Made by a program: the position numbers and the translations under genes
In this document: piece by piece, positions 1 through 35,950 of the stretch
Numbering within the stretch: position 1 is the stretch's first letter
How the letters are laid out: each line of letters opens with the position of its first letter
IMG/VR virus record: IMGVR_UViG_3300044633_001813
Span: 1-35,950 of that record
Length of the DNA stretch: 35,950 bases
Source of the DNA: a virus
Direction: 5' to 3' (one strand)
The notes under the pieces: model-generated
What the model was told of the DNA's origin: nothing
Database searches by the model: none
Seen by the model: the letters and a program-made list of their open reading frames with translations, nothing else

Positions 1-165
1 TCTCGGCCTGCGGAGCGACTGAATCGCTAGGACTGCCTCGTTCGTGATGGTCATCGTGCCGTTCTCCCGCTTCGCCACGGTCACGCGGTTCACGCCGAGC
101 ATGGCGGCAACCTCGGCTTGTGTGCCGAGGCGCTCGCGGGTGGCTTTGTAGTCTTCAGGTTTCAT
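1..165 (-). CDS. Xre-type helix-turn-helix regulator, 3' end cut off by window
   Basis: About 55 residues are visible, starting MKPEDYKATRERLGTQAEVA and running off the left edge. The stretch from residue 13 on has the order of an Xre/Cro HTH: a Q-AEVA-ML helix, a turn at GVN, a recognition helix RVTVAKRENG, then TITNEAVLAI. Such proteins bind operators as dimers and often act as phage or toxin-antitoxin regulators. The start ATG overlaps the stop of the upstream gene (ATGA), so the two are translationally coupled. The C-terminal part is unseen, so a Cro-like, antitoxin or general regulatory role cannot be separated. The HTH call is good; the role is inferred. Confidence 0.75.
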   Translation of the reverse strand, partial: MKPEDYKATRERLGTQAEVAAMLGVNRVTVAKRENGTMTITNEAVLAIQSLRRPR

Positions 166-524
166 GCTGCTTTCTTGAGGCATTCTTCCCACAGCTCCCG
201 ATTTGCGCAGACTGATGAGTAAGGTGTTGCCATCTTCATTTCGCCGCCTGCCTCACGATACAACCGGCGAGCTTTTGAGTTTCTCACGGCGATCATGTGC
301 TTCCATGCAATTTCATGCCCCTTAAGGTCTTCTTTAGTGATGCCAAAAGCTTTAGCTGGCTTGAGTGCGCAGATACAGCCGAAATGCTGAATCTCTCCGG
401 TTTCAGTGTCTTCAATCCAGACAACTTTTTGGAGGCCGGATTTACCGCAGCACATGCAAAAGCTTTCTTCGTCGTTGATTCCTTTAATCTTGAAGCGTTC
501 GTTCATGATTGGAGTGTGTAGCAT
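162..524 (-). CDS. Small Cys-rich (probable zinc-binding) protein, unknown function
   Basis: A 120-residue protein, or 114 if the second Met (MNERFKIKG, start at 506) is used. It has two cysteine clusters, CMCCGKSG near residue 23 and HFGCICALKP near residue 48. Their spacing suits a treble-clef or zinc-ribbon site. A basic helix (IAVRNSKARRLYREAGGEMK) follows. No family is recognised. It lies first in a two-gene leftward operon with the Xre-type regulator and overlaps that gene by 4 bases. Neither start has a clear Shine-Dalgarno. An inverted repeat spans the first start codon, which is one reason the second Met may be the real start. Confidence 0.6.
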   Translation of the reverse strand: MLHTPIMNERFKIKGINDEESFCMCCGKSGLQKVVWIEDTETGEIQHFGCICALKPAKAFGITKEDLKGHEIAWKHMIAVRNSKARRLYREAGGEMKMATPYSSVCANRELWEECLKKAA

Positions 525-541
525 AAAGCTACATTGCGCAA
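518..541. promoter_or_regulatory. Inverted repeat plus TTGCGCAA palindrome upstream of the leftward operon
   Basis: GTAGC-ATAAA-GCTAC (518-532) is a perfect 5-bp dyad with a 5-base loop. It abuts the 8-bp perfect palindrome TTGCGCAA (534-541). Both sit at the 5' end of the 162-524 gene. Near-copies of the second motif occur at 1264 and 1317 in the divergent control region. A repressor operator is inferred; only the palindromes are seen. Confidence 0.4.
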
Positions 542-627
542 GTCCTTATTTGAAGATTTTTCACCAACGTCAGAGAACACGGCGCTTCTGACCAACTCCG
601 CTTCGCTCCGTGGCAGAGCTTGGTCGT

Positions 628-1236
628 TCATTCCTCGCGGTGTTCCTGGGCGGCGTGGCAGCTGGGGATGGCATCGTGGCGGATGGTGTAGTGGCCGCCG
701 TGGCCTGGGCTGGGGCTGGCTTTGGATTCGGTGAGGGGCTCGGCCAGGAGGGCTATGGTGGGCTCTTGGCCGGGCCGTGGGTAGGTGGTGGGCTCTGGGC
801 CGGGCCGTGTGTAGGTGGTGGCGGTGACGGCTTCGGCGGAGGGGTCGTGCATGTATTTGTCGAGCCCCTGCCACATGCCCATGAACTCGGGATCTGTGCG
901 GGCGACGGCTTCCCAGCGGGCGGCAAGCTGCTGGTAGGTATCGGCCTGGGGCTGGCCGGCGGGGTCGATGGCCTCGATGCGAACGGTATCGGCGTGGCTG
1001 TCGGGAGTTTCATCGCGCAGGTAGGCGATGAGCAGGGTGGCGGCGGCGCTGCGGCTGCTCTGGCGCTCGATGGTGGGCAGTAGCTTGGTCATGGCATCGA
1101 GAGACACCGGGCGTTTGCCCATGCGGATCATGGAGAGCATGGAGGGATCAACACCGGCGGCGAGCGAGATCTGCCGCAAGCTGTGCTGCGGATTATCGGT
1201 GAACCAAGTGTTTAAAGCGGAGGTGAATCGTTTCAT
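628..1236 (-). CDS. HTH repressor-like protein (candidate lysogeny regulator)
   Basis: A 202-residue protein. Residues about 18-50 (LRQISLAAGVDPSMLSMIRM, then GKRPVSLDAM) have the order of a Xre-type HTH: a helix, a turn at GVD, a recognition helix and a following helix. The rest is a helical segment (about 55-135), then a Pro/Thr-rich linker with two 10-residue repeats (TYTRPGPEPT, TYPRPGQEPT) and a polar tail. No S24/LexA-type peptidase domain is visible, so RecA-triggered self-cleavage is not expected. It is transcribed leftward, divergent from the early operon that starts at 1326, as expected of a lambda-like immunity repressor. The function is inferred from fold and position; a Cro-like or accessory regulator is the main alternative. 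Confidence 0.65.
   Translation of the reverse strand: MKRFTSALNTWFTDNPQHSLRQISLAAGVDPSMLSMIRMGKRPVSLDAMTKLLPTIERQSSRSAAATLLIAYLRDETPDSHADTVRIEAIDPAGQPQADTYQQLAARWEAVARTDPEFMGMWQGLDKYMHDPSAEAVTATTYTRPGPEPTTYPRPGQEPTIALLAEPLTESKASPSPGHGGHYTIRHDAIPSCHAAQEHREE
761..820. repeat. Two 30-bp tandem repeats inside the repressor-like gene
   Basis: The two units, 761-790 and 791-820, match at about 28 of 30 bases. They are in frame and encode a 10-residue Pro/Thr repeat of type TYxRPGxEPT in the linker. Their number could change by slippage without breaking the frame. Confidence 0.8.
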
Positions 1237-1325
1237 GATGCGAAAGTGTCATTATTTGGCGAACTGCGCAAATTATTATTTGACGCCCTCTTGTAAGATA
1301 TGCAACATATAGACAGTTGCACAAT
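1237..1325. promoter_or_regulatory. Divergent early/repressor control region
   Basis: An AT-rich, 89-base gap between the leftward repressor-like gene and the rightward early operon. CTGCGCAA (1264-1271) and TTGCACAA (1317-1324) are near-copies of the TTGCGCAA palindrome at 534-541. A possible rightward -35 is TTGACG (1280-1285); 17 bases on there is only a weak -10-like CAACAT (1303-1308). The candidate operators sit about 28 bases upstream of the repressor start and directly before the early ATG at 1326. Promoter and operator function is inferred from layout. Confidence 0.5.
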
Positions 1326-1526
1326 ATGACCTCACGCCAAACCTTTATCGAAACAGTGCTGCCGGTGGTGAACCGGTTGGCTCAATCCTCTGACAAGTTG
1401 CTGGCTGCTGAGGCGGCGGATGAGGCGGCGAAACTCTCTAAGGAGTTGGCGCGTCTGAAGCGTGCGGCGGCTGACCAGGTGACGATGCAGGAGGGCGCGG
1501 GCCGTGAGGCTGCGATGGGGGCGTGA
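1326..1526 (+). CDS. Small helical early protein, unknown
   Basis: 66 residues, starting MTSRQTFIETVLPVVNRLAQ. It is rich in Ala, Glu, Lys and Leu and is probably one long helix or coiled coil (residues about 18-55). It is the first gene of the rightward early operon, directly behind the control region. ATG 1326 was preferred over the in-frame TTG at 1317, because that TTG is part of the candidate operator. No clear Shine-Dalgarno precedes it. The 3' end overlaps the next gene by 4 bases (GTGA). The family is not recognised. Confidence 0.55.
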   Translation: MTSRQTFIETVLPVVNRLAQSSDKLLAAEAADEAAKLSKELARLKRAAADQVTMQEGAGREAAMGA

Positions 1527-1789
1527 TTGCGGTTCACTTTGATCTGCTGCCGCTGGCGGAAATCCTGATGCGTGAGGATGACGTGCGGGCGGTCCATGCT
1601 TTGCAGCCGATGGACGATGGCCGGGTGCTCTATCTTATTGAGACGCCGTTTTTGACCTTCCCTAAATTCGTGGTCGGCTCGACCAATGCGGCCAATGACG
1701 ATGTGCGGACTTTGCTGGCCTGCGGGGCAAAGTGGTCGGCGGTGGAGGCTTTCGAGGAAATTGCTCTCAAAAGGGGGGAATTGTCATGA
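1523..1789 (+). CDS. Small early protein, unknown
   Basis: 88 residues with a GTG start that overlaps the previous stop. The sequence looks like a compact alpha/beta domain, with strands at VRAVHALQP and GRVLYLIETPFLTFPKFVVG and a C-terminal helix KWSAVEAFEEIALKRGE. No motif or family is recognised. The last codons form an A4G6 run that serves as the ribosome binding site of the next gene, and the stop overlaps that gene's ATG. It belongs to the early operon; a role in takeover or in control of lysogeny is only positional guesswork. Confidence 0.55.
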   Translation: MIAVHFDLLPLAEILMREDDVRAVHALQPMDDGRVLYLIETPFLTFPKFVVGSTNAANDDVRTLLACGAKWSAVEAFEEIALKRGELS

Positions 1790-2004
1790 CCTGCGGCGAA
1801 CTGGATCACAGGGATCTGCCCACCGTCACGGCGTATGAGATTTACATCGGCGCTGGCTTTGAGGCCGTGATCGGCTGGCCTTTGCCCAACGGGCTGCTGC
1901 CTGTGGGTGCGGCGAATCTGGGCGTGGTGATGGCGACCCCAGATGAGGTGGCTGCTTATCGTGATCTGTGTGCGGCAGAGAGGGCCGCGAATCCGGCGGG
2001 CTAA
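1786..2004 (+). CDS. Small early protein, unknown
   Basis: 72 residues from ATG 1786 (MTCGELDHRDLPTVTAYEIY). This start was chosen because AAGGGGGGAA lies at good spacing and the ATGA overlap couples it to the upstream gene; a longer reading from 1732 would overlap that gene widely. The middle is hydrophobic and Gly-rich (GAGFEAVIGWPLPNGLLPVG), the end a helix ATPDEVAAYRDLCAAERAAN. No family is recognised. Confidence 0.55.
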   Translation: MTCGELDHRDLPTVTAYEIYIGAGFEAVIGWPLPNGLLPVGAANLGVVMATPDEVAAYRDLCAAERAANPAG

Positions 2005-2024
2005 GCGCTGCGCCCCTTTTTTTT

Positions 2025-2324
2025 ATGACTACTGCTGCCCATAGCCCGAATACCTTACCGGCTCGCCGTCGTGGCCGGCCGCCTGGCGCGGTGATGCTGT
2101 TGACGCCTGCGCAGGTGGCGGAGCGGCTGAGCGTGCCGCTGAAAACGGTCTATGATTGGAGCTACAAGCCGTGCAGCCTCGATGGGCTGCCGCTACTGCC
2201 TGTGGTGAGGTTAGGACGCCGCGTGCGTGTGTCTGAGGCTGCGCTGGATGCTTTGCCTGGGCGTCTGGCCCATCGCGCCCCGGCCGCTTTTTCTTTTTTT
2301 TCTGGGGAGGATTCAAGCCTGTGA
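2025..2324 (+). CDS. Excisionase-like HTH protein with AT-hook-like motif
   Basis: 99 residues from ATG 2025. Residues 12-22 (PARRRGRPPGA) hold an RGRP core as in AT-hooks, which insert into the minor groove of AT-rich DNA. Residues 25-77 (LLTPAQVAERLSVPLKTVYD, then W, and later LGRRVRVSEAALDAL) fit the winged-helix HTH_17/excisionase family. Such proteins are recombination directionality factors or small transcription regulators. It sits early in the rightward operon, about 6 kb from the integrase and convergent with it, which would suit an Xis made on induction. A T9 run precedes the start and no Shine-Dalgarno is seen. Xis versus transcription factor is not settled. Confidence 0.65.
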   Translation: MTTAAHSPNTLPARRRGRPPGAVMLLTPAQVAERLSVPLKTVYDWSYKPCSLDGLPLLPVVRLGRRVRVSEAALDALPGRLAHRAPAAFSFFSGEDSSL

Positions 2325-2758
2325 ACTCTGCTTTTCCCTCCGGTGGTTTCTGCTTTCCTGTGGAGCGCTTTGTCGGCGTATTATCTCTTTTCTGTTTGCC
2401 GGTGGCTGGTGAATGGATTGTGGGGCGCGGAGAATTTCCGCAATGCGGCGAGGGCTGGAAAGCGGGCGGAAATGGGGATGGATCTGCCTGGAATGGCGGG
2501 CAAGGGATTTCCAATCTGTTGTTTATTTGTCGTAGTTCGTTGGCGTTCAACGCGGAAAGCGTGCAACTACCAAGTAATGACAGCGGCATGGCGCTGGAGC
2601 TGGGCAGTGGCCGCAGTTTTCAGGCAGGGGGGGAGGGGGTCGCGGGCGATGCGCTGCCGCGTTCCTTACAATCCATTACTGCGGTCAAAATTTATCAGCA
2701 TTGCCACCGTCCTTTCGGCGGGCTCAAAAAACAAAAAAAGGGGGGGGGCCATGTGTGA
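2321..2758 (+). CDS. Early protein of unknown function, Gly/Trp-rich
   Basis: 145 residues with a GTG start overlapping the previous TGA. GGGGAGG (2304-2310) lies about 10 bases upstream. The N-terminal third is hydrophobic (VGVLSLFCLPVAGEWIVG); the middle is Gly-rich (GWKAGGNGDGSAWNGGQG). The C-terminus LKKQKKGGGHV is encoded by an A6CA7G9 tract that also forms the ribosome binding site of the next gene. No family is recognised. It overlaps the next gene by 8 bases. The reading frame is long, but the composition is unusual, so the confidence is moderate. Confidence 0.45.
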   Translation: MNSAFPSGGFCFPVERFVGVLSLFCLPVAGEWIVGRGEFPQCGEGWKAGGNGDGSAWNGGQGISNLLFICRSSLAFNAESVQLPSNDSGMALELGSGRSFQAGGEGVAGDALPRSLQSITAVKIYQHCHRPFGGLKKQKKGGGHV

Positions 2759-3002
2759 CCTTATCTGCTCGCGGTGCCGATTGCCGAACACCATCGACTG
2801 CCAGGAGCCGGAGTGCCCAGGCGTAGCGGGTTTTGTGCCGAGGACGTGGCAACGCCCGCTGATTCAGATGGCGGAGGATCTGGGGCGCTATGAGGCGCTG
2901 ATTCTCGCTGCGCTGGAAAAGCCGGTGGAGGAGATGCTGATGATGCTTGTCAGCGAGGCTCTTGAAATCCGCGCCAAACAAAAAAAGGAGGGGCAGCCAT
3001 GA
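2751..3002 (+). CDS. Small putative zinc-finger early protein
   Basis: 83 residues from ATG 2751, after an A7G9 Shine-Dalgarno. Residues 1-25 carry CDLICSRC and DCQEPECPG, a Cx4Cx2C...Cx4C array that could bind one zinc. The rest is helical (PLIQMAEDLGRYEALILAAL and EEMLMMLVSEALEIRAKQKK). An upstream extension in the same frame exists, but it would run through the neighbouring gene and lacks its own ribosome binding site. The family is not recognised. The 3' end holds the next Shine-Dalgarno (AAAAAAAGGAGGGG), and the stop overlaps the next ATG. Confidence 0.6.
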   Translation: MCDLICSRCRLPNTIDCQEPECPGVAGFVPRTWQRPLIQMAEDLGRYEALILAALEKPVEEMLMMLVSEALEIRAKQKKEGQP

Positions 3003-3226
3003 CTGTCGCAGAGCGCTGTGAGGAGATACGCGTGATGGCGGGCGTGATCCGCTGCCATCTCATCGAGCTGCGCGGAGCCGTGCCGGCCGATGAGCTGATG
3101 GAGGCGCAGCGGCACCTTCTTGGACTGACGAGTGAGATCAATCAGGCCGAGGCCCGCCAGCACGCTGCGGCCCCGGCTCCTGACCGGAAACGACTAGCCG
3201 CCAATGACACCGATTTTGAACCATGA
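2999..3226 (+). CDS. Small helical early protein, unknown
   Basis: 75 residues, starting MTVAERCEEIRVMAGVIRCH. The predicted structure is almost all helix up to residue 55, then a Pro/Ala-rich tail. The start has a near-perfect Shine-Dalgarno and an ATGA overlap. No domain is recognised. It is flanked on both sides by small early genes with 4-base overlaps, so the block 2999-4003 is probably one translationally coupled set. Confidence 0.6.
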   Translation: MTVAERCEEIRVMAGVIRCHLIELRGAVPADELMEAQRHLLGLTSEINQAEARQHAAAPAPDRKRLAANDTDFEP

Positions 3227-3483
3227 GCATCACCCAAGCACCCCCACCTACCAAAGCGGCCAACCGGCCCTATGCGATCACTTACACCGACTTCAGAGGC
3301 GGCACCGTCACGAAGGCATGGCGCTGCAATAACGCGCACCACATGCGCCGGAAAGCCCTCCAACAACCCGACTGCTGCACCGTCGGGCCGATCATCGAAC
3401 TCACTGAAGATCAATTTGCGCGCATGGCCACCCAGCAGCGGCGGCACAGCCCGATGCTCCGCAGCAACATGAAAAACTCATGA
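3223..3483 (+). CDS. Small early protein, unknown
   Basis: 86 residues. A short beta-type core (YAITYTDFRGGTVTKAWRC) is followed by a basic helix (NAHHMRRKALQQ) and another strand-helix (VGPIIELTEDQFARMATQQR). The order strand, basic helix, Cys-Cys, strand may be a small nucleic-acid-binding fold, but no named family is recognised. The start is ATG with a 4-base overlap and no Shine-Dalgarno, so it likely depends on reinitiation after the upstream gene. Confidence 0.55.
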   Translation: MSITQAPPPTKAANRPYAITYTDFRGGTVTKAWRCNNAHHMRRKALQQPDCCTVGPIIELTEDQFARMATQQRRHSPMLRSNMKNS

Positions 3484-3845
3484 GCATTCCCCTCGCCACA
3501 AAAATGGACATGCCGATTCAGTGGCAGGTTGTCGTCACCGAGATGCGCTCAGGCGCACCCTGGCCGGTCGCCACCATCCAGTTCCTTGAAGGTGGAGCGT
3601 GCCGCTTGGTCGGCAGTGCCACCGCTGCCTATGCCCCGCTGCTTTCTGCCACCAAAAAAGCGGCCACCACGCTGGCCCTGCAAACCATGAAACAACAGCT
3701 CACTGCCGAGCTGCACCCCTCTCCCGCATCGCTGGAGACTGCCGCCTCACCAGAGTCTCTTCGTCGGGATGTGTCTCTGGCCCCATCCAACGAGGCGGCA
3801 GCTTCTATTTCTCAACTGCTCGAAATCACTTTGCCACCCCTATGA
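3480..3845 (+). CDS. Early protein, unknown
   Basis: 121 residues. The N-terminal half looks like an antiparallel beta domain (PIQWQVVVTEMRSGAPWPVA, TIQFLEGGACRLVG) followed by a helix (AYAPLLSATKKAATTLALQT). The C-terminal 50 residues are Ser/Ala/Pro-rich and low in complexity. The family is not recognised. It is coupled to both neighbours by 4-base overlaps. Confidence 0.55.
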   Translation: MSIPLATKMDMPIQWQVVVTEMRSGAPWPVATIQFLEGGACRLVGSATAAYAPLLSATKKAATTLALQTMKQQLTAELHPSPASLETAASPESLRRDVSLAPSNEAAASISQLLEITLPPL

Positions 3846-4003
3846 AACACACCCGCGAATCATTCCACACAGCACCGATCACTCGCTGCGCGCTGAACTG
3901 GCGCGGCTGGATCTGGCGCGCTCTCGACACTGTGATGGACTTCCTGCTGCTGTTCGCTGCTGGGACCATGATCGGGTATGCCCTCGCTAATTTTGCCTTC
4001 TGA
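3842..4003 (+). CDS. Single-pass membrane microprotein, unknown
   Basis: 53 residues from ATG 3842. A basic, Arg-containing N-terminus (HTRESFHTAPITRCALNWRG) precedes one hydrophobic segment, about residues 29-53 (TVMDFLLLFAAGTMIGYALA), that reaches the end of the protein. It is probably a small inner-membrane protein with its N-terminus in the cytoplasm. Its place before the replication genes suggests an early role, for example exclusion or membrane attachment of replication, but this is guesswork. Its stop shares bases with the next start (TGATG). Confidence 0.55.
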   Translation: MKHTRESFHTAPITRCALNWRGWIWRALDTVMDFLLLFAAGTMIGYALANFAF

Positions 4004-4986
4004 TGCACAGCTACACCCGACATCTCGGCGATTACGCCAAAGACACCCGACACCTCACGCTGCTGGAGCATGGCGCATATAATGTGTTGATGGACTGGTG
4101 CTATGCCAGCGAGCGCGCTTTGCCCAATGACGAAGCCATGCTTTACCGCATCTGCGCAGCATTCACCAAGCCCGAGCAACTTGCAGTTATGAGCGTGCTT
4201 CAGCAGTTCTTTCAAGAGCAGCCCGACGGCTGGATTCAAAAACGCATCGAGCAGGAGCTGATGAAGGCGCACGAAAAACGCGGCAAAGCCAAAGATGCAG
4301 CACTTACCCGATGGAATGCAGACGCAATGCGAACGCATAGCGAAGGCAATGCAGACGCAATGCGAACGCATAGCGAAGGCAATGCAGACGCAATGCCTCG
4401 CGGGCGCGCACTCCGTAATCCTGTATCCTTATCCTTATCCTTATCCATACCCCCTACCCCCCGCCAGCGGGGGAAGTCAGGCAAGCTGACCGATCCCCTC
4501 TTTTCGGATGAAGTCCCTGAAGCCTACCGGGAACCGCTGAGCCGTTGGTTCTGCTACAAACGTGAGCTGCACAAGTCCTACACCCCGAGCGGCTGGGAGG
4601 CTTTGGTGAGACAGCAGCTTGCTTACCCGGCTGAGATCGTCGCCAGATCGGTGGATGCCTCCATGGCCTCATCCTGGCAGGGACTTTTTACGGACAAGGT
4701 GACGAACCCCATGACATCACCGATGGGTTTCAGCCCGCAAAAAAAAGAAGGGGGGGCGGTGAAGTCGTGGGCCGAGCGGCGATCTGAGGCGGATCAGGCG
4801 CAGGAGGATGAGCTTGCCACCCTGCCGCAGTTGCCGCGTGACGATCTGCCGCCGGAGTGGGACTGGCAAGGCGTGGCGGATCTGCTTTACGGCGCGAGCT
4901 GGGAAAGCTGGAGTGATGTGCCTGAAGATGCGCGCCGTGAACTGTCCGCCGAGTGGTCGAAAAAGGAAGGGGGGGCGCAGTCATGA
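4003..4986 (+). CDS. YdaU/DUF1376-type phage replication protein
   Basis: 327 residues. The N-terminus (MHSYTRHLGDYAKDTRHLTL, then LEHGAYNVLMDWCYASERAL) is typical of the DUF1376/YdaU family, found in phages next to the replicative helicase and thought to act like lambda O or a helicase loader. The family domain covers about residues 1-95, ending in helix RIEQELMKAHEKRGKAKDAA. Residues about 105-131 are the repeat NADAMRTHSEG, followed by a Ser-Leu repeat; both come from DNA tandem repeats. Residues about 165-245 form a second helical domain. An acidic tail ends in SKKEGGAQS. It overlaps the helicase gene by 4 bases. An A8-GAA-G7 tract at 4739-4756 precedes an in-frame GTG, a possible internal start. 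Replication role: family knowledge plus position. Confidence 0.8.
   Translation: MHSYTRHLGDYAKDTRHLTLLEHGAYNVLMDWCYASERALPNDEAMLYRICAAFTKPEQLAVMSVLQQFFQEQPDGWIQKRIEQELMKAHEKRGKAKDAALTRWNADAMRTHSEGNADAMRTHSEGNADAMPRGRALRNPVSLSLSLSIPPTPRQRGKSGKLTDPLFSDEVPEAYREPLSRWFCYKRELHKSYTPSGWEALVRQQLAYPAEIVARSVDASMASSWQGLFTDKVTNPMTSPMGFSPQKKEGGAVKSWAERRSEADQAQEDELATLPQLPRDDLPPEWDWQGVADLLYGASWESWSDVPEDARRELSAEWSKKEGGAQS
4315..4396. repeat. 33-bp iteron-like tandem repeats; candidate replication origin
   Basis: There are two identical 33-bp units (4315-4347, 4348-4380) and the first 16 bases of a third (4381-4396). Each full unit contains the perfect dyad ATGCG-AA-CGCAT (4327-4338 and 4360-4371). The repeats are in frame in the linker of the YdaU-type protein, just upstream of the helicase gene. 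In lambda the origin iterons lie inside the O initiator gene, so the position is suggestive. Origin function is inferred. Confidence 0.5.
4423..4446. repeat. TTATCC hexamer microsatellite
   Basis: Three perfect TTATCC units follow one GTATCC. They encode a Val-Ser-(Leu-Ser)3 run in the YdaU-type protein. The asymmetric pyrimidine/purine strands and the position about 25 bases after the 33-bp repeats could fit an unwinding or primer region. A simple slippage microsatellite is equally likely. Confidence 0.75.
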
Positions 4987-6470
4987 GCGACCCGATGATT
5001 CCATACAGCCGTGAGGCGGAGCAAGGGGTGCTTGGCGCCATGCTCAGCGACCCCATCAAGTATGCCGACGATGCTATTCGGCGATTGAGGGATGATCATT
5101 TTTACTGCTCGGACACCCGGACGCTGTTTGTGAAACTGCGGGACATGGCCGATGCCAGCCGCATCATCGAGCCGGTGAACGTGGTGAATTGGCTGCGTGA
5201 ACAAAACGAACTGGAGAATGTGACCGCCGCGTTTGTCACCGAACTGGCAACGGGCTACACCACACTGCTGGGATTTGACCAGTGGTGCGACACGCTCACG
5301 GATCGACTGGCCCGGAGAACCATCATCGCGGCAGCCCAGGAGAGTAAAACGCTGGCGATGGACATGAGCCGCTCGTGGAAGGAAGCCATGCAGGCCGCCG
5401 ACTCGGAGATGTCGCTGCTGCAAGTGCTGGAGCAGAGCAATCAAGCGGTGAGCATGGCCACCGTGATGAATGAGACGATTGAGGATCTGGATCAGGCAAT
5501 GAAAAACAAAGGCAAGATTCGCGGCGTGAAAACAGGGCTGCCGGATCTGGATCGCACGATTAATGGGCTGGAAGCGCCCGACCTATTTGTGATCGGTGCC
5601 CGCCCTGGCATGGGCAAGACGAACCTTCTGCTTCGGCTGATGGAAAGCATGACCTTCGCGATGCTTAACGAGCAGCAGGTGCCTACGCTGATGTTCTCCC
5701 TGGAGATGGGCCGGATGCAGGTCGGGCGCCGTGTGCTGTTTTCTGCCGCTGACGTGGAGCAGAGCAAGGGCAAGACCGGCTTCCTATCCAAAGACGACGA
5801 GGCAAACGTCAGCACGTCCGCGATGAAATGGCAGAAGACAAAGGTGTGGGTGGATGATACGCCTGAGCTGACTATTGCTGACATCCGCGCCCGCATTCGT
5901 GCGGCCAAACGGAAATGGGGCATCCGTGTGGTCATGATCGACTACATTCAGATCATCGAAGCCGTGACCAAGGCCGGCAAACAAGACGAGCGGCTGGGCA
6001 TCAAGGAAGTCGTGGGCGGGCTGAAGGCAGCGGCCAAGCAGTGTGATGTGATCATCATCGCGCTGGCTCAGGCATCGCGCGGCAGTGAAGACCAACCTGG
6101 TAAACGCCCCACCCTGCGCGACTTCGATGGTTCCAGCGCCATAGAAAAGTGGGCCGATTATGCCGCGTTTGTGCATCGCCCAAGCAAATTTATTCCTTGG
6201 GAACGGCTCAAGGAGAACCAACAGAACTACTACGGCAGCGAGGGTGCATATCTGGAAGCGGCGGAACTGCTGCTCGTGAAGTCGCGCCATAGCTCCGAGG
6301 CCGTGATTCCGCTGCGCTTCATCGCCCCACTGGCCCGCTTCGACCCCGCCACCGAGAAACTTTTTAGCAACAACTCCGCCGAACGACAGAAAGGTTACCA
6401 AAACCACGACGCCACCGGCCGGAAGAGTAAAGCCCAACAAGAAATGGATGAAGCTTTTGGAAATGACTGA
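4983..6470 (+). CDS. dnaB: Replicative DNA helicase, DnaB-like
   Basis: 495 residues from ATG 4983, about the usual DnaB length. The N-terminal domain begins with the typical SREAEQGVLGAMLSDP. The RecA-like ATPase core has Walker A GARPGMGKT (205-213), the SLEMGRMQV segment after it, Walker B VMIDYIQ (317-323, Asp320) and the later LAQASRGSEDQPGKRP. The tail is polar (KSKAQQEMDEAFGND). As a hexamer it would unwind DNA at the phage fork, loaded by the YdaU-type protein encoded directly upstream with a 4-base overlap. The start has a strong Shine-Dalgarno (AAAAAGGAAGGGGGGG). A longer reading from 4953 was rejected because the conserved start and ribosome site fit 4983. Confidence 0.93.
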   Translation: MSDPMIPYSREAEQGVLGAMLSDPIKYADDAIRRLRDDHFYCSDTRTLFVKLRDMADASRIIEPVNVVNWLREQNELENVTAAFVTELATGYTTLLGFDQWCDTLTDRLARRTIIAAAQESKTLAMDMSRSWKEAMQAADSEMSLLQVLEQSNQAVSMATVMNETIEDLDQAMKNKGKIRGVKTGLPDLDRTINGLEAPDLFVIGARPGMGKTNLLLRLMESMTFAMLNEQQVPTLMFSLEMGRMQVGRRVLFSAADVEQSKGKTGFLSKDDEANVSTSAMKWQKTKVWVDDTPELTIADIRARIRAAKRKWGIRVVMIDYIQIIEAVTKAGKQDERLGIKEVVGGLKAAAKQCDVIIIALAQASRGSEDQPGKRPTLRDFDGSSAIEKWADYAAFVHRPSKFIPWERLKENQQNYYGSEGAYLEAAELLLVKSRHSSEAVIPLRFIAPLARFDPATEKLFSNNSAERQKGYQNHDATGRKSKAQQEMDEAFGND

Positions 6471-6512
6471 CCGCTCCAACTGTGCCGACCGCCGACTAAC
6501 CACGACTGACTC

Positions 6513-6875
6513 ATGAAGACCAAAAATACACCATCGAAGAAGAAAGCGACCAAAGGCCAGAAGCCCCGGCGGTTGGCACCAGTGCCAGGTTCTCAGTTCT
6601 GGGTGCTCGACACCGGAACGGACGGCATGTCAGAGGGCACAATCCAAGCGCATGGACCCTACCACACGCAAGAACGCGCCGAGCAATGGATCAAGGAAAC
6701 CTCCGCCAAAGACTGGATAGGCTCATGCGGCTGTCTGCGCACTGGTGGAGCGCCGCAAGATTGGGGAGATGAATACATCATCGTCCAGGTGGTCCGCAGT
6801 GTTCGGCCTGTGCCGCCAAGCTGCGTGGAGATGACGCTAATGGATACTGAGAACAGTCAAGCCCTCTGCGCCTGA
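6513..6875 (+). CDS. Early protein, unknown
   Basis: 120 residues. It starts with a very basic stretch (MKTKNTPSKKKATKGQKPRR), suggesting DNA or RNA contact. A compact domain follows with strand FWVLDTG, helix TQERAEQWIKE and strand EYIIVQVVRSVRPVPPSCVE. A GSCGCLRTGG segment sits in the middle. No named family is recognised. A 42-base gap separates it from the helicase gene, and its stop shares bases with the next start (TGATG). Confidence 0.55.
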   Translation: MKTKNTPSKKKATKGQKPRRLAPVPGSQFWVLDTGTDGMSEGTIQAHGPYHTQERAEQWIKETSAKDWIGSCGCLRTGGAPQDWGDEYIIVQVVRSVRPVPPSCVEMTLMDTENSQALCA

Positions 6876-7522
6876 TGACCACCGAACAACCCACCCTGCC
6901 CCTGACCACTGCCGAAGGGGAGCCGCTGGCGCTGCCTCCGGCTCAGGCTTGGCGTGAGCATACAGCCGAGCGCTGGAAGGAGCGAGACGCGGAAAGCTAC
7001 GCCTTCGCCATCTACCTCGTGCGGGAACTTGGGCTGACCAACAAAACGAAACTGGAGGTGATGGTGAGCGAGCATCGAAAGGCCCGCGGATTGGAAGGCG
7101 TCTCGCGCAATTCCATCATCGCCCTCTTCAATGACAAGCAGGAGTTCAAGCCAGGGGAAATCAACGAGATCATCAAACGGCGCTCCGCACTGCTCAGTGC
7201 CGACGCCTTGGATAAAATCGAGGAGCTGCTTTACAAGGCATCGGCGGCCAAAGATCTGGGCGCGGCAGCCATGGCACTGACCGCCGTGTATAACGTCAAT
7301 CAGCTCAGCCACGGCGGCGCCACCCGAATCAGCGGCAGCACCGACGAGGGGAAGAAAGCTAAGACTTTCGATGACTTCATGAAGCTGGCCCGTGACAAGA
7401 TGAAAGAACAACCCCTGCCATTGCATGAACCAAGCGTGGAGGTCGAAGTGCTGCCGGTGGCTGTGGCCGATGGCAGGCAAATCAACGATAAGGCTGACTC
7501 ACCAGCGAACCCAAAAACATGA
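6875..7522 (+). CDS. Early helical protein with HTH-like segment, unknown
   Basis: 215 residues. After a Pro-rich start (about 1-30) the protein is helical: WREHTAERWKERDAESYAFA, then VSEHRKARGLEGVSRNSIIA with LFNDKQEFKPGEINEIIKRR, which could form an HTH, then long helices to about residue 150 and a disordered acidic tail. The size and N-terminal HTH suggestion resemble some small terminase subunits, but it lies in the early operon far from the portal, so that reading is weak. It is linked to its neighbours by overlapping stops and starts. The function is unknown. Confidence 0.55.
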   Translation: MTTEQPTLPLTTAEGEPLALPPAQAWREHTAERWKERDAESYAFAIYLVRELGLTNKTKLEVMVSEHRKARGLEGVSRNSIIALFNDKQEFKPGEINEIIKRRSALLSADALDKIEELLYKASAAKDLGAAAMALTAVYNVNQLSHGGATRISGSTDEGKKAKTFDDFMKLARDKMKEQPLPLHEPSVEVEVLPVAVADGRQINDKADSPANPKT

Positions 7523-7857
7523 ATACCAAGAACGATAATCCAGAGCGGTTGAGTCCTGCCGCTGGTTCTGTGACGAACGTCGCCAACACGCCGATCACGG
7601 AAGCCTTCGCTCGCACTGCTGACTGGCAAAGCGCGATGGACTTTTGTCGCAAATTGGAAATCCGACTCAACGTGCAAAGGGTAGCGCTGGAAGCCGCTGA
7701 CGAATGCCTCTCGTTCATCGAGGACGTAGGACACGGGGCAATGTCAGACAACGTGACCGTCGCCAGAGGCATCGTGCTCGCTGCGCTTTCACAGATCGTC
7801 AAAATCCTGCCGACCCGCGAGGGGGAAGGCGCAACCAAAACTAAAGACGATGTGTGA
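7519..7857 (+). CDS. Early helical protein, unknown
   Basis: 112 residues. A polar N-terminus (1-30) is followed by two or three amphipathic helices (ADWQSAMDFCRKLEIRLNVQ, RVALEAADECLSFIEDVGHG, TVARGIVLAALSQIVKILP), so it may be a small helical bundle. No family or motif is recognised. It overlaps the upstream gene by 4 bases and the downstream gene by 8 bases. Confidence 0.5.
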   Translation: MNTKNDNPERLSPAAGSVTNVANTPITEAFARTADWQSAMDFCRKLEIRLNVQRVALEAADECLSFIEDVGHGAMSDNVTVARGIVLAALSQIVKILPTREGEGATKTKDDV

Positions 7858-8197
7858 CCAAAAGTCTGACAATGCCCAATCGCGGGTTGGCAGCGATGCC
7901 CTTGTTCGCCTTGGGGGTGGACAAGGCGCTTCTCATGCGGATCAAGCGCGTTCTCTTGGCCTAGTGGTCGGAGATGTGATAGTTGGCAAGGAATACTACG
8001 GCGAGGATGGCTGGAGTGAAGCTGAGCTAACGCTGCTCTGGATCGGCAAAGAAGTGTGCGTCTGGCGTCAGCGGTGGAGGAATGCTCATAGGCCCGACTT
8101 ATGGTATAACGGCGGCGAGCGACCAAACTGGAGCCTCACAAGCCGCGAGTGGTTCAAAAAGGCGAACAGTCAATTAAACCAACCCAAGTTGGATTAA
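7850..8197 (+). CDS. Small conserved-looking phage protein, unknown
   Basis: 115 residues. The first 35 are polar and low in complexity. The rest is a Trp-rich beta domain (VVGDVIVGKEYYGEDGWSEA, LTLLWIGKEVCVWRQRWRNA, then PNWSLTSREWFKKA). I recall similar short Trp-rich phage proteins near this position in early operons, but cannot name the family from sequence alone. It is the last intact gene of the rightward operon, 233 bases before the terminator. Confidence 0.55.
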   Translation: MCDQKSDNAQSRVGSDALVRLGGGQGASHADQARSLGLVVGDVIVGKEYYGEDGWSEAELTLLWIGKEVCVWRQRWRNAHRPDLWYNGGERPNWSLTSREWFKKANSQLNQPKLD

Positions 8198-8211
8198 TCG
8201 ACTTACCATAA

Positions 8212-8406
8212 AGCCAGCGCCCCACACCCAAACACGCTCCCGACAAAGGCCGCAAAACCTACCTTTCCCGCGTTTCTGCGCAGTGCCTCGCCGACTTCCA
8301 GACCATCGCCAAAGCCATCGCTGCGCCCGGCAAAGCCCCCAGCCTCGCCGATGCCATCGAGCACGCCGCCCGCACCCTCGCCAAGCAAATCCGCCCGAAA
8401 ATGTAA
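8212..8406 (+). pseudogene. Startless ORF remnant at the end of the early operon
   Basis: A 64-codon open stretch between an in-frame TAA (8209-8211) and TAA 8404-8406. It has no ATG, GTG or TTG. Third positions are mostly C or G, and the translation reads like a real helical protein (KTYLSRVSAQCLADFQTIAK, then PSLADAIEHAARTLAKQIRP). It ends just before the operon terminator. The likeliest reading is the 3' part of a gene that lost its start by deletion. A rare start codon is the alternative. Confidence 0.35.
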
Positions 8407-8430
8407 CACCCCGCGCCCCCAAAATTTCCA

Positions 8431-8456
8431 GCCGCCGGAACCCCCGGCGGCTTTTT
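8431..8456 (+). terminator. Rho-independent terminator of the early operon
   Basis: An 8-bp GC stem, GCCGCCGG (8431-8438) with CCGGCGGC (8444-8451), a 5-base loop, then TTTTT (8452-8456). It closes the rightward operon. On the other strand it is preceded by A5 and followed by a short T4, so it may also stop leftward integrase transcripts weakly. Confidence 0.85.
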
Positions 8457-8467
8457 CACGCCCTCAT

Positions 8468-8570
8468 CACTGCGACATGTCGCACCCCCGTAATCGGGGC
8501 ATTCCTGCCCCGGACAAACCGTGTCCCAAGCCGGACAAACCCTGTCCGGCACTGCGACATGTCGCACCCC
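8468..8570. repeat. Palindrome cluster between early terminator and integrase
   Basis: A 21-bp direct repeat (8468-8488, 8550-8570) is centred on the perfect 14-bp palindrome TGCGACATGTCGCA (8471-8484, 8553-8566). Between the copies lie CGGGGCA-ttcc-TGCCCCG (8495-8512) and two GGACA-N5-TGTCC dyads at 8512-8526 and 8533-8547, the second extended to a 7-bp stem. The second 21-bp copy ends on the integrase stop codon. No gene is seen. Two further dyads of the same type occur at 15684-15719. Confidence 0.85.
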
Positions 8571-9961
8571 TACCGCCGCAGCGCAGGCACCAGCCTGTCC
8601 TCCTTGGAGTATCGCCGCGCCATCTGCTCATCTACATGGCCCAGCCCCACCGATACCGCCGCCACCCCGCCAAATCTCCGCAGCGCCTGCGCCTTACGAT
8701 GCCGCAGAAGGTAAGCCACCTGCGTCCCCTGCACGCCACACTCGCGCAGCCACTCATTCAGCGCCCGGTGCATGTCCCCCTCCGCCGTCGGATGTTCACA
8801 GCCGAAAAGCGAGCGCGCATTCCCCAGCCCACGCAGCACCTCCACCGTCTCCACAGATACCGGCGTCACCACCTCATGCCCACCCTTCGCCGCCGGGATG
8901 CTCAGCAGCCCGCCAAATTCCCCCAGCTCCTCCACCGGCACACGCCATTCCTCCGCCATCCGACCACGCGCCGCCAGCATCTCCCCCGCATCCAGCACCC
9001 GCAGCGCACCCGGCACCAGCACGCGCAGCGTCCCCGGCCTCACCCCCGTTTCCTCACACACCCGGAAGAACGCCCACACCCGCGCATCATCCGCCCGCAG
9101 ATCCGCCAGCCGATCCTCCACCACCGCCATCACCTCGTCAGGAATCCCCTTGTGCCCCTTCGGTTTCGGCAGCTTAAACCGCACCTCCAGAAACGCCGAC
9201 AAATCAGGCAGCCGCAGCCCCTCAAGGATACGCTCCTGCGCATCCTTCCCAAAGATCGTGTTCACGTTCGTAAAGTATCCCAGGATCGTCGTATTCCACT
9301 CCGCCACCGTCCGCAGATCCAGCGCCGGGAGCGATCCCGCCGCCTTCATCCCCCGCAGCATCGCCCACCCATCCGCCGGCATATTCTTACCCGCGCCCAG
9401 CCCCAGCCATCCCCGGCGGCCCGCCTCCTGGCGCAGCTCCGCCCAATCCCGCTTGAGGCCTTTCGTTAAATCTGCCCACGTCACCGCCTCCAGCGAAATG
9501 CCCCGCGCCTGCATCAGCATGGATGCCAGCGAGTTCACCCGCGCCTGCCGATCCGCCGGACCACGCTTCAGATACAGCGCCAGCACCTCCTGCACCGAAG
9601 CAAACACCACCGGCGCCCGCATCTCCCGCAGCCGTTCCACCTCCCCGCGTTGCAGCATCGCCGTCTCCGTCATCAGCCACTCCTCCGCCCACATCGACAC
9701 CCTCCGCACGCACACACAGCTTGCCCGCTCCTTCGCCGGATTCCCCACCACCCCCGCGCACTTCTCACAAAGGGGGAATAACTTCGCCGAAACGCAGCGC
9801 GGCTTCATGCCCGGCATCGTAAAAGTCACCATCCAATTCGGCCCATATTCAGGCACCGCAGCGTCTCGCCACCCCCTGCGCACCACCTTTCCCTCCACAA
9901 TAAAGGGTTCCCGAGGGCGAAGCTGGCGCTTCAAAGAGAAAGATCCGAGGTATGTTTTCAT
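8570..9961 (-). CDS. int: Tyrosine-type site-specific integrase
   Basis: 463 residues from ATG 9961. The catalytic domain shows Arg I in EETGVRPGTLR (R308), box II as YLLRHR (R420, with the usual first His replaced by Tyr417), GLGH (H442) and the nucleophile in ARRYSK (Y451). This order is that of phage integrases, which recombine attP with attB. The N-terminal part carries CEKC and CVCV (C65, C68, C82, C84), a possible small zinc site, before the SAM-like core-binding domain (about 115-235). Longer starts (ATG 9994, TTG 10003) would add a short hydrophobic stretch and reach into the att arm, so 9961 is preferred. The attP-like core lies about 180 bases upstream, as usual. Confidence 0.9.
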   Translation of the reverse strand: MKTYLGSFSLKRQLRPREPFIVEGKVVRRGWRDAAVPEYGPNWMVTFTMPGMKPRCVSAKLFPLCEKCAGVVGNPAKERASCVCVRRVSMWAEEWLMTETAMLQRGEVERLREMRAPVVFASVQEVLALYLKRGPADRQARVNSLASMLMQARGISLEAVTWADLTKGLKRDWAELRQEAGRRGWLGLGAGKNMPADGWAMLRGMKAAGSLPALDLRTVAEWNTTILGYFTNVNTIFGKDAQERILEGLRLPDLSAFLEVRFKLPKPKGHKGIPDEVMAVVEDRLADLRADDARVWAFFRVCEETGVRPGTLRVLVPGALRVLDAGEMLAARGRMAEEWRVPVEELGEFGGLLSIPAAKGGHEVVTPVSVETVEVLRGLGNARSLFGCEHPTAEGDMHRALNEWLRECGVQGTQVAYLLRHRKAQALRRFGGVAAVSVGLGHVDEQMARRYSKEDRLVPALRR

Positions 9962-9990
9962 GGCAACTACCAAGACAACTACCCAGCCAG

Positions 9991-10020
9991 CCATCAGAAT
10001 CAATCAGAATCAGTCAGAAT
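9991..10020. repeat. Three 10-bp tandem repeats near int start
   Basis: The units are CCATCAGAAT, CAATCAGAAT and CAGTCAGAAT, at exactly one helical turn spacing, followed by CAAAAAG. They lie between the left arm and the core and overlap the longer possible integrase starts. Candidate binding sites for Xis or a bending protein, or the int promoter. Confidence 0.6.
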
Positions 10021-10138
10021 CAAAAAGCACGATTTCACCCTCAAACAAAAGATTCCCGCACCCCTCGCGCCCACGACAAACCCTTATAGATGCTTGCCCG
10101 CAGCGCTGGAAGCCTTTGTTTATCAGGCTTGCTCAAAG

Positions 10139-10182
10139 TGGTTACCCCTCAAGGACTCGAACCTTGAACAACAGAGTCAGAA
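10139..10182 (-). other. 3' half of tRNA-Gln(CUG): attP core
   Basis: Read on the minus strand, this is a tRNA 3' part. It has anticodon loop TTCTGAC (anticodon CTG), the 3' side of the anticodon stem TCTGT, T-arm CAAGG-TTCGAGT-CCTTG, acceptor 3' strand AGGGGTA, discriminator A and CCA. The 5' half (acceptor strand TACCCCT, D-arm, 5' anticodon stem) is absent upstream. A phage carrying the 3' end of a tRNA restores the gene on integration into it. Phage genes lie on both sides, so this is attP rather than a prophage end. Confidence 0.8.
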
Positions 10183-10255
10183 GCCAGTGCTTGCACGCTC
10201 CTGCCCCTGATTCCATCAGGCTTGCAGGATTAAATGCACCAAACTACCCAGACAA

Positions 10256-10564
10256 CTACTTAGCCGCTGGCGCTGTTGTCATGGCCTCCACGGACTTCTT
10301 GTAAAGCTCGGAACCTAGCTCGTGGCTGGGCACCCAGACAGGCAGAAAGCCGTTGCCTCCGGGCAGGGGCACCTGTTGCAGCAGCCAGGTCTGGCCGGTA
10401 AAAGTGTCCACCCGCATGAAGGTCGGCACGCTGCCGCCGCCGTGGTCGATGGAGCCGGAGACGATCTGAAAGCGAGCCTTGTCGCTGCTCGGCTCTGGTG
10501 GCAAGCCTGGCGTGGCATGGGAGGTGATGGCAAACAGGAGACAAAGGGCGAGCAGTGTTTTCAC
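10256..10564 (-). CDS. Small secreted protein beside attP, candidate conversion gene
   Basis: 102 residues from GTG 10564 (VKTLLALCLLFAITSHATPG). This start was chosen because it gives a clean Sec signal peptide: Lys, a hydrophobic core, then a cleavage-like SHA-TPG. A TTG at 10591 would add nine residues in front. The mature part is a beta-type domain with FQIVSGSI, MRVDTFTGQTWLLQQVPLPG and FLPVWVPS. The DT.TG.TW pattern occurs in many small bacterial secreted proteins of unknown function. It is the last gene of the late-strand block, and its stop codon overlaps the right att arm. Position at the att end and export suggest a lysogenic conversion gene, but a lysis or virion role is possible. 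Confidence 0.6.
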   Translation of the reverse strand: MKTLLALCLLFAITSHATPGLPPEPSSDKARFQIVSGSIDHGGGSVPTFMRVDTFTGQTWLLQQVPLPGGNGFLPVWVPSHELGSELYKKSVEAMTTAPAAK

Positions 10565-10587
10565 AGGCCCGCAGTGTATCACGCCTG

Positions 10588-10899
10588 TCAAGGTCGGTTA
10601 TCCACCAGCGTCCCAGCCCGCCGCGCATCGAGCACGATGGCACATCCTGCGGCCACATGCCCCAGGTGATGCGCGCCACTCTCCGGGTCGATGTCCTCGC
10701 CGTCAATCAGGCAGTCAATGTGCCGACGCATCGCCGCCAGATAGGTCATGATCTCCACCCGATTCTCCCGCCAGTTCCAGGGGCCATATTTACGGGCACC
10801 GAGCGCCAGCGCCGCCGCCACCTCGCGGTTAAATACAGGTGGCAAAAGTTGCAGTTGCGGCTTCTGCGCACCCGCGGCGCCTTTGGGGTCCGTGCTCAC
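10588..10899 (-). CDS. dATP/dGTP diphosphohydrolase-like protein (DUF5664/MazG-like)
   Basis: 103 residues from GTG 10899, which overlaps the stop of the upstream giant gene. It shows the phage family pattern GARKYGPWNWR (34-44), a helix with AAMRRH (55-60) and GEDIDPESGAHHLGH (67-81). The Glu, Asp and His residues would place metal ions, as in all-alpha NTP pyrophosphatases. Relatives hydrolyse dATP and dGTP to the monophosphate and pyrophosphate. In 2-aminoadenine phages such enzymes help pool control, but no PurZ-like gene is visible here, so general nucleotide housekeeping is the safer reading. It is unusual to find it at the end of a structural operon. Confidence 0.75.
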   Translation of the reverse strand: MSTDPKGAAGAQKPQLQLLPPVFNREVAAALALGARKYGPWNWRENRVEIMTYLAAMRRHIDCLIDGEDIDPESGAHHLGHVAAGCAIVLDARRAGTLVDNRP

Positions 10900-13800
10900 T
10901 TCACCACCTCCGCCACGGCTCGCAGCTTGATCGCCTCCGCCTGCCGGTTGATTAGCCGTTGCACCGCCAGCCCATCGGGGTTTGTCAGCAGCGCATAGCC
11001 CTCGGGACTGCCCAGCCAGGCGCGATACCCATCGCCCACCTTCTTCTGGTAGCGCCATTCCGCATCCGCACCCATAGCCGCGATGGTCGTCCACGCGCCC
11101 GACTTCCACACCTTCCGGTTGGTTTCAGGCGTCGGCAGGGTAAACCCTCGCGCACTCAGACTGCCCAGCACCGCATGAGCCGGACCGCTTTCCGCATCCG
11201 TGTAGGCACGGCTCCAAGGCTTGCGATCCTGCTCGACAGCCACGCCCAGGATATTGATCTCAGGCCGGCCACCTGCCACACGCTGCCGCAGCACCGGCAC
11301 GTTGCGCAAAAACTCCTCCAGCACCGTCGCAGGCTTGTAACGTCGCGGATCGGCCAGCGCATCCAGATCCTTCGCCAGTGTCGGGATAAAGCCACCCGCA
11401 AAGTTGATTGGCATCTTCGCCATCTTCTCCACAAAAGCGTCCTCTGGATTCGTGCCAAACTTGCTCGCCCCCAGCAGATCCGCCAGCCCACGCATCGCGC
11501 TCACATCCTTTACCTGGAAAGCACCCACCGAGGCCGCCGCCAGCAAATGCCCGGCCATGCCCTCAGCCGCCCACTTCTCCGGGCGGAAACGCTGCCTGTC
11601 CTGCATGTGCGCCACACCGGCCAGCAGGCCAGCCGTCGGCCATTGCTTGTAGCTCACGCGCTGGACTTTATCGGGCGTGCGCTTCCAGAAAGTCAGCGGC
11701 TCAAAGCCAGCCGCGCGCCGCTGCTTCGCCTCCTCCGGTGTCAGATCCGTCCATGGCCCTTCCATGTGCCAGCCCTCCTCCTCGTCATCCTTGCCGAGAA
11801 ACATGGCCGCCACCGTCAGGCCCGCCATCAGGCTAAAAACATTCTTGCCCATCAAAAGCTGCCGCTGGCTCCGCGTCGCTTCCGTGCCCAGCAGAGCAGG
11901 AGAAAGCAACACCGTTCCCGGCACATAGCCCAGCATGTCATTGCCAAAGTTAGCACCGAAGCGGATGAACTTCGCCCCCATCATCGAGCGCATCGCCCCC
12001 GACATAAAAAGCATCAGCCCGCGCGCATACCGCCCCGCTGGACCATCGGCCCCACGCTCCTCCGCATAGGCTTGCAGCCCACGCTCCAGCGATCCCATGC
12101 CCGTATTCACCGCCCGATAAATCCCGCCGAACACCCCCGTCGGGTCATTCTGATATGCTGCCTGATCTCCCATGAACGCAGCCTCCATCCGCTCCTCCGG
12201 CCGTAGCTGCCCGTTCAGGATCTCCCGAGTCCGTGCCGCCACCGTCGCACGTTCCTGCGCCGTCGCAGGCATTGCCCCGCCCGTCACCTCACGCCGGGCT
12301 TGTGCCGCCGCCGCGTCACGCTCCGCCTGGCTTGCCGCCACCGTCTTGTAGAGTTCAGGATGCAGCGCCCGTGCCACCACCTTGGCCCCTGCCGTGGTCG
12401 CTGAGTTATTCAGATGATCCGCAGCCGCCATCAGTCGGCCCGTCCAGATCATCACCGGGGCAAAGCCATATTTCTCCATCGCATTCCCATCACGCCAGAG
12501 AGCCTCACCCAGAGGCACCGGGCGGAAGGTTGATTCACCCTCCAGCGCCTTCTTCAGATCCTCATTGAATCGCTTCAGGTAACTATAATCTCCCTTCGCC
12601 AGAATCTGCATGGCCTCTGGAAATGCCTGTTTCAGACCACGCCACCACTCCATCATGGACACCACCGCCGCCGCTCGATTTCCATTCTTCAGCGCCAGCA
12701 TCCCGCTCTGGATCAGTTGATTCCCAAAGCCATTGCTTACGCTCATGAACGTATCAAACTGCGTCCGCATCCCGCTCAGCACCGCCGCCACCCAATACTG
12801 ATTCAGCACCTCCGGCAGCCCCGTGCCCGTGGATTTCTGGATGCCATCCAGCAGCGCCGCCAGCTTCCGACTCCGCAGCACCCCTTCAGGCAGAGCATAG
12901 GCTTCCTCCGCCAGCTTCCGCAGTGCCAGCGCCTGCTGTGTCGTGATCTGCTTCAGCCCATATTCCGGCGCGATAGCCTCCCGGAACATCTCCGAGTTCA
13001 TCATCCCCAGATTGATCAGCCGGATCAGCTTTGGCAGTGCCTTCACCACCTTTGCCTTGTCCGCCGCAGCCTTCTCACCGATGCCCACGCGCTCCAGCTC
13101 ACGCAGGAAAACCTTCCTGCGTTCCTGCTGCCAGGCCTTGTCCAGTTCATTGGTCAAAGCCAGGCGTTCATCCTTTGTCAGACCCTTCAGCCGTTCATCC
13201 AGCATCAGCCGCCGATAAATCTCCCGCTGTCTTTCCTTCTGAGTCGAGGGCAGATCCATGAAAATATCCGCCCACTTCATGCCCGGATACAACTTCTTGC
13301 GCAGTGCATCCAGCATCCGCTTCAGGCTCGGATGCTTCTTCATCGCCCGCAGTTTTCGAGCTTCACGCAGTTGGCGCGCCACCTCAGATTCACCCGGCTG
13401 CACTTCCGCAGACTCCAGATCCGCCGCGAGTTCGGTCGATGCCTCACCCCCGGCTTTGTCCGCCGTCTCATTCACCTTCGTCGCCCCGCCCGTGGCACCG
13501 CCTTCATAACGCTTATCCATCACCGCATCCGCGCGATCAATGAGCATCCCCTCAGCCGCCAGGATCGGCGCATAGGGAGTCAGCTCCGAGTTCACCACCG
13601 ACCGCTGCCGCAGGTTCCGTCCCGCCTCTTGGGACAGCCAGCCCTGCCACACCTTCGAGATACGATGCCCCAGACTCCGCGCCTGCATCTGCACCACCTC
13701 ACTGCCCGACTTCATCATCTCCGTCGTCCGCTGGATCAGCAGCCCGGCCGCGTGCTGAGCCACATCCCCGGTCATGTCCGCAGGCAGGCGACCCGCCTCC

Positions 13801-16775
13801 ATGGCAGCAATCGCCTGCTCCATCGGCATCGAGTCCACCCAGGCCTCCGCCGCCGCCTTCACCGTCACATCCTCGCGCACCTGGTAGAGCCGCTCCTGCT
13901 CGTCCGGGCTGGCAAAGCGTGACTGAGTCTCCTTCATCTTCCCAGGTCCAGCCACAAAGCCACCCTGCGCCAGTTTCACCGCCGCTTTGGCAGGCAGCCC
14001 ATGCGCCTCGCGATAGTTCGCGTCATTGCCCGACGTGGCCTTGTGCCCCTTCACCGTGTAGCCTTCCGCCGTCAGCCAGTCCGCCACTTTCTGCCGCTCA
14101 GCTTCAGACACCGATGAAAGGCGGCCCCAGTAAACTGTCTGTGTCTGCGGATTGTAGCGGAAATCCTTCGCCCCATCCTCCTGCCCGGCACTCGCGATCT
14201 CACGGATGTTTGCATGGCTTGCCTGCTCCAGATTCGGCACCTTCACCGTGATCACCTCCCCATCGGCCACCGTGCCCAGCACACCCTTGCCAGCCGTCGG
14301 CCCCACATCCAGAGCGCCCGAGGCAGAGAGCCGCACCGGACCGCCCGCAGGCCGGCCCAGCCGCACATTCTTCGCCGCATCATTCGGCAGCGCCGCCACC
14401 ACCTGCTCCCAGATCCCTTGTAGATACTGCCGGATCGCCTGCCCGAAGCGGGTCACCATCGCCCGGCTCCAGTTCGCGAAGTCCGTGAAGCCATCCCGGA
14501 TCAGCGCCTCCGCTTCCGCGAGGATCTGCCCATTGACGAACCCCGCCGTCTTCCCTCCCGGCTCCAAGTTCTTGAAGCCAGTCGTTCGAGCAGGCTGAAC
14601 ACCAGCCAGTCCAGAAGTTTCATCAGCACCAGGAACACGCGCATCGGGAGGAGTAGCACCCGCTGCCTGATTGAAAAGCGCCATGTCACCCGCCGTGCTG
14701 TCCAGCATGTCAGGCGTGCCATACTCTCCGGCATTACCCTTCAGCGTGGCACTCTGCCGCTCAGCCAGATCGGCGCGCTGTTTGGCCCGTGCCTTCTCGG
14801 CAGCGAGTTCTTCCGCAGAGACTGACTGCATGGTGAAGGGATCTTCAAAGTCGGGCGCTGCCTGCTCGCGCTGCCGTGGCTGATACTCATCCACAAAGAC
14901 ACCGGCCCGAGTCGTCGGGTCCAGACTCAGCACACCGTAGCGCTTGCCGTCTTCGATCACCACGTTCGTCAGGTAGCCATCCTCATCATAGTCGATCTTC
15001 CGCACCACGGCCTTCTCGCCATTGATCAGCATTTCATCCCCTGGCGTCACCTCATCCAGAGCCACGAGCGTCTTGTCACGATCCCCGGCCTTGGCTTGAT
15101 CCTTCTCGAAGCTGCTCACCTGCTGCGCTTCTTGCTTCAGCGCCTTGTCACGCTGGCGAAACTGCACCCGGTATTGAGTGCGTGCATTGATCGTGCTTTG
15201 CACTTCATTCATCAGGTCATCCACGCTTTGAATGTTCGGAAAACCTGCTGCCTGTGCCATGCCCAGCAAAGTGTCGGGCGAATGACCGCGCTCAGTCGTC
15301 GCGATAAACTTCCGGTAATACATCGGAATGTTGTATCGCTCTTGCCAGTCGTAGCCAGCCTGTCCCTCCTGGGCACTGCCTTTCACTGCGACGTTCAGCG
15401 GGTTTTCATTGAGGAAATCCAGAATGTCATAGCTGCCCAGCGGGCTGTCAGGAATCACGGGGCGTTTGATTGATCCATTCCGCACCTGCATTCCGGCGAC
15501 ATGCCGCTGCCGTTCCATCTCCGCCGCATCGGCGATGGCCTGCGCGTTCGGACTCTTGGCGATGCCAAAGTCACGCAGCACATTGCCACCACCACCGGGC
15601 GCAGTCGCCCCCAGCGGATCATCTTGGAAGCCCTGCATCCGCCTGCCACCATCCGGCACATTCCCCAAGATCGGCGCACGTTGGGACACGGCTTGTCCGG
15701 TCTGGGACATCGGTTGTCCTACCCCTTCCGGCTCCAGGTCTGCCACATCCTCCGCCGTCAGCTCGCCCAGATCCTCGCTCACCGGCATAGGGGACGGGGT
15801 CGTAGGAGTCGCGGGCGCAGGCTTCCCGCTGGCCGCCAGTTGCAGCCCGGCGAACACCGTGCCACCTGCCGCGCCGCCGATGGCTTCCAGTTTGCGACGA
15901 TTCATAAACTCCGCATCCAGCGCTGGCAGCTTCATGCCTGTCACCGTGTAGCCTGGCCGCTTCGGGTCCGCCACAAACTGCCCCGCCGTGAAGGTCGCCG
16001 CATCTTGCAGCGTGCCCGAAATAGGTTCCTCGATGGCTTCACTCAGCACGCTCTTGCCCGCCTGCTTCAGCCCGGCCTTCACACCAGTTTGCAATGCCTC
16101 GGCCGCTGCCGTGCCACCGATACCGCCCAGCCGTTCCGTCAATGCCTCCGCACCCCCAAAGGCCGCACCCAGCGCCAGCCTGCCCGCCGGATTATCAATG
16201 CCGAGTTCCTTGGCCGTGTCGATCCCAGAGCCGACACCCATCGCACCTGAAAGCACGGTGGGAACCACCGTCAAAGCCGCACCTGTGCCCAGCACCGGAG
16301 CCGCCGCGCCCATCGTGCCCAGCATCGCCACCGCCTGCCCGGCACCGCCCCCGATAGTTTCCGCCACCGGGTTGGCCGGGTTCACCGGATACACCGCGCG
16401 CGATTCCTCGCGCACCGCATCGGTGAAGCCCGCCACGGCATCACCCGCATCACCCAGGCTCATGACCGTGGACACACCCGGCACAAAGCGCAGCACATTC
16501 CCCATCGGACCCAGCGCGCGACTCATCTCCGCCGTGCCCTTCGCCACACCGCCCACCGCATCCAGCGCCGTGCCGCCCAGATCACGGGCAAAGGCATTGC
16601 CCGCCGTGCCCACCACGCCCTGCTCGGCAATGCTTGGGTCCAGCCCCTCCCGCTGATAGAACTGCGTGTCCCAGGCCGATGTCACTTCGTCGATGTCATC
16701 CGCCGTCGGCTGATCGGTGAAGTCCACGTCAAAAGTCTGGCCTGTCTTCGTGCTGGTGATGCTGGCAATCGGCAT
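10896..16775 (-). CDS. Giant polyvalent / internal virion-type protein
   Basis: 1959 residues, the largest protein in the window. After a short polar start, residues about 45-330 are Gly/Ala-rich with amphipathic and hydrophobic helices (AVAMLGTMGAAAPVLGTGAA), as in many ejected or polyvalent phage proteins. A linker holds a heptad repeat GQPMSQT/GQAVSQR (353-366). A small beta domain lies near 570-620 (GDEMLINGEKAVVRKIDYDE), a segment typical of polyvalent proteins near 745-790 (GFTDFANWSRAMVTRFGQAI), an alpha/beta domain near 840-935, charged coiled helices near 1000-1330, and a long C-terminal region (about 1380-1890) resembling LPD38-type domains of phage polyvalent proteins. It probably enters the cell with the DNA, as T7 gp16 does. 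No protease or transglycosylase motif was identified with confidence. Family assignment is from memory of the type. Confidence 0.7.
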   Translation of the reverse strand: MPIASITSTKTGQTFDVDFTDQPTADDIDEVTSAWDTQFYQREGLDPSIAEQGVVGTAGNAFARDLGGTALDAVGGVAKGTAEMSRALGPMGNVLRFVPGVSTVMSLGDAGDAVAGFTDAVREESRAVYPVNPANPVAETIGGGAGQAVAMLGTMGAAAPVLGTGAALTVVPTVLSGAMGVGSGIDTAKELGIDNPAGRLALGAAFGGAEALTERLGGIGGTAAAEALQTGVKAGLKQAGKSVLSEAIEEPISGTLQDAATFTAGQFVADPKRPGYTVTGMKLPALDAEFMNRRKLEAIGGAAGGTVFAGLQLAASGKPAPATPTTPSPMPVSEDLGELTAEDVADLEPEGVGQPMSQTGQAVSQRAPILGNVPDGGRRMQGFQDDPLGATAPGGGGNVLRDFGIAKSPNAQAIADAAEMERQRHVAGMQVRNGSIKRPVIPDSPLGSYDILDFLNENPLNVAVKGSAQEGQAGYDWQERYNIPMYYRKFIATTERGHSPDTLLGMAQAAGFPNIQSVDDLMNEVQSTINARTQYRVQFRQRDKALKQEAQQVSSFEKDQAKAGDRDKTLVALDEVTPGDEMLINGEKAVVRKIDYDEDGYLTNVVIEDGKRYGVLSLDPTTRAGVFVDEYQPRQREQAAPDFEDPFTMQSVSAEELAAEKARAKQRADLAERQSATLKGNAGEYGTPDMLDSTAGDMALFNQAAGATPPDARVPGADETSGLAGVQPARTTGFKNLEPGGKTAGFVNGQILAEAEALIRDGFTDFANWSRAMVTRFGQAIRQYLQGIWEQVVAALPNDAAKNVRLGRPAGGPVRLSASGALDVGPTAGKGVLGTVADGEVITVKVPNLEQASHANIREIASAGQEDGAKDFRYNPQTQTVYWGRLSSVSEAERQKVADWLTAEGYTVKGHKATSGNDANYREAHGLPAKAAVKLAQGGFVAGPGKMKETQSRFASPDEQERLYQVREDVTVKAAAEAWVDSMPMEQAIAAMEAGRLPADMTGDVAQHAAGLLIQRTTEMMKSGSEVVQMQARSLGHRISKVWQGWLSQEAGRNLRQRSVVNSELTPYAPILAAEGMLIDRADAVMDKRYEGGATGGATKVNETADKAGGEASTELAADLESAEVQPGESEVARQLREARKLRAMKKHPSLKRMLDALRKKLYPGMKWADIFMDLPSTQKERQREIYRRLMLDERLKGLTKDERLALTNELDKAWQQERRKVFLRELERVGIGEKAAADKAKVVKALPKLIRLINLGMMNSEMFREAIAPEYGLKQITTQQALALRKLAEEAYALPEGVLRSRKLAALLDGIQKSTGTGLPEVLNQYWVAAVLSGMRTQFDTFMSVSNGFGNQLIQSGMLALKNGNRAAAVVSMMEWWRGLKQAFPEAMQILAKGDYSYLKRFNEDLKKALEGESTFRPVPLGEALWRDGNAMEKYGFAPVMIWTGRLMAAADHLNNSATTAGAKVVARALHPELYKTVAASQAERDAAAAQARREVTGGAMPATAQERATVAARTREILNGQLRPEERMEAAFMGDQAAYQNDPTGVFGGIYRAVNTGMGSLERGLQAYAEERGADGPAGRYARGLMLFMSGAMRSMMGAKFIRFGANFGNDMLGYVPGTVLLSPALLGTEATRSQRQLLMGKNVFSLMAGLTVAAMFLGKDDEEEGWHMEGPWTDLTPEEAKQRRAAGFEPLTFWKRTPDKVQRVSYKQWPTAGLLAGVAHMQDRQRFRPEKWAAEGMAGHLLAAASVGAFQVKDVSAMRGLADLLGASKFGTNPEDAFVEKMAKMPINFAGGFIPTLAKDLDALADPRRYKPATVLEEFLRNVPVLRQRVAGGRPEINILGVAVEQDRKPWSRAYTDAESGPAHAVLGSLSARGFTLPTPETNRKVWKSGAWTTIAAMGADAEWRYQKKVGDGYRAWLGSPEGYALLTNPDGLAVQRLINRQAEAIKLRAVAEVVK
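15684..15719. repeat. Two in-frame GGACA-N5-TGTCC dyads, 21-bp pitch
   Basis: GGACA-cggct-TGTCC (15684-15698) and GGACA-tcggt-TGTCC (15705-15719) lie in the giant gene and encode its GQxxSQx heptads. Geometry and pitch equal those of the pair at 8512-8547, and the flanking bases also match on the opposite strand. Confidence 0.85.
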
Positions 16776-16776
16776 G

Positions 16777-18093
16777 TCATTTAAAAGTGTAAGTGTTCCC
16801 CGCCTTGGTCTTCACAGCCGCGCCCGCAGGGGCCGCCGCCGGAGCTGCTCCACCTGCTGCCGCTGCTTCCGCCGGAGAAATCACCCCGTCACCGTTGATG
16901 TCAGCCCGTTGCAGCCTCCACGCGCCCGTCTTCGGATCTTGCACCGGATACACCGCGCCCGTGATCTTCCCGCTGGGGTCTTTCTCATAGGTGAAGGAGG
17001 GAGCCTTGCCAGTCTGTGCCGTCTCTGCCTGGCCATACTGCACCCCGCCACGCACCGCGCCCGTCGGCACCAGACCGGCAGGCAATGGCGCATCCGCCTT
17101 CATCACCGGCAGCGTGCCCATCGCCTTATTGCCAGCAAAGGGAATGATGTAATCGGTGCCTTCAATGCGCTGCGTCGTCACCTTGGTAGGATCACCCTCC
17201 GCCGCACGCTGCGCCGCCTCCGCCTCCTGCCTGCGTTGAAACTCCAGCGCACTCTCACCGGCGCGTTGCTCGCTCTGCATTCGGAACATCTCCTGCTGCT
17301 GTCCAAAGTTGGTGGCATCACGCTGCTGCATGGCCTGCTGCTGAAGCTCGAACATGGTCATCTGATTCTGCTGCTGCTGGTCAAAGCGCTGGGCATCTGC
17401 CGCCTCGCGCATCTGCTGCATGGTCATCTGCTGGCCTTGCATCGCGTTCTGCTGCTCCATGCCGGCCAGTGCCAGGATGGCGCGCGGATCTCTCCGGCGT
17501 GCGGCACGTTCCAGCATCCGCATTCCCACCGGGGCGCGATCCCTCCCCACCGCGTAAGCGTTCGGATTGTTCGTGCCCACGCCCTGCTGGCTGTAACTCA
17601 TCGGGCCGCCACGGCTGGCAATGGAGGTGGTTGGCATCCCGCCGAGGGGCGAGCTGGGGGCCATGCCACCGAGAGGAGAGCTTGAAGTCATACCACCGAG
17701 AGGCGATCTTGGGGCCATGCCGCCGAGAGGAGACTGAGCAACGGGGGCGCGGAGAGCTGGGGCGGCAGGCATCATCATGCCAGTGGGAGATGGTGCGGCA
17801 GTTCGTCCAGTGATGTAAGGCATCTTCATTTCAGCAGGTGGCGCGCTCGCTCCAGGCTGGGGGGCCATGTAGCGCATCCCGCCATTGACGATCATCGGCT
17901 GCATCGGCCCCTGATCCTGGCGCATCTTCAGCGCATCCGCCGCCTGCTTCTCCACGCCCTGCATGGAAAACGAAGCCACAGGCACAGGCGGGCCTGCCAC
18001 CAGAGCGCGCTCGTTCTGAGCCTTGGCGACGGATGCCGCCATGAGTTCACTGGCGGGACGGCGGTATCTGGAATCAATGATGGGAGTTGGCAT
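16777..18093 (-). CDS. Virion-associated protein with Gln-rich coiled coil and EF-hand loop
   Basis: 438 residues. The N-terminal third is Pro/Met-rich and holds four 9-residue repeats of the type SPLGGMxxx (about 119-155). Residues about 205-300 are Gln-rich coiled coil (MQGQQMTMQQMREAADAQRF). The C-terminus carries DINGDGVISPAE (398-409), which matches every position of a 12-residue EF-hand calcium loop, then an Ala-rich tail. It is directly upstream of the giant polyvalent protein (1-base gap), so it is probably a partner ejection or internal virion protein; this is inferred from position. No named family is recognised. Confidence 0.65.
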   Translation of the reverse strand: MPTPIIDSRYRRPASELMAASVAKAQNERALVAGPPVPVASFSMQGVEKQAADALKMRQDQGPMQPMIVNGGMRYMAPQPGASAPPAEMKMPYITGRTAAPSPTGMMMPAAPALRAPVAQSPLGGMAPRSPLGGMTSSSPLGGMAPSSPLGGMPTTSIASRGGPMSYSQQGVGTNNPNAYAVGRDRAPVGMRMLERAARRRDPRAILALAGMEQQNAMQGQQMTMQQMREAADAQRFDQQQQNQMTMFELQQQAMQQRDATNFGQQQEMFRMQSEQRAGESALEFQRRQEAEAAQRAAEGDPTKVTTQRIEGTDYIIPFAGNKAMGTLPVMKADAPLPAGLVPTGAVRGGVQYGQAETAQTGKAPSFTYEKDPSGKITGAVYPVQDPKTGAWRLQRADINGDGVISPAEAAAAGGAAPAAAPAGAAVKTKAGNTYTFK

Positions 18094-18116
18094 AACAATA
18101 GGTTTCTTTCAGGGTT

Positions 18117-18725
18117 TTAAACTCTCTCCACCGCCACCAGTCGGAGGCTGGTGATGCGGCCCGGCTCGCGTTGCGTGAAGGTGTCACTCGCATCGCCATT
18201 TCTCAAGGTGAGTGTGTGAGTATCCACCACATCCCCGGCAGTGGGGCCGCTGCTGCTGTCGTATTCCTCCAGCGTCACACGCAGTGTCTTCGGGGTCCAG
18301 CCGCCTTCCACGTCCACCGTTTCACCGGCATTGATGGCGCGGGCCTTCAGGGTCAGTTCGTAGCTGCGTTGCAGGTTCGGCGCATCGTCCTGCGGCGTGT
18401 CGAGAAGCTGCGTGTTCGCGCTCCAGAAGCTCGTCGTCACCAGTCCCAGCGTGCTGCGCACCACATGGCCGGCACGTTCGTCGAGCACCTCGATCTCCAC
18501 CGGCTCGCCCTCGCCCGTCACCTGGCCCACCACGGAGCCGAAGAAATACACCTGCCATGTCGGCGGTGGCACCTCCGCCGGAGTCACAGGCGCAGGCTTC
18601 ATCAGCGTCACCGAGTTGCCTTCCACCACCGCGTTCTGTCCGGCGATGGGTGTCAGCTTCTTCACCCAGGCGGCGATCTCCGCCCGGCCCAGCGCCAGCA
18701 GTTCCTCGGCTTGAGCCCGCGTCAT
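18117..18725 (-). CDS. Late protein, beta-rich, unknown
   Basis: 202 residues. An N-terminal helix (TRAQAEELLALGRAEIAAWV) is followed by a beta-rich body with many alternating strands (VYFFGSVVGQVTGEGEPVEI, LRVTLEEYDSSSG, VVDTHTLTLRNGDASDTFTQ). It is probably a small virion or tail component. No family is recognised. Its start overlaps the upstream 59-residue gene by 4 bases, so the group 18117-19104 looks coupled. Confidence 0.6.
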   Translation of the reverse strand: MTRAQAEELLALGRAEIAAWVKKLTPIAGQNAVVEGNSVTLMKPAPVTPAEVPPPTWQVYFFGSVVGQVTGEGEPVEIEVLDERAGHVVRSTLGLVTTSFWSANTQLLDTPQDDAPNLQRSYELTLKARAINAGETVDVEGGWTPKTLRVTLEEYDSSSGPTAGDVVDTHTLTLRNGDASDTFTQREPGRITSLRLVAVERV

Positions 18726-18901
18726 TCGCCACCCCCTTCCTGCACCGAGATGGATCGGCCCGCCACCTGCGCGCGTGAATTGCCCGAGGTGAATTGCAGC
18801 CCGCGCACCGCCTCCTGCATCTCTTCATTGAGAATGCGTAGAACCTCATTGGCCTGAGCTTCCGGCCCGGCCTTGCCATCGAGGAGATCGTCGGAGGTCA
18901 T
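18722..18901 (-). CDS. Very small late protein, unknown
   Basis: 59 residues, starting MTSDDLLDGKAGPEAQANEV and ending ISVQEGGGE. It fits exactly between two genes with 4-base ATGA overlaps at both ends, which is the best evidence that it is translated. The middle forms one helix (EAQANEVLRILNEEMQEAVR). The family is unknown. It is easily missed because of its length. Confidence 0.6.
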   Translation of the reverse strand: MTSDDLLDGKAGPEAQANEVLRILNEEMQEAVRGLQFTSGNSRAQVAGRSISVQEGGGE

Positions 18902-19104
18902 GGTTCGTAGATCATGGGTTGATTCAGCCCTTCGCTGAGCGCCACGCCAGCCCCGGCCAAGATGCGCACGGTGCTCATGGCCTGGGCCACATACTGCGGC
19001 AGCCAGGCTTTCATCTGCTGAAACTGCACGTCTTCACCGCGTTCCCCCGCCAGCGCGGAAGGGAGCTGGTCAGGAGGTAAAAGCTCGGCAGGTGAGGAGG
19101 TCAT
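18898..19104 (-). CDS. Small late protein, unknown
   Basis: 68 residues, starting MTSSPAELLPPDQLPSALAG. A helix (VQFQQMKAWLPQYVAQAMST) leads into a Gly/Ala-rich, mildly hydrophobic segment (VRILAGAGVALSEG). This segment is too short and polar for a clear membrane anchor. Overlaps of 4 bases on both sides tie it to the giant surface-type protein gene upstream and the 59-residue gene downstream. No family is recognised. Confidence 0.55.
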   Translation of the reverse strand: MTSSPAELLPPDQLPSALAGERGEDVQFQQMKAWLPQYVAQAMSTVRILAGAGVALSEGLNQPMIYEP

Positions 19105-22100
19105 GCGGGTTGGAAAATGAGGGCACGTTTACCACCGCCCACCACGAGGTTGATGTCATCCCAGACGAGGCCGTAAGGATAGCTCAGCACGCTGGCACTG
19201 GCGCTGCCACCGGCCCACTCGGAGCCGCTGGTGAAGTTTGCCTGTCCCAGCACCGCATCTGCATTGGCACCGCTGCTGGTGGGGATGGCGTAATAAAGCA
19301 GGACGCGATGGTTATAGCTGTCCGCCACCGCCAGGATGCCCGCATCACTCACAGCCACATTGATGGGCGATTTCATGCCCGCCTGAGTCGTGGCACTGCT
19401 CACAGGCCCAAAGCTGGACTGGCCGATCACCACACTGGCGGAAGCTCCGTTGCTGGTGGGGATGGCGCTGAAGACCAGCACGCGATTGCTTGACACATCC
19501 GCCACCAGCATCTCCCCACTCGGCCCCACGCAGACACCCTGCGGATTGCTCATTGTCGATGCCGTGGAGCCTGAGGTGCGGGTGGTGAAGAGCGTCTGAC
19601 CCACCACCACATTGGCGGAGACACCGTTCGTCGTCGGCACCGTGTTCCAGATCATCACGCGATTGTTGAAAGCATCCGCCACCAGCAGCTTGCCACCGCT
19701 GGACACAAATACCCCCACGGGCAGGTATAGCTTGGCCGCCGTCACACCACTGGAGGAGCCCGTCATCGTCGTTTGACCGATCACGACCGCCGCTGCCTGT
19801 CCATTGCTGCTCGGTGCCGTGTAGATGAGGACGCGATTGTTCCCGCCATCCGCCACCACCAAATCAGACCCATTCCAGGCCACCCCATAGGGAGTGTTCA
19901 GCTTCGTGCTGCTCGTGCCCGCGCTGGTGTTTGTGAAGTTCGTTTGGCCGATCACCAGATCCGCAGCCGTGCCATTCGTCGTCGGCACACTGTTCCAGAT
20001 CAGCACGCGATGGCTCGTCGTATCCACCACCGCCAGCTTGCCGCCGCTGCTGATCGCCGAACCCGCCACGATCCCAGGCAGCACGCTCTGGCTGGCCGTC
20101 GTCACCTGATCATCCATGTCTGCCTGACCGATCACCGTGCTGGCGCTCTGGCCGGTCACCAACGCATCATCCGGCACACCCGTGCCGCTCAGGCTGATCG
20201 TATAGCTCTGCTTTGCCACCGTGGCGGCATTGCTCGTCACAGTCAGCGTCGCACTCTTGGTGCCGTTGCTGCTCGGGTTAAAGGTCACCACAAAGGTCGT
20301 GGTGCTGTCTGCCGCCACCGTGGCAGGCAGCGAGATGCCGCTCACCACAAAGGCCGCTGCATCCGTGCCGCTGGTGGCACAGCCTGACACTGTGAGATCA
20401 CTTGTGCCCGTGTTGCGGATCGTGAAAGTCTTCGCCGTGCTGCCGCCCGTGGTCAGCACATCACCGAAAGCCAGACTGCCACCATCGGCGATGACCGTTG
20501 GAGTCGGCTGCTCCACCTGAATCTCCGGCCCGGTGCCACCCGTGCCACCCACGTCAAAGGTGAAGGGGTTCTCATCCGCATCATCACTGGCCACGCTGAT
20601 CGTAGCCGTGCGCGCCCCCACAGCGCTAGGGTTGAAGGCGATGGTGAAGTCAGCGCTTCCCGCCGCCGCGATGGAGGAACTCACGCTCCCCAGGGTGAAG
20701 TCAGCGCTGTGGGTGCCGCTCTTGCTCAGCGCCACACTGCCCAGCGTCCCGGCGCCGCGATTGTAAATGGTGAATGTCTTCGTGCGTGTGGTCGCGCCTG
20801 CCTCATCCACCGTGCCAAAGTCATAGCTCGATCCCGCATCCACCAGGATGTTCCCCAGCGGATCACGAACCTCGATCTCACCCACGGCCACACCCGTGCC
20901 GGAGAGCGTGAGGTCGTAGGGACTCTCGTCCCGGTCCGTGTTCGTGATGCTCAGCGTTCCCGTGATCGTCCCCGCCGCTGTCGGCGTGAAGCGCACGTCA
21001 AAGGTCGTGCTGGCACTGCCTGCGATACTTTCCCCAGGTGCTGCCACCAGGGACCAGTTGTTATCCGCGCTCACCAGCGTCAGCGCCACGGTTAGATTGC
21101 CCGTGCCCGTGTTCTCAATCGTGATTGTGAAGTCCTGGCTTGATCCCGTGTTCACCGAACCAAAACTGATCGTGCTGCCATCCACATAGGAGGTGCCTGA
21201 ATACTTGACATTGATTTCGGGGTCTGTGGCCGTGCCGCTCAGCGCGATCACCAGAGGGCTGGCCGGGTCATCACTTGCCAGACTCAGCGAGGCCGTGCGG
21301 CTCCCCGTGGCTGTGGGCGTCCATGTCACGGTAAACTCCTCCTCACCTCCGAGTGCCGAGACGCTCGCAGGCAGCGTGCCAATAACAAACTCAGCATCAT
21401 TCGTCCCGCTCTTGCTGGCTGCAAGACTCTCCAGAGAGAGGAAACCAGTGTTCCGAATGGTCAGCGTCTTGGCATTCGCCACACCCACCGCCGTGCTGCT
21501 GAAGGCCAGCGCCGTGGTCACAGGCGTGGTGTCATCGTAAAGAGCCAGTTCACTCTGCGGCTCTGCCATAAACTGATCAATGTTCGAAGTCAGCGAGGAT
21601 CTGCGCAGCCGGGCAAAGTAAAGCTGGCCGCGTGTCATCGACGTGATCGTGTATTCCAGCGTGCCGCTTGATGCGACCGCCTGCCCAGACAGCAGCATCC
21701 CGCGCGTGAAGTCCGGCGACGTGCTCACATCCAGCACCGTGCCAGATCCGCCCACATCCCAGGTGACTTTCACGCTCGTGCTGCTCACCGCTATATGGCT
21801 CAGGTTCAGTCCTGTATCCAGCGTGCTCGGAGCATTCAGTGTCACATACCGGCTCAGATAGCCACCCAGGTAGGGCTGCACATCCACATCCAGGATGATC
21901 GTCGCCGGCCACATCACCGGATCTGTCGCCGGTTCCCGATACACAAAGCCCTGATCCGTGAACACAAAAGCCGGATGCAAGCAGGTCTCAATGGAGATGC
22001 TGAAACCTTGGGTGCCTTGGTAGCTGATTGGGCGCGGCAGCATCTTCGTTGGCTCCGGGATGTAGGGCGCGCTGCCACTGGCTGGCCAGGAAGGATCACC

Positions 22101-22736
22101 CGTATAGCTCGGCTTCACCCTCGTCCACATCTCGGTGAGCGTTCCCTTGCAGCCGCCATTGTAGCCAAAGGCTTTCCAGATCGGATAGGTGATGTAACCG
22201 GACACCTCCGAATAAATGTCTGACGGGTTCGTATAGACCGGCCGCACATAAATCCCTTGCAGCACCGGCGGCCAGTAGTGCCGCATCGGGCGCGGCATCT
22301 CCCGCGTGGCCTTGCCATTCACCGCATCACCCGCGAGGCCAGCCGCCTGGCGCACGCTTTTGATCATCCAGTTAGGGTCCAGCGACTGCACTTCCGAGTA
22401 GCTGCCGCTCACGTTCGTCGCCGTCGCCGCCGTGCCATCGACCACGATGGTCTGTGTCACTGTGCGCAGGTTTCCCGTCTCCGGGTCCATGCTCTGGGTC
22501 ACCATCTCCGAGCCCGGCACGAAATACATCGGGAACTGAAAACCCTCTTCCGCAGGCTCAAAGCCGAACAAAATGTGATTGGGGAACTCACTGGCGGGCG
22601 TGTAGGCTTCGCCGATGGTCATGGTCCTCGCCTTATCATCCCGGACCTTCTTCCCGCGAAGAAGCAGATTTTTCAGCGGTTCCCCAAACCGAAGCGTGCG
22701 GTTCGGGTCATCGCCATTGAGGAGCCAGTTTGCCAT
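19101..22736 (-). CDS. Large modular surface/tail protein: FN3-like, choice-of-anchor-D repeats, NHL propeller
   Basis: 1211 residues from ATG 22734-22736 (MANWLLNGDDPNRTLRFGEP). Residues 1-290 form an N-terminal domain that may dock to the tail. Residues about 300-400 are fibronectin-III-like. Four choice-of-anchor-D/ASH-type Ig repeats follow (about 404-857), each with a pattern like SFGSVNTGSSQDFTITIENT. Residues about 860-1211 hold six NHL blades of the pattern VADxxNNRVLIW...NG...VIGQ. The last partial strands would close the ring, so the propeller looks complete. Such propellers bind proteins or glycans, which suits receptor binding. The domain types are common in secreted host proteins and rare in phage tails as far as I know. 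It lies downstream of the lysis genes; an upstream start at 22784 is less likely. Confidence 0.75.
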   Translation of the reverse strand: MANWLLNGDDPNRTLRFGEPLKNLLLRGKKVRDDKARTMTIGEAYTPASEFPNHILFGFEPAEEGFQFPMYFVPGSEMVTQSMDPETGNLRTVTQTIVVDGTAATATNVSGSYSEVQSLDPNWMIKSVRQAAGLAGDAVNGKATREMPRPMRHYWPPVLQGIYVRPVYTNPSDIYSEVSGYITYPIWKAFGYNGGCKGTLTEMWTRVKPSYTGDPSWPASGSAPYIPEPTKMLPRPISYQGTQGFSISIETCLHPAFVFTDQGFVYREPATDPVMWPATIILDVDVQPYLGGYLSRYVTLNAPSTLDTGLNLSHIAVSSTSVKVTWDVGGSGTVLDVSTSPDFTRGMLLSGQAVASSGTLEYTITSMTRGQLYFARLRRSSLTSNIDQFMAEPQSELALYDDTTPVTTALAFSSTAVGVANAKTLTIRNTGFLSLESLAASKSGTNDAEFVIGTLPASVSALGGEEEFTVTWTPTATGSRTASLSLASDDPASPLVIALSGTATDPEINVKYSGTSYVDGSTISFGSVNTGSSQDFTITIENTGTGNLTVALTLVSADNNWSLVAAPGESIAGSASTTFDVRFTPTAAGTITGTLSITNTDRDESPYDLTLSGTGVAVGEIEVRDPLGNILVDAGSSYDFGTVDEAGATTRTKTFTIYNRGAGTLGSVALSKSGTHSADFTLGSVSSSIAAAGSADFTIAFNPSAVGARTATISVASDDADENPFTFDVGGTGGTGPEIQVEQPTPTVIADGGSLAFGDVLTTGGSTAKTFTIRNTGTSDLTVSGCATSGTDAAAFVVSGISLPATVAADSTTTFVVTFNPSSNGTKSATLTVTSNAATVAKQSYTISLSGTGVPDDALVTGQSASTVIGQADMDDQVTTASQSVLPGIVAGSAISSGGKLAVVDTTSHRVLIWNSVPTTNGTAADLVIGQTNFTNTSAGTSSTKLNTPYGVAWNGSDLVVADGGNNRVLIYTAPSSNGQAAAVVIGQTTMTGSSSGVTAAKLYLPVGVFVSSGGKLLVADAFNNRVMIWNTVPTTNGVSANVVVGQTLFTTRTSGSTASTMSNPQGVCVGPSGEMLVADVSSNRVLVFSAIPTSNGASASVVIGQSSFGPVSSATTQAGMKSPINVAVSDAGILAVADSYNHRVLLYYAIPTSSGANADAVLGQANFTSGSEWAGGSASASVLSYPYGLVWDDINLVVGGGKRALIFQPA

Positions 22737-22740
22737 ATAA

Positions 22741-23046
22741 TTAGAGAGGGATGTCGTCAGTTTCTGCGGGCATCTCCGCCACACCGATGTGGCCGCCCTT
22801 CGTGTTCATCACCGTCATGAGCTTCAGCCAATACTCACGGATCGTGGCCTGGCCCTGCTGCTCACCGGCGGAGTGGATGCCACGCACCGCCCAGGAGCGC
22901 TCCGCGTGTTCATGATCCGGGATCGCCACCGCGATGTCTGCCGCGCCCGCCGTGCTCAGGTGCCAGACCTCAAAGCCACGCATCCCCTTCACCGGCCCGA
23001 CACGGGTAAAGCCTCCATCAGCGAGATATTGAGCGGCGGGTGACAT
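22741..23046 (-). CDS. Late protein, unknown
   Basis: 101 residues, starting MSPAAQYLADGGFTRVGPVK. It looks like a small alpha/beta domain (GFEVWHLSTAGAADIAVAIP, then a helix GQATIREYWLKLMTVMNT). No motif or family is recognised. It sits between the endolysin-like gene and the NHL-propeller protein, with only 2-4 base gaps. It could be a chaperone or partner for either neighbour; this is positional inference. Confidence 0.55.
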   Translation of the reverse strand: MSPAAQYLADGGFTRVGPVKGMRGFEVWHLSTAGAADIAVAIPDHEHAERSWAVRGIHSAGEQQGQATIREYWLKLMTVMNTKGGHIGVAEMPAETDDIPL

Positions 23047-23048
23047 GA

Positions 23049-23471
23049 TCAGCCGCGGCGGATGTGCGTCACGCGCTCACGCGGGAAGCGGGTGATGTTG
23101 CAGGAGTCGGCTTGATTGCCACCGAAGCACCACACATGCGTGTCATCGTGCTTCACATAAAGGCCCACATGATTGCCACCAGGGCGCGTCATCACCAGGG
23201 TGTCACCCTGCATGGCATCCACCCACTTGACTGGCTTGCCCCACTTTGCCCATGAGGCGGCGCGGAAGTGTTCAGGCGGCACACCTGTCCCCGTCTCGAT
23301 GCCCCACAGACCACGGATGCAGCCGCACCAGGCCGTCTTGCTGTCATCCTTTTCCAGCCACTTGGCGGCAGCGATGATGGCCGTTTGGATGCGCGGCGTG
23401 CTGGCCTTGCCCGGAGTTTCTTTCAGTCCCGCGTCTCGGCGGGCAAGGTCGTAAATGCGTTGGGAGTTCAT
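23049..23471 (-). CDS. Endolysin, NlpC/P60-like peptidoglycan hydrolase (TIGR02594 type)
   Basis: 140 residues. The pattern fits the TIGR02594 family of small phage and bacterial cysteine peptidases: TAWCG with nucleophile Cys49, AASWAKWGKP (71-80), QGDTLVMTRPGGNHVGLYV with catalytic His101, then FGGNQADSCNITRFPRERV (116-133). It should cleave peptide cross-links of the cell wall at the end of infection. It has no signal peptide, so it would depend on the holin-like protein encoded upstream. The start is ATG 23471; no Shine-Dalgarno is visible. Length agrees with the family. Confidence 0.85.
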   Translation of the reverse strand: MNSQRIYDLARRDAGLKETPGKASTPRIQTAIIAAAKWLEKDDSKTAWCGCIRGLWGIETGTGVPPEHFRAASWAKWGKPVKWVDAMQGDTLVMTRPGGNHVGLYVKHDDTHVWCFGGNQADSCNITRFPRERVTHIRRG

Positions 23472-23582
23472 CGTTTAAAGCGGGTGTTTAGAAATCGGTG
23501 CCGTCTCTCCGGCTGTCACGTTTTCAGGGCAAGCTCACGTTCAGCTCATGTCGAAGAGGAAACACATAACCCCAGCCCAAAG

Positions 23583-24158
23583 TCACTTCCCGCTCGTCAC
23601 AGCAGGCAGTAAAAGAGTCGCGGGCGGCCCGACTTCCCCCGAGGTCGAGGCCGCCACGGCGGCAGCAGCCCGGCGCGTCTGGATGTCCTCCAGCCGCCAC
23701 CTTTCCGCTGTCAGTCGTTGGCGAGATTTCGTGATGGCCAGGGCGGCAGCAGCGCGCTCCTCCGGCGTCCACTTGGGATTGGCGATGCGCGGACCATAGA
23801 CGATCAGCGCCGTTTCATAAATGAGCTCCTGATTGTTCAGCGAGCGCTGAGCCGCCGCCAGCTCCGCATCGGTGCTGTGCTCTCCGGCGGAGGTGCAGCT
23901 CATGAGCAGCATGGCAGGCAGCAGCACCTTCAGCAAAGTGGTCGGCTGCTTGTAGCTCTTGTTCATCAAGCCATCGTCCAGGTAGTCCAGCACGCCATAA
24001 GCGAGCTGCTTCAGCAGGATAATGCCCCCGATGACCAGAGGCAGGTAGGGCCGCCACTCCGCCGGGAAAAGCGAGACATCCGTGGTGGTGAGGAATCCCG
24101 CCGTGACCGTGGCGGCCATGAGCAGGAAGGTGGCGATCTCAATGTATTTGTTCTTCAT
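23583..24158 (-). CDS. Holin-like membrane protein with lipobox and spanin-like tail
   Basis: 191 residues from ATG 24158, which overlaps the upstream stop (ATGA). Residues 5-24 and 39-58 are two membrane segments, followed by YLDDGLMNKSYK, which is how many short phage holins end. The frame continues: from Met65, NKSYKQ plus a hydrophobic stretch ends in LLMSC (Cys88), a good lipobox. A helical, basic and Ala-rich tail follows (about 89-191). So one frame joins a holin-like domain to what looks like a lipoprotein of outer-membrane spanin type. Either it is a three-segment fusion, or the internal ATG at 23964-23966 gives a separate lipoprotein. The lysis role follows from position next to the endolysin. 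Confidence 0.65.
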   Translation of the reverse strand: MKNKYIEIATFLLMAATVTAGFLTTTDVSLFPAEWRPYLPLVIGGIILLKQLAYGVLDYLDDGLMNKSYKQPTTLLKVLLPAMLLMSCTSAGEHSTDAELAAAQRSLNNQELIYETALIVYGPRIANPKWTPEERAAAALAITKSRQRLTAERWRLEDIQTRRAAAAVAASTSGEVGPPATLLLPAVTSGK

Positions 24159-24622
24159 GGTCGGTTCTCTGGTTCGTTGTTCGGCGTTTCTCCGCAGCAT
24201 TCGGTATCATTCGGCAAGATGCGGAAGTTGCGGGCGATGGCCCAGCTCTTGCCGGACTTCACCGGCATGGGCTCAATGCGGCCAGCGGCGATCCAGTCGA
24301 TCACCGCGCGCTCCGACACCTTCTCCTGCTTGGCGATGTCTGCCGTGGTCACATAATCGCGCGCGCTCGCGGCCAGTTCGGCTTCCGTCTCCGCCTTCCC
24401 GACGTTCACGTTTTGTGACACACTGCCCTTGCCGCCGCCGTTGCTGGACTGCATCCAGGCGATCTGCATCTTCATCACCGCAATCTCCGTGTCATGGCGC
24501 ATGATGGCCGTCACCGCCCAGATAAAGAAGATCGGCGCTGCCCACATGCTGATCTTGAAAAGCCACGAATGCACCGTGCCCAGCCGGATCACACTGTCAG
24601 AGTCTTCTTCGATGATGCTCAT
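24155..24622 (-). CDS. Membrane-anchored protein with excisionase-like HTH domain
   Basis: 155 residues. Residues 20-41 (WLFKISMWAAPIFFIWAVTA) form one membrane segment. A short linker helix (42-58) and a Gly/Ser linker follow. Residues 89-125 (DYVTTADIAKQEKVSERAVI, then DWIAAGRIEPMPVKSGKSW) match the HTH_17/MerR-like excisionase pattern. The tail is polar with a CC pair. It lies first in the lysis cluster with a 4-base overlap to the holin-like gene. A DNA-binding domain on a membrane protein is odd; it may tether DNA, sense lysis state, or be a holin regulator. The domains are seen; the role is not known. Confidence 0.65.
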   Translation of the reverse strand: MSIIEEDSDSVIRLGTVHSWLFKISMWAAPIFFIWAVTAIMRHDTEIAVMKMQIAWMQSSNGGGKGSVSQNVNVGKAETEAELAASARDYVTTADIAKQEKVSERAVIDWIAAGRIEPMPVKSGKSWAIARNFRILPNDTECCGETPNNEPENRP

Positions 24623-24625
24623 GGG

Positions 24626-25048
24626 TTAGCCAAGGTCGAGTTGTTGAGCAGCGGCAAAGATGGAGTCCACTTCGGCGGCCGTTTTGCCAAGAGCAGCGGA
24701 GAGCGAGAGCACCAAAGGATGACTGCGCGAAACGGTCGGCGAGGTGGCAAGGAACTGCTGGACCTGCCAGCGTTGATCAATGTCCTCGATGTCGGCAATG
24801 GCGGCGTTGATTTGAATCATCATCGAGCGCCCCGCTGCGAGGCGGAAGCTGCGCATGGTGACGATGACGGGGGGCTCAGGCGGTAACGGCACGGGCGCGG
24901 ACCACTGTCCGGCGACCCACTGAGGAGGGTAGTGTGTGGCGGAGTCGTATGCTGGCGGAGTCGTTTCGATCCAGCCTTTGCGCTTCAGGTTGGCGATTTC
25001 GGCGAGGTCGATGGTGGTTCTAAGTTGTGATTGATATGTAAGATGCAT
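24626..25048 (-). CDS. Tail-fibre-linked small protein, unknown
   Basis: 140 residues. The N-terminus has a helix LAEIANLKRKGWIETTPPAY followed by YPPQWVAGQWSAPVPLPPEP, a Trp/Pro pattern seen in some small proteins encoded behind tail fibres. The C-terminal half is helical (FRLAAGRSMMIQINAAIADI, then WQVQQFLATS and a last helix AAEVDSIFAAAQQ). A fibre-assembly or cap role is plausible because it directly follows the LamG-type gene, but no family is recognised with confidence. Confidence 0.5.
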   Translation of the reverse strand: MHLTYQSQLRTTIDLAEIANLKRKGWIETTPPAYDSATHYPPQWVAGQWSAPVPLPPEPPVIVTMRSFRLAAGRSMMIQINAAIADIEDIDQRWQVQQFLATSPTVSRSHPLVLSLSAALGKTAAEVDSIFAAAQQLDLG

Positions 25049-25050
25049 GA

Positions 25051-25776
25051 TCAGGAATCTGGGAAAGCAGCCGTTGGGACTTCGGAACCGTCACGCGCAA
25101 CGCCGATAGTAACTCTGAAGTCGTCGAGATAGTCGGGGTAGTAAGCGGCATTGTTTTTACCCAACCAACAGTCACGCGAGACATTTGTGAAAGATGTGGC
25201 GTTACTGTAGGTTGAGCCACGTTGAGTGCCGTCAATGAATAGTTTAAAATCACTGCCACTGCGTGTCAGTCGGCAAAAATGCCAAGTATCATTGGAAATG
25301 GACATCGAAGCCGCCCCAAAGGCGGCGGTGGTGGCATCGGTAGAGTTGTCGAAGGAGATGGCTACGCGCAGGGCATTGGATCGCAGATTGCACGCGATGT
25401 GAGAGTTGTTTGCAGCACCCGTGTTTCGCCACGCCCACATCGGTTTGCTGGAAGTGATCGCCACGTTGGCGCTCCTAAACCACCAGTCGATGGTAAAATT
25501 ACTAGAGCCAAGATCGAAGGCGCTGCCTGGATTGGTGATCTGGACGTGATCGTTTGTGCCATCAAGGAGTAGGGATGACCCACCGAACTTAGATTGCGCG
25601 GTCGAGATGGCAGCACCATTGACAGCGGTGCAGGCGTTCCCCTTTACATCCGTGATGGTTGTGGACCCATTGGTGCCATCTAGATGTAACAAAGCTACAA
25701 CATTAGCAAAGTATGGATCAGTGGGACCACTGGACCGAAACGCCTTTCGGCGATGCTGGAGAGTGGAGCTTACCAT
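25051..25776 (-). CDS. LamG/concanavalin-like lectin tail protein
   Basis: 241 residues. The sequence matches the LamG-like jelly-roll pattern: VVALLHLDGTNGSTTITDVK, SKFGGSSLLLDGTNDHVQIT, DLGSSNFTIDWWFRS, WHFCRLTRSGSDFKLFIDGT, and an end with YLDDFRVTIGVARDGSEVPT. In phages this domain is usually the sugar-binding tip of a tail fibre or a fibre accessory. It overlaps the repeat-rich tail fibre gene by 7 bases, which suggests that the two products assemble together on the tail. Confidence 0.8.
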   Translation of the reverse strand: MVSSTLQHRRKAFRSSGPTDPYFANVVALLHLDGTNGSTTITDVKGNACTAVNGAAISTAQSKFGGSSLLLDGTNDHVQITNPGSAFDLGSSNFTIDWWFRSANVAITSSKPMWAWRNTGAANNSHIACNLRSNALRVAISFDNSTDATTAAFGAASMSISNDTWHFCRLTRSGSDFKLFIDGTQRGSTYSNATSFTNVSRDCWLGKNNAAYYPDYLDDFRVTIGVARDGSEVPTAAFPDS

Positions 25777-26774
25777 GCAGTTGGCTCCGTTGAGGTTTCT
25801 GTGTATTGTAGTTTGATGCCGATGAGTCGCGCATCGACTCCAAGCGTGTCGGAGCCATTGGCCACTTCGCGAGTGATCTCGAAAAGAAGTAGATCATCAA
25901 CGGAGGGCGTGTTGCCAATCGTGATGGCAGCGGTGGCGGAGGTGATGTGGTTGTCGTTGGCGGTGATGAGGGTGTCGGTGACGACTTGCTCGGTGCCGTA
26001 GGCCGCATCAAGGGCGTCATCGTCGGCGTAGCTGGTGGCGCGGAGGCCCCAGGCGACTCCTCCCGAGCCGCTGGCGGCAGTCCAATAGACCTTGGCCTTC
26101 ACGGTGCCTGCATTCCATGCTTGAGGCAGGGAGATGGCAAAGCACGCGCCCTCTTCCGTGGCGGTGTCGAAGTCGAGGAGGTCGAAGGTGTTATCATTCG
26201 TCGCCATCTCAACGGTAGCGGCTGCGGCTCCGTTCGTGGTGCGTGGCGTCATCGCGCCTGCGCCGATCCACACCTCACGCACCACGCCCGTGCGTGGCAC
26301 AGTGATGTTTGCCGTGCCATCGAAGCTGGTGCCGTTGAGTGTGCGAGCGGTCTGGAGTGCCGTGGCTGTGGCGGCATTATTAGAACCTGTCACATCAGCG
26401 CCGGCTGCGATGCCATCAAGTTTGGTGATCTGCGCTGCGGTAGCAAGCCCCTTCTGGGAAGCGGTGGCGCTCTGAATGTCATCGGTGCCGTTGACGTGGG
26501 TGGATGCGTGCGCAGTCGGTGTTCGGGAATTCGTCATCCGCGAATCATCACCAGCAGCAACGGTGCCTGCCGTGGTGCCGACATTGAGGACAGCGGCTCC
26601 GCCAAGGTCGCCTGGTTGTGTGGCAGAATCAGCTAACGCTCCTTGTGCAGCGGTGGCATAGGCCGTGGCATCGGTTGTGGCAGCGGTGCCAAGTCCGAGA
26701 TTGGTGCGCAGAGCGGCCTGATTGGCAGAGCCCATCAAGGTATCAACGGCGGAAGATGTGGTGAGGTCAGCCAT
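25770..26774 (-). CDS. Tail fibre protein
   Basis: 334 residues. The N-terminal half has the short repeats of fibre shafts: QAALRTNLGLGTAATTDATA, HASTHVNGTDDIQSATASQK and GLATAAQITKLDGIAAGADV. They form trimeric beta or coiled shafts in many phages. The C-terminal half (about 165-334) is a beta-rich domain (VVREVWIGAGAMTPRTTNGA, EGACFAISLPQAWNAGTVKA) ending in VDARLIGIKLQYTE; it may be the head or attachment domain. Its start shares one base with the upstream stop (TAATG). Receptor binding is inferred. Confidence 0.78.
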   Translation of the reverse strand: MADLTTSSAVDTLMGSANQAALRTNLGLGTAATTDATAYATAAQGALADSATQPGDLGGAAVLNVGTTAGTVAAGDDSRMTNSRTPTAHASTHVNGTDDIQSATASQKGLATAAQITKLDGIAAGADVTGSNNAATATALQTARTLNGTSFDGTANITVPRTGVVREVWIGAGAMTPRTTNGAAAATVEMATNDNTFDLLDFDTATEEGACFAISLPQAWNAGTVKAKVYWTAASGSGGVAWGLRATSYADDDALDAAYGTEQVVTDTLITANDNHITSATAAITIGNTPSVDDLLLFEITREVANGSDTLGVDARLIGIKLQYTETSTEPTAW

Positions 26775-27538
26775 TAGGGTCGAAGGTAAGTGTCTGTTCC
26801 ACCTGGGCGGCGATAAGTGTCAACACCGCCAGGGCGGCGGTAAGTATAAGTCGGAGTCTCCATGATGGGAGTGCATTCCAAGTGGTTGCTTTGTGCGGAG
26901 AAATTCCCGCCGCCGTCGTGAGCCACGACATACCACCAGTTCGTTCCAAAGGCCGTGGCGAAGTCGATGGCCAGCGAAGTCGCCGCCACATCACCATCCC
27001 AAAGCGTGTAACCCGAGTCAACAGCGGAGCCATACACGTCATAAAGCGTGGCTCCTGGAACTGCTGACCAAGTGAGGGTGAAGTCGTCATAAACATATTG
27101 TGAGTTTGAGGTGCTGTTTGGCCCGAGAAGTATCGGGCCTTCAGCCTCCCCCGGCAGGACAATGTTAGCTGTATTGCTACTCGGCCCCTCCCCTTCATCA
27201 TTGAAGGCCCGGACGATGTAATGATAATCACCAGGGCTGCCCGTGTTGTCGTCGTCATAAGACAACACATTGCCAACGGTCGCGAAAGGCGGATCGTTCA
27301 CATCAGGAGCTGCCGGTTCTCCGCGCCAAATGCGGTAACCAAACCCCGTGGCACCTCCAGGGTTGTTACTTGCTGTCCACTCCAGCCTGGCAATGCTCTC
27401 CGTGCCGACTTCAACGTGTAGTGATAACGTCGGGGCCACAGTCGGGGCCGCAGGCACGCCATCTCCAGACGCCCCGGTGCCGTAGCCAATGGCACGGCGG
27501 GCAAAGGGATTGACGATCTGGGACGGGCTGTGAAGCAT
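26774..27538 (-). CDS. Tail protein with fibronectin-III-like domains
   Basis: 254 residues from ATG 27538 (MLHSPSQIVNPFARRAIGYG). Two FN3-like domains are visible: about 30-130 (ESIARLEWTASNNPGGATGF, HYIVRAFNDEGEGPSS) and about 140-220 (DDFTLTWSAVPGATLYDVYG, WWYVVAHDGGGNFSAQSN). The C-terminus is a tandem repeat, TYRRPGGVD, TYRRPGGTD, TYLRP, a motif found in phage tail proteins. It could be the adaptor that carries the fibre encoded next. An in-frame Met 18 codons earlier was not chosen because it would overlap the upstream gene. Confidence 0.7.
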   Translation of the reverse strand: MLHSPSQIVNPFARRAIGYGTGASGDGVPAAPTVAPTLSLHVEVGTESIARLEWTASNNPGGATGFGYRIWRGEPAAPDVNDPPFATVGNVLSYDDDNTGSPGDYHYIVRAFNDEGEGPSSNTANIVLPGEAEGPILLGPNSTSNSQYVYDDFTLTWSAVPGATLYDVYGSAVDSGYTLWDGDVAATSLAIDFATAFGTNWWYVVAHDGGGNFSAQSNHLECTPIMETPTYTYRRPGGVDTYRRPGGTDTYLRP

Positions 27539-27548
27539 GAGCGTGAGT

Positions 27549-27866
27549 TTAGCCGAGGGCGCGTTTCCAGGCGATGTAGCGGGCCGTGCCACTCATGGCG
27601 ATCACGCTCACGGGCCCGGTGTAATCGGTGATGTAGGTGAAGCCACCTTTACCATCATCCGCAGCGGTGCCCGCTTGCAGGATCATGCTCAGGCTCGTGG
27701 TGCTGGCGGAGGCTCCGAGCTTCACGGCCAGCGCGGCATCATCCAGATTCTGAATGAAGCCCACGTCACCCGGCTCAAGCGTGAAGACGGTGGCATTGCT
27801 GGTGGCAATGGTGTAGGTGCTGGGTGTAGTCCCAGATTGAAGGTCAACGGATCGGACGGCTTCCAT
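27549..27866 (-). CDS. Small beta-rich virion protein, unknown
   Basis: 105 residues, starting MEAVRSVDLQSGTTPSTYTI. The sequence alternates strand and turn (ATVFTLEPGDVGFIQNLDDA, ALAVKLGASASTTSLSMILQ, GPVSVIAMSGTARYIAW), fitting a small beta barrel such as a head-decoration or tail-hub accessory. It contains the loop pattern FIQNL-D-AALAVKLG, common in phage proteins that handle a value-like beta domain. No family is named. It lies between a head-tail candidate and the FN3 tail protein. Confidence 0.6.
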   Translation of the reverse strand: MEAVRSVDLQSGTTPSTYTIATSNATVFTLEPGDVGFIQNLDDAALAVKLGASASTTSLSMILQAGTAADDGKGGFTYITDYTGPVSVIAMSGTARYIAWKRALG

Positions 27867-27874
27867 AAAGGTGA

Positions 27875-28579
27875 TTAGGGTTTGGGGGATTCGCGATTGC
27901 GGCGCAGTTCGGCGCGGTGGATTTCAAGCAGTTCAGCCAAGGCGGCGTTTTGCAGCGTCATGCCTGTTTGCACTTGGCCCTGCTCCAGCAGCCAAGTGCC
28001 GTGCATGTGGCGGATGACAAACTCGTGCAGGACTTCCAGCACGGGCATGAGCACCCACTTGCTGGCGGCGAGGTCGGTGGCAAAGGTGCCGCTGGTATGG
28101 GCAACGATGCAGCGGTAACACTCCAGGCTGCTCACCGTGCGGACATCACCGACGAGATAGGCCGTGGCGGTAAGCCAGGCGGTGGTGTTGAACTTGTAGA
28201 TGCGTGGCGTCCAGCTCACCCAGACGGTTTCCAGATCCGTGCTCACCGCGATGCCGGTCTTGTCGGTGAAGAACTGCACACTGGCAGCCAGTCGTGTTTC
28301 ACGCGGGTCGAGCGTGTAGATCTCGATGTTGCGGGCATCGCCCAGCACATCCCATGAAATGAGGCCACTGCTTGGGGTGATCTGCGCCCAGGTGCGGGCA
28401 TCTTCCCAAAAGACATTGGCTTGAAAAGGGAGTTCGTAACCGATCTTGTAGCTGCGGTTGAACTTGAGGAGGTAGTCGCCCTTGAGCGTGGCATTGCTGC
28501 CGATCTCTGTGAGGAAACCTGTCGCGCGCACGGCATCCTCAAAGGCCGTGGTGAAAGGGACATGTTCGCGGATGGCCAT
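27875..28579 (-). CDS. Virion protein, candidate tail tube / head-tail component
   Basis: 234 residues from ATG 28579 (MAIREHVPFTTAFEDAVRAT). A mixed alpha/beta sequence (YLLKFNRSYKIGYELPFQAN, TLDPRETRLAASVQFFTDKT) and a C-terminal helical segment with IHRAELRRNRESPK. WLTATAYLVGDVRTV resembles short carbohydrate-type or adaptor beta domains found in tail proteins. No family is recognised. Its place after the capsid and before the fibre genes suits a tail tube, adaptor or stopper. The longer reading from 28708 overlaps the upstream gene and was not used. Confidence 0.55.
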   Translation of the reverse strand: MAIREHVPFTTAFEDAVRATGFLTEIGSNATLKGDYLLKFNRSYKIGYELPFQANVFWEDARTWAQITPSSGLISWDVLGDARNIEIYTLDPRETRLAASVQFFTDKTGIAVSTDLETVWVSWTPRIYKFNTTAWLTATAYLVGDVRTVSSLECYRCIVAHTSGTFATDLAASKWVLMPVLEVLHEFVIRHMHGTWLLEQGQVQTGMTLQNAALAELLEIHRAELRRNRESPKP

Positions 28580-28584
28580 GAGCG

Positions 28585-29085
28585 TCAGGCCACGAGGGCA
28601 GTCCGGCCCTCCTGTGCCGCTTGCTGAAGTCTGAGACTCGTTTGTGCCATCTGCATGGCGCGGTGCATCCGGCCTTCCTTGGCCGCTTGCTCCAGGGAGG
28701 ATGTCCATCCGCCTTGGATCTTGCCGGTCACGATCTTCTCCGGCGCACAGTCAGGATTGCGCTTCAAGAAGTCGCGCATCATTTCGGGGTCATCAAAGAC
28801 TTCACCCCCTCGGCATCCACGCTCACCCAAAGTGCTGCGATGGAGTTGCTTGTAGGTCAGCGGGGCCATGTGGTAGGCCGGCATGAAGTCGAAATCATTG
28901 CGCACTACCAACGGGCCGCGAGCGCGGCGGAGTTCGGCAGCACGCTTTTCCTGCATCGCGGCGCGGCGATTGTCCGCCTCCAGCTTGGCCTTGTAGGCGG
29001 CAAAGATGGCGCGCGCTTTGACCAGTCCCACCTTGCGGGCGAGCTGTTCAAATCCAAGCACGGGCGCTTTATCAGGATTCCACAT
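28585..29085 (-). CDS. Late protein after the major capsid gene, unknown
   Basis: 166 residues from ATG 29085 (MWNPDKAPVLGFEQLARKVG). It is basic and helical: KARAIFAAYKAKLEADNRRA, then RAAELRRARGPLVVRNDFDF, and a C-terminal helix MHRAMQMAQTSLRLQQAAQE. No family is recognised. Its position between major capsid protein and head-tail genes fits a head-completion or DNA-binding adaptor. The region upstream (29086-29199) has no gene; on the minus strand it holds a weak GC-rich stretch before a T5 run. Confidence 0.5.
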   Translation of the reverse strand: MWNPDKAPVLGFEQLARKVGLVKARAIFAAYKAKLEADNRRAAMQEKRAAELRRARGPLVVRNDFDFMPAYHMAPLTYKQLHRSTLGERGCRGGEVFDDPEMMRDFLKRNPDCAPEKIVTGKIQGGWTSSLEQAAKEGRMHRAMQMAQTSLRLQQAAQEGRTALVA

Positions 29086-29199
29086 AACGAAAGGTAGAAA
29101 AAGGCCGCCAAGGCAGGCAGGAGATCCGGGGAAGGATGCACCGATGCGGTCACAACAACACAACAAAGGCTTTTCCTCCCACCTGCCCGGCGGTGATGT

Positions 29200-30429
29200 T
29201 TAGGCGACGGCGGTATAGACCTTGCCGTGAACGGCGGGCATGGCGCAGAAGAGGCTGGAAAAGCCTTCGACGTAACCCTGCGTGCCGCTGCCATCCAGGG
29301 AGAGGTCCACTTCTTCGAGGCCGTTCAGCAGCTCGTAGAAGTATTCCATTTCCAGGGCCAGCATGTGGTCGAAGTCACCCAGCGTAAGCGTGGGCGTGCC
29401 GGTGGCGGTGGCGGCAGCACTTAGCACGATGCGCGTGCTGTTGGTGATGCTGGCGATGTAGGCACCCGCAGGGATGCCCGTGCCGCCCAGCTTCATGCCG
29501 GACTGAAGGCCAGCAGTGCTGGTCACGTCCAGCGCGGTGCTGGTGTTCGTGGTGGAAGCACCCGCGAGACTGCCCGCGTTGCGCACGCCGTTGAGGTGCT
29601 CGGTCGGCACCACCATGAGGCTGCCCATCGCGGTCTTGTAGCCGGTGAGCATGGAGCTGATCTCGTGATCAGTGCTGTCCTGGTTGAAGCGGCGGATCGG
29701 CGTGCTGGTGTTGCTCAGCGTGCCGGCATCAAAGAACGTCGCGAGGTGGTTCGCGAAGTCGGTGGTGCAGAAGGCAGTGAGCTTGACGTTCTTGCGCTTG
29801 GCCTGGCGGCACTCAAGCAGGAGCGTGCGCATCTGCGTCTCAGTGAAGGCCGAGGCACTTGCCACGTTGATGAGCTGCGAGGCTCCGGGGCGATAGTTGC
29901 TATCGACTTGGAAGGTGGAGCTGGTGCCCTGCGCGGAGCTTTCGACATAGGCGGAGGCGCCCATGGTCAGGTGCATGGAACCCAGCGTGCCCTCGTCATT
30001 GTGGGCGGAGGCGGTATCCTTCGCCACCTGGGCGGAGAGATAGGTGAGTTCGAGACCCTGCTTGTAGCGCTCAAGAGCGCGGAAGCGGGATTCACCGACT
30101 TCATTGGCGACGCCAGCGGTGTTCTCCACCTTTTCGACGCGCTTGGACACGCCGTAGGTTTCGCGCTTTTGCTGCACGCAGCCGTAGATTTTAGCGCGAT
30201 TGGTGAAGTGATTGCTCACGCTGGCGCGGGTGACGGCGGTGCCTTCGGCCACGCCTGCAAGGCGGCCGGTCAGGTGTTTGTCCGCCACTTTGGAATAGAC
30301 GGAGTTTTCAGCCGCGCCACCGCTTTGGACGGTGGAGCTGAACAGAGTGTTCTCGTTGTCGAGAAGGGCGATTTCGTCGGCCAGATCCTCGTGGATGCCT
30401 GGGACGGTGGATGAAAGGGCTTGGGCCAT
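29200..30429 (-). CDS. Major capsid protein, DUF5309/SU10-like
   Basis: 409 residues. The start (MAQALSSTVPGIHEDLADEI) and the block VTRASVSNHFTNRAKIYGCV with KRVEKVENTAGVANEVGESR and ERYKQGLELTYL match the DUF5309 family of HK97-fold capsid proteins known from SU10-like podoviruses. Residues about 190-285 carry an alpha/beta core (MRTLLLECRQAKRKNVKLTA, DHEISSMLTGYKTAMGSLMV). Residues about 290-345 look like an inserted beta-rich Ig-like domain (TSTALDVTSTAGLQSGMKLG), possibly a surface decoration. The C-terminus FDHMLALEMEYFYELLNGLE returns to the core. The upstream scaffold-like and portal genes support the call. Confidence 0.85.
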   Translation of the reverse strand: MAQALSSTVPGIHEDLADEIALLDNENTLFSSTVQSGGAAENSVYSKVADKHLTGRLAGVAEGTAVTRASVSNHFTNRAKIYGCVQQKRETYGVSKRVEKVENTAGVANEVGESRFRALERYKQGLELTYLSAQVAKDTASAHNDEGTLGSMHLTMGASAYVESSAQGTSSTFQVDSNYRPGASQLINVASASAFTETQMRTLLLECRQAKRKNVKLTAFCTTDFANHLATFFDAGTLSNTSTPIRRFNQDSTDHEISSMLTGYKTAMGSLMVVPTEHLNGVRNAGSLAGASTTNTSTALDVTSTAGLQSGMKLGGTGIPAGAYIASITNSTRIVLSAAATATGTPTLTLGDFDHMLALEMEYFYELLNGLEEVDLSLDGSGTQGYVEGFSSLFCAMPAVHGKVYTAVA

Positions 30430-30477
30430 GGTAGTTAGAAAATGAGGTGTTGGAGTTCCACGCTGGCGCGGAGGTCA

Positions 30478-31677
30478 TCAGGGCCGGGCCATGCGGGGCA
30501 TGGGTCCGAGTTTGATGGCTTCCTTGAGGTATTTCTGGCGCTCGTCTTCGGTTGTCGCCGTCTTCGCCTTCTGCATGAGAAGGCTCTTGCGGGCCGCGAG
30601 GTCAGAGCCGGAACCGTCAACCGCTGCCAGGCGTGGAGTGCTGGCGCGTGACTCGTTCGGCGGGTCTTTGCGTTCGGTGCTTTTTGACTCCTGCATCGAG
30701 GAGGGCGCTTTTGTCGCAGCGCCCGCTGTGTCCGGGAAAGTGATGTCGGCACGGCGGCTTTGCAGCACGTCGTAGAGGGCGGCCTTGGCCACCAGTTCTT
30801 CCAGCCGCGTCGGCAGGCTGGCGTCTTTGAGATAGGTTTCGCGGGCTTCTTTATAGCCCTTGGTGGCGGTATGTTTCTCCGCCAGTTTGGCGGCAGACTC
30901 GCGCACCTTTCCCACTTTGGCATCGTGGCTGAACCATGCCTGCGCATCGGTGATGCGCTGCTGGTAGGTCGGCAGATCCGCCGGGCGTAGTTCGATCTCG
31001 CGCCCATCCGGCAGGGTATGGGTCACAGCTTCATCCTCGCCACGGCGTCCGGCTTTCACCTCGCGCTCATGGTAGGCCAGCAAAGCCTGCGCTTCCTTGG
31101 CATTCTCGCCCCAGGTAGCCACGGCATGGGCATCTTTGAAATGCACAAAGGCATTGCCAGCGAGTCCGGCAGCACGCACGGCGGCTTCACCATCCTGCTT
31201 CTCGATCTCGGCCAACTTGGTTTCCAGTTCGGTGACTTTGGCAGCGTGTTCGGCCACCTTGGCTTCCGCTTCCTGCGCACGTTTGCGCACCTTGGCGGCT
31301 TCTTTGCTCGCCTCGGTGATGCGCTTGCGGGCTTTCTCGTCCAACTTGGCCAGTTCCTCATCGCTGAGTTCGGCCACAGGTTCTTCGGCGATCACGGCGG
31401 GCGTTTCGTCCGGCGTATCAAAGGTGATGCTCTCAGCGTCCGCAGTTACCACGGGAGTCTCGTCCGCGACGGCAGGCTTAACTTCCACAGGTGTCACCGC
31501 AGCAGCGGCAGCCTTGGCGGCCTTCTTCGCCTTGCGGTTTTCCCGGAAGGCTTTGGCCTGCTCCGGGCTGAGTCCGCGCGCGATGCGCTCAGCGGTGGCG
31601 TCCTGCGGCGTAAGTATCACCACCGGAGCTTCAGCTTCGGCGGGCGCGGCAAGATCAGGCGTAGCAACTTCGGACAT
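30478..31677 (-). CDS. Scaffold-like head assembly protein
   Basis: 399 residues, acidic and Ala/Glu/Lys-rich. An Ala/Pro-rich start (1-100) is followed by a long coiled coil (about 105-165: ELSDEELAKLDEKARKRITE onward), a small domain (about 170-290, with VTHTLPDGREIELRPADLPT) and a basic C-terminal helix set. Lack of fixed structure, coiled coil and position directly before the major capsid gene fit a scaffold. No protease motif is visible, so this is likely not a fused protease-scaffold. Function is inferred from composition and order. Confidence 0.7.
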   Translation of the reverse strand: MSEVATPDLAAPAEAEAPVVILTPQDATAERIARGLSPEQAKAFRENRKAKKAAKAAAAAVTPVEVKPAVADETPVVTADAESITFDTPDETPAVIAEEPVAELSDEELAKLDEKARKRITEASKEAAKVRKRAQEAEAKVAEHAAKVTELETKLAEIEKQDGEAAVRAAGLAGNAFVHFKDAHAVATWGENAKEAQALLAYHEREVKAGRRGEDEAVTHTLPDGREIELRPADLPTYQQRITDAQAWFSHDAKVGKVRESAAKLAEKHTATKGYKEARETYLKDASLPTRLEELVAKAALYDVLQSRRADITFPDTAGAATKAPSSMQESKSTERKDPPNESRASTPRLAAVDGSGSDLAARKSLLMQKAKTATTEDERQKYLKEAIKLGPMPRMARP

Positions 31678-31753
31678 GGGCAGGACACTACTCGTCCCAC
31701 CCCATCACGGACAAGGCTTGGTAGTGAAGTGCAACGAAGTTTGACGCTGCTCG

Positions 31754-32044
31754 TTATTCCTCCTCGCGCTGAGTCGGTGCCGACTCCAGCCACGCCCGTG
31801 CCAGTTGGTAGAGATACAGCGCGCCACAAGCCTGCCCTTGATCGTGTGATGTGGCATCATGCTGCACGCCCTCGGCCTGCATTCCGAAGGCTTTGCGCTC
31901 GATCAGATTGAATAGCGCTTTCACCGCCGGGTCTTGGCGATTCTTGAATACCAACTCGCGGGCTTTGGTCCGCTCCTCCGGCGTGAGGTGGAAGCTTTGC
32001 CCATAGAGCGGGGCGCAGATAATAACGGGGGCAGTGTCGGGCAT
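31754..32044 (-). CDS. Small late protein between portal and scaffold, unknown
   Basis: 96 residues, starting MPDTAPVIICAPLYGQSFHL. The rest is helical: TPEERTKARELVFKNRQDPA, then VKALFNLIERKAFGMQAEGV and GALYLYQLARAWLESAPTQ. No family is recognised. It follows the portal gene by one base gap. It could be a portal accessory or head-completion protein by position only. Confidence 0.5.
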   Translation of the reverse strand: MPDTAPVIICAPLYGQSFHLTPEERTKARELVFKNRQDPAVKALFNLIERKAFGMQAEGVQHDATSHDQGQACGALYLYQLARAWLESAPTQREEE

Positions 32045-32045
32045 A

Positions 32046-34343
32046 TCAAACGGGTGATTGTGACTCCATCGGTGGCTGCTGCATCATCTGCGCCAGGCTC
32101 ACGCCCACCGGCAGCGCTTGCAGGGTTTGCAGCAGTTGCTCTCCGGCGGTGGCTTGGGCCAGCGGATCTTCAGACAAGGTGCGGCCGATGCGGGCATTCT
32201 CGCCACCGTGCTGCTTCTGGTTGTTTACCAGTCCGGCGAGGTAGCTCGTGAGCACCACATGGATCTGCTGCCCACCGATCACGCTTTGCTGGCGTAGCGG
32301 GCTGCGCATGACTTCATCACTGACGGCCTGCGCCAGTCCACCGAAGTCCATGCCCTCGGTGACATCCGGCGCACCACCGCTGAAGATTTCCGAGAGGTGA
32401 GCGCGGGCCATGTCCAGCGTCTGACGCTGGGCGGTGTCGGCATCTTTGGGCAGGCACTGCGCGGCCAGGCCGGGGTCCAGCATGTTGAAGCCCGCTTCCA
32501 GGATCGGCAGCGTGTTGATCTGCCCGCGGTTATCCAGCGGCACGATCATGTCCTTGATGAATCCGAGATGCTGGCGCGTCCATTCCACATCCAGACTCCT
32601 CACGTTAAACTTGGCCTGAATATCAAAGCCACCACGCACCTCATCTGCCGTGGCAGTGACGACTTCATTCGTGCCGGTAATCCGCGCCCCTTGCAGCGGC
32701 GGCATGTATTGCTGAATCAGCTTGGCCGTGCGGGCGATGCACTGGCTCAAAGAAAGCATGAACCATTCAAGCTCTGCCTGCCCCATCATCATTGCCACGC
32801 TGTCCGCCACGTTCTTGCTGGCGAAGCCAAAGAACTCGTTCACGCATTCACGCACGGTGCGCTCGATCTCAATACTGCGCCCATCGGGAGGCGGGATCTG
32901 CAAAGCGGTGGGCACCTTGCCACGAATCGACGGCAGGAACACACCCGGCGCGGGTCGCAGTCCTTCAAGTTCCGGGTCGCCGGTCCAGGTGGGGAAGGTG
33001 GTCAGGCTGGCAGCATCGGTGCGGCTGTCCCACTGCGCTTTCACCGCCTGCTCCTTGGTCATGGTGATCTCGGGCACGCTGAAACCGTCCAGCATCAGGC
33101 GTTCATCCTGGCTGAAGGTGAAGGGCACAAAGGGATAGGCACCATCCCAATCCATCCGCAGCTCGCGCTTTGCCACCTTGGCTTTCACATCGGCGTGCAT
33201 GACAGTGGCATAGGTGCCGGTGAGCCCGTCCACCGTCACGGCACGGTCCCACAGCTCGATGATCTGATACAGATGATTTTGCGCCTCGCCATTGGTGCGC
33301 GCGCTCCAGTTCACCCCGGCGCCGCTCAGTGCCCACGGGTAGCTGGCCATGCTGTTGCTGAAGAGATTGCTGCGGCCCTTGTGCTTTTCCAGCACCTCTT
33401 TGACCCAGGCTTTATCCCAATCATGCAGGGCAGCCTGCTCACGAATCCACTGCGCCGAACGCCAGCGCACGCGCGCCACCCAGCGGCACGAGTCCAGGCC
33501 GTCTTCCATCAGCGTTTCGTATGGAAAGAATACATCCACGAAGGGCTGCAAGGCTTCCCAGCAGGGGGAGCTACGCTTCACATAAGCGGCATGAACTGTG
33601 GCCCGCTCGTCGCCTTTGCGTAGAGCGGCCAGCGCCCGCTTGATGGATGCTTGCCCAATCTTACGACGTTGGGCCGCACCGGGTAGGTTGCTCAGGCAGA
33701 GGGCAATGATGCGCGCCTCGTCTGCCTCGTCCATGGCCAGCGCCTCGAAGTCGATGCCTTCAAGCAGCGTCATGTCCTGCGCCTCGGCAGCGACCTGCAT
33801 TTGCAGCCACTCCGCCACCATCGGAACGGTCAGCGTGATGGCCTCCACCCCGCGCTCCTCCTTCCATCCGACATACATCAGGCTGGCGCGGAAGCGATCC
33901 GCATAACTGCCGGCCCGCAGCCCCTGCGTGACGAACTCCGTGCGCATGGGGCCGTTCAAGTAATAGCGCAGCACCTGGCGCATGAGCCCGGCGCGCTTGG
34001 CGTCCGTGCTTTCCATCGGCGTCACCGTCAGGCTGCCGCTCATCAGCGCGGCGATTCGGGCGGCATTGCGACGGTTCATCACCGTTTGCGTCAGATGCAC
34101 CTCATGGTCAGCCGCGCCGTTGAAGGGCTTGGCATCGCTGGTCTTGGTGTTGGCTTTCTTGCCTGTGCCGGTCTTGTTCTGCCACCAGCATTTGCGTGTC
34201 TGCTCATTGATGGCCATCTGTTTCAGAAACAGGCTGGCATCACGGCAGGCGGCGTCCATCTCGTCCAGCGCATCGCTTACCTTCCAATCGGCAAGCGGCT
34301 TCTCCGGGTCAATAACGGAGGGAAGTTCAGTGGGTTCGGACAT
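32046..34343 (-). CDS. Portal protein
   Basis: 765 residues, the size of large podoviral portals. The pattern ADWKVSDALDEMDAACRDAS at the N-terminus, FNGAADHEVHLTQTVMNRRN, and the wing/clip region with WIREQAALHDWDKAWVKEV and AQNHLYQIIELWDRAVTVDG is portal-like. The stretch VPFTFSQDERLMLDGFSVPE leads into a stem and C-terminal helical part (LIQQYMPPLQGARI, then ASEQ-free barrel-like helices and a Gln-rich tail). The product should form the dodecameric DNA gateway of the head. The scaffold-like and capsid genes downstream fit. Family assignment is by pattern and order, not by search. Confidence 0.8.
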   Translation of the reverse strand: MSEPTELPSVIDPEKPLADWKVSDALDEMDAACRDASLFLKQMAINEQTRKCWWQNKTGTGKKANTKTSDAKPFNGAADHEVHLTQTVMNRRNAARIAALMSGSLTVTPMESTDAKRAGLMRQVLRYYLNGPMRTEFVTQGLRAGSYADRFRASLMYVGWKEERGVEAITLTVPMVAEWLQMQVAAEAQDMTLLEGIDFEALAMDEADEARIIALCLSNLPGAAQRRKIGQASIKRALAALRKGDERATVHAAYVKRSSPCWEALQPFVDVFFPYETLMEDGLDSCRWVARVRWRSAQWIREQAALHDWDKAWVKEVLEKHKGRSNLFSNSMASYPWALSGAGVNWSARTNGEAQNHLYQIIELWDRAVTVDGLTGTYATVMHADVKAKVAKRELRMDWDGAYPFVPFTFSQDERLMLDGFSVPEITMTKEQAVKAQWDSRTDAASLTTFPTWTGDPELEGLRPAPGVFLPSIRGKVPTALQIPPPDGRSIEIERTVRECVNEFFGFASKNVADSVAMMMGQAELEWFMLSLSQCIARTAKLIQQYMPPLQGARITGTNEVVTATADEVRGGFDIQAKFNVRSLDVEWTRQHLGFIKDMIVPLDNRGQINTLPILEAGFNMLDPGLAAQCLPKDADTAQRQTLDMARAHLSEIFSGGAPDVTEGMDFGGLAQAVSDEVMRSPLRQQSVIGGQQIHVVLTSYLAGLVNNQKQHGGENARIGRTLSEDPLAQATAGEQLLQTLQALPVGVSLAQMMQQPPMESQSPV

Positions 34344-34590
34344 CAGGATGGGCGGGTTTCACATTTGGTGACCCGCATCCAGCGCACCCTTCCCCAAGAG
34401 CAGGGCCACGCTTCTGCAAGTCCGCGCAGAAGTCAAGCACCGCTTGACGCAGCCACAGGCGGCGAGCGTGCAGGTGATGCGGCACTGGCGGAGGCATCTG
34501 CCTTTGCAGCAGTGCCTCCGCCTCCCGCCGCCGCATCCCGGCCTGCATCATCAGGTCACGCACTTGGGAAAAGGTGATGAGGATTGTCAT
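34327..34590 (-). CDS. Small late protein, unknown
   Basis: 87 residues, starting MTILITFSQVRDLMMQAGMR. A helix with RRREAEALLQRQMPPPVPHH leads into a basic, Arg/His-rich segment (HLHARRLWLRQAVLDFCADL), and the end carries GEGCAGCGSPNVKPAHPD, a single CxxC. The N-terminal FSQVRDLMMQAGMRRREAEA could be an HTH-type segment. Its end overlaps the portal start by 17 bases. Position before the portal would suit a small terminase or head regulator, but the evidence is thin. Confidence 0.5.
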   Translation of the reverse strand: MTILITFSQVRDLMMQAGMRRREAEALLQRQMPPPVPHHLHARRLWLRQAVLDFCADLQKRGPALGEGCAGCGSPNVKPAHPDVRTH

Positions 34591-34596
34591 GGGGTT

Positions 34597-34998
34597 TTAG
34601 AATGGAATGTCATCGCCTTCGGTTCCGTCGGTAAACGGCGACTCCTCGCCGGCCGGATTCGAGCTGCCCTGTCCTCTGGCGGTGCGTTGACCACCGGGTT
34701 CATACTCCCGCGCATTGCCAAGGAACGGCAGATTTGGCGGCTCTGGGCTTTCACGCTCCACTTTGGTGGTGCTTTCCTTGACCCAATGGGTATTCCCGAA
34801 GTCATCCCGGCCTTCCTTGTTTGGCACAAGGTCAATGGACAGGCCGAGCTTGCCGGATTTCTCGGCACGGCGGATGCGCGACTGACCCAAGACGATCACG
34901 AGGCATTCCTGCGGAATGCCCGCCTTGTCTTTGAGCTTCATGAGGTGCGCCCCTTGTAGTTTGCTGGGGTCAATGTAGGCGTTGAGTTTATTAGGCAT
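34597..34998 (-). CDS. Single-stranded-DNA-binding-like protein with SSB-type acidic tip
   Basis: 133 residues. The N-terminal domain (about 1-85: MPNKLNAYIDPSKLQGAHLM, QECLVIVLGQSRIRRAEKSG, LGLSIDLVPNK, WVKESTTKVERE) is beta-rich like a small OB-type domain. A Pro/Gly-rich disordered linker leads to the tail TDGTEGDDIPF. DDIPF is the same tip as in cellular SSB, where it binds partners such as helicases, nucleases and primase. The tail is seen; the OB fold is inferred. It lies just upstream of the head genes rather than in the early operon with the helicase, so it is expressed late unless it has its own promoter. Confidence 0.65.
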   Translation of the reverse strand: MPNKLNAYIDPSKLQGAHLMKLKDKAGIPQECLVIVLGQSRIRRAEKSGKLGLSIDLVPNKEGRDDFGNTHWVKESTTKVERESPEPPNLPFLGNAREYEPGGQRTARGQGSSNPAGEESPFTDGTEGDDIPF

Positions 34999-35008
34999 GG
35001 TAGGTGGT

Positions 35009-35028
35009 GGTTTGGTTTGGTTTGGTTT
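35009..35028. repeat. GGTTT pentamer tandem repeat, four units
   Basis: Four perfect GGTTT units lie between the leftward gene 35028-35342 and the SSB-like gene; the last T is the first base of the former's stop. On the transcribed strand it reads AAACC repeats in the leader of the SSB-like gene. No other gene or signal is seen in the gap. Confidence 0.85.
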
Positions 35029-35342
35029 TACTTGGTGGTTAGTGCAGCTTTGCTAATGGCGTTTGCGATTTGCTTGGCTAATTTCACAGACGGCAGTAGA
35101 TCGCCTGAACGTTCCGTTGAGAATAAGCATTCTTCCCCACGCCATACCTCTAACCCGCATTCATGCAGGTTTCGGATCAATGGCTGGTGTTTATCCATCA
35201 ACTTGGGCGTGATCAGCATCCGTAGTGGAGACCAGTCTTCACGGTCTTGACGTTCCCAAATATCAAATTCGATACCTTGAGAAGTTGCCCGCAGACATTG
35301 TTCATTTTTGACGTTTGCCCATTTAAGTGATTTGTTAGCCAT
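35028..35342 (-). CDS. Small late protein, unknown
   Basis: 104 residues, starting MANKSLKWANVKNEQCLRAT. It is an alpha/beta sequence with strands GIEFDIWERQDREDW and LRMLITPKLMDKHQP, helix LIRNLHECGLEVWRGEECLF and a final helix VKLAKQIANAISKAALT. No family is recognised. It follows the glycosyltransferase-like gene by 9 bases and precedes the SSB-like gene, so it may be part of a small non-structural block at the start of the late operon. Confidence 0.55.
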   Translation of the reverse strand: MANKSLKWANVKNEQCLRATSQGIEFDIWERQDREDWSPLRMLITPKLMDKHQPLIRNLHECGLEVWRGEECLFSTERSGDLLPSVKLAKQIANAISKAALTTK

Positions 35343-35351
35343 AAAGGTGGA

Positions 35352-35950
35352 TTACTTGGTGATGGGAAACTTTGCCTGTCCGACGTGGCCGACGAAGACA
35401 CGCTTGTCGATGAGCACGCGCCCGCCCAGCTCGCGCCACTTGGCGCAGAAGGCGAAGTCTTCGCTGGTGCCATCGTAGGAGGTCGGCCAAAAGCTGTGCA
35501 TGTCGCCGAACTCGGTGTTCTTCATCAGCGTCACATGCGGCTTCATCTTCTCGAACACGGAGCGATGAACTCGCATGAATCCGCGCGCCGTCTTGGCCAC
35601 CTCCCACAGAATGCCCTCGCACAGTGAAGGGTTTTCCATGCCCGGCAGCGGCACGATGGGAGCCTCGAACTTAACGGTGCGCTTGCTGTAAAGGCCGAAC
35701 ACCAGCGGCTCGTCATGCTCCAGAAGGTGCGCGAGGTCCTGCGGCTTAAACACGAGATCCGTGTCGATGACGATCATCTCATCACACTCGCTGGCGAGGA
35801 ACTGCTTAGTGGCGACATCCATGGCATAGCCAGGGTAGGGCGTGCTGAGATGGCAAAAGATGCTTTCACCTTGCAGCGCGCCCATCATGCTCACCGCCCA
35901 GGCGGTGACAGATAGGCCCATGCCGTTGTCGATGATGGGATAAAAGATAG
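35352..35950 (-). CDS. Glycosyltransferase-like (GT-A) protein, 5' end outside window
   Basis: The frame stays open to the window edge (FYPIIDNGMGLSVTAWAVSM), so the true start lies beyond 35950; the in-frame ATG at 35921 is not assumed to be the start. About 199 residues are visible. DEMIVIDTDLVFKPQDLAHL has the strand-DxD-loop of GT-A glycosyltransferases, where the Asp residues bind metal and the nucleotide sugar. Later, GFMRVHRSVFEKMKP and DFAFCAKWRELGGRVLIDKR resemble acceptor-side segments. Phages use such enzymes to modify virion proteins or DNA, or to change the host surface. Substrate unknown. Confidence 0.65.
   Translation of the reverse strand, partial: IFYPIIDNGMGLSVTAWAVSMMGALQGESIFCHLSTPYPGYAMDVATKQFLASECDEMIVIDTDLVFKPQDLAHLLEHDEPLVFGLYSKRTVKFEAPIVPLPGMENPSLCEGILWEVAKTARGFMRVHRSVFEKMKPHVTLMKNTEFGDMHSFWPTSYDGTSEDFAFCAKWRELGGRVLIDKRVFVGHVGQAKFPITK

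Follow-up and report, generated by a model that had tools for sequence, protein, structure and literature searches.

Paired GGACA-N5-TGTCC dyads in an intergenic cluster and inside a giant gene of a phage: candidate tandem operator-type sites

In lambda-type operators (OR1–OR3) adjacent palindromic sites lie about 20–25 bp apart, a spacing that suits dimers bound side by side. Palindromic DNA is also found inside open reading frames, as in the Rickettsia palindromic elements, REP sequences and PARCEL coding repeats (PMC2996958, PMC3733652). A literature search found no paper on the GGACA-N5-TGTCC motif that is the subject of this work (PMC2996958 and PMC9769523 were returned as word matches, with a different subject matter). 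The DNA analysed here, referred to as the window, is a linear virus record of 35,950 bases. Genes from position 1 to about 8200 lie mainly on the plus strand and include a DnaB helicase gene (4953–6470), whereas from 8570 onwards they are mostly on the minus strand and encode an integrase-like protein, a 1959-aa protein and an SU10-type major capsid protein. No cultured relative of the phage was found by DNA, nor by its capsid-like, integrase-like or giant protein. The window also carries a 1227-aa ORF (19101–22784, minus strand) with ASPM-SPD-2-Hydin-type Ig domains and NHL repeats, domains that are better known from cilia and large bacterial surface proteins, and tandem arrays within ORFs at 4315–4396 (33-bp unit, 2.5 perfect copies) and 17635–17733 (27-bp unit, 3.7 copies).

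A search of the whole window found four exact copies of the dyad, starting at 8512, 8533, 15684 and 15705, which form two pairs, each with a 21-bp step. The intergenic pair (8512–8547, plus strand; dyads 8512–8526 and 8533–8547) reads GGACAAACCGTGTCC-CAAGCC-GGACAAACCCTGTCC and the in-gene pair (15684–15719; dyads 15684–15698 and 15705–15719) reads GGACAACCGATGTCC-CAGACC-GGACAAGCCGTGTCC on the minus strand, confirming the claim of an earlier note on this DNA that the same 15-bp dyad occurs twice at a 21-bp step in two places. That note had also described similar bases around the dyads on opposite strands. When the second pair is reverse-complemented and laid against the first, 29 of the 36 bases are equal; the similarity is complete in the arms (20/20) and only partial in the spacers, where nine of 16 bases agree and seven differ. 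Random occurrence at equal density, which the same note had named as the finding that would count against it, is ruled out as the origin of the pairs: in 400 simulated windows that kept the dinucleotide composition, single dyads numbered 0.03 per window and pairs were absent. When all 5-base half-sites with spacers of 3–9 were considered, the two GGACA pairs were the sole same-half-site pairs in the window. Near-matches with up to two mismatches were not enriched there (nine observed against 17 expected), so the signal resides in the exact copies.

The first pair lies between convergent genes. On one side, 22 bp away, is the stop of a tyrosine-integrase-like ORF (8570–10003, minus strand; a weak Phage_integrase match), and on the other is an intrinsic-terminator-like hairpin with a T5 run (8430–8456, plus strand; −19.5 kcal/mol, z −4.2), beyond which is the start-less 3′ part of a small gene (8235–8406, plus strand). 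A palindrome, TGCGACATGTCGCA, flanks the cluster on the left (8471–8484) and on the right (8553–8566); it was considered as a host repeat and is absent from 74 Akkermansiaceae-type genomes. For the small gene no family was found and no fold was recognised by Pfam, NCBIfam, PDB sequence search or modelling. We had suspected a ribbon-helix-helix (RHH) regulator from its sequence; Pfam, NCBIfam and the PDB sequence search gave no support for this, nor did a single-sequence AlphaFold model (mean pLDDT 66, two helices and no strand). A close relative (L005) keeps the intergenic cluster with the dyads unchanged and has an intact version of the small gene (ATG start, 84 aa). Compared with L005, about 1.9 kb is missing from the window before 8235, which takes away the start of the small gene (8164–8238 area), and window positions 1–620 match a neighbouring L005 stretch in inverted orientation; the differences at 8164–8238 and 1–620 reflect either a rearrangement or an assembly join.

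Two dyads at a 21-bp step were found in 20 viral contigs and in 16 contigs of a 257-Gb genome collection, against about 0.2 expected by base count in the latter; the relatives were mostly retrieved via the dyad itself, and most loci come from metagenome contigs, for which the gene models are rough. GGACA pairs with gaps of 0–30 occurred in 103 viral contigs, compared with 12 contigs for the control half-site GGAGA and 43 for GAGCA, the matches to the latter falling mainly at gaps of 3, 12, 21 and 30, like coding repeats. After near-equal N5 copies had been dropped as likely fresh tandem duplications, the remaining, diverged pairs with gaps of 5–9 numbered 25 for GGACA, 19 for the sister half-site CGACA and none for either control, and diverged pairs at a 20–24 bp pitch were found only in the GACA-N5-TGTC class when compared with these two control half-sites. 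The spacer is strictly N5: when three arms were fixed and the other was free to vary, this arm agreed fully at N5 in 15 out of 59 distinct matches and had a single mismatch in eight more, the rest being mostly background. The phages have about one pair per genome, and neither a gene common to all pair flanks nor a protein family common to all the dyad-bearing phages examined was found. Related arrangements were noted elsewhere. In one phage family (about 25 freshwater-type contigs, L043–L123) dyads of the GGACAY-N3-RTGTCC type are set 33 bp apart from start to start (gap 18), close to [GT]ACCCC flanks; the region is either intergenic or one of small genes, and no known gene adjoins the dyads. 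Two contigs from Chloroflexi MAGs (L029 and L034) carry GGACAGGGTGTGTCCCG-type palindromic minisatellite arrays of variable spacing, unlike the phage pairs.

The genes beside the pairs, which recur in many unrelated phages, are strongly enriched for small DNA-binding regulators and point to a regulatory function for the class. Among 90 ORFs starting within 150 bp of diverged pairs there were matches to Arc (six), FitA-like RHH (five), winged HTH (six), HTH_17 (two) and sigma factor (one) families, counts which overlap between families and do not equal numbers of loci; at offset control positions on the same contigs none of 81 ORFs matched these families. In four loci (L016, L021, L063 and L092), with a fifth (L116) added later by profile, the dyads lie between two divergent Arc-type RHH genes, and in the loci searched strong matches to the Arc-type profile were confined to within 85 bp of the dyads. 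In L231, L245, L267 and L276 a CGACA pair precedes a RepL-like winged-helix gene by about 30 bp or less. In L151 and L031 the pair is followed after about 10 bp by the start of an HTH_17-type gene, in L174 after 28 bp, and L151 contains GGACAAACCGTGTCC, identical to the dyad at window position 8512. CGACA pairs with a 20-bp step also adjoin an ECF-type sigma factor gene in L240, L255 and L280 (the gene was tested in L240 only). Selection independent of the dyad was provided by a protein-led search, in which an Arc-type profile (A5) was run against 61 genomes from the family of a Paracoccus genome. The two strongest divergent Arc-type pairs outside the seed genome (G485 and G497) each have two exact dyads, at a 25-bp step, between the genes, whereas in remoter divergent pairs the palindromes differ in sequence and are alike in shape (e.g. 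GTGACA..TGTCAC and GTGGC-N5-GCCAC). Arc-type pairs with QFKL strands are accompanied by GGACA-N5-TGTCC and the remoter ones by other arms, which fits the view that the operator letters follow the protein.

From sequence and gene neighbourhood the class dyad is most likely a protein-binding site, and each window copy is probably a tandem pair of 15-bp operator-type sites, although we regard both copies as candidates. One dimer of a DNA-binding protein would occupy each dyad; with the arms one helical turn apart and the dyads two turns apart, neighbouring dimers would face the same way and could bind together. The paired dyads have a fixed arm spacing and are conserved at the DNA level, as expected of an operator whatever the fold of its protein. 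Against this reading, the window copies are not placed ahead of gene starts, one being in a convergent intergenic region and the other about 350 codons into a gene, whereas members of the class do lie at gene starts; furthermore regulators of several unrelated folds adjoin the one dyad, which a single binder does not explain. The proposal in the earlier note that these are binding sites of one dimeric protein is supported for the class, by gene neighbourhood and the protein-led search, while for the two window copies it is a suggestion from sequence: a protein may bind them, the same protein may serve both, and its binding may regulate transcription or the integrase region. A profile search of the window detected no Arc-type protein. 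An excisionase-family-like (HTH_17) ORF (1968–2321, plus strand), identified in the Pfam tally and picked out by its own protein motif, is a possible binder by analogy with L151, L174 and L031. There is also an XRE-like ORF (631–1236, minus strand), which has no exact dyad nearby. As the DNA dyad is tied to likely regulators for the class, the recognition code is open to test.

The second pair lies within a linker of the 1959-aa ORF (10896–16775, minus strand), a giant gene of late type, where it is in frame and encodes GQPMSQTGQAVS. A relative (G005/L010) with 13 genes in common with the window carries the pair in the homologous giant gene. The conserved stretch PIL(G/S)NVPD follows the pair in the window (PILGNVPD) and precedes it in L010 (PILSNVPD), a shift of about 20 codons, so that conservation in this relative applies to the presence of the in-gene pair and not to its position. 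The stretch GQxVSxxGQxVSE recurs in linkers of other giant phage proteins, several of them Pro/Ala-rich. A scan for the peptide GQxVSxxGQxVS with third codon positions free returned 19 contigs, and in eight distinct dyad-bearing matches the codons were GGA in 16 of 16 units, GTG in 16 of 16 and TCC in 13 of 16; matches with other codons were either near-identical tandem repeats or scattered single cases in about the number that chance would give. The coding copies are thus held at the DNA level and not as a peptide heptad. Binding at the in-gene pairs, if it occurs, would mean that several phage lineages carry regulatory sites inside protein linkers, where ordinary annotation misses them. A related idea, rather unlikely in our judgement, is that many unrelated phages carry a site bound by a conserved protein, and that in giant late genes this site is part of the coding sequence, is kept at the DNA level and acts in cis far from promoters, for example as a road-block, loop anchor or regulator decoy.

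The shifted position bears on the best-surviving rival to the operator reading, which the earlier note had raised as a mobile palindromic element: a small element of the Rickettsia palindromic element or REP kind that inserted downstream of the integrase gene and also into the linker of the giant gene, where it kept the frame. Position in homologous genes does differ, as seen in a single pair of homologues (window and L010), and the recurrence of the GQxVSxxGQxVSE stretch in the linkers of other giant proteins also speaks for it. Dispersal of many copies in host chromosomes, which the note expected of such an element, was not seen, since only one of 388 Verrucomicrobiota genomes and one of 75 in the Akkermansiaceae-type family had the pair, each already known, although these groups may not include the host of the window phage. 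The low number of pairs per phage, the arms remaining exact while the spacers diverge, and the failure to find a terminal structure or partner enzyme also count against it. Low copy number and near absence from host genomes thus weaken the mobile reading, and the shifted position keeps it alive as an unlikely one.

We consider it less probable still that the pairs are accessory sites for site-specific recombination by the integrase (sites of an attP arm or for an excisionase), the in-gene copy being a bystander. In the window, L009, L012, L019 and L013 a gene for a tyrosine integrase or a serine recombinase lies no more than about 250 bp from a pair, and the HTH_17 genes adjoining the pairs in L151, L174 and L031 are excisionase-like, but most pairs are away from integrases and the in-gene copies are far from one. 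A search of the window for a tRNA gene as att site found none. Close to dyads and integrase in L009 (about 6540) and L012 (about 1200) there is a tRNA-3′-end-like stretch, in which ARAGORN detected no whole tRNA and which is likely the att site.

RNA hairpins or a bidirectional terminator between the convergent genes would account for the closed multibranched fold predicted for 8462–8572 on both strands (z −9.8 and −7.0) next to the ordinary terminator. Such z values are nevertheless expected, as two identical self-complementary repeats must pair, there is no T-run 3′ of the dyads, and the predicted fold of the in-gene copy is no more stable than that of shuffled sequence (z 0.0 and 0.4), so that this explanation is very improbable. 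The 21-bp step does equal seven codons, as the earlier note pointed out, and several giant proteins contain the pair in frame, but a peptide heptad GQxVSxx selected in the protein is scarcely credible and is refuted as the main cause by the third-codon-position scan: the heptad arises as a side effect of the DNA sequence, because the codons stay GGA/GTG/TCC when left free and gaps indivisible by three are as frequent across the class as those divisible by it, and in addition intergenic copies exist and the coding copies of L006 and L024 use another frame.

Set beside the described systems, the window pairs differ from Rickettsia palindromic elements, REP sequences and PARCEL repeats in having one or two copies per genome and a far shorter unit, with no 25-aa amphipathic repeat and no dispersal in host chromosomes. 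They resemble lambda-type OR1–OR3 in their adjacent palindromic sites and differ in that the window copies have no divergent promoter pair, the XRE-like gene lying elsewhere. The Arc/Mnt-type RHH phage operators are like them in consisting of short dyads repeated at about a two-turn pitch; unlike such operators, the window copies lie away from gene starts in a genome with no recognisable Arc-type gene, whereas in L016, L021, L063, L092, L116, G485 and G497 the same GGACA-N5-TGTCC dyad is found between divergent Arc-type genes.
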